Part shown: positions 1 to 64,000 of the stretch, piece after piece
Layout: every line of letters starts with the position of its first letter
Position numbering within the stretch: the first letter of the stretch is position 1
Virus record (IMG/VR): IMGVR_UViG_3300042375_000420
Location: 1 to 64,000 of that record
Reading direction: 5' to 3' (one strand)
Source of the DNA: a virus
DNA length: 64,000 bases
Translations under genes and position numbers: made by a program
Notes under the pieces: generated by a model
Database searches by the model: none
The model's input: the letters and a program-made list of their open reading frames with translations, nothing else
Told to the model about the DNA's origin: nothing

Positions 1-84
1 ACTTTTACTTTGGAAGAAGTAAAAGAAATAGTTGAATTTGTAACATTAAAAATTGAGAAAGATGAACATAAATCCTCAAATTAA
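1..84 (+). CDS. C-terminal end of an unidentified upstream gene (5' partial)
   Basis: Frame 1 is open from the left edge to a TAA at 82-84, giving 27 residues of a mostly helical, charged tail (it ends in KDEHKSSN). The next gene starts inside it at 62, a 23-nt overlap like others in this block, which supports it being a real gene end. Too little is visible to assign a function. Confidence 0.55.
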   Translation, partial: TFTLEEVKEIVEFVTLKIEKDEHKSSN

Positions 85-604
85 AGCAGTACTTGCACAA
101 TATGCAATTCCTGTTGAAGATGGGATAGCCTATCTTCTTTCCATATTCTTTAATTGCAGACCTTCATACACTCCCCCTCTTCTAGTTCAAAGAATGAATG
201 TTACTAACATTCTTGGTATTGATTCTAACAGAGAAGTTATTTGGCATATTCCTTTATTTGAGGGAGAAAGCCAAACCAAATGGGATTGGGTTAAGGAATG
301 GAATACAGAATTTGGCAATGTAAATAAGAAAAGAAAAGCTCCAGACAAGGACTGTATCACTAGGATGAAAGCATTTTTTGCTGACAACCCTGATGTGAGA
401 AAAGAAGATGTTATTGGAGCAACTAAGATGTATTTCAGAACTTTGAGTAGTGCTGAATACATTACCTCATCTCATTACTTTATAAGTAAAGGTGTAGGTA
501 GAGACAGAACTTCAGCACTTGAAGGTTGGGTAGAAAAGTATAGAGAAGCTCTTGCTGATACAGCCACCAATGATAGTGTTGACATAACTTCAAGAATGCA
601 ATAA
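62..604 (+). CDS. Conserved hypothetical protein upstream of the replicative helicase
   Basis: 180 residues. The frame can be extended to a TTG at 53, but ATG 62 is the better start and lies inside the end of the preceding gene. The protein is soluble and mixed alpha/beta with no motif I recognise. The C-terminal half (residues ~100-170) looks helical and has repeated Tyr/Phe and basic residues. Its stop overlaps the ATG of the helicase gene by one base (TAATG), so the two are probably translationally coupled. A helicase-associated or helicase-loading role is possible from position alone; nothing in the sequence proves it. Confidence 0.7.
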   Translation: MNINPQIKAVLAQYAIPVEDGIAYLLSIFFNCRPSYTPPLLVQRMNVTNILGIDSNREVIWHIPLFEGESQTKWDWVKEWNTEFGNVNKKRKAPDKDCITRMKAFFADNPDVRKEDVIGATKMYFRTLSSAEYITSSHYFISKGVGRDRTSALEGWVEKYREALADTATNDSVDITSRMQ

Positions 605-1866
605 TGAATTTTAGAGCAGCATTTGAAGCAGGTCAGAAAGGTAGTAATAAAGGCCTTCCTATGGGGGAAGGTTTGAAGACTATCTCACAGGCAATTAATG
701 GAATTCAAAGAGGAAGAATCTACACTGTTGGAGCTGCCCCAAAGGGAGGGAAGTCAACTTTTGTAGATGTAGGCTTTTGTATAGAGCCTGCTGTCTATGT
801 ATTGAACCATAATGCCAAAATTAATGCTTCTATTGAAGCAATTGCCACTAGACTAGCAACTACAACTGATCCTGATACTAGGACTACTCTTAATTCCCAA
901 TATGAGAACTACAAGAGTCAGTTATTAGATGTTGAGTTTATCTACAACTCCTTTGAGATTGACAGAATAAGTAAAGAGTTTGATTTTGTTGCTCATTTTC
1001 TGAACTCAGATTATGGTATCTATTTGATAACTTTACCTTCTGGTAAGTTGTATAAAGGAAAAAATGTTGTATCTTTATCTTCTGCTTTCCTTAAGGGAGA
1101 GTTAGAATATGATACTGCAAATCCTGATGCTCCCAAAGAAATAATTAAAGTTTCTGATGATCTAATCTCTAAGATTAAGACTGTCTATAAAGCTAGAATT
1201 GTTCCTTTACTTGGAGAGTATAATGACAAGGGAGAGAAAGTTTCTAAAGGGTTAATTAAGTTCTTGGAAATCAAGGACAACCCAACTGGAGTCAGAAATT
1301 ATCTTTTAAATTATGCCAAAGAAAATGGTGAGTTTTTGTATAGAACTACTGTCAAGGATGGGGTAACCTTTCAGAGAATGATTGGTTATAGACCTAATAA
1401 TCCTGCTAAGTATGTTATTATCATAACAGACCACTTAAGAAAGCTATTACCTGAAAGAGGGTTTAAGATGAAAGAAACTGTAGATAAATTCTCAGAGTAT
1501 GCTGTAGAGTTTAGAAACACTTGTAATTTCACATTTGTTCACATTATCCACCTTAATAGAGCAGTTAGTGACATTGGAAGAAGGCAATATGATGATGATA
1601 GACTGTTTCCACAGTCTGATGATATCAAAGAGACAGGTAATTTAAGTGAGGATAGTAACTATATCTTCACTATGTTTAACCCAAATGATGATAAGTTTAA
1701 TCTTAGCAAACACTTTGGCACTCCAATTAGGAGACCTGATAAATCTCTTTTGTATCCATTTATGAGAACTGTGCATTTAGTTGAATCTAGACATTGTGTT
1801 TGTCCTCAACACTTTAGAGTCAACATGTATGGGGACATAAAGAAATTTGAACCTTTAACTATTTAA
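604..1866 (+). CDS. DnaB-like replicative DNA helicase (RecA-fold, SF4)
   Basis: 420 residues. Unwinds DNA ahead of the phage replisome. Walker A is GAAPKGGKST at residues 43-52. A Walker B-like hydrophobic strand ending in TD (about residue 276) is followed by a block typical of the DnaB core: an arrangement of RNTCNFTFVHIIHLNR with the H/Q sensor and LNR, then SDDIKETGNLSEDSNYIF, equivalent to DnaB's 'sDLreSG.ieqdAD'. There is no DnaB N-terminal primase-interaction domain. Walker A and B are ~225 residues apart, roughly twice the usual DnaB spacing, so about 120 residues are inserted. It is followed after 9 nt by a second P-loop ATPase, and primase lies further downstream. The helicase assignment is firm; oligomeric state and loader are unknown. 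Confidence 0.88.
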   Translation: MNFRAAFEAGQKGSNKGLPMGEGLKTISQAINGIQRGRIYTVGAAPKGGKSTFVDVGFCIEPAVYVLNHNAKINASIEAIATRLATTTDPDTRTTLNSQYENYKSQLLDVEFIYNSFEIDRISKEFDFVAHFLNSDYGIYLITLPSGKLYKGKNVVSLSSAFLKGELEYDTANPDAPKEIIKVSDDLISKIKTVYKARIVPLLGEYNDKGEKVSKGLIKFLEIKDNPTGVRNYLLNYAKENGEFLYRTTVKDGVTFQRMIGYRPNNPAKYVIIITDHLRKLLPERGFKMKETVDKFSEYAVEFRNTCNFTFVHIIHLNRAVSDIGRRQYDDDRLFPQSDDIKETGNLSEDSNYIFTMFNPNDDKFNLSKHFGTPIRRPDKSLLYPFMRTVHLVESRHCVCPQHFRVNMYGDIKKFEPLTI

Positions 1867-1875
1867 AGAAAAAGT

Positions 1876-2586
1876 ATGCCTAAAATTTTAGTGCTAGCCC
1901 CTAGTGGGTTTGGAAAGTCCACAAGTATTGGACAAATACCTGAATTAGGTATTGTAGGACTAGTTCCTGAAGAAACTTATTTAATATCAGTTACTTCAAA
2001 ACCTCTTCCTTTTAGAGGAAGTGGTGCAGCATACCCAATAACTACAATGCCTGACTTAAAAACAGGAAGAAGAGTTATTACTGATAATGCAAAAGATATA
2101 GAAGCTATATTCTTAAACTTAGTGAATAGTCCATACAAAAACATTGTGTGGGATGATTCAAACTATGTAATGCAGAATTGGTTTATGGCTAATGCTTTGG
2201 CAAAGGGTTGGGATGCACCTAAGCAAATTGGTTACTTTATGGGTAAAATCTTTGATGCCATAGAGAAACTAGATGCTGCAGGTAAAAATGTTATCATTTT
2301 AGCTCATGGGGACAATGTTCCTGGTGCTGATGGTAGAATCTATATGAAGTACAAAGCTACGGGTAAGATGGTAGATGAGTATTTAACTGTAGAGGGTAAA
2401 GTAGATGTTACTCTTATTGGTATTAGTAGGTATGATGCTACAGCTAAGAAAGCTGTAAAAGAATACTTGACCAATGAGAATGAGCAGTATTCTTCAGCTA
2501 AATCTCCTATTGGTATGTTTGATCAACAATTTATTCCTAATGATTTAGGGTATGTTGTTGCAAAGATTGCTGAATATTATGGTTAG
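1876..2586 (+). CDS. Sak4-like RecA-fold ATPase, probable recombination mediator
   Basis: 236 residues. Walker A is APSGFGKST at residues 8-16; Walker B is the hydrophobic strand KNIVWDD with the acidic pair at 93-94. The short, single-domain RecA-like layout with the P-loop at the extreme N-terminus is that of phage Sak4-type ATPases, which work with a single-strand-binding or annealing protein in recombination and replication. It sits between helicase and a probable ssDNA-binding protein, in line with this. It could alternatively be a generic phage AAA ATPase. The last codons overlap the start of the next small ORF by 8 nt. Confidence 0.72.
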   Translation: MPKILVLAPSGFGKSTSIGQIPELGIVGLVPEETYLISVTSKPLPFRGSGAAYPITTMPDLKTGRRVITDNAKDIEAIFLNLVNSPYKNIVWDDSNYVMQNWFMANALAKGWDAPKQIGYFMGKIFDAIEKLDAAGKNVIILAHGDNVPGADGRIYMKYKATGKMVDEYLTVEGKVDVTLIGISRYDATAKKAVKEYLTNENEQYSSAKSPIGMFDQQFIPNDLGYVVAKIAEYYG

Positions 2587-2746
2587 TTGGTTAGCCCTTT
2601 TCCTTGGAGTCATATCTGGCTCTATAATTACTATTGTTGCTTTGGCTTTAGTAAGAGGAAATTGGAGTAAAAAAGACATTGTTGATATAGACCCTGAAAT
2701 ACAGGAAGCTGAAAGACAGTGGAAAGAACAAAGCAAAGGTTATTAA
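2579..2746 (+). CDS. Small single-pass membrane protein
   Basis: 55 residues from ATG 2579, which overlaps the preceding stop; a longer reading from 2552 would run deep into the upstream gene and is less likely. Residues 1-24 are a strongly hydrophobic segment (LALFLGVISGSIITIVALAL) followed by a charged cytoplasmic-type tail ending in EQSKGY. No family recognised. Its place between replication genes suggests coupled translation rather than a shared job. Confidence 0.65.
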   Translation: MVSWLALFLGVISGSIITIVALALVRGNWSKKDIVDIDPEIQEAERQWKEQSKGY

Positions 2747-2771
2747 TTTTTAATTTTTAAATTCATACATT

Positions 2772-3161
2772 ATGTCACAAGAAGGTGCACAAGTAGAGAA
2801 TGTTGCAGTTGCAACACAAGAAGTTTTGAGAATCACTATTAGTGATGTTTTAGGGTTATTAGCTGAAGGTAAAAGCAGAAAAGAAATTGCTGAACACTAT
2901 GGTAGAACTCAGTCTGACATGATCAAAATGGTTTGGGGTCACCCTAAATTGAAGAACAGAAAGGCTAAGAAACAGTACACAGGTATTGAACTTGAGGATG
3001 ATACAGAAGACATCAATGATGTTGCTGAAGTAACTCCTGAAGTTGTTGCTGAGACTGAAGAAGTAGCTCAAGGTCAACCTGAAGCTGTACAAGCTTTTGC
3101 AGAAACAGTTACTGAGTCTGAAGCTGTAACTACAACTCCAGACACATCAGACTGGAACTAA
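2772..3161 (+). CDS. Small helix-turn-helix-like protein with acidic tail
   Basis: 129 residues. Residues ~20-60 contain ISDVLGLLAEGKSRKEIAEH, a pattern typical of resolvase/sigma-type helix-turn-helix segments ('...G.s..eIA..yg.s...v'). After residue ~75 the chain is Glu/Thr/Val-rich, acidic and probably disordered, ending in SDWN. It may be a DNA-binding accessory of the replication block or a transcription factor. It precedes the probable ssDNA-binding protein by 31 nt. The HTH call is by pattern only. Confidence 0.6.
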   Translation: MSQEGAQVENVAVATQEVLRITISDVLGLLAEGKSRKEIAEHYGRTQSDMIKMVWGHPKLKNRKAKKQYTGIELEDDTEDINDVAEVTPEVVAETEEVAQGQPEAVQAFAETVTESEAVTTTPDTSDWN

Positions 3162-3192
3162 AAGATTGTTTAATTATTAAAAAAGACTAGAT

Positions 3193-3966
3193 ATGTCACA
3201 AGTTCAAGGATACGGATTCGTATCAGATTCAGATGAATCATTAAAAACTAAAGGTGGAGCCAAATTTGGTGGTAACTTTGGAGTAGCAACTTTAGCAAAA
3301 TTTGCTTACAGTCCTAATGTAGCTAAAGATGGTCAAGAGCCAAGAGAAGCTATTGAGATTGAAGTGAAAGTTGGAGAGAGAAGCTACAAAGAATGGGTTA
3401 ATCCTGTAAGCAGAGTTGTTGATAAAAACAATGCTGAAATTACAGATAAAGCTTCTGCTGAATATATTGCTGGCTTCAATGCTTTGATGGTTCAACAAAA
3501 TGCTACTGTTACTCATTACTTGAAATCAGTAGGTGTAACAGAAGAAAGCTTAAGAGCTGCATTTGCAACTCCTGTATTAAGCTTTGCTGATTATGCAGCT
3601 AGAGTTTGTTCTTTGTTACCTATTGGGTACAACAGCAAACCTCTTGATTTGTTCTTAGAGTTCCAATGGAATTTTGGTAAAAAGCAAGATGGTGGTCTTA
3701 ATGATAAGACTTATCCAACTTTGCCTAAGAACATGAAAGGTGGTTACTTCATCACTCCTGCTCATCCTGGTGTTTGGGTAGAAGAAAGAGGAGAAGATCA
3801 ATCTCTTTGTTACAAAAACTCTAATGGACAAAAGCATCCTTTTGAAAGAGATGCTAACTTCATGACAGGTAACAAAGGTACTCAACAAGTTCTAGGTCAA
3901 ACTGCTGGTGCTGCTGGTGCTATGGCTGCTCCTGCTGTTGCAGGAAACCCTGGGGGAACCTGGTAA
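3193..3966 (+). CDS. Probable single-stranded-DNA-binding protein
   Basis: 257 residues. I infer this from context (between Sak4-like ATPase and primase) and from layout: a single globular beta-rich domain (residues ~30-215) containing the runs DLFLEFQW and LPKNMKGGYFITPA, then a Gly/Ala/Pro-rich flexible tail ending in NPGGTW. The tail is not the acidic tail of classical SSB. The gene has somewhat more expression-optimised codons (many AAA/GCT/GGT) than its neighbours, compatible with an abundant DNA-coating protein. The function is not proven by any motif. Confidence 0.5.
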   Translation: MSQVQGYGFVSDSDESLKTKGGAKFGGNFGVATLAKFAYSPNVAKDGQEPREAIEIEVKVGERSYKEWVNPVSRVVDKNNAEITDKASAEYIAGFNALMVQQNATVTHYLKSVGVTEESLRAAFATPVLSFADYAARVCSLLPIGYNSKPLDLFLEFQWNFGKKQDGGLNDKTYPTLPKNMKGGYFITPAHPGVWVEERGEDQSLCYKNSNGQKHPFERDANFMTGNKGTQQVLGQTAGAAGAMAAPAVAGNPGGTW

Positions 3967-3991
3967 TTAATTAAAATTTAACCTCTTTTAT

Positions 3992-5020
3992 ATGAGCAAC
4001 TATCAATATAATTCAGATAACTTAAATAGAAGAGGTTTTATTAGTAAGGAGAGCATTCTAGATTTAGTCACACAGGAGGAGGTATTTCAATTAGTGTTCA
4101 ACTTTATACCCCAAGAGTTTGATTATGTAGTGTCTCCACTGAGATATGATAGGACTCCAGGTTGTTGGTTTAGTTACCATACAAATGGAGTTCTTTATTT
4201 TATTGATTTTGCCCACACTAGAACCCATAGTGATTGCTTTAATATAGTGCAAGATTTTTTCAAATTCCCTAATTTTTACTTGACTTTAGAATATATCCAC
4301 AAAACTTTGATTCAAGGTAAAGTGGGACTGAAGCCTATTGATAATAGGGAAGAGACTAAAAAGTTAGTCAAAGAGAAAGTCAAACTCTTAATAGAAGCAA
4401 GGAACTTTGGGCCTGCAGATGTGAAGTTTTGGTCTCAATATGAGATTAGAAAAAAGCATTTGGTTGAAGATAGGGTTTTTGCTGTTCAAAAGTTATTTGC
4501 TTTGAACACTAAATCAGGGAGTCATATTATTGATTGCAAGGATATTGCATACAGTTACAATGATTTTCCTGAATCTAGGAAGAAAGTTTATTTTCCTATG
4601 AGAGAAGGCAAGAGAAGATTCTTAACAAACTGCACAAAGAATGATGTAGGTGGCATTAATTCCCTAGTGTCTTATGGTAAAGAGTTGATTATTGCTAAAT
4701 CTTATAAAGATTATAGAGTGCTGAAGAATAATGGTAAAAATGTGGTTTGGTTTCAGAATGAGGGGATGATACCCAATGACTTAATCTTAAATCTGTTGGT
4801 TAGAAATTTTGTTACTGTCATTGTATGGTTTGATAATGATCAACCTGGTATAGTAGCCTCTGAAAAAATCAAAACCCACATTAATAGCCTCATTCCAGGC
4901 AAAGCAAAGAATCTTTGGCTTCCAGAGAGAAGCTTAGAACAGGGTATTAAAGACCCATCTGATTGTATAGCTAAGGACAAATCCTTATTTCATCAATTCT
5001 TAAAAGACTTTACAGAATGA
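3992..5020 (+). CDS. DnaG-family DNA primase with TOPRIM domain
   Basis: 342 residues. Makes primers for lagging-strand synthesis with the helicase. The N-terminal half corresponds to the DnaG-type catalytic core without an obvious zinc-binding domain. TOPRIM is residues ~229-300: KELIIAKSYKDYRVL (K236-S-Y-K-D240) replaces the usual 'EGxxD', and the acidic pair is in VIVWFDNDQPG (D281, D283). The Glu-to-Lys variant is known in phage and plasmid TOPRIM primases ('TKSxKD'). The TGA overlaps the next ATG (ATGA), coupling it to the UDG-like gene. Confidence 0.85.
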   Translation: MSNYQYNSDNLNRRGFISKESILDLVTQEEVFQLVFNFIPQEFDYVVSPLRYDRTPGCWFSYHTNGVLYFIDFAHTRTHSDCFNIVQDFFKFPNFYLTLEYIHKTLIQGKVGLKPIDNREETKKLVKEKVKLLIEARNFGPADVKFWSQYEIRKKHLVEDRVFAVQKLFALNTKSGSHIIDCKDIAYSYNDFPESRKKVYFPMREGKRRFLTNCTKNDVGGINSLVSYGKELIIAKSYKDYRVLKNNGKNVVWFQNEGMIPNDLILNLLVRNFVTVIVWFDNDQPGIVASEKIKTHINSLIPGKAKNLWLPERSLEQGIKDPSDCIAKDKSLFHQFLKDFTE

Positions 5021-5550
5021 ATTTCAATTCTATTCATTACTCTTGGGGACCACTCCTGAGTGAATTTAATACAGATGCTTTCCTTTACTTCAAGAATGAA
5101 GTGTTACCCAAAGAAAAATATTACCCTGAAGCTCAAGAAGTCTTCAGGGTTTTTTCTATGCCTATGTCAGAAATTAAGGTTGTAGTAATAGCTAGAGAAG
5201 AAGCTTCTCCTATACTACAAGAAGGCCTTTTCTTCTTAAGAATGTCCCTAACTTATGGGGCAGACACAGACCATAGTGAATATTGGGAGCCATTCATTAA
5301 AAAGGTTATCTATTTTATTGCTAGGAGTAATCCTTGCATTTGGCTTTTGCCAACAACCAAATCACAGGGGTATACAGCTAATCTACCTGCTAAGACCATA
5401 TTTAATGTGATGAGATATGATGATGAAACAATTCATCAAATTCCAATTAATGTAGATTACAATTATGTGTTCAAAGGGACTTTTATTAACCTTAAACATA
5501 TAAACATCCTCTTAAAGAAGAGAGGAAAAACTGAATTAATTAATTTTTAA
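5017..5550 (+). CDS. Family-1 uracil-DNA-glycosylase homologue with a lost active site
   Basis: 177 residues. The overall pattern is that of UDG: an N-terminal SW-x-L motif, KYYPEAQEVFRVF (compare 'yyPp...iF.af'), the strand VKVVVIA, EGLFFL (compare 'hGLaFsv'), the WLLPTT strand, and a C-terminus GTFINLKHINILLKKRGK matching 'gcrhFskaNelL.k.G...I.W'. However the catalytic water-activating motif GQDPYH is replaced by AREEAS (residues 59-64) and no HPSP motif is visible. Family-1 glycosylases cannot act without that Asp. It is more likely a DNA-binding or processivity partner, as the UDG-fold D4 protein is in poxviruses, or an inhibitor/decoy. Coupled to primase by ATGA. Confidence 0.72.
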   Translation: MNFNSIHYSWGPLLSEFNTDAFLYFKNEVLPKEKYYPEAQEVFRVFSMPMSEIKVVVIAREEASPILQEGLFFLRMSLTYGADTDHSEYWEPFIKKVIYFIARSNPCIWLLPTTKSQGYTANLPAKTIFNVMRYDDETIHQIPINVDYNYVFKGTFINLKHINILLKKRGKTELINF

Positions 5551-5561
5551 AAGTTAACATC

Positions 5562-6248
5562 ATGAGTGAAGTACAAGCTCCAGTTATTACTGAAAGAGAA
5601 ATAACTATTTATGCTACCAGAGGTGGCCAAATGAAGAAAATCATGACTTCTGCAACTACTTGGGGAGAATTACAACCCCTTGTAAGAAGTGAAGGATTTG
5701 ATTTGTCTTCTTTATTAGCAGCTGAAAACATTAACAAGTCTGACTTGGTAAATGATTTAGCTGTATTACCAGCAACTGCTTTCAGATTGTTTTTGAGACC
5801 AAAGCAAACTAAGTCAGGTGCTTTGGACAGAAAAGAATGTTTTGCAGCTATCAAAGCTCACTTAGCTACTAATCCTGGAGATAAGTCTAAGTTTACCATT
5901 GATGGTAAAAATGTAACTCAGTTATCAACTTCTGTAGTACAGGATTTGGTAGCTAAGTACATTAATGCTTCTGCTCCAGCTACAAGAGTTGTGAATGAAG
6001 TTGTAGCTGAAAAAGTTTCTGAAAAGAAAGTTGTAGCTACTCTTGAGCCTATTGACAATTCTGATTTATCAGATGTTGAGAAAGTGCAAGAAGCTATTGA
6101 GTTAATTTCTTCTTTAGAAGGGTATGACTCTTATTACAAAGCTAACAAGCATTTGAATAACCTTCTTGCTGAAGTATCTCCTCAAACTGAAAAGATTGAG
6201 TCTGAAGAAGATGCTGTCAGAAGAGAAGCCAGAGAAATGGGTTACTAG
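5562..6248 (+). CDS. Ubiquitin-like beta-grasp protein precursor (PRTRC-C-like)
   Basis: 228 residues. Residues ~11-80 read as a beta-grasp fold: strand REITIYATR, turn GG, strand KKIMTSAT, helix TWGELQPLVRSEG, then strands ending in FRLFLRP. This is followed by KQTKSG (residues 81-86), where a ubiquitin-like protein would have its exposed C-terminal Gly. The chain continues with a second small module (residues ~90-135), a Lys/Glu/Val linker and a helical tail. The gene is followed by a strong terminator and then by genes for a JAB peptidase and ThiF/E1-like enzyme, the partners expected for a ubiquitin-like modifier in prokaryotic systems such as PRTRC. I infer that JAB cleavage after G86 could mature it. 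Fold assignment is by pattern. Confidence 0.62.
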   Translation: MSEVQAPVITEREITIYATRGGQMKKIMTSATTWGELQPLVRSEGFDLSSLLAAENINKSDLVNDLAVLPATAFRLFLRPKQTKSGALDRKECFAAIKAHLATNPGDKSKFTIDGKNVTQLSTSVVQDLVAKYINASAPATRVVNEVVAEKVSEKKVVATLEPIDNSDLSDVEKVQEAIELISSLEGYDSYYKANKHLNNLLAEVSPQTEKIESEEDAVRREAREMGY

Positions 6249-6257
6249 TATTAATTT

Positions 6258-6293
6258 AAGGGCTTATGTAATGTAAGCCCTTTAATTTTTTTT
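6258..6293 (+). terminator. Intrinsic terminator after the Ubl-like gene
   Basis: Perfect 9-bp stem AAGGGCTTA (6258-6266) / TAAGCCCTT (6274-6282) with a 7-nt loop, then a run of eight T at 6286-6293. It ends four bases before the next start codon. It probably lets only part of the transcription continue into the enzyme genes, so the Ubl protein would be made in excess. Confidence 0.8.
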
Positions 6294-6296
6294 ATT

Positions 6297-7505
6297 ATGT
6301 CAAGAAGTATAAAAGATAATTGTATCCCAGGAGAATATGTTAAAAACATTCTAAACAATGCAACTTTGTTAGGTACTCATAAAGATAAAATATTCTTAGA
6401 GAGGTTATTTGACAAACAGATTATTCAGATTAGAGGTGCAGGTGACCTTACTTCAATTGAAAAATCTTTATTTAAGTCTCAGTTCTTTAGAATATTAGAC
6501 TTGTTTGAAGAGAAGTACAAAGGTCAAGCTGATTTAGGTTTTCATTATGACCAACAAGCTGGGTATTTTATGCCTTACTTTAAAGTCCTTTATCCAAAGT
6601 TTACTATCACTAATAGTCAAGGAAGAAGCCATGAGATAAGAGATTTATTTGTATTTCATAGTTTTAAATGGACTAATGGTTCTATTCATCCCTACAAGTT
6701 AGAGGGTGGCAGATTCTCTAAAACTGATTTAGAAGTTTCTTCTAGTTATCAGCAGAGTCACTTAGGTAGTCACAGTGGTTGGAGAGATAATCCTTTCTAT
6801 TGTAGTTATTTCTGTGTTGGTTCTGAAACTGATGTTAGCCTAATGATGGCTGAGTTTGAAGTACAAATGGATTATGATAGATATGAATTGTTTTTGTTTT
6901 GTGTAGATAGTATGATTACTTGGGAATCCTTAGAGGGTGTCCCATTTATCAGAATGGAAGTGGTTAAGAATGCTAACTCTAATAGAGTTATGAGTAGTTC
7001 AGAAAGATTTGAGAATGCAGTAATTAATCACATTATGGTTGAAAAAATACCATTAGATGTTGATTTTTATGTGGCTGACAATCTTTATAAGATACACCCT
7101 AATTTAAGGGCATCTGATTTTATTAAGAAGATAGTGTTAAAGTATATGACCTTTGATATAGCTAAGACAATCTTAGTTAGTAAAGTGCCAAATACTTTTG
7201 ATCATTATTTACAAATGAAAGCAGAAGGAGCTGTTGCAAGAAGTCTTAATAAGGTTGCTGCAACAAAAGAGTACACTATTTTTAGAGGAAGAAAAATCTA
7301 TGCTAAAATAGTTAAAGAAGATAGAAGGAATGAAATCCCTATATCAGTAGAAGATTATATTGTTTATCCTAAATTTTTAGAAAATGTCATTAGAAAACTT
7401 GAGTCAAGAATCTATGAGAAAGCAGTTGTCAAGAGTGCAACTGAAATCTACAATTCCCGTAGTAATGCCCATAGAAGTGTTGCATCAGATACAGTATCTG
7501 TGTAA
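6297..7505 (+). CDS. Unknown protein of the Ubl cassette, possible E2-like (RWD-fold) protein
   Basis: 402 residues. Starts just after the terminator. Central part (residues ~85-205) alternates strands and loops: YFMPYFKVLYP, IRDLFVFHSFK, then SHLGSHS (154-160) and FYCSYFCVGS (167-176). A conserved-looking His pair followed ~14-18 residues later by Cys-Val-Gly resembles the 'H...CLG' signature of prokaryotic E2/RWD-like proteins. This, plus its place between a Ubl-like protein and JAB/E1 genes, suggests a conjugating-enzyme role with C173 as candidate thioester Cys. The C-terminal ~150 residues are helical and basic. The E2 idea is a hypothesis; the gene itself is secure. Its 3' end overlaps the JAB gene by up to 122 nt. 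Confidence 0.55.
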   Translation: MSRSIKDNCIPGEYVKNILNNATLLGTHKDKIFLERLFDKQIIQIRGAGDLTSIEKSLFKSQFFRILDLFEEKYKGQADLGFHYDQQAGYFMPYFKVLYPKFTITNSQGRSHEIRDLFVFHSFKWTNGSIHPYKLEGGRFSKTDLEVSSSYQQSHLGSHSGWRDNPFYCSYFCVGSETDVSLMMAEFEVQMDYDRYELFLFCVDSMITWESLEGVPFIRMEVVKNANSNRVMSSSERFENAVINHIMVEKIPLDVDFYVADNLYKIHPNLRASDFIKKIVLKYMTFDIAKTILVSKVPNTFDHYLQMKAEGAVARSLNKVAATKEYTIFRGRKIYAKIVKEDRRNEIPISVEDYIVYPKFLENVIRKLESRIYEKAVVKSATEIYNSRSNAHRSVASDTVSV

Positions 7506-8577
7506 ACTAATCTCTAAAGTAGAGTGGTCAGGAGCTCTATTTTATACTACTGAAGGTAGTATTGAAAAACCTGAAACATTCAAAATTACTTTGAAAACAA
7601 TCCTTCCATTAGATATGGGTTCTCAAGCTTATACTGAGTATAATCTTGATGAAAGATTTATGGATTTTGTTGAAGAAGACTTTGAAGAAAGATGTGCTTG
7701 GAAGTTAGGTCACATTCATAGTCATAATAGTATGGCAGTGTTCTTTTCAGGTACAGATATGGCTGAGCTTAATGATAATGCTCCAGCACATAATTTCTAC
7801 TTATCCTTAATTGTAAACAATGCTATGGATTTTCTAGCTAAAGTTGCTTTTATTGGAGAAGCTAAGAAAGATATTAAACAGGTTCCTTATACAGCTAAAA
7901 ATGTACAAGGCCATGATTACATCATTGAGAAACAAGACTTTGAAGTTAACACTCAAAAGTTATTTATCTTTGATTGTGATATTTATAGTGACTTACAAGA
8001 ACTTTCAGTTACTGAACAGTTTATAAATCAAGTTGCTAAAATCATGGAGCCTAAACCTGTGAAGACTTTTCCCAGACAAGTTACTACTAACCAAACTAAA
8101 GGTTGGAGCAGACAAGATCAAAGAGAAATTGATGCTTGGAATGAAGGGTTTAAGAAAACTCCAACTCTTTTTGATGATTGGGGTCTTCCAACTGATAAAG
8201 AGATTGAAGACTTAGCAGAATACGACTTAAAGGCACAATCTATTTACAACTTTGCAAAAGCTTTGTTTAGTTATACTACTTCTCCTTTAGATGAAGAAGA
8301 AACTGTTGAAGATGTTCTTGAAGACTTAGCAGAATATGACTTAACACCCCAAGAAGTAGCAAAGTCAGTAATCAATGATTATGCTAAGACTTTTGCTCAA
8401 CATTTTCCAAAGGCTTCTGCTGCTGATTTTGTACAATACACTCATGAAACTGTGGACTTACTAGAGGACATAAGTATGTTGTATCCTGAAATCAAACTGA
8501 CTATTAGAACTATTACATCAATGATTGATAAATTTATTTCACATGAGACAAGCAAGGGACACAAGTCAGCAAAGTAG
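7384..8577 (+). CDS. JAB/MPN (JAMM) zinc metallopeptidase
   Basis: 397 residues from ATG 7384; ATG 7414 is also possible and still keeps the first strand (IPVVMPIEVL). JAMM motif is complete: E47 in VEWSGALF, then H112-S-H114, seven residues, S122-x2-D125. This is the isopeptidase fold of proteasomal Rpn11, PRTRC-A and prokaryotic Ubl systems; it cleaves after C-terminal Gly of Ubl precursors or conjugates. The remainder (residues ~240-397) is helical and acidic, with a short duplicated segment EDLAEYDL (8208-8231 and 8321-8342). The start lies inside the upstream gene and the end overlaps the E1-like gene by 35 nt, so the three are translated as a coupled set. Confidence 0.85.
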   Translation: MSLENLSQESMRKQLSRVQLKSTIPVVMPIEVLHQIQYLCKLISKVEWSGALFYTTEGSIEKPETFKITLKTILPLDMGSQAYTEYNLDERFMDFVEEDFEERCAWKLGHIHSHNSMAVFFSGTDMAELNDNAPAHNFYLSLIVNNAMDFLAKVAFIGEAKKDIKQVPYTAKNVQGHDYIIEKQDFEVNTQKLFIFDCDIYSDLQELSVTEQFINQVAKIMEPKPVKTFPRQVTTNQTKGWSRQDQREIDAWNEGFKKTPTLFDDWGLPTDKEIEDLAEYDLKAQSIYNFAKALFSYTTSPLDEEETVEDVLEDLAEYDLTPQEVAKSVINDYAKTFAQHFPKASAADFVQYTHETVDLLEDISMLYPEIKLTIRTITSMIDKFISHETSKGHKSAK

Positions 8578-9244
8578 GTTTAAAGATGCACCATGGTTTC
8601 CTAAGAACAATGAAATTTGTTTAGTAGGTGGAGCTGGTGGTATAGGCTCTTGGTTATGTTTTTTCTTAACTAAGATAGGTTTTAAAGTCAATATCTATGA
8701 TTTTGACACTGTTGAAGACCACAATTTAGGTGGTCAATTATTTCAACAAGCTGATATTGGTAGTGCTAAAGTAGTGGCAATTCAAAGAATAGTACAGAAT
8801 TTCTGTGGGAACAGACTTTCTACTTTCAATGAAAGGATTACTAGTACTACTCCTCATCATTACTATAGTTTTTCTGCTTTTGACAATATGGAAGCTAGAA
8901 GAACTTTGTTTATGAATTGGAAACAATCTTGGGGAAGTTGCCCTGATGGAGTTACAGCCATATTCATAGATGGTAGATTAGAGATTGAGCAATTACAGAT
9001 ATTCTGTGTTACTCCTGAGAATGCTGATAGATATGAAAGAGAACACCTTTTCCATGACAGTGCTGTAGAAGAAGCTCCATGTACAATGAAGCAAACTTCT
9101 CATACTGCTGCTATGATAGGTTCTCTTATGTCAGCTTTCTTTACCAATCATATTACCAATGTTTATTTGGGTGAGACTCTCAGAGAAGTCCCATTCTATT
9201 ATGAGTTTGTAGTTCCTATGAACTTCACACAATCAGAGTTATGA
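8543..9244 (+). CDS. ThiF/MoeB/E1-like Ubl-activating enzyme
   Basis: 233 residues from ATG 8543; a TTG at 8525 would extend it but is less likely. Adenylates the C-terminus of ubiquitin-like proteins. The Rossmann motif LVGGAGGIGSW is at ~28-37; YDFDTVEDHNLGGQLF (52-67) matches 'DxDxVexsNLxRQ', with Gly in place of the Arg finger; FDNMEARR (113-120) matches 'DNxxtR'. Candidate catalytic Cys is C180 in EAPCTMKQTSH. There are no CxxC zinc ligands. The protein is short, so it is a minimal E1 of the PRTRC/phage type. Overlaps JAB upstream (35 nt) and the next gene downstream (ATGA). Confidence 0.85.
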   Translation: MRQARDTSQQSRFKDAPWFPKNNEICLVGGAGGIGSWLCFFLTKIGFKVNIYDFDTVEDHNLGGQLFQQADIGSAKVVAIQRIVQNFCGNRLSTFNERITSTTPHHYYSFSAFDNMEARRTLFMNWKQSWGSCPDGVTAIFIDGRLEIEQLQIFCVTPENADRYEREHLFHDSAVEEAPCTMKQTSHTAAMIGSLMSAFFTNHITNVYLGETLREVPFYYEFVVPMNFTQSEL

Positions 9245-10446
9245 AAATACATTTCTCAAGTTTAGGGAATTTTATTCCTGCTGACTTTAATATGACTTCT
9301 GAACATGCCAATGAATTTATTCCTTTAGTCTGTGGACAAAATATGTCAGTTAAAGATGGAATTCAATATTATTCTAAACCTTCTTTTGAAAAGCACCTTA
9401 GAAAACCAAACACTCTTAAGAATATTAAAGATGGTTTTGAGTTAGGTGGGACTACAAGAAGGATTGAAATCAATGGCAGAGTGTTCTTTATAGCAAAAGG
9501 AGTTTTCTTTTCAGAAGCAGGTGTACCTTTAATGGTATGTGCTATGAAAAAGGAAGCTTTCTTAGACCCTTTAGTCTCTAAGTTCTCTGACTTTAGAGCT
9601 GAAAATTTCTCCTACAATAATTACGTTTTATTTTATTCCACTTCTTTTTTCACTGATCCTGGTCTAACTCCTTTAAATAGGAGGCTTCAAAAAGAAATAT
9701 TACAAACTTGCTATGAAAAAGGTATAGAGGTAAGAATGATTACCTCCCTAGAAATAGAGAAGAATACCTTTGCAAGATTATTTGAAGTCAAAAAGACAAA
9801 GTCTTTGACACAATTAGAAGCCTATATGAATCAAGTATTGCCAAATTTTTTGCACACTCAAGGGGAGGACACCTTTGTAGAGCAAGAATTTGAGCCAGTA
9901 GTGATTCATAGAGAAGAACTTTCCGTAGAAGATGAAGCTCTTTTATTTGACAATGACTCAACCCCTGTTGCAGAACCTGTAGTACAAGCACCTGTTATAC
10001 CTAACAGACAACTTACTTTAGAAGAAGTGATAGAAATGGCTGAGTTAGAAGCTGAAGCTGCCCAATTTGATTCTGATTTAGAATCTTCTGATGATGAAGA
10101 TTATACTGAAGACTACAATGAAGATTGGGAGAATGATGAGCAAGATGAAGATGAAGAAGAGATACAAAGACATGAGGAAGCTGCCCATACAGGTTCTGAA
10201 AGAAATGTAACTATGTATATGAGTCAAGAAGCAGTAGGAGTATTTCAAGAAGCTCTTAGAGCTGAAGCTAATTCTCAATTATCAATGCCTCATCCTGCAG
10301 ACTCTTTAGTAGAAAGAATGAGACCTTTGCAAGATGCTTATAATGTGCAAATGTTACAAGCACAACAAAGAGGTCAATTACAAGCTGAAAGAGAAGCAGT
10401 TAGGTCATGGCAATCAGTTATAGAGTTAGTTGATGATACGGAATAG
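9241..10446 (+). CDS. Acidic protein at the end of the Ubl cassette, function unknown
   Basis: 401 residues, coupled to the E1-like gene by an ATGA overlap. Residues ~1-215 are a globular alpha/beta domain (strands such as RRIEINGRVFFIAKGVFF and LMVCAM) with no motif I know. Residues ~275-315 are an intensely acidic Asp/Glu stretch (for example DDEDYTEDYNEDWEND), then a helical, Gln-rich tail. The operon structure makes it a probable partner, substrate or effector of the Ubl enzymes. The acidic stretch could mimic DNA or mediate charge-based binding; this is speculative. Confidence 0.6.
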   Translation: MKIHFSSLGNFIPADFNMTSEHANEFIPLVCGQNMSVKDGIQYYSKPSFEKHLRKPNTLKNIKDGFELGGTTRRIEINGRVFFIAKGVFFSEAGVPLMVCAMKKEAFLDPLVSKFSDFRAENFSYNNYVLFYSTSFFTDPGLTPLNRRLQKEILQTCYEKGIEVRMITSLEIEKNTFARLFEVKKTKSLTQLEAYMNQVLPNFLHTQGEDTFVEQEFEPVVIHREELSVEDEALLFDNDSTPVAEPVVQAPVIPNRQLTLEEVIEMAELEAEAAQFDSDLESSDDEDYTEDYNEDWENDEQDEDEEEIQRHEEAAHTGSERNVTMYMSQEAVGVFQEALRAEANSQLSMPHPADSLVERMRPLQDAYNVQMLQAQQRGQLQAEREAVRSWQSVIELVDDTE

Positions 10447-10493
10447 TTCCAAAGGTATTTAAGTTTTTTATTATTAATCCTTAAAAATCTTAT

Positions 10494-11006
10494 ATGGGAA
10501 TTGGAGCAACAAACAAAAGAAAGGGGAGTACAGCAGAGAGATTTTATGCCAAGTTCTTTAGAGAATTAGGATTTACTTTCTGTGAGACCTCTAGATTTGT
10601 AAGCAAAAAGCATGACAATGCTAAGATAGACTTAATGTACATTCCTTTTAATCTACAAATTAAGGCAGGTATCCAAAAGAACATGAATCCTGGGAAGGAA
10701 TTATTTATGATGGCTACCTCTATTGCAAGCATGTTTCCCCTTGAAGATGATGTTCATAATAAACCTTGTTTGCTAATTCATTACAAGCAAGGTAAGCCTG
10801 GAGCCAGAAGGACTCCAGATATGGAAATGGTGTATATGTCTATGATACAATTTGATTTATTTAGATCTAAAAGTCCTCAACTAGAATATTCTATGTTGAA
10901 AGATTTTAAATTTGACTTAAACTCAGAATTTAAAAGTATTGTAGGTATGACACTTGACCATTTTAAAAGTGAAGTAATCTTAAAACAATATGTAACATGT
11001 CCGTAA
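10494..11006 (+). CDS. Holliday-junction-resolvase-like PD-(D/E)XK nuclease
   Basis: 170 residues. N-terminal KGSTAERFYAKFFRELGF resembles the 'Gs.aEr....L...GF' helix of Hjc-type nucleases, with E15 metal-binding. D46 in AKIDLMYI and Q55-x-K57 in NLQIKAG form a (D)-(Q/E)xK site. Length fits single-domain resolvases. Likely resolves branched recombination or replication intermediates before packaging. The next gene (RecE-like) starts 10 nt before its end. Confidence 0.75.
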   Translation: MGIGATNKRKGSTAERFYAKFFRELGFTFCETSRFVSKKHDNAKIDLMYIPFNLQIKAGIQKNMNPGKELFMMATSIASMFPLEDDVHNKPCLLIHYKQGKPGARRTPDMEMVYMSMIQFDLFRSKSPQLEYSMLKDFKFDLNSEFKSIVGMTLDHFKSEVILKQYVTCP

Positions 11007-12163
11007 TTGTAGCCACAAAGGAAGAAGTACAAGAGTACTATGGGTCTGATGCCTTAGGTCAGTCCAAATTAAAATTATTATTAGGGGACTTAGGTTCCTT
11101 TCACAAAGAGTTTGACTCTTCAGCAGAACATTTTATGATAGGTTCTGCAGTAGATTGTATCTTAACTAACTCACTAGAAGCCTTTAATGAGGAATATTAC
11201 ATTTCAGAAGTAGATAAACTACCTTCTGAAGCTGTGATAGAAATTCTAAAGTTAGTTTATGAAGATGTACTGCAGGACTATGCTGAGCATTTAGAAGTAA
11301 TTACAGGTCAGGACAATCCTTTACCTGTTACCTCATTCCATGAGTTTGTAGGAGAACTTGGAAATTGGGGAGCTTATATTCTAGATGCTTGTGAAAAAAC
11401 AGGATGGCAGCCAAGATGGGGTGCTGATGCTAAACTTAAGAATATTGTAGAACCTAGTTCTGCTTATTTCTTGGATTTATGCTTAGGTTTTGGTAAGACT
11501 GTAATAAGTCAAACTCAAAACAACACTATCAAAAGCATAGTACATTCTTTACAATCTAATCCAAGAACAGCTAGTTTCTTTGACAGAGATTTCTATGAAG
11601 ATATGCCAGACCTTACAGTGTATTATCAGTTTCCTATTTACTTTGAGTATAGAGGAGTAAACTGTAAAGCACTATTAGATATGGTCTTTGTTTATAGAAC
11701 TGAAGAGGGAAAGATTACAGTTGTTGTAGGGGTAGATTTAAAAACTATGAATGGAAATACTTTTTATTTTCCTAGTAGTGTAAGAGCAAGAAGATATGAT
11801 ATCCAAGCTGCTTGGTATACTTTAGCTCTTCACAAACATTTTGCAGTTCCTGATGGTTCTGATGTGATTAAACCTTTCCAATTTGTAGTAGAATCTACTT
11901 CATATCAAGGAAAACCTTTGAATTTTATTGTTGATTCTTCTCTTTTAAACATGGGAAGATTTGGTAAAAAAGCTCTTACTCTTGTAGATACTAATCTATT
12001 TACAGAGGGTGCTCAAAATGCCACATTACAACAAAGTGTCTTAGGATTTGAAGATTTGTTAGACCTTTATATTTATCATTCTGAGAATGGTTTTAGTGAA
12101 GAAAGACAAATCCAAGAAGCAGGTTTGAAACCATTGGTAATCAACTGGGATGGTGTTATCTAA
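10997..12163 (+). CDS. RecE/exonuclease VIII-like PD-(D/E)XK exonuclease
   Basis: 388 residues. The C-terminal half carries the YqaJ/RecE-type nuclease core: YRGVNCKALLDMVFVY (D228), VGVDLKT (D247-x-K249), then RRYDIQAAWYTLAL (Q270-x3-Y274), the classical QxxxY motif. GSAVD near residue 50 matches the 'GsavH' region with Asp in place of His. Such enzymes make 3' overhangs for annealing-type recombination and would fit with the Sak4-like ATPase. Overlaps both neighbours by about 10-14 nt. Confidence 0.8.
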   Translation: MSVIVATKEEVQEYYGSDALGQSKLKLLLGDLGSFHKEFDSSAEHFMIGSAVDCILTNSLEAFNEEYYISEVDKLPSEAVIEILKLVYEDVLQDYAEHLEVITGQDNPLPVTSFHEFVGELGNWGAYILDACEKTGWQPRWGADAKLKNIVEPSSAYFLDLCLGFGKTVISQTQNNTIKSIVHSLQSNPRTASFFDRDFYEDMPDLTVYYQFPIYFEYRGVNCKALLDMVFVYRTEEGKITVVVGVDLKTMNGNTFYFPSSVRARRYDIQAAWYTLALHKHFAVPDGSDVIKPFQFVVESTSYQGKPLNFIVDSSLLNMGRFGKKALTLVDTNLFTEGAQNATLQQSVLGFEDLLDLYIYHSENGFSEERQIQEAGLKPLVINWDGVI

Positions 12164-12785
12164 GATAGTAAACACAGAAATGGATATCATTGTTGGGAGA
12201 CTATACATTAACAGAACTGTTAAGTATTTGGTTCCTGGTCTTGGTTTCTATGGGCCTACTTTGAAGACTAAGTTAAATCTAGTCTTCAAATTGGCTTTTG
12301 GCATACATGATACTTTGCTAACAGGTTCTCATTTAGAAGGTCAGAAGAATATTTACATTCTTATTGACAAGCTTGTGAGACCTGATTTATTCCAAAACTT
12401 TATGGATTGGGTAAAACATCAAGAGTATTTTGTTACTGACTATGTTTATGATTCAATATTAGAAGCTCATAGTAGAAAGCACATGATTGTGCTAGCTTAT
12501 CCTCCTTCAATGGGGGATGCCTATGATAAGTTTCTATTAGGTAAGTATAGCAAGATGTACACTAAACAAGAGATTACAAGTTATTTTGCTGAAGAAGCTA
12601 AAGTTGAAACAAGGCAAGTACTAGTTAAAACAGTACATGCTAAGCATAGATTTATTTCTTTAATTAAGGCAACTTTTAACACTCAGTTAGAAGAACAAGA
12701 CTTCTTAATAGGCTCTTGGGAGTTTGATCTCCCACCTAATGAAGAAGAAGAGTATTTTAATACTTGGAAACCTATGGGGAGCTAG
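12150..12785 (+). CDS. Conserved hypothetical protein
   Basis: 211 residues, start overlapping the exonuclease gene by 14 nt. Alpha/beta, soluble, with strands YIINRTVKYLVPG-like at the N-terminus and KNIYILIDKL, IVLAYP in the middle. No catalytic motif recognised. A hairpin sits over its stop codon. Confidence 0.7.
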   Translation: MVLSKIVNTEMDIIVGRLYINRTVKYLVPGLGFYGPTLKTKLNLVFKLAFGIHDTLLTGSHLEGQKNIYILIDKLVRPDLFQNFMDWVKHQEYFVTDYVYDSILEAHSRKHMIVLAYPPSMGDAYDKFLLGKYSKMYTKQEITSYFAEEAKVETRQVLVKTVHAKHRFISLIKATFNTQLEEQDFLIGSWEFDLPPNEEEEYFNTWKPMGS

Positions 12786-12792
12786 TCTCCCC
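12776..12792 (+). terminator. GC-rich hairpin over the stop codon, possible terminator
   Basis: GGGGAG (12776-12781) / CTCCCC (12787-12792) with loop CTAGT, followed by TTAAGTTTTC. The stem is strong for this A+T-rich genome, but the T-run is broken, so it may act as a weak terminator or as mRNA end protection. Confidence 0.5.
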
Positions 12793-12817
12793 TTAAGTTT
12801 TCTACAAATTATAAACT

Positions 12818-13126
12818 ATGTGGAATTTTAGAAAAAAGGAACAATTTCCTGAACAAAAAGACTTTGTAATCTATAGAGATTACAAACCTGCTAGAATACT
12901 TGCTATGGAAAAAAGAGGAAGAAAGTACTTCCTACTTATTGGTTGGAACCATTTAACTCATAATGGAAAAATTTATGAGAAATGGGTAAGAGCTGACCAA
13001 TGTAAAGCTTATATTCCACCAGGTAAGAAGACTTTATCTGAGCAAATCTATGGGGTTATGAAACTAACTTGGTTACAAAAATTAATTGTCAAACTTAAAA
13101 ATTGGTATTATGGAAGGAAAGACTAA
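12818..13126 (+). CDS. Small basic hypothetical protein
   Basis: 102 residues, rich in Lys/Arg/Trp/Tyr. Residues ~15-70 look like a small beta-barrel (YKPARILAMEKRGRKYFLLIGW), perhaps SH3- or KOW-like. C-terminal amphipathic helix. No family recognised. Confidence 0.6.
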   Translation: MWNFRKKEQFPEQKDFVIYRDYKPARILAMEKRGRKYFLLIGWNHLTHNGKIYEKWVRADQCKAYIPPGKKTLSEQIYGVMKLTWLQKLIVKLKNWYYGRKD

Positions 13127-13457
13127 ATCTTTCATGAGTGCACAAGAATTTGATATTCTTGTACAACAACGTGTACAAAAAGTACAACAGACATTAGTTG
13201 TCAAAGGTAAAGAGTATAGAAGAAACAATGACCCTCTACATAATTTTAGAGTAGGTGCAAGAGTTTCTAATAGTACTGAAGAAAAAGTACTTTGGGGATT
13301 TGCTTTAAAACATTATATATCTTTCTTAGATATTCTTAATGATATGGAAGCAGGTAATTTACCTAAAGAAGAAGTTGTAGATGAAAAGATAGGAGATTTA
13401 ATCAATTATCTAATCTTATGTGAAGCAAGTATCAAAGAAAAGATCAATAATCAGTAA
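13110..13457 (+). CDS. Nucleotide-modification-associated / MazG-like small protein
   Basis: 115 residues from ATG 13110 (17-nt overlap upstream); ATG 13134 is an alternative. KGKEYRRNNDPLHNFR, then LWGFALKHYISFLDIL and DEKIGDLINYLILCE follow the plan of the DUF1599/Nmad1-type all-alpha family ('K..dYg..d...nf... l..K..r..d....es..D...Yail'), which is related to MazG and dUTPase folds and often found in phages. Probable nucleotide-pool function. Confidence 0.6.
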   Translation: MEGKTKSFMSAQEFDILVQQRVQKVQQTLVVKGKEYRRNNDPLHNFRVGARVSNSTEEKVLWGFALKHYISFLDILNDMEAGNLPKEEVVDEKIGDLINYLILCEASIKEKINNQ

Positions 13458-13630
13458 TGGCAAATGATACCATTAAAACAACTTTTGATAAAACTAAATA
13501 TCAAGAGTTACAACATGCTTATGACTCAGCTGTGAAAGATAAAAAAGAACAATTCAATTTTTATGGAGAGGTTCTATTAGTGTCCTATGCAAAATATTTA
13601 TTAGAATACCTAAAACCTTTAGTATCATGA
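13457..13630 (+). CDS. 57-residue hypothetical protein
   Basis: Starts with an ATG overlapping the previous stop (TAATG) and ends with a TGA overlapping the next ATG (ATGA), fitting exactly into the space between two genes. Helical, charged, ending in LKPLVS. The exact interlocking with both neighbours is the reason for calling it real. Function unknown. Confidence 0.65.
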   Translation: MANDTIKTTFDKTKYQELQHAYDSAVKDKKEQFNFYGEVLLVSYAKYLLEYLKPLVS

Positions 13631-13869
13631 ATCAAAAAATTAAAATTGGAAGCCTTACTGTTGATGTTTTTTTCAATGAGTATGACAAGAATCTAAAGAC
13701 TAGAAAGCAAATTCCTGGTCATGAATTAACTAGACAAGATAGAGTTGCTATCAACAATGGTTTAGATGATACTGACTTTGGAGAGTTCTATAGATTTGAA
13801 GATAAGGACAAGGAAATCACTGGCATGTTCAATGTTGTAATGTCTGAAGAAGATAATGACGACTATTAA
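13627..13869 (+). CDS. Small acidic hypothetical protein
   Basis: 80 residues with a charged, Asp/Glu-rich C-terminus (EEDNDDY). Coupled upstream by ATGA and overlapped downstream by 14 nt. No family recognised. Confidence 0.6.
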   Translation: MNQKIKIGSLTVDVFFNEYDKNLKTRKQIPGHELTRQDRVAINNGLDDTDFGEFYRFEDKDKEITGMFNVVMSEEDNDDY

Positions 13870-14041
13870 TGATTTAGTAGAGTGGGCAAAGGGAATTAAA
13901 CAAAGATTCCCTAAGCACAGAGAAGAAATCTGGGACCTTATCTCTCTTTGTATAGATGAGGTTCAAGATGCTGGTTCTGAACCTCATGAAGTACAACTAT
14001 GTTATAATGACATTTGTGATTTAGTTGGAATAGATGAGTGA
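13856..14041 (+). CDS. Small acidic helical hypothetical protein
   Basis: 61 residues, predicted all-helical (DLVEWAKGIKQRFPKHREEI and a second helix). Overlaps both neighbours (14 and 8 nt). Part of a string of five tiny interlocked genes. Function unknown. Confidence 0.6.
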   Translation: MTTINDLVEWAKGIKQRFPKHREEIWDLISLCIDEVQDAGSEPHEVQLCYNDICDLVGIDE

Positions 14042-14237
14042 GTTAGCTAGATTAGCCAAGAAAAGAAATTGGTCTAAGTATAGACTAATGGGATGTAACT
14101 TTCCTAGAGAAGGGTTAACCTTAGATGAGGAAGATGAAATTGCTTTTATCCGACATAAAATACAAGAAATCTTGTCTAAGTGGGATGAAAGAAGTAGAGA
14201 ATTAAATTTAGTACCTAAACAAAAAAAATTATTATGA
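14034..14237 (+). CDS. Small basic helical hypothetical protein
   Basis: 67 residues, Lys/Arg-rich, ending in KQKKLL; a helical segment RHKIQEILSKWDERSREL. Coupled to the next gene by ATGA. Function unknown. Confidence 0.6.
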   Translation: MSELARLAKKRNWSKYRLMGCNFPREGLTLDEEDEIAFIRHKIQEILSKWDERSRELNLVPKQKKLL

Positions 14238-14479
14238 CACAAGTACAATTAAATAGACATGCTTTTGCAAAACACATTTTTTACAAAGGGATTTATAGAC
14301 ACAATAGTATAGGTTATACTTTTAACTTAACTGTAGAAGAATCTGAAAATAGTGTTCAACCTACTATCATAGTGGAATTTGACATAGAATCTAGTCTTTT
14401 ACCTTTTGATTATGGTAAAGCTTTAAAAGAAATTTTAGCAATTTATTTACCTGATGGAAATCAAGAAGCAAAAGACTAA
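14234..14479 (+). CDS. Small hypothetical protein
   Basis: 81 residues, predicted beta-rich first half and one C-terminal helix (GKALKEILAIYL). The radical-SAM gene begins inside its 3' end (26-nt overlap). Function unknown. Confidence 0.6.
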   Translation: MTQVQLNRHAFAKHIFYKGIYRHNSIGYTFNLTVEESENSVQPTIIVEFDIESSLLPFDYGKALKEILAIYLPDGNQEAKD

Positions 14480-15299
14480 AACTTTAGTTACCAGAGATAA
14501 TAGTAGGAGCAGTGATGCCATTGCTCCTAACTTTATCTATGGTTGTCTTGGAGGGTGTATGAAGTCCTATTGTTATGTAGGTAGGTATAATCATGATAAA
14601 GTTTATATCAATGAAAATACAGAGCAAATTTTAGCATCTATTTATGCTTGGGTAGATACTAAGCCTTGGCCTAAAGAACCTAATCAAGTAGATGATACTT
14701 ATTATTGTGTTGATATAGGATGTAGTACTGATGTAGCTTTACACAGTAAACACTACAATTGGCAACAGGTATTTGATTTTTTCAACAATCAATACAAAGT
14801 AAAATCAACTTTTGCTACCAAGTATCCTACTAAGTTTAAGTTAGAGGAGTACAATTTGACTCCAGGTAAACACAGGATAAGGGTAAGCCTTATGCCTCAA
14901 ATGATCTCAAGTATCTTAGAACCCAATACTGACAGCATAGCTGATAGAATTGCTATGATACCTATACTCCAAACAAAAATGGAGGTGCACATAAATTTCA
15001 GTCCTATAGTTTACTACCCTACTTGGTTAGAAGACTATGAAGAGTTATTTAAACAGCTTCAAGGTATTGATTTTAAATCAGAATGTATTTTTATGACCTA
15101 TAATGTAAATCAGTTTTCTAGAAATAGTGGTGCTGTTAATTATTATTTGTGGCAACCTAGTATTCAAGAGTCTAAAAACTCTGAGTATGCTGCTGACAAT
15201 ATTAGGTATGAAAGACATTTTAAACAAGAAAGAATAACTGAATTTGTAGCTTTATATGTAAAATATTTTCCAATTGAAAGTATTAGATACATTTTTTAG
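14454..15299 (+). CDS. Radical-SAM protein of spore-photoproduct-lyase (SPL) type
   Basis: 281 residues. SPL enzymes use a 4Fe-4S cluster and S-adenosylmethionine to reverse thymine photoproducts. Cluster Cys are C31, C35 and C40 in YGCLGGCMKSYCYVGR. SPL-like blocks follow: the strand STFATKYPTKF (compare 'eFlTKs'), HRIRVSLMPQ, EPNTDSIADRIAMI (compare 'E.gt.s...Ri') and VHINFSPIVYYPTW (compare 'l.FdPIi....w'). The Cys spacing is CX3CX4C instead of CX3CX2C. It may repair DNA or act on another substrate; phage SPL-like proteins are not biochemically defined as far as I know. Confidence 0.75.
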   Translation: MEIKKQKTKTLVTRDNSRSSDAIAPNFIYGCLGGCMKSYCYVGRYNHDKVYINENTEQILASIYAWVDTKPWPKEPNQVDDTYYCVDIGCSTDVALHSKHYNWQQVFDFFNNQYKVKSTFATKYPTKFKLEEYNLTPGKHRIRVSLMPQMISSILEPNTDSIADRIAMIPILQTKMEVHINFSPIVYYPTWLEDYEELFKQLQGIDFKSECIFMTYNVNQFSRNSGAVNYYLWQPSIQESKNSEYAADNIRYERHFKQERITEFVALYVKYFPIESIRYIF

Positions 15300-15315
15300 T
15301 TTAAAGAATTTTATT

Positions 15316-15323
15316 TATATTTG
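15316..15323 (+). promoter_or_regulatory. Possible Bacteroidetes-type -7 promoter element (TATATTTG)
   Basis: TATATTTG fits TAnnTTTG, the -7 consensus of the Bacteroidetes primary sigma factor, and lies in one of the few intergenic gaps of this block, 21 nt before the GroES-like start. The upstream -33 TTTG is not clear. In DNA this A+T-rich the motif occurs by chance, so this is weak. Confidence 0.3.
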
Positions 15324-15344
15324 TAAACAATTAAATTTAAAAAG

Positions 15345-15653
15345 ATGAAAATCATAGGAAACAGAGTACTTGTTGAACAAACAAGTGTCAAAAATGAGTC
15401 ATTAATTATTATGACTGAGAAGAATAAAGGTTCTGATTTAATAATCACCTTTAAAGTTCTTCAATTAGGAAATGAATGTCCTAAAGGAGATGGATATGTT
15501 AAAGTAGGGGATATTCCTATCTTTAGTGAGCATGTTACTTTTAGTGGTCATAAGACTATTGATGTAACTAAAGCTCCTAATGGAGAAGTTACCAAACTTA
15601 TAGCTCACACTATTGTATTCTATGATGATATCATAGCTACAGAAAATGACTAA
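15345..15653 (+). CDS. GroES-like co-chaperonin
   Basis: 102 residues, the usual co-chaperonin length. IIGNRVLVEQ matches the 'plgdRVlv' first strand; GYVKVGDIPIF matches 'vkvGD.Vlf', and IVFYDDIIA matches 'y.vl.eddilAi'. The mobile-loop region (residues ~15-32) is present and hydrophobic. Phage GroES homologues (T4 gp31 type) redirect host GroEL to fold the capsid protein, the likely role here. Confidence 0.75.
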   Translation: MKIIGNRVLVEQTSVKNESLIIMTEKNKGSDLIITFKVLQLGNECPKGDGYVKVGDIPIFSEHVTFSGHKTIDVTKAPNGEVTKLIAHTIVFYDDIIATEND

Positions 15654-15655
15654 TT

Positions 15656-16711
15656 ATGGAACAAAGAATCTATAAAAGAGATAATAGTGGAAAGATAAGA
15701 TACTTATCTATTTCTACTGAAGGCAACATTATAGTACAAGAATCTGGAGTAGTTGGGACAAATAGTCCCATCTACAATAGGAGTGCTTGTGAGGCCAAGA
15801 ATATTGGAAAAGCTAATAGTACTACTCCAGAAGAACAAGCTGTCTTAGAAGCCAATTCTAAGATTACTGAGAAAATGAGATTAGGTTATTTTGAATCTAT
15901 TGCAGAAGCTCAAGAAAAAGGTGGTAAGGATTTCTTACTACCTATGTTAGCCAAAGACTATAAGAAAGAACTTAAGAAGGTAACTTACCCTTGTTATGTT
16001 CAACCTAAGTTAGATGGTATGAGATCTTTGGCTACTGAAGAAGTATTTATGTCTAGAACAGGAAAGATGATTGATACTCTTGGACATATAGATTTATCTC
16101 CTTTTGAGGACCTTATCTTAGATGGAGAGCTTTATGCTCATGGGATTTCATTTCAAGAGAATATGAAACTTATCAAAAAGTACAGAAAAGATGAAACAGA
16201 ACAAGTTAAGTACCATGTATATGACATAGTTATGGATGCCCCTTTTAGTACAAGAATGGCAGCTTTATCAAACTTAAGTTTTAACTTAAACACTGCTCAA
16301 ATAGAATTAGTCCCTACTTATAAAGTATATAATGAAGCTCAGATTAAAACTTGGCATGAAACTTTTATATCTAAAGGGTATGAAGGAACTATGATAAGAC
16401 ACTCTGATGAAGGATATGCTGTAAACAAAAGAAGTTCTCAATTACTTAAGTACAAAGATTTCTTTGATGAAACCTTTAAAGTAATTGATATAGTACCTTC
16501 TGAGAGCAGGCCTGATCAAGGTATTGTAGTTTGTACTTCAGATAAAGGAAACTTTAATTGTGGTATGAAATTTAGTCATTTTGATAGAAAAATGATGTTA
16601 GCTATGAAAGAAGAGTACATTGGTCAAACAGCTGAAGTAAGATTCTTTGAATACACTGATGGGGGAATCCCAAGATTTCCTGTATGTGTAGGATTCAGAC
16701 TTGACAAATAA
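15656..16711 (+). CDS. ATP-dependent DNA ligase with WGR-like N-terminus
   Basis: 351 residues. Nucleotidyltransferase motif I is K118-L-D-G-M-R. Further motifs: LDGELYAHG (III/IIIa region), EGTMIRHSDEGYA (IV) and LLKYK (V), then an OB domain. Residues 1-~55 (RIYKRDNSGKIRYLSIS, EGNIIVQESGVVG) look like a WGR-type domain, known to be fused to some phage ligases. Seals nicks in replication and repair. TAA overlaps the ATG of the MazG-like gene by one base. Confidence 0.88.
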   Translation: MEQRIYKRDNSGKIRYLSISTEGNIIVQESGVVGTNSPIYNRSACEAKNIGKANSTTPEEQAVLEANSKITEKMRLGYFESIAEAQEKGGKDFLLPMLAKDYKKELKKVTYPCYVQPKLDGMRSLATEEVFMSRTGKMIDTLGHIDLSPFEDLILDGELYAHGISFQENMKLIKKYRKDETEQVKYHVYDIVMDAPFSTRMAALSNLSFNLNTAQIELVPTYKVYNEAQIKTWHETFISKGYEGTMIRHSDEGYAVNKRSSQLLKYKDFFDETFKVIDIVPSESRPDQGIVVCTSDKGNFNCGMKFSHFDRKMMLAMKEEYIGQTAEVRFFEYTDGGIPRFPVCVGFRLDK

Positions 16712-17403
16712 TGAAAGCAGAGTTTATAACTAAAACTCTAGAAGATGGGTCAAAAGTATCTTTTATACATTGGCCTTTATTTGATGAATATGATATTAAT
16801 TTTAAAAAACTTATTAAAATGAGTAAAATCAAAGATATCCTTGAATACCAAGGATTGGCAGCCAGAACCTGCCCAAGTTTAGGTACAGAACAAGGCCTAG
16901 ATGAAAGACACATGAATTTAGGTGTCATTACTGAAGTTGGAGAAGCACTTGATATTTTCAAGAAGTTTTTAGCTTATAAAAAACCAATGGATTTGGTGAA
17001 TTTAGGTGAAGAACTTGCTGATATAGCTTGGTACATTGTAAACAAGTGTAGATTTGAAAATCTTATCTTAGATGATAACTTTGATGAAGTACTTGCTGAG
17101 ACCAAAGAATTGGTAGACAATAAAATGTTTACACAAGAAGGATTACCTATTGAACTTAAAGCAGAAGCTATATTGACTATGCTATTAGTTCCTTACTGTG
17201 CTCCTGTGAGTAACATGTTTAGTGCACCAATTATCCAATTAGCTATGTTAAGTCATATTGCTTCTTGGTTTGATTTGGACTTCTTCCAATGCCTTACTAA
17301 TAACATTGAAAAGTTAAAGGTAAGATACCCAGAAAAGTTCACTGAAGAAGCTGCTCAAAATAGAGATTTAAAGGCTGAAAGAACAGAGTTAGAAAAAGAG
17401 TAA
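16711..17403 (+). CDS. MazG-like nucleoside triphosphate pyrophosphohydrolase
   Basis: 230 residues. Metal-binding motif of all-alpha NTP pyrophosphatases is complete: E75-VG-E78 in ITEVGEALDIFKKF and E101-LA-D104 in LGEELADIAWYI. Residues 120-230 are a second helical region of unknown role. Phage MazG proteins are linked to altering nucleotide pools or (p)ppGpp in the host. Followed by a strong hairpin terminator. Confidence 0.82.
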   Translation: MKAEFITKTLEDGSKVSFIHWPLFDEYDINFKKLIKMSKIKDILEYQGLAARTCPSLGTEQGLDERHMNLGVITEVGEALDIFKKFLAYKKPMDLVNLGEELADIAWYIVNKCRFENLILDDNFDEVLAETKELVDNKMFTQEGLPIELKAEAILTMLLVPYCAPVSNMFSAPIIQLAMLSHIASWFDLDFFQCLTNNIEKLKVRYPEKFTEEAAQNRDLKAERTELEKE

Positions 17404-17410
17404 TTAACCA

Positions 17411-17446
17411 AAATGTCAAGTTTTTTACACAGAAAACTTGACATTT
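17411..17446 (+). terminator. Intrinsic terminator with 14-bp perfect stem
   Basis: AAATGTCAAGTTTT (17411-17424) and AAAACTTGACATTT (17433-17446) with an 8-nt loop. A- and T-tracts on both ends let it work in both directions. It separates the MazG-like gene from the next gene and rules out the TTG at 17438 as a likely start. Confidence 0.8.
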
Positions 17447-17461
17447 TTAAATCAATTTGTT

Positions 17462-18220
17462 ATGACTGATCAAGACATACAAGAGTTAAAAGAAGGTTGG
17501 AATAAACTTAAAACTGTTTTATTAGTAATTTTAATATTAATACTAATAATCTTTTTAATGAGAGGATGTAAAGCTGAACAGCAACTAGCATCAAATGATA
17601 CTATGAATGTAGCATTAAAAGATAGTCTAAAGACTTGGAAAGACAAAGAAGGCAACTTTAAAGCTAATATTACCTTGCTTGAAAATCAGAACTCACAGTA
17701 CTTTACTAATTGGACTAGTGCAGATAGTACTGTAGCTAAGTTACAGAAGCTTGTAAAGAAGTATGAGGCTAAGATTAAGCATGGAGGCAGTGTGACAACT
17801 ATTGGAACTGATGCAAAGATAGATATTGTAGCTCCCAGCCAGGCATCTGGTTTCACCACAGTACATGACACAGTTTATGCTAACTACAAATCTGACTTTA
17901 ATATTAAAGGTTGGGTTTGGGGAACAGTCTCTGCTACCAAAGATAGTACTACAATTGGAATGAGGTTTAAAGAAGAGATTGATGTAATTATAGGAACTGA
18001 AAAAACAGGTTTCTTAGGTTTAGGAAAAGGGAGACCTTTTGCTGAAGTAACTCTTCATAATCCTTTCAATACAGTAAGTACTCTTAGAGCTTATAGTAAT
18101 AAACCTGCTCCTGCTAAAAGATTTGGAATTGGACCTGTAGTTGCTTATGGTATTGGACCAGGTTTTATACCAGGAGTCTTTGTAGGTGTAGGAGTTAATT
18201 GGAATATTATTAAACTGTAA
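17462..18220 (+). CDS. Membrane-anchored periplasmic protein, candidate spanin
   Basis: 252 residues from ATG 17462. A TTG upstream lies inside the terminator hairpin and was rejected. Residues ~17-36 are one transmembrane segment (VLLVILILILIIFLMRG) ending in CKAEQQ; then a coiled-coil-like stretch (~40-110), a beta-rich region (TVHDTVY, VTLHNPFNTVSTLRAYSNK), and a Gly/Phe/Val-rich C-terminus (~220-252) alternating like an outer-membrane or amphipathic beta segment. One inner-membrane anchor with a C-terminus that could insert in the outer membrane suggests a spanin (host envelope disruption). No spanin family is recognised, and the role is inferred. Confidence 0.65.
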   Translation: MTDQDIQELKEGWNKLKTVLLVILILILIIFLMRGCKAEQQLASNDTMNVALKDSLKTWKDKEGNFKANITLLENQNSQYFTNWTSADSTVAKLQKLVKKYEAKIKHGGSVTTIGTDAKIDIVAPSQASGFTTVHDTVYANYKSDFNIKGWVWGTVSATKDSTTIGMRFKEEIDVIIGTEKTGFLGLGKGRPFAEVTLHNPFNTVSTLRAYSNKPAPAKRFGIGPVVAYGIGPGFIPGVFVGVGVNWNIIKL

Positions 18221-18243
18221 CAAAAATGTTTGTTATTTGTTAC

Positions 18244-18281
18244 AAAATACCTGTTTTTCACTTAAAATACCTACATTTCAC
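18244..18281 (+). repeat. Two tandem 18-bp imperfect copies just before a start codon
   Basis: AAAATACCTGTTTTTCAC (18244-18261) and AAAATACCTACATTTCAC (18264-18281), 20-bp period, 15/18 identical. The second copy ends exactly at the ATG of the zinc-ribbon gene. Could be an operator for that protein or a translational control element. Confidence 0.6.
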
Positions 18282-18449
18282 ATGAAACCAATTCACAAAT
18301 TTAATAATGGTAATGGTGCCATGCTTTGCAATGTCTGCAGAACAATAATTTCTGTAGGTAAACCTACTAATGTTCTACTTTGTGATAAGTGTCACAATGA
18401 GAGAATTAAAACAGATCAAGAGTTTAAAGCAATAATCAAAAAGAAATAA
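18282..18449 (+). CDS. Small zinc-ribbon protein
   Basis: 55 residues from ATG 18282 (a longer TTG reading from 18237 would run through the tandem repeat). Two CxxC knuckles, CNVC and CDKC, are 18 residues apart and flanked by basic residues, a treble-clef or zinc-ribbon layout. Probably binds nucleic acid or an RNA polymerase subunit. The stop overlaps the next ATG (TAATG). Confidence 0.65.
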   Translation: MKPIHKFNNGNGAMLCNVCRTIISVGKPTNVLLCDKCHNERIKTDQEFKAIIKKK

Positions 18450-18778
18450 TGACAAGACAAGAAATTTTAGCATTACCCATTTTTCCCAAATACTTGGTAG
18501 AAACTTTTGGTGATGAAGTTAGGCATTCTAGTGCAGTATATATGCACTATGACAAAGAAAAATGTGTAGAGGTATTATTACAGCCTGTAGTAAATACTCA
18601 TATAATGTGTAAAGGAGTAAAGGAGCAATTCTTTTTAGACAGTCATTTAAAACATTGTCTTATGTTTTCTAAATATGGTATTATAACTCCTGAACACAGA
18701 GAGTTATTACCTTGTATAGATACTATGTTTAAAGATAGTCCAGACTTTCTACACACTTTACATTACCAATATCCATAA
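18449..18778 (+). CDS. Hypothetical protein, last gene of the + strand block
   Basis: 109 residues, mixed, with several His/Cys but no recognisable metal motif. Coupled to the zinc-ribbon gene by a one-base overlap and followed at once by the convergent terminator. Function unknown. Confidence 0.65.
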   Translation: MTRQEILALPIFPKYLVETFGDEVRHSSAVYMHYDKEKCVEVLLQPVVNTHIMCKGVKEQFFLDSHLKHCLMFSKYGIITPEHRELLPCIDTMFKDSPDFLHTLHYQYP

Positions 18779-18779
18779 A

Positions 18780-18817
18780 AAAAGAGTAAGGCTTATACCT
18801 TACTCTTTTCTTTTTTT
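18780..18817. terminator. Bidirectional terminator between the two transcription blocks
   Basis: AAAAGAGTAAGG (18780-18791) / CCTTACTCTTTT (18798-18809), 12-bp perfect stem, 6-nt loop, T7 after it on + (18811-18817) and a matching A-run before it for the - strand. Sits between the converging + block (ends 18778) and - block (ends 18862). Confidence 0.9.
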
Positions 18818-18861
18818 CCATTATAACTGTTAAAATCCTCACTTTAGGTCTTTTTTTTCCA

Positions 18862-19755
18862 CTATAAGAAATTTTTAGACTGAAATTTTAGCATGAGTAC
18901 ATAAGAAGCATTACTTATCTCATAAGTATGTTGACAAGGTTGGCACTTCATTACCCTCTTTACAGTACCTGCTGGAGTAGATAGCATTTTTAAATAGTCA
19001 ATTTTCTCAGAACCACAAGAAGGACAACTGAACTTAATTTTTCCATCAAGAACCCCTTGATGTGTATTTTGTTTAAAGTAGTTTTTCATTTCTTGGTAAA
19101 CAGCTTCTAGAACTAAAACATCCTGATCACAGTATTGTCCCATAGTTTCTAAAGCTTCAAAATTATTCTTCATTACTTCTTTCCATAAGTCATATCCTCC
19201 TGTTTCCATTTTGGCACCAACATTAAGAAACTTAGCAATGTAGTCTAATTTATTTGAATTAAAGTAAAAACCAGACTTGGCTTTTTTAAGAGTATCTAAA
19301 CTCCTATAAGCAGGAAACATAGGTATCCTGTGAAAAATACATCTGGTTCTTAGCCACTTAATGTCAAACCTATCTCCATTATGAGCTATTACCTCATCTG
19401 CTTGATTAAGGACTTTTAAGAAGTCAATAATCATCTGTTTATCACACTGAGATTTGTCCCAACTAAGTCTATGAATTTTAGGTTTGTTTTCCCATTTATA
19501 AGAGACACAGATTATTCTTCTTTCTTCTATAATACTTTCAGGAGTAACAGTAATATTCCAACCAGCTCTCCAAGTATATACAATATTAGGAGAAGTTTCA
19601 ATGTCAAAGAAAAGTCTTTTAATATCAGATTGGTCTTCTCTTAGAGTTAAGAGTTGTTCTAATTTTGCTCCTGATAGTCTATACCTATTATGGGCATGAA
19701 TTGGAAGATCAAGAGCTTTAATTTCATGGGGTTTTAATCTAAGAGGTTTGTTCAT
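18862..19755 (-). CDS. DnaQ/PolB-type 3'-5' exonuclease (DEDDy) with zinc ribbon
   Basis: 297 residues. Exo I: FFDIETSP (D51, E53). Exo II: VIAHNGDRFDIKWL (D131). Exo III: QYCDQDVLVLEAVY (Y208, D212), so DEDDy type as in PolB proofreading domains. The C-terminal ~55 residues add CPSCGS and CQPCQ knuckles, a zinc ribbon for nucleic-acid binding. No polymerase domain is attached. It is the last gene of the - block, far from the replication genes. It could degrade host DNA or proofread in trans for a polymerase outside the window. Confidence 0.85.
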   Translation of the reverse strand: MNKPLRLKPHEIKALDLPIHAHNRYRLSGAKLEQLLTLREDQSDIKRLFFDIETSPNIVYTWRAGWNITVTPESIIEERRIICVSYKWENKPKIHRLSWDKSQCDKQMIIDFLKVLNQADEVIAHNGDRFDIKWLRTRCIFHRIPMFPAYRSLDTLKKAKSGFYFNSNKLDYIAKFLNVGAKMETGGYDLWKEVMKNNFEALETMGQYCDQDVLVLEAVYQEMKNYFKQNTHQGVLDGKIKFSCPSCGSEKIDYLKMLSTPAGTVKRVMKCQPCQHTYEISNASYVLMLKFQSKNFL

Positions 19756-19774
19756 AATAGGTGGATTATGTTAA

Positions 19775-22700
19775 TTATTTAGGTCTTTTCATTTGTGCTT
19801 CATTAAACTTAGTTCTTTTTGGAACAAATATTTTATCTTCTAAATCTCTATCTAAATTTTCTGTTCTAATTATTTTAGCAGCTTCAAGTTTTACTTGCTT
19901 TTTAAATAGGGTCATAGTAGCTACAGGTACATCATCTATAGACTCATACCTCCAAGCTCTTAAGATATTTTCTTGAGCAATAGGCATCTTAATAGCTAGT
20001 TCTGCCTTATAAGTTGTTGTAGATTTTTTGAAATCTGTAGTTCTAGTCCAATCTTTAACTAAAGATTTTTTACTTCTCTCATCTTCTGTGATACTTTCAA
20101 AACCAGCTCTCCAACCTCTAAAAGGATCTGTAATTCCTCCTTCAGCTCCTAACTGTCTAACAGTGGCAGGTAAAAGAGAAGCTCTCATAAATTTAGAAGT
20201 CTTAGTTTGACCAGCATTTTTACCTGTCTTAATGATGTCTTCTTCTTCAGGTCTATTTAAAGCTTGGAAAAGTTTAACAATAGAATCAAAAGAACCTTCT
20301 AAAGTATTTTTAGAACCAAAAGTTGTAGCTAGAATAGTAGGGTCTAAACAAGTATTAGTCTCTTGAAACATTCTTTCTAAGGCATTAGCAGCAAAATTAA
20401 AATAAGGATGTTCTTCTCTAAGTTTTTCTTGTTGTATTAACCATCTTCTTCTTTGTTCTGACCCTTCTTCACCTTTCTTTTCTTTTTCTTCATCAGGAGG
20501 GCCAAAAGCAGCTTGAACAGCAAAATGTAATGCAGCTACAGTTAAACTGTATTGTAAATTTCTTGCCACATCTCTGGCAGCTAAGGCAGAAGTTTTTTGA
20601 TTTAACTTACTTTCATCTAATCCTAGATACTTTTCACTTCCTGAAATTAATTCTCTACCTGCAATCATGTTAATAGGAGTTGCAGGAGTTCTTAATAAAG
20701 TTTGAAGTACAAACATTGCTTGTTTTTGCCAAGTAATTACAAAATCATCAGTATCAGGAACTAAGTTTCTTTTAGCAGCCTTACTTCTAGCAATATTTTT
20801 AGCTATACCTGCTCCTGCTAAACCTACCCCAACTATAAGAGGAAAAAATGGAGTTGCAGAACTAAACATACCTACAGCAGCAGTTGCTCCAAGTAAAAAT
20901 CCTGACCCTCCAGTAGTTTTTCCAGTGATAGCTTCCCACATAAAACCTTTTTCAACAGTTCCTTTCTTTATGTTTTTTTGTTCTCCTCTCCATCTAGAAC
21001 CTATGTATCTAGGCAACCAAGTTTTATATAACATAAAAGGGGCCATTAAAACATTACCCTTAATTCTTGTAACTCCTGTATGAGAATAATCTCCATTTAA
21101 TTCTTCAAGAGCTTCTTTAGTATCTGCCTTCCAATCTAAAAAAGATCCTGATGACATAGACAAAAGCATTTCTTTATTTTCAGGAGTATCAAATTCTGGC
21201 AATAATTCTAAATTTCCATCTTTAATAGTGTAACCATTAAAATTACTTCCTGTAAATAAAGGAACTTCATTACCATTTATATCTTTTATTTTAAGACCTG
21301 TAGCCATACAAAGAATACCAAGAGTTTGATTGGAATCTTCTGCCCATTTCATTAATCCCATAGGATATAAGACATTAAATTTTTGTCTTAACTTTCCTTC
21401 AGCTCTTTCAAGTTCAGAAGTACCATCATTAATTAAAGATAATCTATCAATAAAAAGTCTAAGAATATCTGACTCTTTTTGCCAATCTCCACTTACATAT
21501 TTCATCATAGGTTTCTTATGTAAGAAAGAACTACAAGCATAAACACTGCCCTTAGGCCAATACTTACCATCTCTATTGACACAAGCAGACCACCCATTTA
21601 TTTTATTAAACATTTGGGCAGGAATATTTAAAGCTAAGTTTTTAGCTATGGCTAATTTCATAGCAATAGCCTTATAAATAGTAGATAAAAAATAATCATT
21701 ACCCAACATTTCCATAGTTCTTTCTAAAGAAAGTCTATCAGTTTCTTCATCTTCAGTTAAGTTATCAAAACCTTTGTTTTTAAGATTGGTCCAATTTCTT
21801 AGAGCTTCCCTATAAGTAGCTTTTTGGTCACTTGTAAAATATTTATAAAACATTCTGGAATTACTAAAAGGTTTTCCAGTCATTTTTCTATCCCAAGCAA
21901 TTAAAGTTTCACTTATATTTCCGTATTCTTTTTTACCTTTCTTATTTAACAATAATTGATCATAAAAGAATTTCTGTCTAGCCATTTCATTAGGTCTGTC
22001 TCTTCCTAAAGCATCTTTAATATTCATAGACTCTTCCATATAAAGTCTAACCTTATCTTTAGCTTCAGCTCTTGCTTTATGAACAGCAGAAAACTCTAAA
22101 GCAGCTTTAACTACTAGTGCTAAGTCTGTTTTATTATCTCCTTTATTATCAAAACTAACTTCAGTAGGTGTTATAATAGTATTATTATCTCCAAATTCTT
22201 GACTTGTACCTGATAACTGTTCTCCTAGAAAACTTCTTACAGGGGCTAAAGTTACTCCTGCTTTTAGTAATTTAAGAACTTCAGGCAAAGAACTAGGCAA
22301 ACCTTGTTTTATAGTTGCTAACCAACCTTTATCAAGAAGAGTATCAGTAATAGTCTTTTTGAAAGAAGGTAAATCTCCAGTTGTTACAAATACTCCTGAA
22401 CCTCTTAAGTTATCTTCTATTTGATAAACCCCTTTTCTTATAGCTGTATATAAAGCTAAAATATCAGGATTATTTGCAATCTTATCAAATTGAGAATCAA
22501 AGTAATCAGTTGGGTTTCCTTGTAAATCTGCTTTTCTAGGGATATAAGTATTATAAGTTAATTTGGCTGTTGCAGTGTTGGCTTGAGTCCCTGCACTATA
22601 AGCAACCATATTTCCTCCATTTAACTTATAGTTTTCTGTAAACTTTAAAGGATTAGACCTTGCTTCAAAGATTGTTATATTTTTTTGACTTTCAGGACTT

Positions 22701-25498
22701 AAGTCTGTGACTACACTTTTTCCTTCTTGGTCTAATTTGTATTGAGTATAGTTGTTTAAATCTTGAAGAAAAGCATCTAGATTATTTCTTTGAGTTTCTA
22801 TGATATTTTCATACTCAATTTGACCTATTTTATCTATTAATTGGGTCTTATAAGCAGTAGCTTGGGCACTTGTACCCAATTGATATTTAGAGTAATTTCC
22901 TGAACCATCTTCAAGTTCATGTAATAGTCCTATATCAATAAACTCTGTATCATTATTAAGTAAATTAAACTTTTGAGTTAATAATTGTTGCTCTAATAAC
23001 CAGTCTTTATTTTTTATTGCTTGATAGATTTTACTATCTACAGCTACTTTAATAGCTTTTATAAAAGAGTTATAACTGTTTGAATATTTTTCAATTAACT
23101 TATCACTATTTTTACCAGGTTTTACAAATAAACTATAAGTCTCTCCAATAGATTTTAGAGCAGCTTTACCTTTTTCTTCTGCAATAGAGATTTGAGTCTT
23201 GATAGCTGTTTGTATAGCCATAGCCTTACTTTCTTCTATTTCATACTCTAACCTCATCAAGGCATCTAAGATATTATTCTCTCTTACTAAGTTTTCTCCT
23301 GTAGCAAATAAATAACTTTCTATCTTAGTTATATCTCTAAGTTCTTTTTTAAGTTCTTCTCTTATATCCTCTAAAGAATCTGTTTTATAGATTGATTTAA
23401 GTTTAGATTCATGTCTTTCAAGAAGTTCTATTAATACAGTTTCTCCTGCATTTTTAACAAGCATTTGAGCTTTATCTACATGAACTCTTACTCCTTCTAA
23501 CATTTTCAATACTTCTGCTGGATAAGAAGCTTTAATACCTAAAAAGGGAGATAAAGTATTTCCTATATTTTTTTCAATATCTCCTTCTTGTGTAGGGTCA
23601 GATATTTTTTTCATAAAGTCCAACAAATCTTTAGCTAAGAAATAGTTATCTATTGTTGGATTTTTTAATAATGCTGAAACAGTATTGACATCATCTCTAA
23701 AGAATCTTTCAATAAGATTAAGTTTATCTACTCCTGGTTCATTAAAATCAAAAATATCTGAAACTAAATTATCTTTAAGAGTTCTAAACTCTGCAATTTT
23801 ATTGTCAAATTTAGTGGACTTAAATTTACTCTTTTGAGAGTATAAGTTTTTAAGAGAGTTTTCTACATAAGAGAGCATAGCTTCCTTTTTTGTAAGGTAA
23901 GCATCATAATTAGGTTGAGTAATACCACTAGGAGCACTTCCATTAGTAATAGCAGCTTCTCCTTCTTCAAGTATTTGATCTTTTAACTCTTCAATTCTTG
24001 TCTCAAAATAATTTACAGCTTGTTCTACAGAAGTAAAAGTAACCTTTACAGTTCCTCCAAATTCAGTAGTAGCTAAAACAGCTCCAGCTTTTTTAACTCC
24101 TTCTAATTGTCTAACATAATCTTGAAGTTTTTCAATATTTGTATTTAAGTCTGTAATACCTTCTTGTATTTCTTCTATTTCTTTATTTTCTTCAGGAGTA
24201 AATTGCTCTTCTAAGTGTTGTTCTACAGTTTTGCCATCAATTAATTCAGGGTTATCCATTTCAATAACTTGTTCTTCCTGAGTATACAAAGCTTCATCTC
24301 CATTATAGTAATCTAAATCTCTCTCTGTTTTAGTTTCTTCAGTAAGTCCTTCATTATCCTCTTCAATAGTTTCAGGAAATAACTTTAATTGAACAGGCAT
24401 TGTACCTTGTTGCAATGCTTTACCTGCACTTACTGTATAAGTAAAACTATGTTCTCCTGTATTAGCATTTTCTAATTTAGAAGTGTATTGAAGTTTATGA
24501 TCAGTTTGTAAAGCATTATACTTTTTAATTGCTTTACCTTGATTAAAAGATACTGTGTTTGAGAATCTTTTAGTTTGGAAAGTTTTTCCTAATAAAGAAG
24601 AAATACCATTAGCACTAATAGTACCTAAGGTAGGTTTTTCTTTTACAGAAAAAAGAATATGTCCATCATCTATCCCTTTTTGATACTCTTCATTAGAAGC
24701 TAATCTTTCATTAGCATCAGTAAGAATAGTTTCAGCAGCAAAAAAAGCTTGGGCATATATTGAAGAATCTTTAGCTTTAGTAATACCTAATAGAGAAAGG
24801 ATATAATCCATAATCTCTTCATAAGCATTTTTAAATTTAGTATTTTCTAAAGCAGGTATTTCTTGAAGAGCCCTAATAAACTTAGAATTTGTGTGTATGG
24901 CAACCATAAACTCATCTATAGTGTGAGTGGCATAGGTTCCTTCTCTGGTTTCTGTATTATATTCTTCAAAAAAAGGTTTTACATAGTCATAGAGTTCTTC
25001 AAAATGTTTAGCATTAGTTGTATCATTTCTCAATTCCTTATAAGACATTGCATGAAGGATTTCATGTAGAATTGTTACTCCTCCATTTGTAAATCCCATA
25101 GAAGAATTAATAGTAATATTATGACTGCCAGGAAAATAACTACCTAAAGCTTGATTTTCATCTTCATTAGCAACTAGAGTTGAAGTAGACTTATCTAATA
25201 ACTTTGAGTATTTTTCTAAGTGTTTAGCAACTTTAAAAAGAGGGTGAGAACTCTCTGCTAAAGAACTAAGTAAATCAGAAGTTTTAACAGTCCCTTCAGG
25301 GTTAAAATAATCTGGCTGAAAAAATCCTTTTACACTATTAAACTCTTTAACTCTTAAGTCTCCAACAGTAGGAAAATTATCTAATCCATTAACTTCTTGC
25401 CACAAAGAAACCTTTGCAGCAAGAATTATAGGATTTAATTTGGCTTCAGCACTTAATTTTTTAAACTCTTTAGTGTTAGTATTTACACAATTTGCCAT
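19775..25498 (-). CDS. Giant virion protein, 1907 residues, with N-terminal zincin motif; likely ejected with RNA polymerase
   Basis: Follows the RNA polymerase polyprotein after 2 nt, as giant proteins do in crAss-like phages. Residues 145-149 are HEILH (HExxH, zinc metallopeptidase signature) in VTILHEILHAM. Residues ~400-480 are acidic; much of ~480-1000 is long helices or coiled coil. Residues ~1515-1555 are Gly/Ala-rich hydrophobic (LLGATAAVGMFSSATPFFP), able to cross a membrane. I infer a packaged protein, possibly processed by its protease, and ejected with the genome. No further enzymatic motif recognised. Alternative: structural cargo only. Confidence 0.72.
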   Translation of the reverse strand: MANCVNTNTKEFKKLSAEAKLNPIILAAKVSLWQEVNGLDNFPTVGDLRVKEFNSVKGFFQPDYFNPEGTVKTSDLLSSLAESSHPLFKVAKHLEKYSKLLDKSTSTLVANEDENQALGSYFPGSHNITINSSMGFTNGGVTILHEILHAMSYKELRNDTTNAKHFEELYDYVKPFFEEYNTETREGTYATHTIDEFMVAIHTNSKFIRALQEIPALENTKFKNAYEEIMDYILSLLGITKAKDSSIYAQAFFAAETILTDANERLASNEEYQKGIDDGHILFSVKEKPTLGTISANGISSLLGKTFQTKRFSNTVSFNQGKAIKKYNALQTDHKLQYTSKLENANTGEHSFTYTVSAGKALQQGTMPVQLKLFPETIEEDNEGLTEETKTERDLDYYNGDEALYTQEEQVIEMDNPELIDGKTVEQHLEEQFTPEENKEIEEIQEGITDLNTNIEKLQDYVRQLEGVKKAGAVLATTEFGGTVKVTFTSVEQAVNYFETRIEELKDQILEEGEAAITNGSAPSGITQPNYDAYLTKKEAMLSYVENSLKNLYSQKSKFKSTKFDNKIAEFRTLKDNLVSDIFDFNEPGVDKLNLIERFFRDDVNTVSALLKNPTIDNYFLAKDLLDFMKKISDPTQEGDIEKNIGNTLSPFLGIKASYPAEVLKMLEGVRVHVDKAQMLVKNAGETVLIELLERHESKLKSIYKTDSLEDIREELKKELRDITKIESYLFATGENLVRENNILDALMRLEYEIEESKAMAIQTAIKTQISIAEEKGKAALKSIGETYSLFVKPGKNSDKLIEKYSNSYNSFIKAIKVAVDSKIYQAIKNKDWLLEQQLLTQKFNLLNNDTEFIDIGLLHELEDGSGNYSKYQLGTSAQATAYKTQLIDKIGQIEYENIIETQRNNLDAFLQDLNNYTQYKLDQEGKSVVTDLSPESQKNITIFEARSNPLKFTENYKLNGGNMVAYSAGTQANTATAKLTYNTYIPRKADLQGNPTDYFDSQFDKIANNPDILALYTAIRKGVYQIEDNLRGSGVFVTTGDLPSFKKTITDTLLDKGWLATIKQGLPSSLPEVLKLLKAGVTLAPVRSFLGEQLSGTSQEFGDNNTIITPTEVSFDNKGDNKTDLALVVKAALEFSAVHKARAEAKDKVRLYMEESMNIKDALGRDRPNEMARQKFFYDQLLLNKKGKKEYGNISETLIAWDRKMTGKPFSNSRMFYKYFTSDQKATYREALRNWTNLKNKGFDNLTEDEETDRLSLERTMEMLGNDYFLSTIYKAIAMKLAIAKNLALNIPAQMFNKINGWSACVNRDGKYWPKGSVYACSSFLHKKPMMKYVSGDWQKESDILRLFIDRLSLINDGTSELERAEGKLRQKFNVLYPMGLMKWAEDSNQTLGILCMATGLKIKDINGNEVPLFTGSNFNGYTIKDGNLELLPEFDTPENKEMLLSMSSGSFLDWKADTKEALEELNGDYSHTGVTRIKGNVLMAPFMLYKTWLPRYIGSRWRGEQKNIKKGTVEKGFMWEAITGKTTGGSGFLLGATAAVGMFSSATPFFPLIVGVGLAGAGIAKNIARSKAAKRNLVPDTDDFVITWQKQAMFVLQTLLRTPATPINMIAGRELISGSEKYLGLDESKLNQKTSALAARDVARNLQYSLTVAALHFAVQAAFGPPDEEKEKKGEEGSEQRRRWLIQQEKLREEHPYFNFAANALERMFQETNTCLDPTILATTFGSKNTLEGSFDSIVKLFQALNRPEEEDIIKTGKNAGQTKTSKFMRASLLPATVRQLGAEGGITDPFRGWRAGFESITEDERSKKSLVKDWTRTTDFKKSTTTYKAELAIKMPIAQENILRAWRYESIDDVPVATMTLFKKQVKLEAAKIIRTENLDRDLEDKIFVPKRTKFNEAQMKRPK

Positions 25499-25500
25499 AA

Positions 25501-28500
25501 TTAATTACATTTTTTAATTTTGTCTTGTTCTTCTTGGCTTAGGTTATCCCATTCTTCTTGAGTAATACCTAGATTTTCTATAGAAGTATCAAAGGTAGTT
25601 AAATTATTTGAAATCATAGCTTCTCCTTCTTCTTCAAATAGTTTAGTTTGATTCTTATCAACAAACTCTTCAGGAACTTCTTTAATTATTCTATCTGCAA
25701 AATGAGAAATAATATCATCATTTATATAGTAAGTGTCAGAAAAATTATACCAAGCTTCTACAATTTTTGCTCCTTCTATAGGATTGTCTCTTAAAAACTC
25801 AAGTTCTGCAATAGCTATGTCTTCTCCCCATTTATCTTGAGCATACTCAAAAGCTGCAGGACCATACTCTTTCTTAAATAATTCTTCTACTTCTTCATTT
25901 GTGACTTCTTCATTTTTGAGTTTATCATCATATTTATTCCAGTCAAAACTTTCTCCATACATCCCAGCTTCTTTTAATTGACTTAATCCCATTAAAGTCT
26001 TAGTATCTACAGAAGTATCTTCATCTAATACAATAGTAGCAGGTAATTTTTGATTAATTCTTTCATTTAAAGGCACTTCAATACTCTTACCATAAGTAAT
26101 CACTACATTAGCATTAGGAAGTGAAGTTTGTGTGACTGTTTTAGTAGGTACTTTAGCTCTTTCTTCTTGAATAAATTTCATTGAAGCTAAGATTGATGCT
26201 CTAGCTACAGAATCTTCTTTTAATCCTGGGAAAATTTGATCTAACATAGTTACAAAGAAGTCTTCAATTTTATTTAAAATAGATTTACCTGATTGTAAAT
26301 AAGGTACCCCTTTAAATTCTTTTTGAAAATCTTCTGAAGTCATAGCCACAGAAACAAACTCAAATACATTAGTAAGACCATAAATTACATTAAGTTCTCT
26401 ATCTGTAAATTCTATTTTAGGGTTGCCTTTAACAGAATTATGAGCTATTTTATTCTCCAAAGCTTTCACTTCTCCTTCATATACTTTTCTTGCAGCATTA
26501 TATGCTTGGAAAAGACTTTCTACATGAGGAGGAATAAATACATCAGTTCTTGTTTTTGTACCACTATTATCAAAATACTCTGTTAAGTGACTTACAGCAA
26601 CTGAATGAAGTATTTCATGTATGATTAACTCAGAACCTTTTTCTTTAGACATTTGAGAAAACTTATCTGCATCTATGGAAATAAGTATTTTACCTTGTGA
26701 ATCAGGTCTAGAAGTAAATCCTGCTGCTCCTTTTTTCTCATACAAAGTATTAGAAAGTTGAATATTAACTAACCCTTCTTTTAATAAAGGAGTCAACCAC
26801 TTAGCAGTCTCAGCCAAGAATTTCTGATCTTCAGAAAAGTTCAAGTTTTGGATTTGCTCAAGCAATGCTTCTGGAGTAGTTAAACCATCCATAGTAATTG
26901 CTTCTAAGATTTTAGTTTCTTCTATTATTTCAGGAACTTGTTCAATAGTTCCACTAGTGTTAAAAATAGAAGTAACTTCATTTTGCTTATAAGAGTATTC
27001 TTTAATACCTGACTGACCTACAGTATCTATTCTTCTGTATTGATTCATCCCCACATTTTCATATAGATTTGAAACTTTTACACCTTCTTGTATAGTATCA
27101 TAAGTAATAAACTTAGGTGATTTACCTTGTTTAGTTTCATAAAGTAAAGCCCCTTCTTCAGTAAATTTAACATTTTTAGACCAAGCTCTTTTAGCTTTTC
27201 TAGGGTTATTTTGAAAGTACTGTCTTGTGAAAGAAGCAATATCAGTTTCTTGAATACCTAAAGCTTTGTCAAAGAAAGTTGGAGAGTTTTCTCTATTATT
27301 AAACATCTGTAACTTTCTATTAATAGGTACAAAGACTTCTTTTCCTCCTTTATTTTCTATTTGTCCCATTACTTCCATTAGCTGAACAGGGATAAACTTA
27401 CTAAATTGAGTAGCTTCTTGTACTCCTCCTTCAAGGAAAGAATATGCAACTAAGTCTTCTCCTAATTGTCTAGTAGAATATGGTTTACCATTTCTAGGAG
27501 GCAAAGGAAGATTAGAAAGAATCAACTCTGGAATAGCATTATAAAGAATCTCTTCATCTAAGTTGTCTGTAGCAGTATTATTATACTTGATTAAAGAAAG
27601 TTCTCCTTCAGCACCTGTTGTATAAGAGAATCTAGAATACAAAGCATTTTTCAATACAGCATTTACACCTCTTTTGTTAGTTACAGAACCTGCTAAATCT
27701 CTTAAATAAGTTGAAATAGAAGTATTAGTATCTGAGTCTACAAAAGTTTCTTGTCTTTTTGCTTTAGTTTCTCCTATGTAAGTATTGTTATTAGGATTAG
27801 AATTGATATATTTTATCATCTCTTCCATAATTTTATGGAATTCTTTTATATAAGTACTATCAGCCATTGTCTCTGGGTCTAAACCTTGAGACAATAAAAT
27901 TTGATTAATTACAGATTTAATACCTACATCCTCATAAGGGAAGAAACTCTTAAATAAAGTATTTCCAGTTTGTAAACCATGGATAGTTATGTGACCTTGA
28001 GGAGTATTAGGAGTTACATAGTAACCACCAATTTTATACATGTTTTCAGTTATAACTGCTGGATTTTTTTCAAATTCTCCTAAAAGTTTACTTATATTTT
28101 TAATAGGACTATCAGGAAAATTAGCTAAGGCTCTATATGAAACACTAGATTCAACTAAAGATTTACCTAATTCATTAGTATTTAACACTTTCTGAGCTTT
28201 AGAAACATTTCTAGCATGTTTATCTAAATCTAAAAAGGTAATTAAAGCATCAACTTGTACCATACTATTAGAAGCTCCTTGACTAGCAATACCATCATAC
28301 ATAGTTTGGCCTGTCAAAGATTTACCTGGTTTGTAAACAAGACCAGTAGAAACATATCTAAAAGTAGTTATGTTTTTAGGGTCAATAGCAGACATACTCT
28401 TATCCTTACCAAATGTAATAATAGGGTTATTATTGCTATCTACACTTAGTCTTTCAACAGTTTCTTTTTTCAACTTACTTACATCAAAGAAATCACTAGC

Positions 28501-31500
28501 TAGGATACCTTTACTATTCTTGATTTGCTTGTTGTATTCTTTAATACTTGGTTGAGAAAGTAGTAAGTAAGGAAGAGCCATTTTTTGTTTCTCTTTCATT
28601 CCTGGTACTTTCACTAAGTCAGTATCAAAACCAAGTAAAGTCAATAATGAATCCACATTAATAGTTTGATCATTAACTCCTACTCTACCTAAGATTTGCT
28701 CTTTCTCATTATCTGTTGCAGTATTTTCTTTTTCAGCAAATATCTCAGAAACTGTTCTTTTTAGTCCTTTCCAATTTGCTTCAGAAATATGAGAAGGTTT
28801 CAAGGATTCTAATAAACCTAATCTACCTTTAGAAGTTATTCCTCCAATTGTAATCTCAGTATCTAAAGATACCTCAACACCTTGTTGTTGAATAAGTCCT
28901 GCCATAGTAGTATAATTTGCATATACTCCAATAGCTGTTTTACCAATAGAACCTAAGTCCATTTTCATTTTTTGATAGCTGTAAGACAAGACAGTATTAT
29001 AACTTTGATTTGTATAATACTCTTGTTCAGCATCTTCCATTGTCATACCTAAGTCTACAAACTTGGCAACTTCTTTTGCCTTATTACCATCTTCTACAGC
29101 TTTCTCAAACATTTTAGCTTGATCTTGAGCAAAAGACATAGATAATACTTTGTTGATTTTATTTTGTACTTGATTATCAGGGTTATTAAATACAGCCAAG
29201 TGAGATTTAATAAAACTATTTTCAGCCATTTGACTAGCTATTTTAGTATCCAAAGCTTTTTGAATACTTCTCATAGAGTGATTAATATCTTTGATACTTG
29301 ATTTAGAATCTTTTACCATTACCCAAAGACCTTCAACCTCTGATTGAAGTTCATTCATGTAAGGGATGTTACTAGCTACTTTAAGTTTTCCTTGAAGAGC
29401 ATCTAACTCTGCTTCAATTTCAGCAATAGTTTCAAAGTCTCTACCTCTGTAGAATTGAAGTTCTTTTATAGAGTCTTTTGTTCTTTGTACATACTCATCA
29501 TTTACCTCTTTAATTTTACCTTCAGAATCCATATAATGATTTAATTGATAAGTGTTTTCCTTATCAACGTCAAAATCTAAACCTTTTTGTTTAGTAAAGT
29601 TTTTAGGTACTATCATAAGTTCTCCCATTTCAGGAGGTAATATACCTGCTATTTCAATACTTGAACCAGATACATGGGAAGAAGTAGGAGTTCTAAAAGA
29701 AAACATATTCATAAGATTTTCATCTATCATATCTTCTTTCAATCCAAGAGTACCATTATCTCTTCTAATCAAGTATTTAGCTTTAGAAACATCTCCTGTT
29801 TCATTATCATATCCTTCAAATAGATTAACTAATTCTCCTGTACTAGGATTCTTAAAGTAAGATCTAACAAATACTTGTGCTTTTTTAAACATAGGAGTTC
29901 CATCCACATCTTCAACAGAAGTTCCACCAAGTTCTTTACCATTAAAGTTATTAAGATAAATGATTCTTGATTTAGTTCTTTCTTCAATTCCTTCAAGACT
30001 GTTTAATCCTTCTTTCATTTGAATTCCTGATTCAGACCCTGCTACATAAGCATTTCCTGAGATCTTGTGTTGCATTAACCTATTGGTTACAATAGAGTTC
30101 AACAAAGATTCATATCTGTTTTTATCAGAAGATAACCATAATGGAGTTTTAAATTCATAGAATACTCCTGAAGCCATAGCTAGTTCATCAATTTTTAATC
30201 CTGCAATAGATTTTAGACTGTATCCTCTTTTAATAGCTTCATTTTCAAGTAGTTTACCTAGACTGTAAATAAATTCTTTTTTATTTAAAATCTCTCCTTG
30301 AGGAGATAAACCTAGTTCTTCAAATAATTCTGTTCTTTTATGTCTAGCAAGTTCAGCAAAAGAGTCAGTATAATACTGATGTAATTCTCTTCCTGTCATA
30401 GGTTTACCATCTATTTCAAACCCATTTAATTCAGTAATACCATCACCAAACAAAAGTTTAAAGAACTGAGTACCCATAGATATTTTATCTGCCTTAGTCT
30501 TTTCAGATTTAACAGGAACATCTTGTTGGATTCTAAAGTTATTTCTATCTAAGATTAAGACCTTAGCATTAATATCTCCTTCAGCATACTCTTTAATACC
30601 TTCTAAAGAATACTTATCAAAAGGATTGATAGTTGTTCTTGTGGCTCCCACTTTATTAGCAGATTGGAAAGAAGCTCTAGTGAATCTACCAGTAGATTTT
30701 TCTAACTCTTCCATTTTAATTCTTAGTCCTTCTAACTTGGTGCCTTTTGTAAATTCTGGCAATAATGGGTATGAAGAAGACTTAATATAAACATATCTGT
30801 TTACATCTGCTGTAGTATCTGCATAAGAACCTGTATGAACAGGTTTAATAGGTTGCATGATTACTTTTAGATCTTCTCTAGCCAAAGCTTGTCCTGCCTC
30901 TAATTTGGCCTCAATAGCCTTCATTTTAGCAGTTGTCAATCTTCCTTGTTTATTTAGAATATTAATATGCTCTCTAACTGTAGTATACTCTTGAGCATCA
31001 GTAGATTCAATATTAAAATAATCTGCTATAACAGGAAAAGCTTTTTGAAGATTGTGTCTTGTTAAAGACATGTCTTTTTTAGCTTTATCCACAGCAGGTA
31101 CATCCATAACTTCTCCAATTTCATATCTGTGCACTAGGTCTGCATTCTTACTATAATCATTAAGTAAAGTCTTAATTGCTGGAGTTAAAGCTTCTTTACC
31201 ATAGTGTAGAGAAATCAAATACTCTGCATTTGGAGCAATATCTGCACTATCTGTTAAGAAGATCTGATTGTATTTTCTGAATTTTGGATCTGCAGAACCA
31301 GCTATTTTGTTCCCTGGTGCAGCTAAAGCAGCTAATCTTTTACCAAGATTCACTCCAATACCCTTATTAAGATTTATCCAATCTTCATTAGTGTACTCAT
31401 TTAAAGGCACTTTATTTCCATTCTCATCTTGTTTGAAAAGTTTATTTTGAGAATACATTGCCATATCTCCTGCAAAAACTTTAAACATTTCTGAGTTATG

Positions 31501-34500
31501 TAACATACCATTAATTACAACATCATAAATAGCCTTGTTGTAATCTGCAGCTGGATTTTTCTTAACTTCTGTAAAGTAAGAAACAGAAAACATCTTAGAC
31601 CCAACTTTAGGAGTAAAGTGTTCTTTCCATAATTCTTTTTTAGCTCTTGTTTCAGTATCTACAACCTTAGCAATAACTTCTTCAAACTGAAGTTTATACT
31701 TTGCTTTTACTATTTCTGGAGTTAGATTAGGAAGCGTAGCCAATTCATCTAAAATACTTAATCCTTTAGAATCTTGTAAAGCATTTAAAGCAGGGATTAA
31801 ATGAAATATTTCAGCTCCTCTATCATAATCTTTGATATTAGTTTGTTTAACAGAAGCATGGTATTTTATAATTCTTTTTACTTCAGGCATAACAAGTTGC
31901 TCAATCAAGACATCTTTTAATCTATTTGACATAGTGATCTCTCCTTGCTCATTTTCTTGTAACTCATCTCCTCTAAGAAGATCTAAACCTATAGTATCTA
32001 TGTAGTAAGCCTTAGATTTATCAGACATAGTAGGAGAAAGCATTCTCATTACTCTAGCATGAATACCACTTATCTTTTCAGAAGTAGTAAGTTGTTTAAT
32101 CTTTCTATCTCCAAATTGACCATTAACATTAAAGTCATAATCTACTTCACCTAAATCTGTAATACTTCTTCTATCAGCAGAATCTTCTCCTCTTTCTTTA
32201 AGAGTCATAATAGCAGCATGAGACACTTTAAAAAGGTCTTTAAAAGAAGTGCCCTCTCTCTGTAAAAAATCTAAGATAAGAGAGTTTTCAGAAAAAGATA
32301 AAGCTTGTAAGTCTTGAACTAAAGTATTATCTTCTTGACCTAAAGAGTCTAGCAAGTCATTAACTTTATCAGACATAAATGTTTCTGGAGTTTGAGTAAA
32401 GATTGTTTTATCTCCATCTCTATATGTTAAAGAAACCAAGTTAGTATTATAAATAGCTTCTATCTTAGCCAAAGACTTGAACATACCTGATAATTCTTTA
32501 AAGACATTTTTATCTTCATTGTGAACATAACTTGTAGGATTAGCTTTTGCTTCTCTTAAGAAGTTTACTATTGGTAAAAATATACCTTGACTCTTATCAA
32601 ATAAAAGATTGTTGTAACTGTATCCTTTATCTTTAATTCCTTCAGTAACTATTTTATCCCAAGCAGCATCAGTAAAACCTATACCCAATTTATTTAACCA
32701 TGCTCTATGATTATCAGGAGTATTGTTTTCTCCTTTTAACCATTCTTCATAAGTATCAATTAAGTTTCCAGCAGTTGTAGTATTAATAGTTAAATTTCTA
32801 TTATACACTGAAGAAGTTCTATTATTGTTTTTCCACTTGTTTTCAATAACTCTTGTAGCTTCATTTGCATTAGTCTCATAAGACTTCAACTCAGATAACT
32901 CTCCTAAATCTTGATACATAGTAAAGTTTGAAGTCATACTATGTTTTACAAAAGTATATAAGAATTGATTCTTAGTTTGTTCATCAGCAGTCTTTAACTT
33001 AACCAATATGTCTTTTGTAAAAGGTACTTCAGAAGTCTCTAGTCTTTTTATTAAAGCATCATAATTAGAAGGCAAATCAGAACCTAAAGAAAGAACTTTA
33101 GTCAATTCATTAAAGATTTCATTAAAAGTATAGTACTTAGGTAAACCTAAATAACCTGTTTGAATAGTACCTTTAGAATCTCTTTTTTGCACTCCATGCA
33201 TAAAGTTTCTAAGAATAGTACCAACACTTAATTTACTATTTTCTTCAACAGAATCTTTATTATAACTTTTTTCATTTAAAGCATCTTCTACTTCTTCTCC
33301 ATCTTCTATCTCTGTCTTAGATTGTTTTTCAAAATCTAAAGCAGCTCTTTTAAATAGAACTTTATAATCTGTTTCTACAGAGTCAATATTCTTAAGGGCA
33401 TCAGTGTAAGCATTAACAAAAGCTCTCTTTTCAGCAGTATCTTCTGTCTGACTTAAAACAGTATTAAGATTAGCTTGGATAGCTTTTCTTACTTCTGCCA
33501 AAGTAGAAAGTAATTTATCTTTAGTTTCTTGTTCTACTGCTCTTTCTTTCTTATTAAATACTCTACCTTCTTCATCTATATATTGTCTACTCTCTGCAAT
33601 AGCATGAGTTACATATTGTCTAATATCTTGTTCTTGAGGAGTAGTAAGTCCTGCAATAGAAATTAGTAAAGATTGTAAAGGAGTTGTATCATTAGCAATC
33701 ATAGCTTCACCATCTTCAAACTCTTGATAAGAATCTATATCAATACCTAAAGTAGCTGCAAAATCATATTGCTCTGTTGCATTAAATGCAGGTGTGTTAC
33801 CTAATAGAGTATCATTATTTACAACCTCAATAACTTTTTCTGCTTCATTTTGAGGAGTAACTCCTTCTACAGGAGAATATTGTATATTGATAATAGGTTG
33901 AACAGCTGTTATGTAATTAGGTTTTTCTGCTGTGCCAATATTAAAAGACAAAACATTAGTCATTAAATTACTCTTTAAATACTGAGAGTACCCCATATTT
34001 AGTGGAGTTACTTGTCCATTAATTATGTGTATAGCAGATTTAAAATCTCCTTTTTTAAGTAAAGATTCTTTTGTATGTTGAACAAAACCTACTAGATTAT
34101 TCTTTTTAGCTGCTTCATCAAGTAATTCAGCATCCATACCTAGATTATCTTTAATAAGATTTTTTTGGTAATATGCAACTTGATTTTTAGCAGGTTTATT
34201 AGACAACTGTAAAAAACTTTCTACAAAAGTTAATATGTCAGTAGGGTCAAAAATATCTAAACCAGTATGGTTAAGTACTTGTTCTCTAATATTTTGAGCC
34301 TGATCATCAGTCATTGAAGTCCAAGGAGTTACTGTAGTCAAGTAAGAAGTAAATCTATTCTTAACTGCATTAGCAGCTAGGGCCCATTTAACTGTCTCTA
34401 ATTGCTCTTCTGTTACTTTTCTTTGGACATGAAAAGCTCTATAAGTATTTACTAAAGTCCCATCAGGTCTTTGCATCTTACCTTCTCTTCTTATCTCCCA

Positions 34501-37500
34501 AGTTCTACTATCATACTTTAATCTTCCATCTGCAGTTCTTTCAGAAAAGTCTGCTTCATTAAGTATAACTCCATCTTTGAATTCTTGTTTATTACCAATA
34601 GAGATTTTTTCTCCTACTTGAACAGCAATAATACTTTGAGGATTGTTACTTTCTAGACTAACTAAAGAATTGTCACCCACTGTTTGGAATACACTAGTAG
34701 GAGTTCTTTTTATAGTTACTTCTCTTAGACCTCCTTTTAGTATAGTTTGTCTTAAGTTTTGAGTTCCTTCTTTTCCTTTTTGAATTTCACTTGCCCACTC
34801 TCCCAAAGGTCTGTGAGGATTAATATCTAATCCAGTAGGGTCAGCCACATTGTAACCATTATACCAATCAGAATCATGAACTGTAGCAATTCTTTTTCCT
34901 TGGTAAGTATAATAAATTGGTACTTTGGCATCAATTTCTTCTTGAGTTCTAGGTTTTTCTGCTAACCACTTATCAAAAGTTGTAAGTATTACTTTTCCTT
35001 CAGGAGTTCTTCCATTAGAAACTGTAATATCTTTCCATTCATTTTCTGTAGCTATTTCAATACCCACAGTATCTCCAGTTTGTAATCCTTCAGGATCCAA
35101 TAAAGGAGTTATATTTACACCATTACTCTTATTAGTATTAAGAATAGGGATGCTTATTTTTCTGTATGTGCCATCTTCATTTTCTTCTGTGTATTCTAAA
35201 GAAGAATACCCCATCTTAGGTAACATGTTAGCAGTTCTTTGAGTATCAATAACTGTCTCTACAACTTGTTCAGAGATTTCTCTATTAGATTCATCTTGTC
35301 CTACTATTCTACTAGATACCAAAGCTGCTGCTTGTACATTGTCATTTTCCTCTCTTACTTCTATAGCAGGATGAGTAGTTGGCATTGTAGGGACTACAGG
35401 AGCCACAGGAGTTACAATATTTCCATCTTGGAAATCCATAGTAGCTAAGACATCAAAGATGGCTGCAGGACTATACATTACACTAAAGGTTTCTGTAAAA
35501 TCTTCAAGAGGATACAGAGTATCTCCATATTTTGCATTTAATGCAATCCAAGCAGAAGACATGGCTCCAAAGTTTTTTTGAACATCATCAAGCATTCCTT
35601 TTGACTTATAATGGTCAAAGATTTCTCTAAAAGTAATTCTGTTTCCAGTCTTATCTTCATAAAGTTGAGTCATACCTTCTAAAGTATCTTGAATTTGTTT
35701 TAAAAACTCTTCAGGATAAACTTTACCAAGCATAGGTTCTCCATCAAAAAATGTTGTATCTGCTGGAACTGAGATTTGTGTACTAGGAGTAGACTTATTC
35801 AATAAAGGAGTGATTAATTTATCATATTTATCATAAGTTTCAGCTAATTTTGCATCTTTTATATCTATTAGTTTTTGCCAAGCAACATCATCTCCAAATG
35901 TTATTTTTTGAAAATTATCTTGATATTCTTTTTCTATTTTAGCATTCTCAACTTGCTCTTCTGCTCTTAAGTCAGCAACTTGTTGCTCATTAGTTTTAGA
36001 AGTTGTTTGAGTAGTAGATGCAGATACAGATAAATCTATAGGTTGAGATATAACATCTTGTGTTCCTACTGTAATAGTAGGGTCAACAGTAAAACCTTGA
36101 TGAGCTAAACCAAATGCAGCATCTAAATCTGGATTTGAGTTTATAGCACTTGTAGGCAATTCAGTATCATCTACATAACCACTAACTTGTACATCATCAT
36201 CTTCAGGCATAGTAACTAGTTCTGAAGATAAAGAAGCATCCTCATTAACAGGAATTTTATTATCTTCAATTTTTTGACTTTGACTAATTAATAAATCTTT
36301 GATAGTAGCATTTCTTTCAACTTTAGCTCTTTCAATTTTATTATCCTTAAGTTCTTTTAAGTCTTCTGCAGAAATCATAGTACCATAAGTATCTTCAATG
36401 TGTTGTATAATAGCCTTAGCTTTTTTAACAGCATTTAATCCACTTGGTTGTTCTTTTTCTTCAACATTACTTATTCCAGGTAATACTAATTCTCCTTTTT
36501 CAATGTCTTGTTCAACTAACTCATACTCATCTTTTAAAGACTGTTTAGCTTTAAGTCTATCTTGTCTATCAGGAGCAAGTTCATCATTAAGAATTTTTTT
36601 GTTTTCAGCTACATCTAATTCTGCAGCTCTTCTCATTTTAATATTAGCCACAAGATTTTGAACAGCCATATTATTTTCTTTCTTTGGGTCAAGTAATTCA
36701 TCCAAAGTTTCTTCATAACTAGCTTTTTCTTCTTCAGAAGCAAATTCTTTAGTTAATAAACTACTAGGAGTAAAATCAAAAGATTTACCTGTTCTTTTTT
36801 TATAAGCTTCAATTTCTTCTCTAGCTTGTTCTTCTAAAATAATAGCTTGTCCTTCTAACTTTCTAATATTATCTTGATGCAATCCTGCATATACAGTAGC
36901 ATTTAGAATCTCAGCAAAGTTTTCTTTGTCAGAGTGTTCTTGGTGTGTCTTATGAATAGCATCTACTTGATTTGCAACTTGTAAAGCATTTTGTTTAAAG
37001 GTATCAGGAATATCTTTTCTGTTCAATAAGTTATCCATAGATTCTTTATAAGAACCCATCTTACCTAACCTAGCAGCTTGTTGAGCCATATTGATAAACA
37101 TTCTTTGCTCTAGTTGATCTGCAGCTGCATGTTTACCTACTTCTCTTAAGTTATTACTAACAATTCTATAGTCTACAGGACTACCTAACTTTTGACCTGA
37201 AGCCAAAGCAAGTGCCTTTTTTTCATCTTCAGAAATATCTATATTTTCTAAATCTGCTAATAGTTTTGAGTAATTAGTTTTATCTTTTGAATAAGCTCTA
37301 GCTCTACTTGCTGCTCCAATACTTTGAAAACCAACTCCCATTACAGCAGTTTGAGCTACTACATCTCTATAAAAACTTAGTTTACCTAGTTCTTTTACAT
37401 TTTCTTTATACTGAGCACCTGTTTGATTTAAAGCTGGCATTGCCTGAACAAAGATTTCTTCAAGAGCTTCTTCAGGAATACCTTGAATTAACCCTTCTCC

Positions 37501-39441
37501 AGATTCTTTTCCAATTTTTTCAAAACTTGCTCTACCTAAAGTAAGATTATTTACAGCAGTTGTTAATTTTTTAAAGGGAGCATTAGCTTTAGTAATTAAA
37601 TTTCCAGTAGCATCTAATAGTCCTCCAGCTTTTGGTATTAACTTTACCCCTGCTCTAAGACCTTTACCTGCAGCTTGAACTCCTCTTCCTACATAACCTT
37701 CTGAGAAGGCTTCTTTCATGTATTCTCCTGTAGCATATAGTAAAGAACTAGCTTCACTCTTAGGTATAAAAGAATCCCATTCAGCTTGAAGGGCATTTCT
37801 TTTACTTTCAAGGTCACTTTTCTTTTCAGAGTCTTTTTCTAATTCAATTAATTTATCCAAAGATTTTAATTGGTCTTTGTAGTAAGGACTTTTCATTTCA
37901 TAAAGTTCATCCTTAACTACATATCTTGTCTTACCATCTTTTTCAACTACACTTTCTACTCCACCTATTTGATCTGAAGTATAAGCTTTATAGAACATAG
38001 GAGAAATAGGTGCTTGAACTAAAAGACCTGTTCCTGCAGCTAAACTTCTTTCTGCTATTTCTTTACTAGCAGTACCTAAAGAAGAAAGAGTTCCTTTTTT
38101 AATACTTTGTTTTAATAGGCCTCTTAATCCTATTTTCATTTCTTCTTCAAGACCTTTTTCTAATCCAGCTCTAACACCTTTTTTAACTCCACCTTTGATT
38201 AAAGCAGTAACTCCTTGTTTGGCAACAGCACCTGCACCTCTAGTTAACATCATTTGAGCCATAAACCCAACAGAACCTCCTACACCAGCACCTAGATTAT
38301 ATCCAAAATTATTTTCATGTAATTTTAATCCATTTACATCATTTTCTAATTTATAAGCTTCAGCTACAGCATCTTCAGCTTCAGTCATAGTCTCTGGTTT
38401 TTGACCATTCTTCTTAGCTAAATAGATTCTATTAAGTTTATCAAATACTTCTTTAGCTCTAAAATCATTGACCATAGGTCTTAAACCAAAAGTTCCTACA
38501 TCTTGACTTGTAGTAGAGATACCTGCAAAAAAATCTGTATTACCTTTTCTGTAATCAGAGATTTTTTCATTTAAGTCTTGGTGTTTACTGGCCACAGTTC
38601 TCCAATAAGCTTCTTCAGCAGTTTGTGTATAATTATCTTCACTACTGTTAGCTTTAGGTCCTACACTACCATCAGGATAAAACATAGGCTGAGAATCATC
38701 CTTTAGTTTTTTCTGTTTAAGTTCTTCAGCTTTAGCCAAAGCTGTTTGATGCATTAGTCTACCTCTTTCTTCTAAAGGAGCTAAAGCAGGTTCAATTTCT
38801 TTTCTTTTGTAATTTTGGAGTTCATTATATTTCTTTTCTTCAGCAGGAGTCATTCCCTTAAAGATAAGATTATCAAGTCCTTTATTTTTAAGCATCTTGT
38901 CTTCCCAAAGAGTATCATCAGTAAGACTTTGCATAAATTGGAAAGTAAAATCTTTAGTTCTTTCCCACAAAGTTTTACTTTCTAACTTATCTAATTCACT
39001 TTGAGTATCAGCAAATTTTATAACTTTTTCTTGAGCAAGTTTTTCATTGCCAGTTTCTTTTGCAATATTGTCTTTTAACTCTTTGATAACAGGATTAGCT
39101 TCAATAGCAAGAAGTTTTTCAGCTTTCTTTTTTGCAATCATTGCCTCATACTTGGCCTGATTCATTTGTCCTTGTTCTCTTTGAGATGTATATGCACTAG
39201 CAGTAGCTATATTACTAGAGGACAAAGTACCTGTACCACTTCCAAAAAGATTTTCAAGTTCATCATCATCTACACCTTGCATAGTGACATCCCCTAACTG
39301 AGCATTAGGAGTAAATTTTTCTCTTGCTTCTGCTATAGTTTTACCAATACCTGTATTTGCAGCTTGGTGTATTCCTTCTACACTAAAAGGGTCTATAGTA
39401 TTTTCTTTTTTTCTAATAGGTGATTTAGGATTTAAGCCCAT
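25501..39441 (-). CDS. Virion RNA polymerase polyprotein, 4646 residues
   Basis: In crAss-like phages a packaged giant protein (phi14:2 gp66) is an RNA polymerase with two double-psi beta-barrels and a DxDxD catalytic loop. Here the motif is DFDVD at residues 3289-3293 (DNA 29563-29577), in KGLDFDVDKEN after a Met/Gly-rich strand. A Gly-rich hydrophobic stretch (~380-410) lies near the N-terminus, then coiled coil. A second HExxH zincin motif, HEILH, is at 4275-4279 (26605-26619). The protein is about twice the length of gp66, so neighbouring giant proteins seem to be fused into one chain. Expected to be ejected into the host and to transcribe early genes. Zincin and repeated GEAMI motifs hint at proteolytic processing. 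Confidence 0.8.
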   Translation of the reverse strand: MGLNPKSPIRKKENTIDPFSVEGIHQAANTGIGKTIAEAREKFTPNAQLGDVTMQGVDDDELENLFGSGTGTLSSSNIATASAYTSQREQGQMNQAKYEAMIAKKKAEKLLAIEANPVIKELKDNIAKETGNEKLAQEKVIKFADTQSELDKLESKTLWERTKDFTFQFMQSLTDDTLWEDKMLKNKGLDNLIFKGMTPAEEKKYNELQNYKRKEIEPALAPLEERGRLMHQTALAKAEELKQKKLKDDSQPMFYPDGSVGPKANSSEDNYTQTAEEAYWRTVASKHQDLNEKISDYRKGNTDFFAGISTTSQDVGTFGLRPMVNDFRAKEVFDKLNRIYLAKKNGQKPETMTEAEDAVAEAYKLENDVNGLKLHENNFGYNLGAGVGGSVGFMAQMMLTRGAGAVAKQGVTALIKGGVKKGVRAGLEKGLEEEMKIGLRGLLKQSIKKGTLSSLGTASKEIAERSLAAGTGLLVQAPISPMFYKAYTSDQIGGVESVVEKDGKTRYVVKDELYEMKSPYYKDQLKSLDKLIELEKDSEKKSDLESKRNALQAEWDSFIPKSEASSLLYATGEYMKEAFSEGYVGRGVQAAGKGLRAGVKLIPKAGGLLDATGNLITKANAPFKKLTTAVNNLTLGRASFEKIGKESGEGLIQGIPEEALEEIFVQAMPALNQTGAQYKENVKELGKLSFYRDVVAQTAVMGVGFQSIGAASRARAYSKDKTNYSKLLADLENIDISEDEKKALALASGQKLGSPVDYRIVSNNLREVGKHAAADQLEQRMFINMAQQAARLGKMGSYKESMDNLLNRKDIPDTFKQNALQVANQVDAIHKTHQEHSDKENFAEILNATVYAGLHQDNIRKLEGQAIILEEQAREEIEAYKKRTGKSFDFTPSSLLTKEFASEEEKASYEETLDELLDPKKENNMAVQNLVANIKMRRAAELDVAENKKILNDELAPDRQDRLKAKQSLKDEYELVEQDIEKGELVLPGISNVEEKEQPSGLNAVKKAKAIIQHIEDTYGTMISAEDLKELKDNKIERAKVERNATIKDLLISQSQKIEDNKIPVNEDASLSSELVTMPEDDDVQVSGYVDDTELPTSAINSNPDLDAAFGLAHQGFTVDPTITVGTQDVISQPIDLSVSASTTQTTSKTNEQQVADLRAEEQVENAKIEKEYQDNFQKITFGDDVAWQKLIDIKDAKLAETYDKYDKLITPLLNKSTPSTQISVPADTTFFDGEPMLGKVYPEEFLKQIQDTLEGMTQLYEDKTGNRITFREIFDHYKSKGMLDDVQKNFGAMSSAWIALNAKYGDTLYPLEDFTETFSVMYSPAAIFDVLATMDFQDGNIVTPVAPVVPTMPTTHPAIEVREENDNVQAAALVSSRIVGQDESNREISEQVVETVIDTQRTANMLPKMGYSSLEYTEENEDGTYRKISIPILNTNKSNGVNITPLLDPEGLQTGDTVGIEIATENEWKDITVSNGRTPEGKVILTTFDKWLAEKPRTQEEIDAKVPIYYTYQGKRIATVHDSDWYNGYNVADPTGLDINPHRPLGEWASEIQKGKEGTQNLRQTILKGGLREVTIKRTPTSVFQTVGDNSLVSLESNNPQSIIAVQVGEKISIGNKQEFKDGVILNEADFSERTADGRLKYDSRTWEIRREGKMQRPDGTLVNTYRAFHVQRKVTEEQLETVKWALAANAVKNRFTSYLTTVTPWTSMTDDQAQNIREQVLNHTGLDIFDPTDILTFVESFLQLSNKPAKNQVAYYQKNLIKDNLGMDAELLDEAAKKNNLVGFVQHTKESLLKKGDFKSAIHIINGQVTPLNMGYSQYLKSNLMTNVLSFNIGTAEKPNYITAVQPIINIQYSPVEGVTPQNEAEKVIEVVNNDTLLGNTPAFNATEQYDFAATLGIDIDSYQEFEDGEAMIANDTTPLQSLLISIAGLTTPQEQDIRQYVTHAIAESRQYIDEEGRVFNKKERAVEQETKDKLLSTLAEVRKAIQANLNTVLSQTEDTAEKRAFVNAYTDALKNIDSVETDYKVLFKRAALDFEKQSKTEIEDGEEVEDALNEKSYNKDSVEENSKLSVGTILRNFMHGVQKRDSKGTIQTGYLGLPKYYTFNEIFNELTKVLSLGSDLPSNYDALIKRLETSEVPFTKDILVKLKTADEQTKNQFLYTFVKHSMTSNFTMYQDLGELSELKSYETNANEATRVIENKWKNNNRTSSVYNRNLTINTTTAGNLIDTYEEWLKGENNTPDNHRAWLNKLGIGFTDAAWDKIVTEGIKDKGYSYNNLLFDKSQGIFLPIVNFLREAKANPTSYVHNEDKNVFKELSGMFKSLAKIEAIYNTNLVSLTYRDGDKTIFTQTPETFMSDKVNDLLDSLGQEDNTLVQDLQALSFSENSLILDFLQREGTSFKDLFKVSHAAIMTLKERGEDSADRRSITDLGEVDYDFNVNGQFGDRKIKQLTTSEKISGIHARVMRMLSPTMSDKSKAYYIDTIGLDLLRGDELQENEQGEITMSNRLKDVLIEQLVMPEVKRIIKYHASVKQTNIKDYDRGAEIFHLIPALNALQDSKGLSILDELATLPNLTPEIVKAKYKLQFEEVIAKVVDTETRAKKELWKEHFTPKVGSKMFSVSYFTEVKKNPAADYNKAIYDVVINGMLHNSEMFKVFAGDMAMYSQNKLFKQDENGNKVPLNEYTNEDWINLNKGIGVNLGKRLAALAAPGNKIAGSADPKFRKYNQIFLTDSADIAPNAEYLISLHYGKEALTPAIKTLLNDYSKNADLVHRYEIGEVMDVPAVDKAKKDMSLTRHNLQKAFPVIADYFNIESTDAQEYTTVREHINILNKQGRLTTAKMKAIEAKLEAGQALAREDLKVIMQPIKPVHTGSYADTTADVNRYVYIKSSSYPLLPEFTKGTKLEGLRIKMEELEKSTGRFTRASFQSANKVGATRTTINPFDKYSLEGIKEYAEGDINAKVLILDRNNFRIQQDVPVKSEKTKADKISMGTQFFKLLFGDGITELNGFEIDGKPMTGRELHQYYTDSFAELARHKRTELFEELGLSPQGEILNKKEFIYSLGKLLENEAIKRGYSLKSIAGLKIDELAMASGVFYEFKTPLWLSSDKNRYESLLNSIVTNRLMQHKISGNAYVAGSESGIQMKEGLNSLEGIEERTKSRIIYLNNFNGKELGGTSVEDVDGTPMFKKAQVFVRSYFKNPSTGELVNLFEGYDNETGDVSKAKYLIRRDNGTLGLKEDMIDENLMNMFSFRTPTSSHVSGSSIEIAGILPPEMGELMIVPKNFTKQKGLDFDVDKENTYQLNHYMDSEGKIKEVNDEYVQRTKDSIKELQFYRGRDFETIAEIEAELDALQGKLKVASNIPYMNELQSEVEGLWVMVKDSKSSIKDINHSMRSIQKALDTKIASQMAENSFIKSHLAVFNNPDNQVQNKINKVLSMSFAQDQAKMFEKAVEDGNKAKEVAKFVDLGMTMEDAEQEYYTNQSYNTVLSYSYQKMKMDLGSIGKTAIGVYANYTTMAGLIQQQGVEVSLDTEITIGGITSKGRLGLLESLKPSHISEANWKGLKRTVSEIFAEKENTATDNEKEQILGRVGVNDQTINVDSLLTLLGFDTDLVKVPGMKEKQKMALPYLLLSQPSIKEYNKQIKNSKGILASDFFDVSKLKKETVERLSVDSNNNPIITFGKDKSMSAIDPKNITTFRYVSTGLVYKPGKSLTGQTMYDGIASQGASNSMVQVDALITFLDLDKHARNVSKAQKVLNTNELGKSLVESSVSYRALANFPDSPIKNISKLLGEFEKNPAVITENMYKIGGYYVTPNTPQGHITIHGLQTGNTLFKSFFPYEDVGIKSVINQILLSQGLDPETMADSTYIKEFHKIMEEMIKYINSNPNNNTYIGETKAKRQETFVDSDTNTSISTYLRDLAGSVTNKRGVNAVLKNALYSRFSYTTGAEGELSLIKYNNTATDNLDEEILYNAIPELILSNLPLPPRNGKPYSTRQLGEDLVAYSFLEGGVQEATQFSKFIPVQLMEVMGQIENKGGKEVFVPINRKLQMFNNRENSPTFFDKALGIQETDIASFTRQYFQNNPRKAKRAWSKNVKFTEEGALLYETKQGKSPKFITYDTIQEGVKVSNLYENVGMNQYRRIDTVGQSGIKEYSYKQNEVTSIFNTSGTIEQVPEIIEETKILEAITMDGLTTPEALLEQIQNLNFSEDQKFLAETAKWLTPLLKEGLVNIQLSNTLYEKKGAAGFTSRPDSQGKILISIDADKFSQMSKEKGSELIIHEILHSVAVSHLTEYFDNSGTKTRTDVFIPPHVESLFQAYNAARKVYEGEVKALENKIAHNSVKGNPKIEFTDRELNVIYGLTNVFEFVSVAMTSEDFQKEFKGVPYLQSGKSILNKIEDFFVTMLDQIFPGLKEDSVARASILASMKFIQEERAKVPTKTVTQTSLPNANVVITYGKSIEVPLNERINQKLPATIVLDEDTSVDTKTLMGLSQLKEAGMYGESFDWNKYDDKLKNEEVTNEEVEELFKKEYGPAAFEYAQDKWGEDIAIAELEFLRDNPIEGAKIVEAWYNFSDTYYINDDIISHFADRIIKEVPEEFVDKNQTKLFEEEGEAMISNNLTTFDTSIENLGITQEEWDNLSQEEQDKIKKCN

Positions 39442-39467
39442 GCTGAAGATAATTAAAGATTATTATA

Positions 39468-39475
39468 CAAAGTTA
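39468..39475 (-). promoter_or_regulatory. Possible -7 promoter element (TAACTTTG) before the RNA polymerase gene
   Basis: On the - strand TAACTTTG fits TAnnTTTG. It lies in the 45-nt gap upstream of the 4646-residue gene, the largest gap in this part of the - block, followed by an A+T-rich leader containing TAATCTTTAAT, shared with the leader of the gene starting at 44414. No clear -33 TTTG. Confidence 0.35.
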
Positions 39476-39486
39476 TGAAAAAAATT

Positions 39487-41700
39487 CTATTCTTGTCTTG
39501 CTTTTTTATAATACAAGGTCATTAATTCTTCTTGAGTTTTTCCAGCTTCAGCAGGACTCATCTTTCTACCATCTTTACTTACTACATACCAACCTTTAGA
39601 AACAGATTTACCTACAGTCAATCCTTTAGCTACAGGGACAGCAGTAAGGACAGGAGGAACTGAAGTTTTCCAATCATTATAGACTTGAAGAGCCTTTCTA
39701 CTTGGGTCATTAATATACCTTTGTAAGTCAGGTTGTTGAATGGTACTAGCATCTATTGTAGCAATAGTTGAAAAACTACCTCCTGAGACAGGAAGTGCAA
39801 TAACAGTCTTACCATTAACATTTTTATCTACAACCCTAGCACTACGAGACCCAAAAGTTAAATTAGTCTTTTTACCATTTATAATCATTCCAGCAACAGT
39901 AGTAGAAGCTTCTTCTCCTGGTTCTTCAGGATTAGTTGGGTCAGCAGAAGTTTTTGGTTGAACATACTCTAATCCAGTAGACAAACCTAAATTTACTAAA
40001 GTTTGTGCCCCTATTTCTCCAGTAGTATCTAAAGCAGGTATAACAAAATTACCTTTATCATCTACTTTATAAGTTTTACCATCTATATAAGTACCTGTCT
40101 TAGAATATTTTTTATCTCCTCCAGGAGGAACTAATCTTACATTAGACTTACCATCTGGAGTTGTATAGATAGCATTCATATTTTTAGCAGTGTGTAAATT
40201 TAAAGATAAGTTACCTCCTAAATCATTTAAAGTTTTACCAATAGCTATTGTAGCTTTAGCTCCAACTCCTGCTTGAATATTATCTGCTATGTAAGTTGAA
40301 GTGATATTCTTTTGATACCCAGGTTGCTTAGAATAAATATTGAATAACTGAGCTTTACCTGCTTCAGAGTTAGGATTTACAGGAACTGTTTTTCTTTTTC
40401 CTCCTACTAAAACAGTTGTAAGTATTTCTCCTTTTGCATTTTTTTGTCTTCCATTAACCCATTGACCATAGTCTTTTTCAGTTTCAGCTTGAAGTTGTTG
40501 TTTAGCAAATAATTGTTTAAACTGTTCTACATATCCTTCACTATCAGGTATTCCTGCAAAAGCAGAATAATCTCCTCTACCTATTTGAGCAGCTAGTTTA
40601 GTTCTTGCTTCTCCTCCTTGTAAGTTTAATTTATTAGCTACAGTAGTAAACAATTGATTTTTAGAAGTTACGATTTCTTTTTTAGTATTACTGTAAGTTC
40701 CATAATCATGAGTTAAGGCATGTTTATCTGTATCTTCAAAACTAAATCCAACAGGTTGTTCTACATCTCTTTGCTTAATTCCATAAGCATATTCTTGTTT
40801 ACCTGCATCACTCATTAATTGAGCATCACTAGTCTTAACATTTACAATACCATATTTCTCTTTAGCATAATTCAATTCCCTAAGAAAAGCATTGTTTTTT
40901 GTATCATCAACAATAAGTTGTCCTTTCTCATCAAATAAAGGTTCTTGGTATCCTGGAACTCCTAAAGAGTTTAATTGTTGCATGGCACCCAATTGATTTG
41001 GATCTGCTGCTAAAGATGCCTTATAGGCTGATTTTAAATCTTGATCATTCCATCCTTCTGTACCTCTTTCTCCTTTAATTTCCCATAGTCCTCTATCTTG
41101 GTCCCAAGAAATACTTTTAACCTTACCTACTTTTTCTTTAAACATATCATCAATAAACACATCAGAAGGTTTTTTCTCTAGTAAAGCTTCTCCAGTAAAA
41201 GTGTTATAAGTACTAGGTCCTTTATAATCAGTTCCTTTAAATTCTGCAAGTTTTTTAGCTTTTAATAATTCCCATTGTTGAGGTGAGATTTTATTTCCAG
41301 CTTTATCAATTTGTTTTTTAGTTTCTTCTTCCCAAGTATTAAAAGCAGCAAGATTACCTTGTATCTTAGCTACCTCTCCCATTTTCCAATCAGATGTAAT
41401 CTTTCTTTTAAGGTCTTCTATCTTAGGCATATAGGTAGCAGCATTCATAGCATCTCCATAGATACCTGAACTTATGTCTCCTACTTGAGTTGTGTATCCT
41501 CCTATAATTTCTTGAAGTCTGGGATCATCTACTTTTAAACCTTTAGCTTCTAATAAAGCTGAAAGTTCATCTTTAGCTTTAGCTGCTGTCTCCACTTCTT
41601 TATCTTTCTTAGCTAAAGCTTGTCCCATTAATTCATAAGGAGCTTCATACATTTTATCATCAAGAAATGTGGCTTCTGTACCTTTATAAAACTGTCCCAT
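39487..41700 (-). CDS. Probable internal virion (cargo) or structural protein
   Basis: 737 residues. The first ~130 residues are helical/coiled coil (LAKKDKEVETAAKAKDELSALLEAK). The rest is mixed with Gly/Asn/Thr-rich beta regions. No signal peptide or membrane segment. It sits directly before the RNA polymerase polyprotein in the - block, the place of capsid cargo proteins in crAss-like phages. No motif fixes its function. Confidence 0.6.
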   Translation of the reverse strand: MGQFYKGTEATFLDDKMYEAPYELMGQALAKKDKEVETAAKAKDELSALLEAKGLKVDDPRLQEIIGGYTTQVGDISSGIYGDAMNAATYMPKIEDLKRKITSDWKMGEVAKIQGNLAAFNTWEEETKKQIDKAGNKISPQQWELLKAKKLAEFKGTDYKGPSTYNTFTGEALLEKKPSDVFIDDMFKEKVGKVKSISWDQDRGLWEIKGERGTEGWNDQDLKSAYKASLAADPNQLGAMQQLNSLGVPGYQEPLFDEKGQLIVDDTKNNAFLRELNYAKEKYGIVNVKTSDAQLMSDAGKQEYAYGIKQRDVEQPVGFSFEDTDKHALTHDYGTYSNTKKEIVTSKNQLFTTVANKLNLQGGEARTKLAAQIGRGDYSAFAGIPDSEGYVEQFKQLFAKQQLQAETEKDYGQWVNGRQKNAKGEILTTVLVGGKRKTVPVNPNSEAGKAQLFNIYSKQPGYQKNITSTYIADNIQAGVGAKATIAIGKTLNDLGGNLSLNLHTAKNMNAIYTTPDGKSNVRLVPPGGDKKYSKTGTYIDGKTYKVDDKGNFVIPALDTTGEIGAQTLVNLGLSTGLEYVQPKTSADPTNPEEPGEEASTTVAGMIINGKKTNLTFGSRSARVVDKNVNGKTVIALPVSGGSFSTIATIDASTIQQPDLQRYINDPSRKALQVYNDWKTSVPPVLTAVPVAKGLTVGKSVSKGWYVVSKDGRKMSPAEAGKTQEELMTLYYKKARQE

Positions 41701-41702
41701 GA

Positions 41703-44414
41703 TTATGTTGTTTTAGTAGATTGTGCTATAAATTTTTGGTATTCTTCCATAGATACAGATATTTTTTTTCCTGTTCTAGGGTCAGTAATTTCTATAGCTT
41801 TGTTAGTAATATCCCCTTCATCATTTCCTTGACCATAGATACCTGATTTTTTTGCAATATTCCATTTAACTTTATTTTTTTTCATGGTATTTAAGTCTTT
41901 ACCAATATTCTGTATTCCTAAAGCTTGATCTTTAAGACCTAATCCTTTAGCAGTATAGTAAGCATCTTTAGCAGCTTCATTAGCCATATTAGCTTGATAC
42001 TCTCCTTGTCCTTTTAATTGATCTACACTTAGAGCAGTACTAGCTTTAGTTTTATATATGTCTGCAATTTGTCCTGCAGCTCCTGTACTAATATCCATAA
42101 TATTTTGTTGTAAAGCTGTATCATATAACCAATCCATAGCTCTTGATTGATTAATACCTCTAGCAGCATTTCTACCAGATTTTTTACCTCCTTGAGTAGT
42201 AGTAGTTGCTTTACTTATTGCTTGAGCTTTAGCATTTTCAATAGAACTCATAGCAGTATCTAATTGTTTCTGAGTTTCTTTTCCTGCATTAGCATACACA
42301 TTTCTATGAGTTATGTCAGTACTTCTTTGTTCAGCAGCATTTTTAAGACCTGCAGTAGAACCAAGATAATCTCCAAAAAGACTAGCAATATCTCCCATAC
42401 CTGGAATACCTCCACTTTTATTTACAGCAGTACCTACTTTACCCAATACTCTACTAAACATGTTTCCTGGTAAATCAGTTTCAGGAGTAATACCAGTATC
42501 AACACCATTACCATATTGTTCTATAGGAGTCATTACAGTTTCTGAAGGCATCTTAAAGTTAACACCATCCTCAGCATAAGGATCTCCATAACTTAAAGAA
42601 GCATTATCATTAATTCCTTCTCCTATTTTAAAATTCTTTAAAGCATCTAAGTTAATATTAGGATTACTACCAAGGGAATCACTTATCCCATCTCCATTAG
42701 CATCTCCTGTAACATATCCATCAGCTTTCTTGTCTTTATTGGCAGCTAACCAATCTTGACTTGCTTTATAAGTACCTGGTCCAAATACTTTACCAAAACC
42801 AGGAGTTTTACTTTCTATACCTAAATCTCCTTGAATGAAATTCATATCCATTACTCCTCCAGGATTTAGTTCATTGTACTTTGCATAAAAGTCTTTAAAC
42901 ATATTTGCATCATATCCTTTACCATACTTAATTCCTGCAGGGCCAGTACCATCTTCATATTTCATAGGATTTGCTTGTAGTCCTTTCATACTAGTACCAA
43001 AAGCTGCAATAACATTATCAGCCATTTGTTGCATATTATTTACTTGCTCTTGGAATTGTAAGTCAGCCATCTCTTCTTTTTGAATAGATTGCATTTTTCT
43101 TTGAGTAGCATTTTTAACAGCAGAATCAAGTAAAGGTTGTGAAGCAATTTTTTCAAGGTTAGCAATTTTTCTTTCTCTGGCTTCTTTTCTTTCAGCTAAA
43201 GTTTCTTTACCAACTTTAAGTCTATCAGAGTAAACCTTAGTTCCTTCAGGAATATCTTGTCCTACTTCCATAGGCATACCTCCTTGTTCATGACTTGGTC
43301 CTTGAAATTCTCCTGTCTCTCCTTGTGGAGTTTCATACATTTCTCCTCCTTCAACTTCTACATCTTGGTTTACATTGTTCATTCCATTAGCAGCTGTCTT
43401 AGGAGTTTTAGTCCAAGCTTCTTTACTAAAGCCTCCTGCTCCTCCAAACTTAATAGCTTCTTGAGCAAGACCTCCTACTAAGGAAACAATAGGAACTAAA
43501 GAATTACTAGCCACTTGTTGATCTGCTTCAGCTAACATAATATTATAATCATTCAATACCTCATTAGGAGTTTGAATATAATTATTAGGTCCAACTCCAG
43601 CAGGAGTAGTACCATTAGCATATTTTTTTCTAGGGTTCATTTTTCTTTTCATAATTCCTTGATTTCCAGTTCCGTAAACTAATTTTTGTTGCTCCCACAT
43701 TTTTAATTCAGCTGAATTATTAATGGTTCTATAATCTACATTAGCCAATTTTCCAGGAGTTTCTACTTCTCCTCTTTTTGGGTCTCTGTTATAATATTGT
43801 ATTGTTCTTTTAATTTTTTCTTTGTTTATTATAGAAGGCTCTTCTAAAAGTTTTTCCACTTTCTTAGAAGCTTCTTCTACTACAGGAGTTCCTGCTTTAA
43901 CTACACTAGTTATATCAGCCCCAACATTTCCAATGTCTAATAAATCTACACCTAAGTTTTTTATATCTGCCTTACCAATTTGTTTTGAAGAGGATACAAC
44001 AGATTTAGTTTTAATCATAGGTTTAATATTTGCAGGATTTGTAATTTTGTTAACTTTACTTGCAACTTCTTCTACAGCATTAATAACTTTTTTTGTATTC
44101 TTTATTGTTTTAGATGCTTTAGCTGCTTTAGCCAATCTAAAAATAGTTTTAGCTTTACCTACCATAGGCAAAGCTCCAAGAACATTTAAACCTAATTCTC
44201 CCCAAGAACCTTTTCCTTCAGATAAATCTTTAGCTGCATAATAAACATCAGGATAAGAACTAATACCTGTAGGGTCAAACATTTTTGCTGTTTGAACTGC
44301 TACATTATCATTTACAGATCTAACTTGATCCCAATCAATATCAGAGGTGTACTGTCCTTGAGCAGTCTTCCTCTTAGTTTTTTGAGCAGGGTTAGGTTTC
44401 TTAGGTTGTAACAT
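41703..44414 (-). CDS. Large virion structural/internal protein with calcium-loop-like motif
   Basis: 903 residues. Residues ~80-130 are Ala/Lys-rich amphipathic helices (FRLAKAAKASKTIKNTKK). Residues ~355-400 contain VEVEGGEMYETP-like text and GPSHEQGGMP, a segment I know from crAss-like and other Bacteroidetes phage structural proteins. Residues 571-579 form DANGDGISD, an EF-hand/dockerin-type calcium loop (DxNxDGxxD). The C-terminal third is Ala/Gln-rich helix (ejection-protein-like). Presumed virion protein, perhaps ejected. Confidence 0.65.
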   Translation of the reverse strand: MLQPKKPNPAQKTKRKTAQGQYTSDIDWDQVRSVNDNVAVQTAKMFDPTGISSYPDVYYAAKDLSEGKGSWGELGLNVLGALPMVGKAKTIFRLAKAAKASKTIKNTKKVINAVEEVASKVNKITNPANIKPMIKTKSVVSSSKQIGKADIKNLGVDLLDIGNVGADITSVVKAGTPVVEEASKKVEKLLEEPSIINKEKIKRTIQYYNRDPKRGEVETPGKLANVDYRTINNSAELKMWEQQKLVYGTGNQGIMKRKMNPRKKYANGTTPAGVGPNNYIQTPNEVLNDYNIMLAEADQQVASNSLVPIVSLVGGLAQEAIKFGGAGGFSKEAWTKTPKTAANGMNNVNQDVEVEGGEMYETPQGETGEFQGPSHEQGGMPMEVGQDIPEGTKVYSDRLKVGKETLAERKEARERKIANLEKIASQPLLDSAVKNATQRKMQSIQKEEMADLQFQEQVNNMQQMADNVIAAFGTSMKGLQANPMKYEDGTGPAGIKYGKGYDANMFKDFYAKYNELNPGGVMDMNFIQGDLGIESKTPGFGKVFGPGTYKASQDWLAANKDKKADGYVTGDANGDGISDSLGSNPNINLDALKNFKIGEGINDNASLSYGDPYAEDGVNFKMPSETVMTPIEQYGNGVDTGITPETDLPGNMFSRVLGKVGTAVNKSGGIPGMGDIASLFGDYLGSTAGLKNAAEQRSTDITHRNVYANAGKETQKQLDTAMSSIENAKAQAISKATTTTQGGKKSGRNAARGINQSRAMDWLYDTALQQNIMDISTGAAGQIADIYKTKASTALSVDQLKGQGEYQANMANEAAKDAYYTAKGLGLKDQALGIQNIGKDLNTMKKNKVKWNIAKKSGIYGQGNDEGDITNKAIEITDPRTGKKISVSMEEYQKFIAQSTKTT

Positions 44415-44428
44415 CTTTCTTTAGTTTA

Positions 44429-44494
44429 TTAAAGATTAATCTTTATCTTTCTGATTCTGCTCTTTGCAAAGCTGAGAAGTTAAAGATTAATCTT
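44429..44494. repeat. Two copies of the palindrome TTAAAGATTAATCTT, 51 bp apart
   Basis: Identical 15-mers at 44429-44443 and 44480-44494; the core AAGATTAATCTT is a perfect palindrome. The first copy is in the gap between the 1949- and 903-residue genes (it overlaps the stop region), the second inside the 3' end of the 1949-residue gene. A related TTAAAGATTA lies before the RNA polymerase gene (~39453-39462). Possible regulator site or mRNA processing signal. Confidence 0.5.
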
Positions 44495-47400
44495 GTATCA
44501 GCAAAGTTATCAAATATTAACCTTACTACCAAGAACTTGTCTCTAAAACTTTCAAGCTGTGTCCAGTCCTTATTATAATCAATAGCAGCAGGGTTAACTA
44601 CTTTATCTATGTAATAACTACTTTGAAGAGAAGGTAAATCTTTTAAGAACATAGGAATAGTATAATCTATTCTTATATCTCTCATAGAGTTCATAGTCCA
44701 ATCTCTTTCATTTCTATCTATAGTTGCTACTCCTAGAGCATTATTAGTTTGTTGCAACAAATAGTTGATGTTACTATCTTGTTTAGGTGCCAGAGTAATA
44801 ATACCACTTGTCTGTTGGGTATTATAAAACAAAGCTTTGTTAAATGTAACATATCTTTGGTCTAAATATTCTTCACTGATAGGGTCAAATTTCTTGGCTT
44901 CAGTTTGGAACAATAAACTATCCCATATCTTAGTTGTCATAGCACTTGGGTTATCTACATACTCTACAATGAAAGGGTATCTTACACCATAGAAAGTCTG
45001 ATAATGATTAGGTCTATTATGTTTAAACAAGTATCTAGAACCTTGAGTCCAAGAGTAAAACTTCTCTTGTACATGCATATAGAAACTAGGGATATAAGGA
45101 TGCCATCCTACCCACTCTTCTCTTTTTAAAGAGTAAGACATAGTGTAACCATTGTTCAAAGTCTGAGGTACAAAAACTTGTCCTGTTTCATATTGAACAC
45201 TAGTTACAGGATAAGTATTAGTAATTTCTACTGGTGTTACTTCTGTTAAAGATGCTAAGATAGTATTCATATCTACAGCAAATTGACAAGGAGAAATAAT
45301 AAGGGTACTAGCAGGACAGTCTGCAGAAAGAGGACTACCTAAATTACTTCTATCAGGTTTTACAAACCAATTGTATTGTTCTAATCCTGGGTCTCCATTA
45401 GGATCTAATAAAGTCTTGTAAGGATTATTCAATAGTTGAGATTTTAAAGAAGTCCATTCTGCTCCTGAAAAATAACTATTTACAGGTATGCTGTTTACTT
45501 CTGTTAGAGTATAATCAGAACCTTTAACAGCAGCCAAAGAATGAAGTATAAAAGCTTTAGAAGCTGCTACTGTAGCAATAGGATAATTAATACCTATGAA
45601 TTTATCAAAAGTAGAGTAAAGTCCTCCTACTCCTGTAAAGGCATTGTAATGTGTAGTATAAATTGCAGTAGGTTGCCCTGTAAAATTTAAAGCACTATTA
45701 TGATAAGGAGCTGATACTGGTCCTCCTTCTGCCTCATTAACAAAAGAAATTAACAATACTTTATTTCTATCTGCTAAAGGAATTTGACTAGGAAAGTCTA
45801 ACCACTTTTCTGAAGAAGTGTTGACTTTGTATATATTTCCTGCCCAACCTGTAGGTACTAAATCATTTGCTATCCAATCATCAAGACTTGCATCTATCTG
45901 AGCTAAATCTGAACCTGAGAAAGAACCTGAAGTATCAAAGAATGCCCAGATGTCTATATCATTTGCTACAGAAGTGTATTGATTAGCAATAGTAGTAGTT
46001 GTTTCATAAGTTGTTTTTTCAAACTTCATTTTACAATCTTCTATTCCTATGTAATTCCAACCTGCTGCAAGTCTAGTTGCAATAGTTTGTGCCATGTTAG
46101 GAAAGATAATAGTCTGTGCTCCTTCAGTACAAAGCTCATAAGAGGTTGTAGGAAGGTTAGTAATCTTCATATCTTTCTTAGTAATGATAAGTCTTTCTTT
46201 ATTAGTATCATAAGTAGATAAGAACCCTACTCCTAAAGGATTAGAAGGGTTATTTCTATAAGGATAGTTTGCAGAATTAGCTGCATAGTATTGTTGCTCA
46301 ACTAAGAAATCCATGTGAGTTTTAAAGTAATTACTATTACCATTATCACTAATAGGTTTCAATTGTTGACCATTAAATAAGTACCATTTCTTTTCTTTAA
46401 AAGATGGAAACAAAACTCCATGCTTAGTTTTGGTTCTTGCCCACTTATGTATATTACCTGCAGAAGAGTTTGCATCATCTACAATCTTTCTAGGAGGTAC
46501 AGAGAAGTATTCTCCTGTTCCTATAAAAGAAATAATATCATTAGTTACCCTTTCTTGAAAAGTTTGAGGACAGTGCCAAAGACCTTCTTCAGTATGAACA
46601 TAAAGATTATTTTGAATTCTAAACAAGTCTGTAATTTTACCTGTCTCAGCTTCAAGGTCTTTATAATTATTAGGTAAAAACATTCTAAAGTTATCAGTCA
46701 CTTCTTCCTGGAAGGCTTGTTCTGACCAGTGGAATCTATGTGGAAAAGTTTCAACACAATCTGAACAACAGTCATACTCTAATCCTAAATGATTAAAAGC
46801 TTTTTGTCTGTTTCTTCTTGTGTAATCAGGATTCAAAGCATAGACTTCAGCAGCAGCTAAACCAATGTAAGCTCTACCACCTTTTCTATTTGCATCTAGG
46901 TAAGTTAATTTCTTAACCATGTGAAAGTCTAAAGCTGTGGTAGGAGGGACTTCTGCAGAACCTACTGAATTTATTCCAAAGTATTCTCTATTCCATTCTG
47001 AATAAGTAGTACCTGATTCTACAAGTCCAGGAGCATTTAAAAAGTCTGGAGTATTATCAGTGGCACCATGTCTTAATCCTATGTTAACTGCAGATTCAAA
47101 CCAAAGATTTGCACAATCTCCTAACCACTGAATCTCATCATCTTGAGGGTTTTTTCTAAATCCTCTTGGTTCTCCATTTATAGGGTCAACATCATCTTGC
47201 ATATAAGAGTCTGTAATAGTCTCTCTAAGTCCTTGATTATATAAAATGTTATATGCCTTATTCCAAGCATCTTGTTGAATACCTGAAATTGTCAAAGTAG
47301 TTGCAACTCCCACAAGACCTACAGCTAAAGAAACTAGCCCAACTGCAGCAACAGTTCCTAATCCAAATGAAAAAATAGTTACTACTACTGCCACTACTAC

Positions 47401-50292
47401 AAGTACAAAAGCAATAATATAATTCCAAACAGAAGTTTTACCTGCTCTTTTTTTCATTCTAGTATCAAAGTAAACACTGTTTACATATCTTATAGAACTG
47501 ATATAACTATCTCCATTCCAAATAGCTACAGTACCTACATTTGTAATAGGGTCAAAAGTTTCAGGATTTCTACTTTCTTTATAGTAAGGAGTCAATCTAA
47601 AATTAGAGTAAGGTTCTACTATATCTCTGTACAAATAAACATAAGGTAAACTTGATACAGTATTAAATGTGTAGTCTTGTTTTAATTGAATAATTCCTAC
47701 TCTATTATCACAAGCCAAATTAAATACATCTATACCTGTATCAGTACTATCATGAGTTAATTTATCTTCTAAAGCATTTAGATAATATAACTCTTTAATA
47801 TTAGTACTATCTAAAGTGAATTGACTAGTCCCTTCAAAGTTAGTTATGTTATCTCTAGTTTTAATTTGAATAGTAAAACCATCATCATCAGACTCTCCAT
47901 CTTTATGTTTACCAGATACATATCCAGTACCATCAGATACATCTCTAATCTTAGTTCTACTTGAAATAGTTTTAATTTTATTAAACTTACCTTGTTGAAC
48001 AATTTTATTAAAAGTAGAATATTTTCTACTATTAAACTTATGTTCAGGATAAATTAATCCTACTGTATCTTTTTTAATTTTTGCAGCTTGCTCTCCAGGA
48101 GTAGCATATTGTGGAAACAAAAGTCCTTGAGCTACAAAGTTCTTCTCTTTAGTAGTTGAAGTAAGTACAGCACTATCTACAACAGTTCTATCTGCTTCAG
48201 TTCTCTCATGTCTTACAATATAGTATCCAGTTACTTCTTGTCCATTAGTATCTGTTAAAGAAGGTTTGTGTATATTAGAAAAGTTAAGACCAAATATTTC
48301 AGAAGAATATAAAGGGTCTGAAGCATCTTGAACTCCTATACCTATAACAATCTTATAAGTCATAGTTGTTACAGTAGAAGTTCCTGTATAATAATACATA
48401 CCTGTAATAGGATCTAAAGTAGGTCCTGACATGGCAACTGTATTAGGAAGAGTAGGGTAATCAAAAGTTTCTTCAATATCTGTAATCACAACTGAAGCTC
48501 CATATAAATTACCAGAATTAGCATTGTAATTAACATTTTGAGTAGTGTTATCTCCTACTGTAACTACATATAAATAAGGGTCTATAGTACTAGCTATAAC
48601 TCCTGGAGTTGAATCTTCAGTATAATTTACAGTATAAACATAAGGACCAAAAGTTACTGGAGAACCAAAGTTACCTAAAGTATCTACACATCCTGAAGGA
48701 GGGTCTGTAGTAGGACATTCTGCAGGACAAATTGCACCTGTTTTACTTACAACTATGTTAAGAGTTTTTATAAAACTAAGAGCAGAACCTTCAGGAACTT
48801 TTGTTACAAAAGGAATATTATAATCTGTTCTTAAAGGAAATCTGTGATGTCTTACAGCTTGATTAGTTAAAGAATCTCCTTGAGAATCTTCCCCCCAAAA
48901 AGTATCTTCTCCACAAGTATTGTTATCAATATATCTTGTATCAGTACAAGCATTATTAACATTACTCATAGGATAAACAGAAGTCCCTGCTGAAAACATA
49001 TAGTTTAAAGGAACTCCAAGACTTTTTCCTGGAATGTGAAAAGCAGGTGAAACAGAGTTATCTGCAAAAATATATACAATAGCTAGAGAGTATATCTCTC
49101 CTGGCATATATCCTATACCATTAAAGTGAGCAGCAGGATCTTTAACATTACTCTTATCAGCAGTAGATACTATAACTGTTTTAGTAATTAAGTCTGTATT
49201 GATTTTACTTGCATACTTTTGGAGTTTACAATAGTTAACTTGCTTTCCTTCTATGTCTCCAAGAACTAATCTATTTTCTATCTGTTCTATACTTTGAGCT
49301 TTTTCAATTATGTTATTAAACATAGTAACCTCAGCTTGAGTACCTGTGCTTTCATAATTAAGTCCTGTATAATAAAAAGTACTATTTCTTGTGGAAATCT
49401 CAGAAGTATATTTAGTATCACTAATTAGTCCTCCTCCTGCATTAGCTTCTGTAATAGCTAATCTATAGAAAGGAAAAGTAGTATCTAAAGAGTTGGGATC
49501 AAAAACTATTTTTATAGCTTTGTTACTATTTTCAAAATTTAAGTAAGAGTCATTTTTCTCCATTGTAGCTCCTCTCTTTTCTCTGTAAGAAGAAGTAGAA
49601 GGAACATTGTAAATCATTACAGTTTCAGTACTTGTAACAAATTCAGTAGGATTAAAATCTTCATCAAGATATTGAATAGAAAAGTTGTAAGAACCAGGAG
49701 GTAAAACTCCACCAGCATCTACAACTTCTAAATCTAGAACAACAGGAATTTTTTTATAGGTTTTAAATAAATTAAACTTAGAAACATCCCAATTACCTGT
49801 AGTAGGGTTTTTGTACTCTTCTTCTTTATCCAAGATAAACATCCTAGGTTTAGGGTCTACCCAATAGACAACTCTTTCACAACCTCTTCTTAATCTAAAG
49901 GTTGCATCAATTTGTTGAGCTACACTGAATCCCATTTTTTCTGTCTGATTCTTATCACTAAAAGAAACAACTACATTACAATTTTTATCCACTATAATTA
50001 TAGCAGAGTTTCCATTAGGATTAGCTAAAAAGATTGCACTGTTTTCATCTCCAATATACACTTTACCCATAGGTACATACCCAGGACCTAATGTAGTATT
50101 GGCATTAAGATCATAACATTCTTGGTTAGACTCTTCATTTGCAATAAAACCTAAATCTCCTTCTTTAGTTTCATTTACTCCTGTAAACACAAATCTAGTT
50201 GTGCCTTCAGGTTGATTTACTAAAGATGAGTCTGTATTTAATCCTCCAGGAATGTTTACACTAATTCCTCCTTGTTGTTTTTCTTGGGCCAT
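44443..50292 (-). CDS. Very large tail (muzzle/tail-hub type) structural protein with possible vWA insert
   Basis: 1949 residues. N-terminus GGISVNIPGGLNTDSS, then RFVFTGVNETKEGDLG, is a pattern of large crAss-like tail proteins in this position next to the ring gene. A hydrophobic Val/Gly/Ala region at ~955-1000 (AFVLVVVAVVVTIFSFG) could cross a membrane. Residues ~1445-1600 look like an inserted von Willebrand A domain: IDIWAFFDTSGSFS has a DxSGS (MIDAS) motif at 1453-1457, followed by RNKVLLISFVNEA, a typical vWA strand. Cys pairs are scattered. Likely forms the tail tip or muzzle; the vWA region may bind a host ligand through a metal ion. Confidence 0.68.
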   Translation of the reverse strand: MAQEKQQGGISVNIPGGLNTDSSLVNQPEGTTRFVFTGVNETKEGDLGFIANEESNQECYDLNANTTLGPGYVPMGKVYIGDENSAIFLANPNGNSAIIIVDKNCNVVVSFSDKNQTEKMGFSVAQQIDATFRLRRGCERVVYWVDPKPRMFILDKEEEYKNPTTGNWDVSKFNLFKTYKKIPVVLDLEVVDAGGVLPPGSYNFSIQYLDEDFNPTEFVTSTETVMIYNVPSTSSYREKRGATMEKNDSYLNFENSNKAIKIVFDPNSLDTTFPFYRLAITEANAGGGLISDTKYTSEISTRNSTFYYTGLNYESTGTQAEVTMFNNIIEKAQSIEQIENRLVLGDIEGKQVNYCKLQKYASKINTDLITKTVIVSTADKSNVKDPAAHFNGIGYMPGEIYSLAIVYIFADNSVSPAFHIPGKSLGVPLNYMFSAGTSVYPMSNVNNACTDTRYIDNNTCGEDTFWGEDSQGDSLTNQAVRHHRFPLRTDYNIPFVTKVPEGSALSFIKTLNIVVSKTGAICPAECPTTDPPSGCVDTLGNFGSPVTFGPYVYTVNYTEDSTPGVIASTIDPYLYVVTVGDNTTQNVNYNANSGNLYGASVVITDIEETFDYPTLPNTVAMSGPTLDPITGMYYYTGTSTVTTMTYKIVIGIGVQDASDPLYSSEIFGLNFSNIHKPSLTDTNGQEVTGYYIVRHERTEADRTVVDSAVLTSTTKEKNFVAQGLLFPQYATPGEQAAKIKKDTVGLIYPEHKFNSRKYSTFNKIVQQGKFNKIKTISSRTKIRDVSDGTGYVSGKHKDGESDDDGFTIQIKTRDNITNFEGTSQFTLDSTNIKELYYLNALEDKLTHDSTDTGIDVFNLACDNRVGIIQLKQDYTFNTVSSLPYVYLYRDIVEPYSNFRLTPYYKESRNPETFDPITNVGTVAIWNGDSYISSIRYVNSVYFDTRMKKRAGKTSVWNYIIAFVLVVVAVVVTIFSFGLGTVAAVGLVSLAVGLVGVATTLTISGIQQDAWNKAYNILYNQGLRETITDSYMQDDVDPINGEPRGFRKNPQDDEIQWLGDCANLWFESAVNIGLRHGATDNTPDFLNAPGLVESGTTYSEWNREYFGINSVGSAEVPPTTALDFHMVKKLTYLDANRKGGRAYIGLAAAEVYALNPDYTRRNRQKAFNHLGLEYDCCSDCVETFPHRFHWSEQAFQEEVTDNFRMFLPNNYKDLEAETGKITDLFRIQNNLYVHTEEGLWHCPQTFQERVTNDIISFIGTGEYFSVPPRKIVDDANSSAGNIHKWARTKTKHGVLFPSFKEKKWYLFNGQQLKPISDNGNSNYFKTHMDFLVEQQYYAANSANYPYRNNPSNPLGVGFLSTYDTNKERLIITKKDMKITNLPTTSYELCTEGAQTIIFPNMAQTIATRLAAGWNYIGIEDCKMKFEKTTYETTTTIANQYTSVANDIDIWAFFDTSGSFSGSDLAQIDASLDDWIANDLVPTGWAGNIYKVNTSSEKWLDFPSQIPLADRNKVLLISFVNEAEGGPVSAPYHNSALNFTGQPTAIYTTHYNAFTGVGGLYSTFDKFIGINYPIATVAASKAFILHSLAAVKGSDYTLTEVNSIPVNSYFSGAEWTSLKSQLLNNPYKTLLDPNGDPGLEQYNWFVKPDRSNLGSPLSADCPASTLIISPCQFAVDMNTILASLTEVTPVEITNTYPVTSVQYETGQVFVPQTLNNGYTMSYSLKREEWVGWHPYIPSFYMHVQEKFYSWTQGSRYLFKHNRPNHYQTFYGVRYPFIVEYVDNPSAMTTKIWDSLLFQTEAKKFDPISEEYLDQRYVTFNKALFYNTQQTSGIITLAPKQDSNINYLLQQTNNALGVATIDRNERDWTMNSMRDIRIDYTIPMFLKDLPSLQSSYYIDKVVNPAAIDYNKDWTQLESFRDKFLVVRLIFDNFADTRLIFNFSALQRAESER

Positions 50293-50294
50293 AA

Positions 50295-51299
50295 TTATCT
50301 CATATAAGCTGAGTTACCAGAAGTGTATCTATATTTGTTTGTGAAGTTAGGGTCATTAAAAATCCTATCTTCTGCTTTACCAAGTTTACCAAAGAAACCA
50401 TAGTATCTTTTATTTCTAGGAAGTAAGTAATTACTTTGTTCCATAAGGTCTTCATACTCATCAGCTCCCCAAGGCATCTTAGCTTTGTTCTTAAACTGTT
50501 TAACATATTTTAACCACCTTGCTTCAGCTACTTGAGCTATTTGCATAGCACCTTCTCTGTGATTCCAAGCTTCTCTTTCTTTAGTCTTCCAACCTAAGTA
50601 ATAAGTAATGGCAGCTTTAGCAGATTCATCATCTGGAACCATAGGGTATCCAGTTTCTTGGTCAACTCTTTGTCTCAAATAAGCTACTGCTACATACCCT
50701 TCTTGAAAACTAAATCTAAGTTGATCTCCAACAATAGTATATTCATCATTGCTTTCACTATATAATCCAGCATTTTCTTCTGTCTGACAAACTAAAGTAT
50801 TAAAGAAAGTATGATTAGCTAGTCTCACAGGGGTAAACTTTGTTCTGAATGCTTTAGAATGAACCCAACCTAAGTATTCATATTGTAAATCAAAGTAAGG
50901 TCTGTAATAAGCTATTTCTTGATCTCCAATTAGTTCTCCATGACAATCTACAGCAACTAAATCTTCTGTCCAACCTCCACAACAAGAGTCAGGAGATGTG
51001 GCAGGGACTAAGTTTTCAGCAATGACTTGTGGAGTACAAGTCTCAACAGTAGTTGGAGACCAAGCATTGTTTCTAGCAATTTGAATTATGTAATGTAAAC
51101 CATTAGGTAATGCTGCTTGAAAGTTTTTAACTTCAAGAAAAGCAATACCTTCTTCAGAAGCAGAAGACATTTGCATAAAACCAAGAGCTTCTCCTATCCA
51201 TTCAATAGCCTCATCTTCATTGAGTTCTACACCCCTGAAGTCTCTTAGATATTTAGATAGGATAGTATCTACAGTAACATATTGAAATCTATCTTGCAT
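50295..51299 (-). CDS. Tail/neck ring or adaptor protein (P22 gp4-like)
   Basis: 334 residues. GYVAVAYLRQRVDQETGYPMVPDDESAKAAITYYLGWK-type text (residues ~205-245; helix after 'tGyPmvPDde') is typical of phage neck/adaptor proteins that form a ring below the portal. N-terminal helices, a central beta region with a CC pair (DSCCGG). It precedes the giant tail protein by 2 nt, the normal order in crAss-like phages. Confidence 0.6.
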   Translation of the reverse strand: MQDRFQYVTVDTILSKYLRDFRGVELNEDEAIEWIGEALGFMQMSSASEEGIAFLEVKNFQAALPNGLHYIIQIARNNAWSPTTVETCTPQVIAENLVPATSPDSCCGGWTEDLVAVDCHGELIGDQEIAYYRPYFDLQYEYLGWVHSKAFRTKFTPVRLANHTFFNTLVCQTEENAGLYSESNDEYTIVGDQLRFSFQEGYVAVAYLRQRVDQETGYPMVPDDESAKAAITYYLGWKTKEREAWNHREGAMQIAQVAEARWLKYVKQFKNKAKMPWGADEYEDLMEQSNYLLPRNKRYYGFFGKLGKAEDRIFNDPNFTNKYRYTSGNSAYMR

Positions 51300-51312
51300 G
51301 ATTTTTATTTAT

Positions 51313-52242
51313 TTAAGGTACACAAATATAAGTACCATTTATATACATTTTACTAGCTGTAATAAAAGTAACAGGAGTTCCTTGAACCAATAAACTTTCA
51401 ATTAAAGGTTTAGGAGTTGCTGTAGTTTCTTTTAACCAATGTAAATCTAATACTAAAGAACTAGGTAAGTGATCAGCAACCATTTGCACATGTCCATTTA
51501 ATTCATCAGGAGGTAATGCTGGATTAACCCAGGCCCAAGCAGAAAAATGATTTGCTGCTGTAGGTATAGGTAAAAATGGAAGTTCTACTTTAAATTGTCC
51601 TGTCCCAAAATCAGTAACAGTTGACAACTCTATAACAATATTAAAAGAAACAATTTGTCCAAACCTACTATAGTAAGAATTATATGTAGGGTAAGTAGCA
51701 TCAGTTCCTGTAAAAGTTAATCCTGTAGCTTGAAATACAGGAGACCATCTAACAGCTACTTCTGATCTTGAATATATTAAGATCCAAATAGCAGCTCCTT
51801 CTGTATTATCAGTACATAAATAAATATCCCCATTATCTAATATCCATCTACTATCAGGTACAAACCCTTTAGTAGAATCATCATTAACTCCTGGAGTAAG
51901 TGTAAAGGTATGGTTTACTTCTCTAATAGTAAATCCATCTTGCTGCATAACATACTGTCTTCCTGCTTCCCATTTTAACTCATAGTCTATAGAACATACT
52001 TGAGCAATACCACCATTACCTCCATTGTAACTATTAGTAGTTCCTTTTTGTAATCTTGAACCATTATCAAAGGTTACTTTAGCAGTATCAAGTAATTCAA
52101 TGTTGTTTGTAGTTGTATTACCTTCAGTTGTAACTTCTTGAAGATTTTGCACTAAAGCATTACCTGAGTTAGCAAGACTACAGCATACTCCTTTTATTTT
52201 TCTTTCTAAGGCTACTAACCTTTCTTGAATTGACTTTGCCAT
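51313..52242 (-). CDS. Tail fibre / receptor-binding-like protein
   Basis: 309 residues. Short helical N-terminus SIQERLVALERKIKGVCC, like those of the other fibre genes in this region, then a beta-rich, Thr/Asn/Gly-rich body with aromatic residues, typical of trimeric phage adhesins. The N-terminal coiled coil probably joins it to the tail. Confidence 0.55.
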   Translation of the reverse strand: MAKSIQERLVALERKIKGVCCSLANSGNALVQNLQEVTTEGNTTTNNIELLDTAKVTFDNGSRLQKGTTNSYNGGNGGIAQVCSIDYELKWEAGRQYVMQQDGFTIREVNHTFTLTPGVNDDSTKGFVPDSRWILDNGDIYLCTDNTEGAAIWILIYSRSEVAVRWSPVFQATGLTFTGTDATYPTYNSYYSRFGQIVSFNIVIELSTVTDFGTGQFKVELPFLPIPTAANHFSAWAWVNPALPPDELNGHVQMVADHLPSSLVLDLHWLKETTATPKPLIESLLVQGTPVTFITASKMYINGTYICVP

Positions 52243-52253
52243 GATTATATTTT

Positions 52254-52499
52254 TTAAGGTATAATATTTTCTTCTTGTACTAGAATTTCTGTAAAGATAC
52301 CATTTTTAAACTTATAAGATTTAGATAAATCTAAGTTTTCAGGTAACTCTACTTCTAGAATTTCTAGGTTTCCTTTAGCATTTACTATAGTAGTTTCTTG
52401 TAAAACTATATCCTCTTCTTGAAAAGAGATAGTAAAAGCAGTATCTTGTTGGATAAAAACAACATTGTTTTCTTTATCTATAATAATTTGATTATTCAT
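52254..52499 (-). CDS. Small protein paired with fibre genes
   Basis: 81 residues, beta-rich and acidic (FTISFQEEDIVLQETTIV). Lies between two fibre genes, so may be a fibre assembly chaperone or small capping protein. No family recognised. Confidence 0.5.
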   Translation of the reverse strand: MNNQIIIDKENNVVFIQQDTAFTISFQEEDIVLQETTIVNAKGNLEILEVELPENLDLSKSYKFKNGIFTEILVQEENIIP

Positions 52500-52501
52500 A
52501 A

Positions 52502-53872
52502 TTAGTAATTTAGACTTTTAGTAAATTTAGTAGCTAGTTTTCCTGTGTGTTTATTTATAATAGTAAATCCTCTATGTACTTCTCCAGACAAGTTCCCCCA
52601 AGAACTACTATAGTTATAATGAGAAAGATACAAATAATCTGTTCCAAGAGGAATTATATAATTCATACTACTAAGAAGACCTTCTCCAGGAGTAAGAGGA
52701 TAAGTAGTGTCTAAACTTCCATCTGTATTTATTCGGTACAAATAATTATTAAAAGCTGTTCCCCAATTGTATCCTCCTCCTCCTAAATATAATTTGTTTA
52801 AAACTGTGTCAAAATACATAGTCCACCATCCTCCATTAACAGCAAGATGATTAGGGGGACTAGCAAAAGAAGCATCATAATTTCCTGTAGAAGAGATTCT
52901 AATAACTCTTTTAAATGTACTAATTCCATTATAAATTATAACACCTCCAAGATAACAATAAATATCTCCTGTATTTTTATTTATTGTTATTCTATTGTTA
53001 GAGGAATAAAAAGAAGTAATACCTGAGGTATAATTAAAAGAATAATCTATAGTCCCATCTATATTTAATTGAACAATATTATTTCTAGCTACTCCATTAT
53101 AAGAAGTAAATTCTCCTAGACAAAGGAGTTTACCTGTTGGAGTAAGAACTGTTTGATTTACAGTACCATTAAAACCTGTACCCATAGTAGTAACAAAACT
53201 GGTATTTATAGATCCATTAGAGTCAATCCTAAGAATTCTATTAAAAGAAGTACTATTAAAAGCAGTAAAACTTCCTGTTATAATAAAACCATTATCAGGT
53301 AAAAGTAAAATATTATGGACAGTAGCATTAGGTCCAGTACCTATTGCTGCAGCAAAAGTTTCATCAAAATTACCTAATGAATCTACTTTAAATATTTTAC
53401 TATTTCTACTAGAATTTTCAGATTGATAACAATAGGAACTTTCACGAATAAAATATAAATTTAAACTAGAGTCTAAAAAAGGAAGTACAGTTTGACTCAT
53501 GGAAGACATAGATAAACCTTGTCCATTTGAACTTGGGCCTGTTAAAAATCTGTTCCCTCCTCCAGTATAAGTAGTATCAAGAGTAAAATCAGCATTTAAT
53601 CTAGCTAAACCATTTACAACAACTCCTTGATATTTATAAAAACCTCCCAAAATTATCATTTTACCATCAGGAAGAGGTATTAAATGTTGTAAAAATTGTG
53701 AAGTACCTACATTTCCAAAAGCAGTTTTAACATCTAAAGGAGCTTCAGGGTTGTAAATAATTGCATCTAAAGTAAGTTGAGCAGGACTAGAACCTGTATT
53801 TTTCATTTTAGAGTAGATGTCTACTACCTTTTTTTCCAAGCTTTTTATAGCAAAAAGAATTTGTTTTTCCAT
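52502..53872 (-). CDS. Tail fibre with delta-60-type beta-propeller repeats
   Basis: 456 residues. Helical N-terminus MEKQILFAIKSLEKKVVDIY, then repeated blades of the delta-60/DUF5122 type ('lpdGk.ii.G.F..y.g....g.arl..dGt.D.tF'): PDGKMIILGGFYKYQG, PDNGFIITGSFTAFN and TPTGKLLCLGEFTSYNG are three of them. Such propellers bind carbohydrate or protein in other contexts. Probable receptor-binding fibre. Confidence 0.7.
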   Translation of the reverse strand: MEKQILFAIKSLEKKVVDIYSKMKNTGSSPAQLTLDAIIYNPEAPLDVKTAFGNVGTSQFLQHLIPLPDGKMIILGGFYKYQGVVVNGLARLNADFTLDTTYTGGGNRFLTGPSSNGQGLSMSSMSQTVLPFLDSSLNLYFIRESSYCYQSENSSRNSKIFKVDSLGNFDETFAAAIGTGPNATVHNILLLPDNGFIITGSFTAFNSTSFNRILRIDSNGSINTSFVTTMGTGFNGTVNQTVLTPTGKLLCLGEFTSYNGVARNNIVQLNIDGTIDYSFNYTSGITSFYSSNNRITINKNTGDIYCYLGGVIIYNGISTFKRVIRISSTGNYDASFASPPNHLAVNGGWWTMYFDTVLNKLYLGGGGYNWGTAFNNYLYRINTDGSLDTTYPLTPGEGLLSSMNYIIPLGTDYLYLSHYNYSSSWGNLSGEVHRGFTIINKHTGKLATKFTKSLNY

Positions 53873-53874
53873 GA

Positions 53875-54150
53875 TTAGTCTAATTTATCTGCCAATGATT
53901 TAGTCTCATCAGGCATGGTTATTTGAATTGGATTATCTTTAGAGAACCAAGTTCTTGTAAAGTATTCATAGTTATTATCATCAGACTCTTTATTAGTCCA
54001 TTTGATGTCATAAGATTTTCTAAGTAAGAAGCCATTTTCAATTTCTTCTACACTTAATCTTACTTCTTTACTGATAATAGTTCCTCCTTTAGGAAGAGTA
54101 AAGTCTTTCTTTTTTTCAAGACTTGCTGATTTTAATAGTTCTGTTGACAT
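53875..54150 (-). CDS. Small fibre-cluster protein
   Basis: 91 residues, charged and beta-rich; has TWFSKDNPIQITMPDETK. Between two fibre genes. Unknown, perhaps an assembly partner. Confidence 0.5.
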   Translation of the reverse strand: MSTELLKSASLEKKKDFTLPKGGTIISKEVRLSVEEIENGFLLRKSYDIKWTNKESDDNNYEYFTRTWFSKDNPIQITMPDETKSLADKLD

Positions 54151-54153
54151 AAT

Positions 54154-54447
54154 TTAGAATCTAATTTGTTTGTGTTCTCCGTTAACTCTGTAATTAATAA
54201 TTCCCCTTGTATCTTCTCCAGTAGTTAAATTACAAGCTATATATTCGTAACTTTCTTCTGTGGGTTTATTTTGATTGTATATTGCAGTAATTGTTTTTAA
54301 ATCCTCTAGATTAACTATAACATTTACAGTTTCAATTACTGCTTTTTTTTCATCATCTGTACCTGTATTTAATACTTCAAGTTGAGTAGTTGTAAGATCC
54401 AATTGTTCTTTCCACTCATTTTCTATTGTGCTATTAAAATTTCTCAT
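54154..54447 (-). CDS. Small fibre-cluster protein
   Basis: 97 residues, helical first half (LDLTTTQLEVLNTG) and beta second half. Lies next to the beta-helix fibre gene. Unknown. Confidence 0.5.
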   Translation of the reverse strand: MRNFNSTIENEWKEQLDLTTTQLEVLNTGTDDEKKAVIETVNVIVNLEDLKTITAIYNQNKPTEESYEYIACNLTTGEDTRGIINYRVNGEHKQIRF

Positions 54448-54449
54448 GT

Positions 54450-55352
54450 TTATTGATTATTAGTATTTCCATTTCCATCTACACAATAATAGGTTCTTCC
54501 TCCATTAGAAACTGTTATGAATGTTCCTGATGTTAAACGACAATAGTATAGTTTGCCAGTTAAAATACCATCACCACCACCCCCACCAAAAGAGCGTATT
54601 CCACCAACACAATTATTGAATGTACCTGATGCAACACTATATGTACCAAATGAATCAATACCTGCTATGCAATTATTGAATGTACCTGATGCAAAACTAC
54701 GTCCAAAACTATAATTTCCTCCTATACAATTAGTAAACACTCCTGATGTTCTATAGTAAAAAGAATAGTCACCACCAATACAATTAGTAAATTTTCCAGA
54801 TACTCCAAAACCTGAAGTAAAAGCAAACATACCTCCTATACAATTATTAAATGTACTTGAATTAACATATGGACCATTATATCCAAAAGACCAATTACCA
54901 AGACCAACACAAGTATCACAAACTAATAAACTTAAATTTGTACCTATATTAAAAAGTAAACTTGTTTTCAATCCTTTTAAAAAAACATCATTTGCAGTTA
55001 CATATATATCATTTATAATTTCTACATCTGCATCTCCTGTTAAAGAAACAAAATCAATATATTGTGTGTCTATTAAAAATTGTCCTGTAAACTGATATTT
55101 TCCAGTCCCCATAATAATTTTAAATCTGTTGGTAGTAGAAAGACCTGTTATTGTTTTGGCTAAATTATAAGCTGTTTGAAGTTCAATAGCATTTTGTGTT
55201 GGTGTGCCATTTGCAGAAACATAGACATAATTTTTACCTATTAACTTTCCTATTGTAGAAGAAACCTTTATAGACAAAGTTCTTACTTTTCCATAAAGAT
55301 CTGCAGCACTTTGTTCTGTTCTTTTAATTCTATCTAGGATTTGCTTTTCCAT
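54450..55352 (-). CDS. Tail fibre with right-handed-beta-helix-like CIGG repeats
   Basis: 300 residues. N-terminal helix MEKQILDRIKRTEQSAADLY, closely like the start of the propeller fibre at 53872. From residue ~150 come at least six ~22-residue coils with the core F-x-N-C-I-G-G (FNNCIGG, FTNCIGG, FTNCIGG, FNNCIAG, FNNCVGG), separated by aromatic/Ser/Gly loops. This is a solenoid: probably a beta-helix fibre whose inward-facing Cys stack. Base composition differs from its neighbours: CpG is clearly more common here. Confidence 0.72.
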   Translation of the reverse strand: MEKQILDRIKRTEQSAADLYGKVRTLSIKVSSTIGKLIGKNYVYVSANGTPTQNAIELQTAYNLAKTITGLSTTNRFKIIMGTGKYQFTGQFLIDTQYIDFVSLTGDADVEIINDIYVTANDVFLKGLKTSLLFNIGTNLSLLVCDTCVGLGNWSFGYNGPYVNSSTFNNCIGGMFAFTSGFGVSGKFTNCIGGDYSFYYRTSGVFTNCIGGNYSFGRSFASGTFNNCIAGIDSFGTYSVASGTFNNCVGGIRSFGGGGGDGILTGKLYYCRLTSGTFITVSNGGRTYYCVDGNGNTNNQ

Positions 55353-55354
55353 TG

Positions 55355-55828
55355 TTATTCTGATTTAATGATATATTCTTTACCTTGTTTTATTTGCTTA
55401 TGTATAGCCCTTTTATTATCTCTAGTTAGAATAAAGTTATAATAGAGTTTGTTCTCTATTGGTACTCTATTCTTAGACCAGTGTAACTTATAAACTACAC
55501 CATTTGTTTCTTCATTAAGACAGTAAACTATCTTCTTTGTTGCCTTTGCATCAGGGTTTCTCTCCCATAACTTTTTAGTCTCACCCCAATTAGGTGGAAG
55601 TAATGGTACACCATCTCTATTAAATGTCAACTTCTTTTTTACTCCTTGAATAAATAGAGTACCTAGTTTTGCTGGCATAGTTACTTCTTCTCCTTCAACA
55701 ACTTTCTTTATTAGAAATTCCATATACCCATGAGCTATATGAAGAAAAGGATTTAGTTCTACAGGATTCTCCATCTCTTTGGAATACCTTTTATAAGAAC
55801 TTCTTATGTTTAGATTTGTTCTCTGCAT
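55355..55828 (-). CDS. crAss-like structural protein, possibly IHF/HU-related
   Basis: 157 residues. PAKLGTLFIQGVKKKLTFNRDGVPLLPPNW and WERNPDAKATKKIVYCLNEETNGV fit a small basic protein conserved near the portal/ring genes in crAss-like phages, where IHF-like proteins have been annotated. Basic C-terminus. Overlaps the next gene by one base. I am moderately sure of the family, not of its function. Confidence 0.5.
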   Translation of the reverse strand: MQRTNLNIRSSYKRYSKEMENPVELNPFLHIAHGYMEFLIKKVVEGEEVTMPAKLGTLFIQGVKKKLTFNRDGVPLLPPNWGETKKLWERNPDAKATKKIVYCLNEETNGVVYKLHWSKNRVPIENKLYYNFILTRDNKRAIHKQIKQGKEYIIKSE

Positions 55829-56511
55829 TATTTACTATTTCCTTCAGATTTTTGAACTTCTTTCTTTTGCCCAAAGATACCAATAATTTCTTGAACACAG
55901 ATGTCAATTAAAGGTTCAATTAAGTCTCCATCAATATCAAAAGAATGTTCAGGAGTTGGAAGACAATCTATACACTCAGGACACTCTTCACAAATAGAAG
56001 GATAATGATGAGCTTCTAAAGGATCTTCAGCAAGAAGTTTAATCTTTACTACTCCTGGATTTTTATTTGAAGGAAAGTATAGATAACCATTTTCAAATAA
56101 ATATTTAGGTTTTATTCCTGTATACTTATTTCCTTTTGAATAAAGAACACCTTGTCTTGTAGTTTCTTCAATCTTCATTCCACTATCTACAGACATTACA
56201 AATTCAATGTAGTGTCTATTAGAGTCTGTCATTACTCTTGGAATCTTAAACTTAGTTCTATAAATATCACAACCTAAATCTCCTAGACAAGCACATTCAT
56301 GATTAGGAACTTTTATTAATTCTACACAAGGAAGAACTGTATAATTCCAATCACTCATTCTTTGTTTCTTTTTTAGTTGTTGAGATAAAAGTTGCATTCT
56401 AACAGACAATGCTTTATTATAAACATGTCTATCAGATAGTCTTGTCTCATCATTAGATACTCCTACAGAGTACAAAGATTGAATTCTTTCTATTACTTCA
56501 GCTATCTTCAT
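55828..56511 (-). CDS. crAss-like neck/ring structural protein
   Basis: 227 residues. Features of the crAss-like structural family I recognise: LSDRHVYNKALSVRMQLLSQQLKKKQRMSDWNYTVLPCVELI-type start and a late run KGNKYTGIKPKYLFENGYLYFP. It has several Cys pairs (HECACLGDLGC, ICEECPECIDC), which may bind metal or form disulfides. Expected in the neck or tail. Confidence 0.62.
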   Translation of the reverse strand: MKIAEVIERIQSLYSVGVSNDETRLSDRHVYNKALSVRMQLLSQQLKKKQRMSDWNYTVLPCVELIKVPNHECACLGDLGCDIYRTKFKIPRVMTDSNRHYIEFVMSVDSGMKIEETTRQGVLYSKGNKYTGIKPKYLFENGYLYFPSNKNPGVVKIKLLAEDPLEAHHYPSICEECPECIDCLPTPEHSFDIDGDLIEPLIDICVQEIIGIFGQKKEVQKSEGNSK

Positions 56512-56512
56512 T

Positions 56513-56860
56513 TTATCTTATTTCTATTACACAAGCTTTTTCTTCTTCAGCTTTAACTATCATTTCAGAGATAGGAGTTTCTGCAAGAGCTGCAGTAGAA
56601 GCCTTTAGATTATATTCAATAACTTTAGGGAATGCCCCTTGTTTAATAAAATTTGTAGATTTCTTAATAGACCATCCTGTTATAGTTCTAATAATTTGTG
56701 CTGATCTAGTTAACCCATTAGGATAAATAGAAATAAGTACTAGATCTTTTTGAGGATCTAATCCAGAAAATTGATTTAGATCTTTTTGTAGAGTAGGAAA
56801 GAAAGCTGAGAAAGATTTTCCTAAAGCCTTTTTTAAATTTCTTAATTCAAACCTTTTCAT
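56513..56860 (-). CDS. Ribosomal-protein-bL12-like C-terminal-domain protein
   Basis: 115 residues. Residues ~38-115 line up with the L7/L12 C-terminal domain: SAQIIRTITGWSIKKSTNFI ('vIKvVReiTGLgLKEAKdlV'), FPKVIEYN ('aPkvvKegv'), then a helix ending in KAEEEKACVIEIR ('L.eaGAkVelk'). The N-terminal ~35 residues are basic and helical (FELRNLKKALGKSFS). Located in a virion block, not among translation genes. Could be a virion or host-ribosome-interacting protein. Confidence 0.62.
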   Translation of the reverse strand: MKRFELRNLKKALGKSFSAFFPTLQKDLNQFSGLDPQKDLVLISIYPNGLTRSAQIIRTITGWSIKKSTNFIKQGAFPKVIEYNLKASTAALAETPISEMIVKAEEEKACVIEIR

Positions 56861-56865
56861 AATTT

Positions 56866-57567
56866 TTAATTTAAAGTTGTTTTTAAAATACTTGTTACAT
56901 CATCTGTATCTATACAAGTAAACTTACCATCTAATCCTAACCATATAATAACTCTTTTAGTAACCTTTACTCCTATTTGCTCTAAGAGTAATTGGTAGTA
57001 AGAGAGTTGAACTACATAATGATTTAAAGGACAATCTAATAAAGCCTTAAATGGGGCCAACATAGTTTTACCTTTAAAATTCTTAAACAAGTCCTTGTTG
57101 GTCTTGTAGTCAGCAATTATGTATGTTTGTGTCTTAGTGTCAAATAGAATGATGTCTGCTGTACCTGCAAATAGATATTTGAAGTGATACATCCTGAGTT
57201 CAGCAGCTACTGGAATAATGTGCTCTGGTAAACTTTTCCAGAAGGCAACAATAGCTTCCTCTTGAGGACAAGAAGGTTTTAGACTTCTGTTAAATTGATA
57301 GAGTTCTCCAAAGTTATGTACTCTATGTCCTCTATCTCTAGATTCTTGATTTATGTCAGCCCATTGTTTTAGGACTTCCTCTGTGGTTATTCCTAACTTT
57401 CTAGCTGAGAAAGGGGCCACTGCTTGAGCATTAAAGTGCTCATAAAATTCTGAAATTAAACCTGAGACTGAAGTCTTAATAGGTTTTCCTTCAACAAAGT
57501 ACTTGTGCTTTTTCTCTTCAAAAGTCAAGTTACTAAAAGGTTTTGTTAATTTAGTCTCTAAATCCAT
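56866..57567 (-). CDS. Cas4/AddB-like PD-(D/E)XK nuclease
   Basis: 233 residues. Nuclease core: E123 in AAELRMYH, D138 in FAGTADIILF, D153-Y-K155 in IIADYKTNK, and a QxxxY-type motif in VVQLSYYQLLL. An early RDRGHRVHN fits the 'G..vH' helix. A similar nuclease accompanies structural genes in crAss-like phages. A hairpin (57560-57568 / 57578-57586) covers its start codon and it has a TATCTTTG (57572-57579) right before it. Confidence 0.78.
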   Translation of the reverse strand: MDLETKLTKPFSNLTFEEKKHKYFVEGKPIKTSVSGLISEFYEHFNAQAVAPFSARKLGITTEEVLKQWADINQESRDRGHRVHNFGELYQFNRSLKPSCPQEEAIVAFWKSLPEHIIPVAAELRMYHFKYLFAGTADIILFDTKTQTYIIADYKTNKDLFKNFKGKTMLAPFKALLDCPLNHYVVQLSYYQLLLEQIGVKVTKRVIIWLGLDGKFTCIDTDDVTSILKTTLN

Positions 57568-57589
57568 AACACAAAGATATGGATTTATT

Positions 57590-58174
57590 TTATTTTTCTA
57601 CTTCAAAGATAATCTTTTTTATATTCTTAACTACAAGAAGAAATTTTTTAGCTATATCAAAACCTAGTTTCTTAAAGTTCTCAAAAACAATTGAATAAAA
57701 TTCTATAGCACAACAAAAGCCAATAAAAATTAAAGTTATAGTTAAACCTTCTGTACTTACATTATCAAATTTAAAGGTCTTAATGAAGAATACTTTTTCT
57801 ATACCCCAAACACCTAATATAGCACTTGCATAAGTGAAAGCTTTTACAGCTGAAAGTTTAAGTTTCTCTGAAGATATTAAAGCTTGTTCTTTAAGTTCAG
57901 GTTTAGTTTTTTCTTCTTCTCTTTTAACTTTCCAAGAAGCTAATATACCAGTAATAAAGTCTAAGATAAAAAAGATAAGCAATAACAATAATGCTTTTTG
58001 TATGGAAGTTAAAACAGACACAGTTACTATAGTAGTTCCTGTAACTATCCCTGCAGGGCTTGATGCCATAGCTTTAGTGCTAACTCCTAACTTAATAAAA
58101 TACTTTGTGTATAGGCCTATCCATTCCATAACGCTTATTTTTAATATTGATATAATCTTTAATGACTTTTCCAT
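57590..58174 (-). CDS. Holin (phage holin family 4-type)
   Basis: 194 residues. Three or four membrane segments: TTIVTVSVLTSIQKALLLLL, then IFFILDFITGILASW, ILGVWGIEKVFF and LTITLIFIGFCCAIEF. The 'llilD.iTGilas' plus 'SSeKlkl' after it is the mark of the PF05105 holin family. A longer start (ATG 58174) and a shorter one (ATG 58129) are both possible. Forms lysis pores in the inner membrane. Fits well between fibre and nuclease genes. Confidence 0.8.
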   Translation of the reverse strand: MEKSLKIISILKISVMEWIGLYTKYFIKLGVSTKAMASSPAGIVTGTTIVTVSVLTSIQKALLLLLIFFILDFITGILASWKVKREEEKTKPELKEQALISSEKLKLSAVKAFTYASAILGVWGIEKVFFIKTFKFDNVSTEGLTITLIFIGFCCAIEFYSIVFENFKKLGFDIAKKFLLVVKNIKKIIFEVEK

Positions 58175-58188
58175 AATATAAGTCTTTA

Positions 58189-58196
58189 CAAAAATA
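58189..58196 (-). promoter_or_regulatory. Possible -7 promoter element (TATTTTTG) before the holin gene
   Basis: TATTTTTG on the - strand fits TAnnTTTG and is in the 35-nt gap 15 nt upstream of the holin start. Chance occurrence cannot be excluded. Confidence 0.3.
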
Positions 58197-58209
58197 GTAT
58201 AAATTTATG

Positions 58210-58347
58210 TTATTTTCCTTGTCCTTTATAAAGTTTTTTATAACTTTTTGAAGTTTTTAACTTAGAGGTTTTGCTTTTAGCATGTACTCCTGGTCTAGAC
58301 ACTTTAGGTCTAGGTTCAAATGTTGTTGAGTTTGATTTAGTTGCCAT
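58210..58347 (-). CDS. Small very basic protein (45 residues)
   Basis: ATG at 58345-58347, TAA at 58210-58212. Lys/Ser-rich with RPGVHAKSKTS and a C-terminus SYKKLYKGQGK. I know similar short proteins with this ending from Bacteroidetes phages, where they sit near fibre and holin genes. Basic enough to bind DNA or RNA; function unknown. Fills the only long space between holin and the fibre gene. Confidence 0.7.
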   Translation of the reverse strand: MATKSNSTTFEPRPKVSRPGVHAKSKTSKLKTSKSYKKLYKGQGK

Positions 58348-58365
58348 GATTTTTGATTTTAAAAG

Positions 58366-60120
58366 TTATACTAATCTTATACGCAGTATCCCTGCATTAT
58401 GGTATATTGCATCAACAGGAACTCCTCCTAATGCTGCTGCAGCATCATCTACAAAATTTAGATTTCTGACTTCTGGCAAAGATAGATCTCCCCTAAGTTC
58501 AGTTAATGTAGTAAAGTTATTTCCTATTACAGTTGTATTAGAACCTAATCCTCTAGCATCTGCCCCAATAACTATGCAATTAGAGGCACCTGGTCCAATT
58601 ATTCTACAGTCTCTACCAATTCCAATATTATCATCACCAAAATTTTCTTGGTTAAGTGCATTATACCCAATAGCTATATTATTATCCCCACTTTGATTAC
58701 TTGCAAATGCAGAAGCTCCAACTGCTACATTTTGAATTCCAAGACCAATCTTACTAAGAGCATTGTATCCAAGTGCAGTATTAAAATTTCCTCTAACAGT
58801 ATAAAGAGCAAAAATTCCAACTCCAGTATTACCTGTTGAATTATAAGCTCTTTCAAGGGCAGAAGTACCTAATGCTGTATTACTATTTCCTGCAATAAGA
58901 GTATCTCCCATAGCCATCTTTCCAACTGCTGTATTTGAACTACCTGTAGTATTTTTTCTAAGGGCATCTGTTCCAATAGCAGTGTTGTCAAATCCACCAA
59001 TAATTTCTTTAAGAGCATCTTTTCCAATTGCAGTATTGTCATATCCTGTTTTATTTTCACTAAGAGCTCCTTTTCCTACTGCTGTGTTATTTGATGCAAC
59101 ATTTTCTTTAAGTGCTTTTAGTCCAACAGCTGTATTACCCTCACCTATAATGTTACTATTAAGTGCAAGTGCTCCTACTGCTGTATTTTCAGTCCCAGTA
59201 GTATTTACTTGTAAAGAACCATGTCCTATGGCTGTATTTTCATTAGCTAGATTTTGTTTAAGAGACCCTTCACCAACAGCTGTATTTCTAATACCTGTAA
59301 TGTTATTTCTAAGTGCTTGACTTCCTATAGCTGTATTTTCAACTCCTGTAGTGTTATGAAGTAATACTCTATAACCAATAGCAGTATTAGTAATACTATC
59401 TCCTTCTCCTCTTCCAACAAATATATTATTTACTATTATATCTTTAATAAATGTTTTAATGCCATCAATAATTTCATCTCCTGTTTTGTGTACTAAATTC
59501 TCATCTAAAGCAATAGTTCCATTATCATTAGGTAGTTGATATGTACAACTTGAATTTATGTTATCCATACGAAACACTGCTCTGTTTTCACTTCCTGAAG
59601 TTGCTAGTTGAATGTAAGGTAACCCATCTTCATCAGTAGCTAAAAGAACACTTCCAGTTTCATTATCAGCACTACTAACAACAATATACTTTGAATCTCC
59701 AATTATTATTACATCTTCTAGAAATGTCTTAATACCATCAATTGTTTCATTACCTGTCTTATGAACTACATCAGCATCAAGAGCATACTGAGATAAATCA
59801 GGTTTGTTTCTAATAAAAGCTCTACCTGTAGTAGCATTCCAATTAGATTGTTCTTCTAACAATAAATGTCCTTCTCCTAAGTCTGTCCAATAACAGTCAT
59901 TAGTAGGAGGATAAGTATTATCATCTATAAGACTTTCATATACATGACCTTCAAACCATACAAAACATCCTAAGATATATGGATTACCTGTTGCCACAGA
60001 ATGGTTTAAAGACCACTCAGTAGCTGCCAAAGGACTATCCAAATCACTTTTTCTTATTAGACATTTTATTTGTTCTAATAACCAATTAATGTCTTTTCTT
60101 ATTTTTTGTATTTCTAACAT
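58366..60120 (-). CDS. Tail fibre with carbohydrate-binding-like N-terminus and YadA-head-like repeats
   Basis: 584 residues. Helical N-terminus (~1-35), then residues ~50-90 resemble a CBM5/12 (chitin-binding 3) module: FVWFEGHVYESLIDDNTYPP, W-T-D-L. Two copies of the 'HKTGxExIDGIKTFxxDxI' linker follow (~125 and ~210). Residues ~245-505 are about sixteen ~17-residue repeats with core N-T-A-[IV]-G-x-x-A-L, like trimeric autotransporter heads. A short C-terminal domain ends in GILRIRLV. Trimeric receptor-binding fibre. Confidence 0.82.
   Translation of the reverse strand: MLEIQKIRKDINWLLEQIKCLIRKSDLDSPLAATEWSLNHSVATGNPYILGCFVWFEGHVYESLIDDNTYPPTNDCYWTDLGEGHLLLEEQSNWNATTGRAFIRNKPDLSQYALDADVVHKTGNETIDGIKTFLEDVIIIGDSKYIVVSSADNETGSVLLATDEDGLPYIQLATSGSENRAVFRMDNINSSCTYQLPNDNGTIALDENLVHKTGDEIIDGIKTFIKDIIVNNIFVGRGEGDSITNTAIGYRVLLHNTTGVENTAIGSQALRNNITGIRNTAVGEGSLKQNLANENTAIGHGSLQVNTTGTENTAVGALALNSNIIGEGNTAVGLKALKENVASNNTAVGKGALSENKTGYDNTAIGKDALKEIIGGFDNTAIGTDALRKNTTGSSNTAVGKMAMGDTLIAGNSNTALGTSALERAYNSTGNTGVGIFALYTVRGNFNTALGYNALSKIGLGIQNVAVGASAFASNQSGDNNIAIGYNALNQENFGDDNIGIGRDCRIIGPGASNCIVIGADARGLGSNTTVIGNNFTTLTELRGDLSLPEVRNLNFVDDAAAALGGVPVDAIYHNAGILRIRLV
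58615..59388 (-). repeat. About sixteen ~51-bp coding repeats in the fibre gene
   Basis: Encode N-T-A-[IV]-G-x2-A-L-x-x-N units; first NTAIG at 59374-59388, last NIGIG at 58615-58629. Units have diverged in DNA more than in protein, so the array is old and not recently expanded. Confidence 0.75.
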
Positions 60121-60131
60121 GGTCTAAAATA

Positions 60132-60728
60132 TTATTTTGTTAAATCAAATAATAACATACACTTATCATTATAATTAGGGTATCCTTCTTGACAATCTTC
60201 ATTTATTAAATAGATTGGATTCAGATAGAAAGGTGCAATCATTAGATTAATACATTTCCAACCTCCATCTACTATATCTGGATTCTGATCCCACTTAGTA
60301 AAACTAGTTACTAACAGATACTTACTACCACTTTTTTTAATGTTTTCTAAAGCTTTTAAGACATTTGCATTACTTAAGTGCCCTAGGCAATCTCTAACAA
60401 AAATTAAGTCTGCTCTAGGCAACTCATCTTCAATTAAATTTAATACTGTAAAAGCCTTATCAGAGTATTTATTATTATTGCTTTCTATTAGTTGTTCAAC
60501 TATATCAGCTCCTACATAATCAATCTCACTTAAATCTACTTCCTTCATCCAATTAAAATCTCCACAAGGAATGTCTAACATAGATTGTATTTTATATTTC
60601 TTTAGAAGCACTGATAACTCTTGTCTTAGAGTCTCTGTATTTCTTAACTCTGAACCTGAACCACTTTTACTTTCAGCAGATGCCCAAAGATTATCAGTGT
60701 AGATTTTTGTAAAAGTTTCTTTTACCAT
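60132..60728 (-). CDS. SAM-dependent methyltransferase (class I)
   Basis: 198 residues. Motif I LDIPCGDFNW (51-60), acidic residue after strand 2 in YVGADI (D75), then FTVLNLIEDELPRADLIFVRD (motif IV-like D). Substrate not visible; because it adjoins a glycosyltransferase and fibre genes, it may methylate a sugar or a protein on the virion surface. Confidence 0.75.
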   Translation of the reverse strand: MVKETFTKIYTDNLWASAESKSGSGSELRNTETLRQELSVLLKKYKIQSMLDIPCGDFNWMKEVDLSEIDYVGADIVEQLIESNNNKYSDKAFTVLNLIEDELPRADLIFVRDCLGHLSNANVLKALENIKKSGSKYLLVTSFTKWDQNPDIVDGGWKCINLMIAPFYLNPIYLINEDCQEGYPNYNDKCMLLFDLTK

Positions 60729-60729
60729 A

Positions 60730-61656
60730 TTATATCAGTATTGTTTGTTTTCCTGTTTCTTGAACTTCACTCCAATAATATGAACTAGATCTATTTGTAT
60801 CTACATTTAGACTCTTATTATAAGGTAACTCATTTATGTAATTACCTTTAAAGAATAAATCTATGTCTGATGAAGAAACTCCTGCATTGTGAAGTATCCA
60901 GTATTTTTCTATTGAGGAGATAGGGTCTGTACTCCAACCAAAATTAAGTCTAGAATCCACTTTTGTTTCATAGCCTTTTAACCAAGTATTCCAAAGAATA
61001 GACCACATTCCTGCTGTCCATTTTTGGATTGGAAAATCTCCTTCATACTTTTTGATGTAGAGATTTTCAGTATGACAAAAGTAAGAATAAAGTTTGACAC
61101 TATCACTCTCTACTTTGTCCCAAAATTCAAAAGATTCTCCAATAGTTATATATTGAGCTCCTCCTGAATTACTGTTCATTAGTTTAGGTACTAACTTATC
61201 TATACCTATAATTTCACACATATCTTCATAAATCTGATTACCTTTTTGTTGTATGTAATCATAGTTGATGTATGAGTTAGTATCACTTAAGTACCAAACT
61301 TTACCTGGCATTGCCCAATCTACTTCAGGTGGCCTTGTAAAAATTATATCACTATCATGAAGAAACAACCTTTGACCTATTAAGTCTGGGTTTGCTTTCA
61401 TGTGGTTACTCATAAGATTAAAATAGATAGAAGGAATATAACTTTTATCTACTCTAGTATCATTATAAAAAAAGAACCTAACTGTATTGTAATGATTTTG
61501 TAACTTTTTCCATTCTTCAGGAATTACATTATCATCTATTGCACAAAGGATGTCAATCTTATTAGGGTTAACACCCTGTTTTTTAAAATTATTTATTACT
61601 ACTTCTACCTGCCAAGTATAAAAATTATTTGCAGGTTGTGCACAAATATATCTCAT
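60730..61656 (-). CDS. GT-A type glycosyltransferase
   Basis: 308 residues. DxD motif in LFLHDSDIIFTRP (D101, D103) after Rossmann-like strands (RYICAQPAN, DILCAI). Overall resembles glycosyltransferases that use a nucleotide sugar with a metal. It lies between a fibre plus methyltransferase and Thr-rich proteins, possible acceptors. No membrane segment, so it acts in the host cytoplasm. Confidence 0.7.
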   Translation of the reverse strand: MRYICAQPANNFYTWQVEVVINNFKKQGVNPNKIDILCAIDDNVIPEEWKKLQNHYNTVRFFFYNDTRVDKSYIPSIYFNLMSNHMKANPDLIGQRLFLHDSDIIFTRPPEVDWAMPGKVWYLSDTNSYINYDYIQQKGNQIYEDMCEIIGIDKLVPKLMNSNSGGAQYITIGESFEFWDKVESDSVKLYSYFCHTENLYIKKYEGDFPIQKWTAGMWSILWNTWLKGYETKVDSRLNFGWSTDPISSIEKYWILHNAGVSSSDIDLFFKGNYINELPYNKSLNVDTNRSSSYYWSEVQETGKQTILI

Positions 61657-61677
61657 AAATTAATTATTTTACATTTA

Positions 61678-62355
61678 TTATTGTACCCAATTTACTCCAG
61701 CTTCACTTCCTCCTCCTGCTCCTCCACTATACTGAATAGTTAATGTCCAACTATAGACACCTGCAGGAAATGTCATAGTTGGTGAGTATGCATTTCCTGA
61801 ATTTGGAGACACTAACTCTACATATCTACTTAGGCCACCACCACCTCCTATATTAAAATCATTAGAAACAGATCCTAGAAGTTCACTAGGCAGGTACACA
61901 TAAGCCGTAAAAGTAGCAGGACTTCCTATTATTTCCACAGTCCCAGTTAATTGGTAACCCCCATCAGAAATTCCTCCATAAGCAGGAAGTTCATCTCCAA
62001 AAAACTCTACTGAATTAAAAGGAGCTTCTGTAGTTGTAGTAGTAGTACTTGTAGTTGTTGTACTAGTAGTAGGTGCCACTGTAGTTGTAGTAGTACTAGT
62101 AGTTGTAGTACTGGTTGTACTAGTAGTAGTAGTTCCTCCTGTAATAGTCAAGTTTATCCCATTGGTACATACTCCTAAAGACCTTACCTGTATTGTAGTT
62201 GCTCCTGCAGGAACTAATGTACTAGTATATCCTGCTACTAAGTTTCCTTTATTTACATTAGTCTCAAATGGGACTGCATAACCATCTACATTTGAGTAGA
62301 GGTTAAAAGGACCTGTAGAAGTTCCTGCTGTTGTCAATGTGATTAAAACTGTCAT
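61678..62355 (-). CDS. Thr-rich (mucin-like) virion surface protein
   Basis: 225 residues. N-terminal ~75-residue domain MTVLITLTTAGTS..., also found in the next gene (62393-62995), then a Thr/Ser tract (residues ~75-110, with APTTSTTTTSTTT runs) and a beta-rich C-terminal Ig-like domain (YGGISDGGYQLTGTV, SWTLTIQYSGG). Probably a decoration or fibre protein with an extended, possibly glycosylated linker. Confidence 0.7.
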   Translation of the reverse strand: MTVLITLTTAGTSTGPFNLYSNVDGYAVPFETNVNKGNLVAGYTSTLVPAGATTIQVRSLGVCTNGINLTITGGTTTTSTTSTTTTSTTTTTVAPTTSTTTTSTTTTTTEAPFNSVEFFGDELPAYGGISDGGYQLTGTVEIIGSPATFTAYVYLPSELLGSVSNDFNIGGGGGLSRYVELVSPNSGNAYSPTMTFPAGVYSWTLTIQYSGGAGGGSEAGVNWVQ

Positions 62356-62392
62356 TTTAGTTTGATTTTATAATATTTATAAAAATTCATTA

Positions 62393-62995
62393 TTAACATC
62401 CTACTGGAGTATTAAAATTACCTGTAGCATTATCAAAGTATCTAGATATGATTCCATTTGAGTACCACCCAGAACTTGCTCTTTGTGTACAAATAGGGGT
62501 TTGATTAAGACCATCAGTACTTGCAAAACTACTGCCATCAAAAGTATAATAAGTGGATCTATTAGCAGGAGTAGCAAATTTAGTACAAGCATCTCCTGAA
62601 CTAGTTCCTTGAGCTAATACTATTGAACTGGTAATATTACATCCATTAGGTTGACTAACTGCTGTCCCATTTAATGAACAATCTAAAGTAGGAGGAACAG
62701 TTGTAGTAGTAGTAGTGGTTGTTGTTGTAGTGGTAGTAGTAGTTGTACTTGTTGTTGTTGAGGTAGTTGTTGTTATACCTGTAACAGTTACATATATAGA
62801 ATTAGTACAAACCCCTAAAGATTTTACTTGTATCATAGTTGTCCCTTCAGGTACTGCACTACTAGTGTACCCTGCCAATAAAGTTGCTTTAGATACATTA
62901 GTTGCAAAAGGAATTGTATAACCATTTGCATTTGAGTATAAATCAAAGAAACCTAATGAAGTTCCTGCTGTTGTAAGTGTTATTAAGACTGTCAT
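62393..62995 (-). CDS. Thr-rich virion surface protein, paralogue of the neighbouring gene
   Basis: 200 residues from ATG 62995. The frame opens 19 codons earlier, but this start gives the same MTVLITLTTAGTS beginning as the paralogue. N-terminal ~75 residues are alike; Thr tract at ~76-102; the C-terminal domain differs (Cys-rich, ASSGWYSNGIISRYFD). Looks like a shared base domain with an exchangeable tip. Confidence 0.72.
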   Translation of the reverse strand: MTVLITLTTAGTSLGFFDLYSNANGYTIPFATNVSKATLLAGYTSSAVPEGTTMIQVKSLGVCTNSIYVTVTGITTTTSTTTSTTTTTTTTTTTTTTTTVPPTLDCSLNGTAVSQPNGCNITSSIVLAQGTSSGDACTKFATPANRSTYYTFDGSSFASTDGLNQTPICTQRASSGWYSNGIISRYFDNATGNFNTPVGC

Positions 62996-63027
62996 AATAT
63001 CTAGTATTAGTTTATTTAATATTTTTA

Positions 63028-64000
63028 TTAGTTTATATTGATAGCTAAACAATCTAAAGTATTTACAGATGTAATAACACCTAAAGCATTAATACGAGAA
63101 GTACTCTCTAGACCTGGAGTTATATTAATATATGCAGTGATTATATAGTATAAATTTGGATTACCTACAAAAGGAGTACCATTAGTATTGTAAACTATAC
63201 TGCCTACAACATAAACAGGTCCTGCTGTTCCTACTCCACCTGTATTTCCTGCATTACTTGTATAGTTATTACAAGCTAATTGAGCTGTAGTATATCCTTG
63301 AGTTATAACAGATAATTGTGTACCTTCAGGTATTGGGGAAACTGTTGTAGTAGTAGTACTTGTACTAGTTGTTGTACTTGAAGTAGTAGGAGCTACAGTT
63401 GTTGGTGCTACAGTAGTTGTTGGTGCAGTTGTAGGAGTAGTAGTAGGGGCTGCTGTAGTAGGAGTTGTTACTAATGCTGCTGTACCTGCTAAATTACAAG
63501 AAGGTGCTGCAGTAGTGGTAGTAGTACTCGTTGTTGTTGTACTAGTGCTTGTAGTACTAGTACTAGTACTAGTGCTTGTAGTAGGTGCCAAAGTTGTAAT
63601 AGGTGCAACAGTAGTTGTTGTAGTCATGAATAAAGGGTCTGTAGGTATAATACCTAACTTTCTCATACATGCTGCTATCTTATCAAACTTATATTTTTCT
63701 GTAACATAAGCCTTCTCTTGTACATCTATAGCTAAAAACTTATCTTGATAATAAAAACCTAAGTAATAAAAACTTATTAGTCTTAACATCACTTCTTTTG
63801 TCTCTACATTTCCATATACTTTTTCATGTAATAAACTACATAAAACTTGTTCACTAAATAAACAAATAGAATCTTGAGTTGTTTGATTTATGTATCCTTG
63901 ATAGACAGGATAATTAAGAGTATTAAAAGCTTCAGCTTTCATAAATGTACCAAGATAATCTTCACATTGGTTACACTCTTCACAATCATTACACTTACTA
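63028..64000 (-). CDS. Thr-rich surface protein with Cys-rich N-terminal region (5' partial)
   Basis: The frame stays open past ATG 63942 to the window edge: 19 more codons include C-x2-C-x2-C-x2-C (CNDCEECNQC) before DYLGTFMKAEAFN, so the true start is probably outside. Next comes a helical domain (~100 residues) and three Thr/Ser/Ala/Pro tracts (TTTVAPITTLAP type), ending in a beta-rich domain (SPIEG-like IPEGTQLSVITQGYT). Thr tracts are the longest in the window. Confidence 0.7.
   Translation of the reverse strand, partial: SKCNDCEECNQCEDYLGTFMKAEAFNTLNYPVYQGYINQTTQDSICLFSEQVLCSLLHEKVYGNVETKEVMLRLISFYYLGFYYQDKFLAIDVQEKAYVTEKYKFDKIAACMRKLGIIPTDPLFMTTTTTVAPITTLAPTTSTSTSTSTTSTSTTTTSTTTTTAAPSCNLAGTAALVTTPTTAAPTTTPTTAPTTTVAPTTVAPTTSSTTTSTSTTTTTVSPIPEGTQLSVITQGYTTAQLACNNYTSNAGNTGGVGTAGPVYVVGSIVYNTNGTPFVGNPNLYYIITAYINITPGLESTSRINALGVITSVNTLDCLAININ
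63340..63625 (-). repeat. Low-complexity Thr/Ser-coding DNA (ACT/ACA/AGT-type tracts)
   Basis: Irregular trinucleotide-rich DNA encoding Thr/Ser/Ala/Pro/Val tracts. Similar tracts are at ~62030-62135 and ~62698-62777 in the two upstream-facing paralogues. Such tracts can vary in length by slippage. Confidence 0.7.

Follow-up and report, generated by a model that had tools for sequence, protein, structure and literature searches.

The window analyzed here is a 64,000-nt stretch covering positions 1 to 64,000 of IMG/VR virus record IMGVR_UViG_3300042375_000420. Between positions 5562 and 10446, it carries five consecutive plus-strand ORFs, four of which we assign to a predicted ubiquitin-like (Ubl) precursor, an E2-like protein, a JAMM metallopeptidase, and an E1-like adenylating enzyme (Table 1). 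The initial annotation had described a five-gene block with a complete JAMM motif and a ThiF/E1 fold, and the ORFs, the HxHx7SxxD motif, and a Pfam ThiF match (2e-15) confirmed this. The overlaps it gave (122, 35, and 4 nt) are exact when the E1-like gene starts at ATG 8543; if TTG 8525 is used instead, the second overlap becomes 53 nt. In the TTG frame this ATG is M7, a residue conserved in 56 of 60 sequences. DnaB-like and Sak4-like genes also lie upstream of the cassette in the window. A Pfam search with the uracil-DNA glycosylase (UDG)-like product gave no match at 0.01. The UDG gene precedes the cassette in the window and in phage FpV4 but follows it in Asinivirinae, hence the far border of the slot differs between these two groups. 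By E1, Flavobacterium phages, FpV4 (Fipvunavirus, in a record without an order) among them, come nearest of the named relatives, followed by Crassvirales. It is plausible that the window virus is crAss-like, but there is no marker-gene basis for this.

Table 1. Features of the cassette and its borders, in window positions
Feature	Positions	Strand	Basis
DNA primase (TOPRIM)	3992..5020	+	phrog_12622 DNA primase 1.2e-84; conserved upstream border of the slot
UDG-like protein	5017..5550	+	phrog_12143 7.7e-24 (function unknown); position matches FpV4 gene annotated as uracil-DNA glycosylase
Ubl precursor: predicted ubiquitin-like domain (residues 1-86) and tail	5562..6248	+	AlphaFold2 model; Foldseek and VIA
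Gly86 codon; predicted end of the mature modifier and site of JAMM cleavage	5817..5819	+	Conservation; end of VIA alignment
Tail after Gly86	5820..6245	+	Model: helices 90-137, low-confidence linker, helices 171-227
E2-like protein	6297..7505	+	Cys173 codon 6813-6815; His155 codon 6759-6761; model and conservation
JAMM metallopeptidase with C-terminal extension	7384..8577	+	Motif codons 7717-7758; HxHx7SxxD; hhalign to PRTRC_A
E1-like adenylating enzyme (ThiF fold)	8543..9244	+	Cys186 (TTG-frame numbering) codon 9080-9082; glycine loop ~8630-8650
Fifth gene, no assigned function	9241..10446	+	Long acidic stretch in window protein; relatives beside core genes
RusA-like resolvase candidate and exonuclease VIII-like gene	10494..12163	+	phrog_244 1.2e-4, phrog_412 1.4e-27; downstream border

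We modeled the 5562 product with AlphaFold2 (mean pLDDT 86.3, pTM 0.45) and found that residues 11 to 80 are predicted with block-mean pLDDT of 91-97 to form a beta-grasp. Comparison of the model by Foldseek (best E 8.8e-4, prob 1.00) and VIA (Z 8.9, rmsd 2.6, and 70 aligned residues against 1ubq) returned ubiquitin, UBX, and Ubl domains. The beta-grasp-like character first suggested for this protein is thus supported, by prediction and not by experiment, as a ubiquitin-like domain at the N-terminus. In the VIA rows, the last aligned residue, 85 or 86, lies opposite residue 76 of ubiquitin. Of 118 aligned sequences, 117 have Gly86 and the remaining one has a gap, while one of the 119 family members failed to align. 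This end is a single KSG without GG. The residue after Gly86 is of 13 kinds, and tails range from 1 to well over 60 residues; eight of 117 chains end one to five residues past Gly86, and none ends exactly there. We predict that Gly86 is the C-terminus of the mature modifier and the point at which the JAMM protein cuts, the cleavage itself being inferred.

The tail varies in what it carries. Three helices follow the Ubl domain in the window model, and the tail of another phage's Ubl contains a ribosomal L7/L12-type domain. The Ubl of cr106_1 ends in KSGKF and is directly followed by an HNH endonuclease gene, with the tail encoded as a separate ORF; an Rfam search between the two Ubl-gene pieces found no intron. 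A UBL-profile match in cr116_1 (E 3.1e-12) does not reflect a kept Ubl, since its translation holds only the tail domain.

For the 6297 product, the model (mean pLDDT 88.2, pTM 0.77) places a helix, a strand meander, the Cys, and helices in that order. VIA ranked UBC-fold proteins first, albeit weakly (best Z 6.8, under the tool's caution level of 8), and Foldseek against the PDB gave no match at E 0.001, the best (0.096) being an unrelated protein. A viral fold search returned six entries at E <=0.001, and the strongest five include two podovirus-labelled entries, one crAss-like entry, and cr128_1. Conservation is strict: C173, H155, and G175 occur in 61 of 61 E2-like sequences, and SH-x(10-30)-CxG occurs in all 112 distinct complete proteins. 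What had been called a possible E2 is strengthened by the invariant Cys and His, the model, and the ranking of UBC-fold rows, whereas proof is lacking at Z 6.8; an E2 with a UBC fold therefore remains a model-based, unproven assignment. Neither this protein nor the Ubl has a convincing Pfam, NCBIfam, or PADLOC family or PDB sequence match (the weak rows, including uL3, are noise-like), and hhalign found no link to PRTRC C for the Ubl or to PRTRC_B for the E2-like protein (E 0.098). Since sequence evidence failed for both, they rest on predicted structure, conservation, and position.

The window JAMM protein carries the full HxHx7SxxD motif, although its Pfam Prok-JAB match alone is weak (0.066). 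The motif is present in 109 of 114 distinct JAMM proteins longer than 250 aa, and the five exceptions derive from genes broken at the motif, of which they represent the downstream part. Six genes are interrupted at active-site codons: five for JAMM, where the break falls within or beside the HxHS motif, and one for E1, at the glycine loop. Rfam calls a group I intron in four of the six loci. Alignment with PRTRC_A by hhalign gave 2.5e-7; DUF2016 and PRTRC_A family matches were not found. The best PDB profile match is COP9 subunit 5 (E 0.02), with an archaeal-type JAMM1 at 0.24. The motif for a peptidase acting in processing and de-conjugation is in place, while the activity is inferred.

The identity of the 8543..9244 product as an E1-like enzyme is certain. 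Cys186 is found in 60 of 60 sequences and aligns with the PSCS cysteine of PRTRC ThiF, and hhalign relates the protein to the PRTRC E1 at 5.5e-18. Its score against TIGR03736 (PRTRC_ThiF) is below cut-off (42.4 of 144.75 bits). The thiamine biosynthesis annotation in public records can be rejected, as scores against NCBIfam PRK08644 (2e-12, 47.2 of 159 bits) and adenyl_thiF (31.9 of 275.25 bits) also fall short. PADLOC gave E1-E2 at 5.1e-6 and BilD at 0.03. In a PDB profile search, UBA5, MccB, and others came ahead, with Cap2 and BubCD (1.7e-4) among distant relatives. The E1 tree separates a phage clade (44 of 60 non-redundant rows) from the PRTRC clade, although it has only a rough bootstrap and many long branches and is not settled.

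The genes had been read as a cassette that should recur in related phages, and for the four core genes this held wherever a related locus extended far enough around the anchor (>4 kb on its upstream side and >3 kb on its downstream side). All four were present in 54 of 54 E1-anchored loci, 18 of 18 Ubl-anchored loci, and, among the best 80 of 302 JAMM relatives, 53 of 53 JAMM-anchored loci. The order UBL-E2-JAMM-E1 on one strand was observed in 162 of 162 loci holding all four genes (the JAMM-anchored part again from the best 80 of 302), out of 186 anchored loci in total; among the other 24, none with enough flank missed a gene. Taken together, the anchored co-occurrence and the constant order exclude chance neighbors. 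Our profiles were seeded from proteins picked by position beside E1, so there is some circularity in the E1-anchored result. Separate DNA patterns served for the JAMM- and Ubl-anchored scans, yet their contigs overlap the E1 set, and the anchor sets generally have contigs in common. The Ubl escaped detection by profile in one of 31 Ubl-anchored loci.

The fifth gene is a looser companion. Relatives were recognized in 45 of 54 E1-anchored and 8 of 18 Ubl-anchored full loci, and in 32 of 53 JAMM-anchored ones (best 80 of 302 JAMM relatives). Its description as an acidic partner suits the window protein but not the family, whose median pI is 5.4 with a range of 4.3-9.5 (109 ORFs).

Among cultured phages, crAss001 and DAC15 carry the cassette, annotated there as thiamine biosynthesis, metalloprotease, or hypothetical proteins. 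A scan of genome contigs yielded two short ones of 3.7 and 6.8 kb, both from Spirochaetia MAGs; the four core genes are all present in one of them. Both are probably phage contigs in bins, and an origin in a bacterial chromosome can be set aside on these grounds; the absence of PF14460 from both Spirochaetia genomes and 14 controls was uninformative. We found no description of such a phage system among the open-licence papers that our searches listed, which leaves its unpublished status unproven: term searches of PMC7886860, PMC6235969, and PMC10172136 found no mention of ubiquitin, and the part of PMC7824862 available to us does not mention a phage Ubl.

Three relatives (cr108_1, phi14:2, and cr116_1) have rIIA/rIIB or an amidoligase/ATP-grasp set in the slot that follows the primase, and cassette enzymes were not found in the 17-22 kb read, chance-level matches (E 0.06-0.1) being ignored. 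The alternative modules also occur at this slot in some primase-anchored contigs. Among the best 80 of 309 primase relatives, 48 loci have at least 4 kb downstream: six carry the Ubl cassette, four rII, one the amidoligase set, and 37 none of the three, while the 32 loci with <4 kb were excluded. One rII locus, L279, was counted by an N-terminal rIIA piece only. Iterated profiles over these best 80 loci missed L279 and recovered five rIIA ORFs (L234, L265, L267, and two short loci) and three rIIB ORFs; none lay in the 37 module-less loci, so hidden rIIAB is rejected there. In the portions of the sources available to us, rIIAB is described as conferring T4 resistance to RexAB (PMC8594841), T4 rIIA orthologues are termed a poorly understood counter-defense system (PMC7824862), and a phage ATP-grasp family is proposed to modify host proteins (PMC4431377); identity of that family with the ATP-grasp at the slot is not shown.

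The genes, the motifs, their co-inheritance, a predicted Ubl fold, and the boundary-like conservation of Gly86 are directly supported. We consider it very probable that the gene set is a pathway for Ubl conjugation and de-conjugation. In the proposed mechanism, the JAMM peptidase would cut the precursor past Gly86 and separate the tail from a modifier of 86 residues. Eukaryotes release ubiquitin from fusion proteins in a similar manner. The E1-like enzyme would then adenylate the Gly86 carboxylate and hold the modifier on Cys186, the E2-like protein would receive it on Cys173 and pass it to a target, and the JAMM peptidase may also remove it from targets. Each of these chemical steps and the direction of flow, covalent attachment included, is inferred, and no target has been identified.

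The purpose of the pathway is less secure. Our best overall explanation, a virus-encoded Ubl pathway with a role in host takeover or counter-defense, is likely as a whole. That the cassette is one of several interchangeable modules for such roles is a possibility we hold only tentatively, given that rIIA/rIIB or the amidoligase/ATP-grasp set takes this position behind the primase in some relatives. Counting against our explanation are the single KSG end in place of GG, the 37 primase-anchored loci with none of the three modules (best 80 of 309 relatives), and the differing far border of the slot. More speculatively still, Crassvirales-type phages may keep interchangeable protein-attack modules at one slot, with a complete Ubl cascade as a functional equivalent of T4-type rIIA/rIIB and of an amidoligase/ATP-grasp set for peptide tagging. 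The precursor would then be a viral parallel of ubiquitin-ribosomal-protein fusions, from which the JAMM peptidase would release two working proteins, the modifier and a tail able to live alone, as its separate ORF in cr106_1, its occurrence without a Ubl in cr116_1, and the L7/L12-type domain in another phage's tail suggest. The functions offered in the initial annotation, tagging of virion or host proteins and countering of Ubl-based defense, are not shown by anything here, and the position in a DNA-metabolism block is also compatible with the phage modifying its own replication proteins.

That last reading is the strongest rival, though we think it rather unlikely: the pathway would regulate replication by tagging the phage's primase, Sak4-like protein, resolvase, exonuclease, or fifth-gene product. 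The cassette does sit among primase, UDG, RusA-like or Holliday-junction, and exonuclease genes, downstream of the DnaB-like and Sak4-like genes, and the three post-Ubl helices resemble, as an impression only, a SAP/HeH nucleic-acid-binding motif. However, the three relatives with rIIA/rIIB or amidoligases at the slot have the same neighbors, and no cassette enzymes were seen in the part read, which implies that the replication block can work without the cassette. It is unlikely that the 6297 product is instead another cysteine enzyme or an adaptor, with the E1 handing on the Ubl directly. The fold match is weak and its best rows, the top 12 in VIA, are non-catalytic UEV domains, but the invariance of C173 and H155, the order of structural elements, and an operon place just ahead of JAMM and E1, that of PRTRC_B, speak for an E2. 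Bil is a host Ubl-type defense, and the phage proteins could be decoys or antagonists of Bil, Bub, or CBASS Cap2/Cap3, the JAMM protein stripping host conjugates or the Ubl and E1 poisoning host enzymes. Host defense of this type exists in CBASS as well, according to the part of PMC10097602 available, and the JAMM motif is retained, but we doubt this strongly, as a simple antagonist needs no Ubl, E2, JAMM, and E1 set in one unvarying order. Lastly, a sulfur-carrier system, in which a ThiS/MoaD-like protein matured by E1 and JAMM would supply its thiocarboxylate for thiolation, is very improbable: the E1 is distantly ThiF-like and JAB/E1-like/Ubl operons related to siderophore pathways are discussed in the portion of PMC1779556 seen, but the E1 is far under the PRK08644 cut-off, no rhodanese or sulfur-using enzyme was found among the neighbors scanned, and the E2-like neighbor with its invariant Cys is retained.

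If the Ubl pathway is real, a bacterial virus carries a full Ubl tagging system of its own as a regular genome component, and a functional prokaryotic E1-E2-Ubl-JAMM set would exist outside the PRTRC, CBASS, and Bil families. The cultured gut crAss-like phages crAss001 and DAC15 would already carry it, masked by labels such as thiamine biosynthesis protein, and it would be testable now in laboratory hosts. The rIIA/rIIB swap would also allow rII function, which is poorly understood, to be approached by comparison.

Of the known systems, the PRTRC plasmids are closest. Kinship with them had been proposed, and it stands insofar as the E1 and JAMM proteins are related by hhalign, E1 Cys186 lies opposite the PSCS Cys, and the order Ubl ... 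E2-JAMM-E1 recurs in seven of nine PRTRC regions, the other two listing no protein A. Membership fails: the ThiF score is under cut-off, the E1 clades are separate, the families Prok_Ub/PRTRC_C, Prok-E2_D, and DUF2016 were not found in the phage cassette proteins, and the companions ParB, E, and F have no Pfam match among the ten proteins of 3992-12782. The PRTRC systems are plasmid-borne, and six of nine PRTRC Ubls end at or within 4 residues of KG/NG, whereas the phage Ubls are mostly long-tailed. From its gene content and listed species, we infer that operon type 6d of Iyer et al. (2006) is PRTRC; in the part of that paper available (PMC1779556), type 6d E2s carry a downstream His in place of the usual upstream one, unlike the phage E2-like protein with its invariant His155 upstream of Cys173. 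CBASS Cap2/Cap3, Bil, and Bub use E1-type tagging in bacteria, as inferred for the phage cassette, but only the E1 core matches. CBASS uses an E2-E1 fusion beside a CD-NTase, whereas the phage E1 and E2 are separate, virus-encoded ORFs, and no CD-NTase was found among the proteins scanned (ten by Pfam, five by PADLOC). As described in the same portion of PMC1779556, lambdoid phage tail proteins I and K likewise pair a Ubl with a C-terminal domain past a glycine-rich region, beside a JAB peptidase; these are tail genes with which that portion describes no E1 or E2, whereas the window cassette lies in a DNA-metabolism block. Finally, the Caldiarchaeum Ub/Rpn11 system matches the mechanism we propose, in that, per the part of PMC6043591 available, its JAMM enzyme cuts the Ub precursor past the terminal glycine and strips conjugates; that operon is cellular, and its precursor has a Gly-Gly terminus and a 9-residue propeptide.

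The full virus record containing the window is 64,380 bases long, and between its DNA primase gene and its RusA-like and exonuclease genes lie a UDG-like gene and then five ORFs, all on the plus strand. Our reading of these ORFs bore out the coordinates and overlaps that the initial annotation had assigned to a phage-encoded ubiquitin-like (Ubl) cassette. Only the E1 was identified outright by general libraries (ThiF 2e-15), and the other members matched PHROG families of unknown function. Taken together, sequence and predicted structure confirm and extend that annotation, indicating that the cassette is a real, co-inherited, virus-encoded Ubl pathway whose chemistry, targets and role are untested.

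Layout of the block and its flanks in the window
Feature	Position	Strand	Place
DNA primase	3992-5020	+	upstream flank
Ubl precursor	5562-6248	+	core gene
E2-like	6297-7505	+	core gene
JAMM	7384-8577	+	core gene
E1-like	8543-9244	+	core gene
Fifth gene	9241-10446	+	block
RusA-like and exonuclease genes	10494-12163	+	downstream flank

The window E1 matched 79 phage records, 29 of them from Flavobacterium phages; FpV4, the one examined, is a Fipvunavirus with 58% identity to the window E1. The other matches are crAss-like phages of Bacteroides and of faeces, of which those examined with an assigned family are Steigviridae: Asinivirinae, along with a few jumbo phages with different gene contexts. 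The block, checked also by profiles, is present in nine records (FpV4, crAss001, DAC15, cr85_1, Dulem virus 41, bajarodcaudo virus 1, cr111_1, cr128_1 and cr106_1). In the crAss001 annotation, the E1 is a thiamine biosynthesis protein, the JAMM a metalloprotease domain containing protein, and the Ubl and E2 are hypothetical. In the IMG/VR scans, the core genes co-occurred in relatives wherever there was enough flank, with all four found in 54/54 E1-anchored, 53/53 JAMM-anchored (from the best 80 of 302 JAMM relatives) and 18/18 Ubl-anchored loci; a recognisable fifth gene accompanied them in 45, 32 and 8 cases, respectively. With the three scans pooled, all four genes are present at 162 of 186 loci, always in the order UBL-E2-JAMM-E1 on a single strand (162/162) and with 110 distinct E1 proteins among them. 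Where E2 and JAMM are each a single piece, the two genes overlap at 158 of 163 loci, by a median of 104 nt.

The beta-grasp proposed for the 5562 product was recovered in an AlphaFold2 model built from 52 sequences, which predicts with high confidence strands 12-18 and 23-29, helix 34-43, and strands 51-55 and 74-80, followed by a linker and then helices. The top Foldseek PDB rows were UBX, Ubl and ubiquitin-like domains, one of them below E 0.001. VIA-align 2 placed residues 12-85 (1ubq, Z 8.9, rmsd 2.6, 70 aligned) or, in other rows (e.g. 5zq5_B, 2znv_C, 5ifr_B), residues 12-86 on ubiquitin 1-76. Since these alignments end at 85 or 86, Gly86 falls at, or one residue past, the place of ubiquitin Gly76. 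Non-ubiquitin beta-grasp folds matched the model equally, such as the kindlin FERM domain (6xtj, Z 9.5). Gly occupies column 86 in 117 of the 118 aligned sequences (the remaining one has a gap and reads KAG nearby) and Ser occupies column 85 in 114, whereas the residue after the glycine is variable. The glycine is followed by 1 to 5 residues in 8/117, 8-60 in 7 and >60 in 102. The Ubl of cr106_1 stops two residues past the glycine and is followed by an HNH endonuclease gene, the tail being encoded by an ORF of its own; cr116_1 retains the tail domain, and the 18 kb read there yielded no Ubl domain, E1, E2 or JAMM. In another phage, the Ubl precursor (L073, 4313-5248) carries a ribosomal L7/L12-type C-terminal domain (PF00542, 3.1e-10) in its tail, and the Ubl-plus-tail arrangement brings to mind ubiquitin-ribosomal-protein fusions. 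A conserved glycine with variable, separable tails fits the pattern of a precursor in need of cleavage.

The JAMM motif HxHx7SxxD occurs in 109 of 114 distinct proteins and aligns with PRTRC_A as HSH..M...FS.TD. E1 residues D59, D61, N67, Q71, K82 and C186 are present in 60/60 sequences, the PSCS cysteine of PRTRC ThiF aligns with C186, and UBA5 is the closest PDB relative by profile (1.6e-12). In the E2-like model (pLDDT 88.2, pTM 0.77), an N-terminal helix leads into a strand meander and a short strand, after which come the cysteine and then helices. Its top 13 VIA rows, and all but one of the top 18, are what we take to be UBC-fold proteins (Tsg101 and Vps23 UEV, Ube2W, Fts, UBE2L6, UBE2E1 and an RWD domain); a Mediator complex chain stands at row 14 and a Cap2 complex at row 22. 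Because Z is at most 6.8, an E2 with a UBC fold remains a supported inference from the model. C173, H155 and G175 are found in 61/61 sequences.

Five relatives have the JAMM gene broken in or beside the HxHS codons (L036, L040, L045, L048, L069), and another has the E1 gene broken at the glycine loop (L023). Four of the six loci (L040, L048, L069, L023) contain a group I intron according to Rfam, and the other two inserts hold an ORF read as a homing endonuclease; homing-endonuclease-like ORFs lie within several of the six. Introns placed at active-site codons typically mark genes with unvarying active sites, so their positions are an indirect sign that the JAMM and E1 active sites are under selection.

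In three Asinivirinae, other modules lie between primase and UDG: ATP-grasp, COOH-NH2 ligase, glutamine amidotransferase or aminotransferase, and amidoligase in cr108_1 and Cellulophaga phi14:2, and rIIA and rIIB in cr116_1. These names were profile-checked for cr108_1 and cr116_1 and come from annotation only for phi14:2; cassette enzymes were not found by profile in any of the three within the stretch read. A group I intron at 7713-7981, accompanied by an endonuclease-like ORF at 7060-7773, interrupts the cr116_1 rIIA gene (L216, 6608-9814). An independent primase-anchored scan (48 loci extending 4 kb or more downstream, from the best 80 of 309 primase relatives) gave 6 Ubl, 4 rII (L279 on an N-terminal piece only), 1 amidoligase and 37 with none of these. 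In L230 the slot is filled instead by two large unknown ORFs, one of 438 aa and one of 458 aa with what reads as an ATPase-like motif, and L231 has the same spacing after primase; these may be a further module. In the literature, rIIAB protects T4 against RexAB (PMC8594841), the counter-defence systems described as poorly understood include T4 rIIA orthologues (PMC7824862), and a phage ATP-grasp family is proposed to modify host proteins (PMC4431377). The simplest reading is that the slot is a site for interchangeable host-takeover or counter-defence modules, the Ubl pathway among them, a role still to be tested. It remains open that the pathway instead modifies the phage's own replication proteins.

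Two further phage E1 contexts were observed. In the 595-kb phage LR756511 (L085, 5648-7573), a Prok-JAB protein (8.2e-8) near a ThiF-type E1 (6.8e-32) is possibly another phage Ubl set, judged from sequence. In Xanthomonas jumbo phage PhiXhv-12 (L084, 6932-7615), an E1 relative adjoins the crAss-type clade in the E1 tree, on a long branch; its context is different, and no Ubl, E2 or JAMM was recognised there.

We rejected membership in the plasmid PRTRC system because PRTRC-specific families were not found and the E1 clades are separate. Every PRTRC-specific family test made on the phage cassette was negative (ThiF cut-off and clade, Ubl, E2, JAMM with DUF2016, and companion proteins, the last among the ten proteins scanned from 3992-12782). 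The E1 tree, using 44 of 60 phage rows, set phage and PRTRC clades apart (96/92 and 100/99), with the bootstrap unsettled and many long branches. The histidine of the phage E2-like protein precedes the cysteine, whereas in the plasmid 6d family, which we equate with PRTRC by inference, it is said to follow the cysteine (PMC1779556). A genuine PRTRC set (E, Prok_Ub, Prok-E2_D, ThiF; L213, 2796-6729) also turned up on a 175-kb plasmid of a gut Phocaeicola, which makes the contrast clear. The likeness lies in homologous E1 and JAMM proteins and in gene order: across nine plasmid regions, the seven that list a JAMM read Ubl, F or another protein, E2, JAMM, E1, as in the phages. The phage cassette is not a PRTRC system, and by analogy it probably works as PRTRC probably works.

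Follow-up and report, generated by a model that had tools for sequence, protein, structure and literature searches.

The giant proteins that make up the gp67-gp66-gp65 cargo block of crAss-like phages carry a cysteine at each end that faces a neighbouring block protein, and this pair of cysteines is present where the block is split into separate genes and lost where two parts are fused. The rule has apparently gone unreported so far, as no earlier description was found in the literature searched, the scope of which comprised work other than Drobysheva 2021 (phi14:2 gp66). Judging from these sequence patterns, it is probable that the cargo behaves as a continuous chain, in which docking motifs and a Cys–Cys link, most likely a disulfide, hold the pieces together at splits and gene fusion replaces the link.

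Organisation of the giant gene and its neighbourhood

The window, by which we mean the whole 64,000-nucleotide stretch of viral DNA analysed, belongs to an IMG/VR record of 64380 bases; among annotated phages, those of Flavobacterium psychrophilum come nearest (Fpv3, FpV4 and the FPSV group). The initial annotation described a single 13.9-kb gene for a 4646-residue protein at 25501-39441, and this is confirmed: the 4646-codon open reading frame is uninterrupted and runs on the minus strand (39441 to 25501), which had been left unstated. The features of the region are as follows.

19775..25498, minus strand: gp65-like protein that follows in the block, 1907 aa; HEILH also present here, at residue 145 (profile–profile match to the gp65 family, probability 99.9, E=4e-32)
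25376..25498, minus strand: N-terminal junction head of the 1907-aa protein, MANCVNTNTKEFKKLSAEAKLNPIILAAKVSLWQEV, with Cys4 at 25487-25489
25501..39441, minus strand: giant gene, 4646 aa, comprising a gp67-like part, a gp66-like RNA polymerase, a metallopeptidase-like domain and a C-terminal tail
25501..25587, minus strand: C-terminal junction tail, ...GITQEEWDNLSQEEQDKIKKCN, with Cys4645, its sole Cys, at 25507-25509
26182..26934, minus strand: gluzincin/SprT-like domain, residues ~4170-4420 (alignment, weak profile matches)
26992..33924, minus strand: gp66-like two-barrel RNA polymerase, residues ~1840-4150 (phmmer to 6vr4, alignments, fold match)
29563..29577, minus strand: DFDVD, residues 3289-3293, metal-binding motif of the beta-prime-like barrel (alignment)
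30412..30894, minus strand: putative beta-like double-psi barrel region, residues ~2850-3010 (barrel assigned through the gp66 alignment)
33922..39441, minus strand: homolog of phi14:2 gp67, crAss001 gp47 and p-crAss gp45, residues 1-1840 (BLASTP, profile–profile)
39487..41700, minus strand: cargo candidate of 737 aa located upstream of the block, Cys-free and without a junction Cys (control)
41703..44414, minus strand: 903-aa cargo candidate, Cys-free
44443..50292, minus strand: 1949-aa muzzle/stabilisation-like protein with 19 Cys, homolog of Fpv3 gp29

The gene order (1949, 903, 737, 4646 and 1907 aa) is that of Fpv3 gp29-gp33 (gp29, 1961 aa; gp30; gp31; gp32, 4287 aa; gp33, 1596 aa), with the giant genes lying beside muzzle and cargo genes. 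PHROG 16227 (profile length 4401) matches residues 95-4429 of the giant protein with 2780 bits. Fpv3 gp32 shares the architecture, gene order and length class of the window protein, as well as a single C-terminal Cys (position -2) followed by a gp65-like ORF starting MAC; the two are 58% identical in the core and 42% identical across residues 1269-4427, with 28% identity in the N-terminal part. The window protein differs in being ~360 residues longer, and Fpv3 gp33 lacks the second HExxH found in the window. About 80 related loci with the core of the giant gene were retrieved (individual loci are given below as L numbers). Pfam gave no match in the full-length 4646-aa protein, a DUF6782 match in the 1907-aa ORF fell below the cut-off, Rfam had no match in the window or in locus L035, and ARAGORN found no tRNA.

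Fusion of the gp67 and gp66 parts

Residues 1-1840 of the window clade match the gp67 family with a probability of 98.6 (E=6e-16, hhalign), and BLASTP comparison of L022, L025, L037 and L057, members of the clade, with L071, L073, L086 and p-crAss gp45 gives further support to the gp67 part. We infer the gp67/gp66 boundary of the window protein to lie at residue ~1840 +/- about 50. By homology, the window gene is a fusion of gp67 and gp66 that leaves gp65 separate. Proteins encoded separately in other crAss-like phages had been suggested to be fused here, and this proves correct, residues 1-1840 corresponding to gp67 and ~1840-4150 to gp66; the length, put at roughly double that of phi14:2 gp66 (2180 aa), measures 2.1x.

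Comparison of gene splitting across relatives shows that other arrangements exist. Phi14:2 encodes three homologous proteins in the same order (gp67, 1797 aa; gp66, 2180 aa, with DFDID; gp65, 1421 aa), but as three separate genes, with Cys only at neighbour-facing ends, whereas p-crAssphage (gp45, 1957 aa; gp44, 4070 aa) fuses gp66 and gp65 instead. The p-crAssphage gp45|gp44 and crAss002 gp32|gp33 blocks resemble the window in consisting of two pieces with a junction Cys pair, but represent this other fusion, gp67 being the separate piece. The corresponding sizes are 2341, 2412 and 1349 aa for crAss001 gp47, gp50 and gp49, and 2018 and 4098 aa in R. jaberico. Giant crAss RNAP genes of up to ~6000 aa were previously known (PMC10136315) and giant fused ones have been described (PMC10136315, PMC7886860, PMC10770324); length and fusion alone are not new, and the window protein joins the known giant crAss RNAPs. 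In P23-45, too, a two-barrel vRNAP is fused to a large ejected protein, there a siphovirus tape measure (PMC10770324).

Gly-rich hydrophobic segments of the giant protein (residues ~376-410 and ~695-715) align with similar gp67 segments and may interact with membranes. Single assemblies occur in which the giant gene is broken by frameshifts, as in L023 compared with the near-identical L024, and in L035 near 7050 and 15440.

The RNA polymerase core

The best PDB match of the giant protein is 6vr4, phi14:2 gp66 (E=7e-12, phmmer). Residues 2740-3440 align with gp66 across the invariant lysines and DxDxD, with DFDVD opposite gp66 DFDID and located in the translation at residues 3289-3293, where the initial annotation had placed it; invariant columns in the beta-like barrel region include Lys2866 of QPIK and Lys2887. 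An AlphaFold2 model of residues 2740-3440, of moderate confidence (mean pLDDT 69.5), matches 6vr4_A (E=3e-13, probability 1.00, 664 columns), followed by cellular RNAP large subunits. Alignment and model together support two double-psi barrels on one polypeptide, one of them around DFDVD, and the proposed RNA polymerase identity is borne out by the gp66 alignment, the phmmer match and the fold match together. Membership of the N4 gp50 family (T7-like single-subunit fold) is ruled out, as the match is to two-barrel 6vr4 and not to N4 gp50. Annotations list two relatives, phi14:2 gp66 and Fpv3 gp32, as virion proteins.

Several related polymerases depart from this layout. In L055 (3302-10966, 11450-16657) the polymerase is split between its double-psi barrels into two ORFs separated by a 483-nt gap, with QPMK on the first ORF and DFDVD on the next. 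The core of L063 (9071-12757) spans 1229 residues against the usual ~680, owing to a ~550-residue insertion that is possibly an intein. ProJPt-Bp1 PJPA_041, from a termite-gut phage (L177, 709-11154), is likely an RNA polymerase without DFDxD, the nearest motif being GDDNDGDKLF, and keeps the junction cysteines despite this absence.

The metallopeptidase-like domain contains HEILH at residues 4275-4279 (26605-26619, minus strand) with a conserved downstream Glu in the C-terminal alignment, and both motifs, HExxH and the Glu, are kept in most of the clade. Its profile matches are all weak (phage ejection or internal virion proteins 8vb2 and 9sfn, and projannalysin), as are the Pfam PhageMetallopep/SprT-like match and the zincin-like matches of a fold search. 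The 1907-aa neighbour has a second HExxH (residue 145, 25052-25066, minus strand), and the domain appears mobile among relatives, occurring in phi14:2 gp65 and near the C-terminus of the p-crAss and crAss001 gp67-like proteins. A NADAR domain (Pfam PF08719, E=1.8e-13) matched in one member of the C-terminal alignment is probably the insertion that L037 (13337-14968) shows ahead of its HExxH domain.

Cysteines mark the junctions between block proteins

Across the block, gp67 ends with Cys, gp66 starts M-x-C and ends with Cys, and gp65 starts M-x-C and has no C-terminal Cys; the first block protein has no N-terminal Cys. The total Cys content of phi14:2 gp67, gp66 and gp65 is 1, 2 and 1, respectively, every one of them at a neighbour-facing end, and crAss001 gp47 has one in 2341 residues, at -3. 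In the window, the giant protein has one Cys in total (Cys4645, position -2) and the 1907-aa protein starts MANC, its Cys4 being invariant in the head alignment and its four further Cys non-conserved. The alignment of the C-terminal region likewise shows an invariant Cys at the extreme end of tails that are otherwise unconserved.

The rule was quantified on junctions from two scans of viral contigs, represented by 125 members of single-linkage clusters at 60% identity (101 junctions after and 24 before the RNAP ORF), with ORFs called mechanically from the first ATG. A Cys lies within the last 10 residues upstream at 121/125 junctions and within the first 10 downstream at 122/125; exactly one Cys is found there at 120 of the upstream and 121 of the downstream ends. 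With 7-residue windows, the 101 junctions after the RNAP ORF have Cys upstream in 95, downstream in 96 and on both sides in 91, against ~1.0 expected per side by random placement of each protein's own Cys; the counts for the 24 junctions before it are 22, 23 and 21 (expected ~0.15-0.2). In the baseline set, ORFs of 200-900 aa from the same loci, 10.5% have a Cys in the C-terminal 7 residues and 6.5% in the N-terminal 7 at a Cys content of 1.12%, compared with 0.079% Cys in block protein bodies. None of the 23 separate gp67-like proteins carries a junction Cys at its outer N-terminus, and Cys is absent from the control cargo-to-block junctions in 48/48 true controls. Internal ends differ from outer ends with P about 1e-46 (Fisher, which ignores relatedness).

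Seven further annotated phages, belonging to other genera and families, obey the rule: DAC17, crAss002, frurule, cr110, cr109 (with reassigned stops), cr1 and ProJPt-Bp1. In crAss002 gp33 (L170 8848) and cr110 gp40 (L172 8761) the head corresponds to an internal MSC at residues 33 and 15, respectively, suggesting that translation probably begins later than annotated. The downstream Cys mostly lies at positions 3-5, behind A or S. Junctions that do not fit are L126 (upstream side), L156, L091, L112 and L119. Some gut clades have 10-40 Cys per block protein and still keep the terminal ones.

Cysteines follow the split or fused state

The N-terminal Cys is absent in 39/39 RNAP ORFs with detectable gp67 homology and the C-terminal Cys in 6/6 with gp65 homology; most RNAP ORFs with neither a terminal Cys nor detected homology are fused by length and missed by the profile, and L105 and L127 fit the rule when a later start is chosen (MAKDTC, MKIYC). 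Fully fused complete proteins (5642, 5639 and 5542 aa) contain zero Cys. Conversely, the extra splits of L028, L055 and L163 have Cys on both sides of the added junction, with seemingly last proteins that end in Cys preceding further block proteins starting MGC, MANKNC and MSSC; the inter-barrel split of L055 reads ...KKCE/MACE. On a tree of the core (FastTree), the N-terminal Cys state changes at least 13 times and the C-terminal Cys state 10 times, and 5-8 tree-independent pairs follow the split state with 0 in the opposite direction, which is a fairer test than the Fisher tests because the latter ignore relatedness. L035 was rejected as a natural gp67/gp66 split, its sequence being a frameshifted assembly, and was kept as a negative control: its frameshift-broken ORFs lack Cys pairs, while its real junction (...KIINCI / MKNKC) obeys the rule.

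In crAss001 and relatives gp47 lies on the opposite strand; in crAss001 its distance to the start of gp50 is 11 kb, and the protein still ends ...RCNS. Those related loci that include the opposite-strand gp47-like ORF have the C-terminal Cys too, and the same applies to DAC17 and frurule. Neither adjacency in the DNA nor translational coupling can account for the rule, because the C-terminal Cys persists with the genes on opposite strands.

Matching motifs in tails and heads

Heads of the gp66 and gp65 types share the 32 residues that follow the head Cys, and for 24/48 gp66 heads the best match to a gp65 head exceeds the 99th percentile of random internal segments. The window tail ..ITQEEWDNLSQEEQDKIKKC resembles the crAss001 gp47 tail ..WSEEKWNEVSQEEREQALRC, and the window head C-VNTNTKEFKKL...AAKVSLWQE resembles the crAss001 gp50 head C-ITTNSTIEEL...KGLVELWQD. 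Tails with the motif E-x-W/F-x-x-L-S-x-x-E go together with heads of the type ...AAKVSLWQE at junctions of either kind (gp67|gp66, P=0.003; gp66|gp65, P=4e-5; joint Fisher, P=6e-7, post hoc), which is only suggestive because the regular expressions were picked after data inspection. Beyond this single clear, window-type motif pair, general covariation of tails and heads is weak (P=0.018). The inter-barrel junction of L055 resembles the gp67|gp66 junction of L134.

Proposed mechanism and alternative explanations

The cysteines suggest pairing of consecutive proteins because both are present at splits, both are gone at fusions and none is found at the outer ends, and a disulfide is favoured because there is one Cys per side. 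We lean towards a covalent head-to-tail chain with one disulfide per junction, threaded as a single string and released by cytoplasmic reduction; the physical pairing, disulfide chemistry, packaging, ordered threading, timing and release are all elements that we infer. Each piece would be joined by its C-terminal tail to the N-terminal head of its successor, tail and head having matching docking motifs and one Cys apiece; the bond would most likely be a disulfide, formed in the virion and opened later by the reducing cytoplasm of the host. In fused genes a peptide bond would take the place of the link, with loss of both cysteines, such that gene fusion and docking-plus-disulfide may be interchangeable ways of keeping the chain connected. 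For the window, the predicted link connects Cys4645, in the 4646-aa protein, with Cys4 in the 1907-aa one. The corresponding predicted pairs are crAss001 gp47 Cys2339-gp50 Cys5 and gp50 Cys2404-gp49 Cys5, phi14:2 gp67 Cys1797-gp66 Cys3 and gp66 Cys2179-gp65 Cys3, and Fpv3 gp32 Cys4286-gp33 Cys3. Internal Cys would have been purged, as in the N4 vRNAP, allowing threading through tail and envelope without mis-crosslinking. The N4 vRNAP is Cys-free, a property that has been related to its route through tail and periplasm (PMC2784036, PMC3915230, PMC3715699), and N4 gp50, gp51 and gp52 and T7 gp15 and gp16 contain no Cys. Both N4 gp50 and the window protein are giant polymerases, with 0 Cys in 3500 residues and 1 in 4646 (terminal only), respectively, but the ejected N4 enzyme is an unrelated T7-like polymerase and gp50, gp51 and gp52 have no junction Cys. 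For crAss001, disulfides have been reported in the tail of the virion, and the structure led to the proposal of a partial unfolding during ejection (PMC10172136).

In modular polyketide synthases, a short C-terminal tail and an N-terminal head act as docking domains that join consecutive giant proteins, fusion being equivalent. These domains are non-covalent and share no homology with the crAss junctions, so that the comparison is one of function only.

Counting against a disulfide, the cytoplasm in which assembly takes place is reducing and often anaerobic, and oxidation would have to be late or catalysed. The four non-conserved Cys of the 1907-aa protein, the 10-40 Cys per protein of some gut clades, the few junctions that do not fit and the weak general covariation of tails and heads also weigh against the proposed chain. 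Alternatively, the terminal Cys could pair, or the ends be tethered, by other means: a metal or Fe-S site that they share, a thiol adduct of another kind, or purely non-covalent docking in which Cys belongs to the interface. We regard this as rather unlikely yet worth keeping in mind: the pairing evidence leaves the chemistry unspecified and the reducing cytoplasm is in its favour, but a metal site with four Cys agrees less well than a disulfide with the presence of exactly one Cys per side at nearly all junctions. Native chemical ligation is rejected, since it needs Cys at position 1. It is also very improbable that proteolysis, perhaps by the HEILH domain of the protein itself, separates the gp67-like and gp66-like parts of the 4646-aa chain before or during injection, as in a true polyprotein. 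The domain is related to one in solved ejection proteins and the parts are encoded separately in relatives; however, it is also found where the proteins are already separate (phi14:2 gp65), HExxH is lost in some fused relatives (EEVVH in L066) and the fused junction near residue 1840 has no Cys. In the split forms a Cys is retained at each end, which looks like a requirement for joining. Proteolytic processing, as implied by the term polyprotein in the initial annotation, is not supported; because selection keeps Cys on both sides of split junctions, the connected chain appears to be the functional state.

Another reading takes the terminal Cys as by-products, whether ancestral residues or a DNA-level start/stop context left after purging of other Cys, and would be in keeping with heads and tails that are homologous within one protein family and with the purging known from N4 vRNAPs (PMC2784036, PMC3915230, PMC3715699). 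This is very improbable, as the Cys arise at new splits, vanish at fusions and persist across opposite strands, their codons are both TGT and TGC, and neither the true controls nor the frameshift-broken ORFs of L035 have them, while Cys-rich clades retain them. Binding of each protein to a different virion component rather than to its neighbour, such as the portal or the C1 cargo, which lies at the portal in crAss001 (PMC10172136), is harder still to credit: the outer ends of the chain are without Cys, fusion removes both partners together, and tail and head motifs match one another.

Implications

A continuous, disulfide-linked chain would bear on how several hundred kilodaltons of polymerase pass through tail constrictions of <50 angstroms in crAss-like phages, which are among the most abundant human gut viruses. 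The rule names which Cys should pair with which in cultured phages and is testable on existing virion preparations. It would account for the free fusing and splitting of these giant genes. As a sequence signature, it may reveal in what order cargo proteins are arranged and how they are linked, and it also corrects likely mis-annotated starts.
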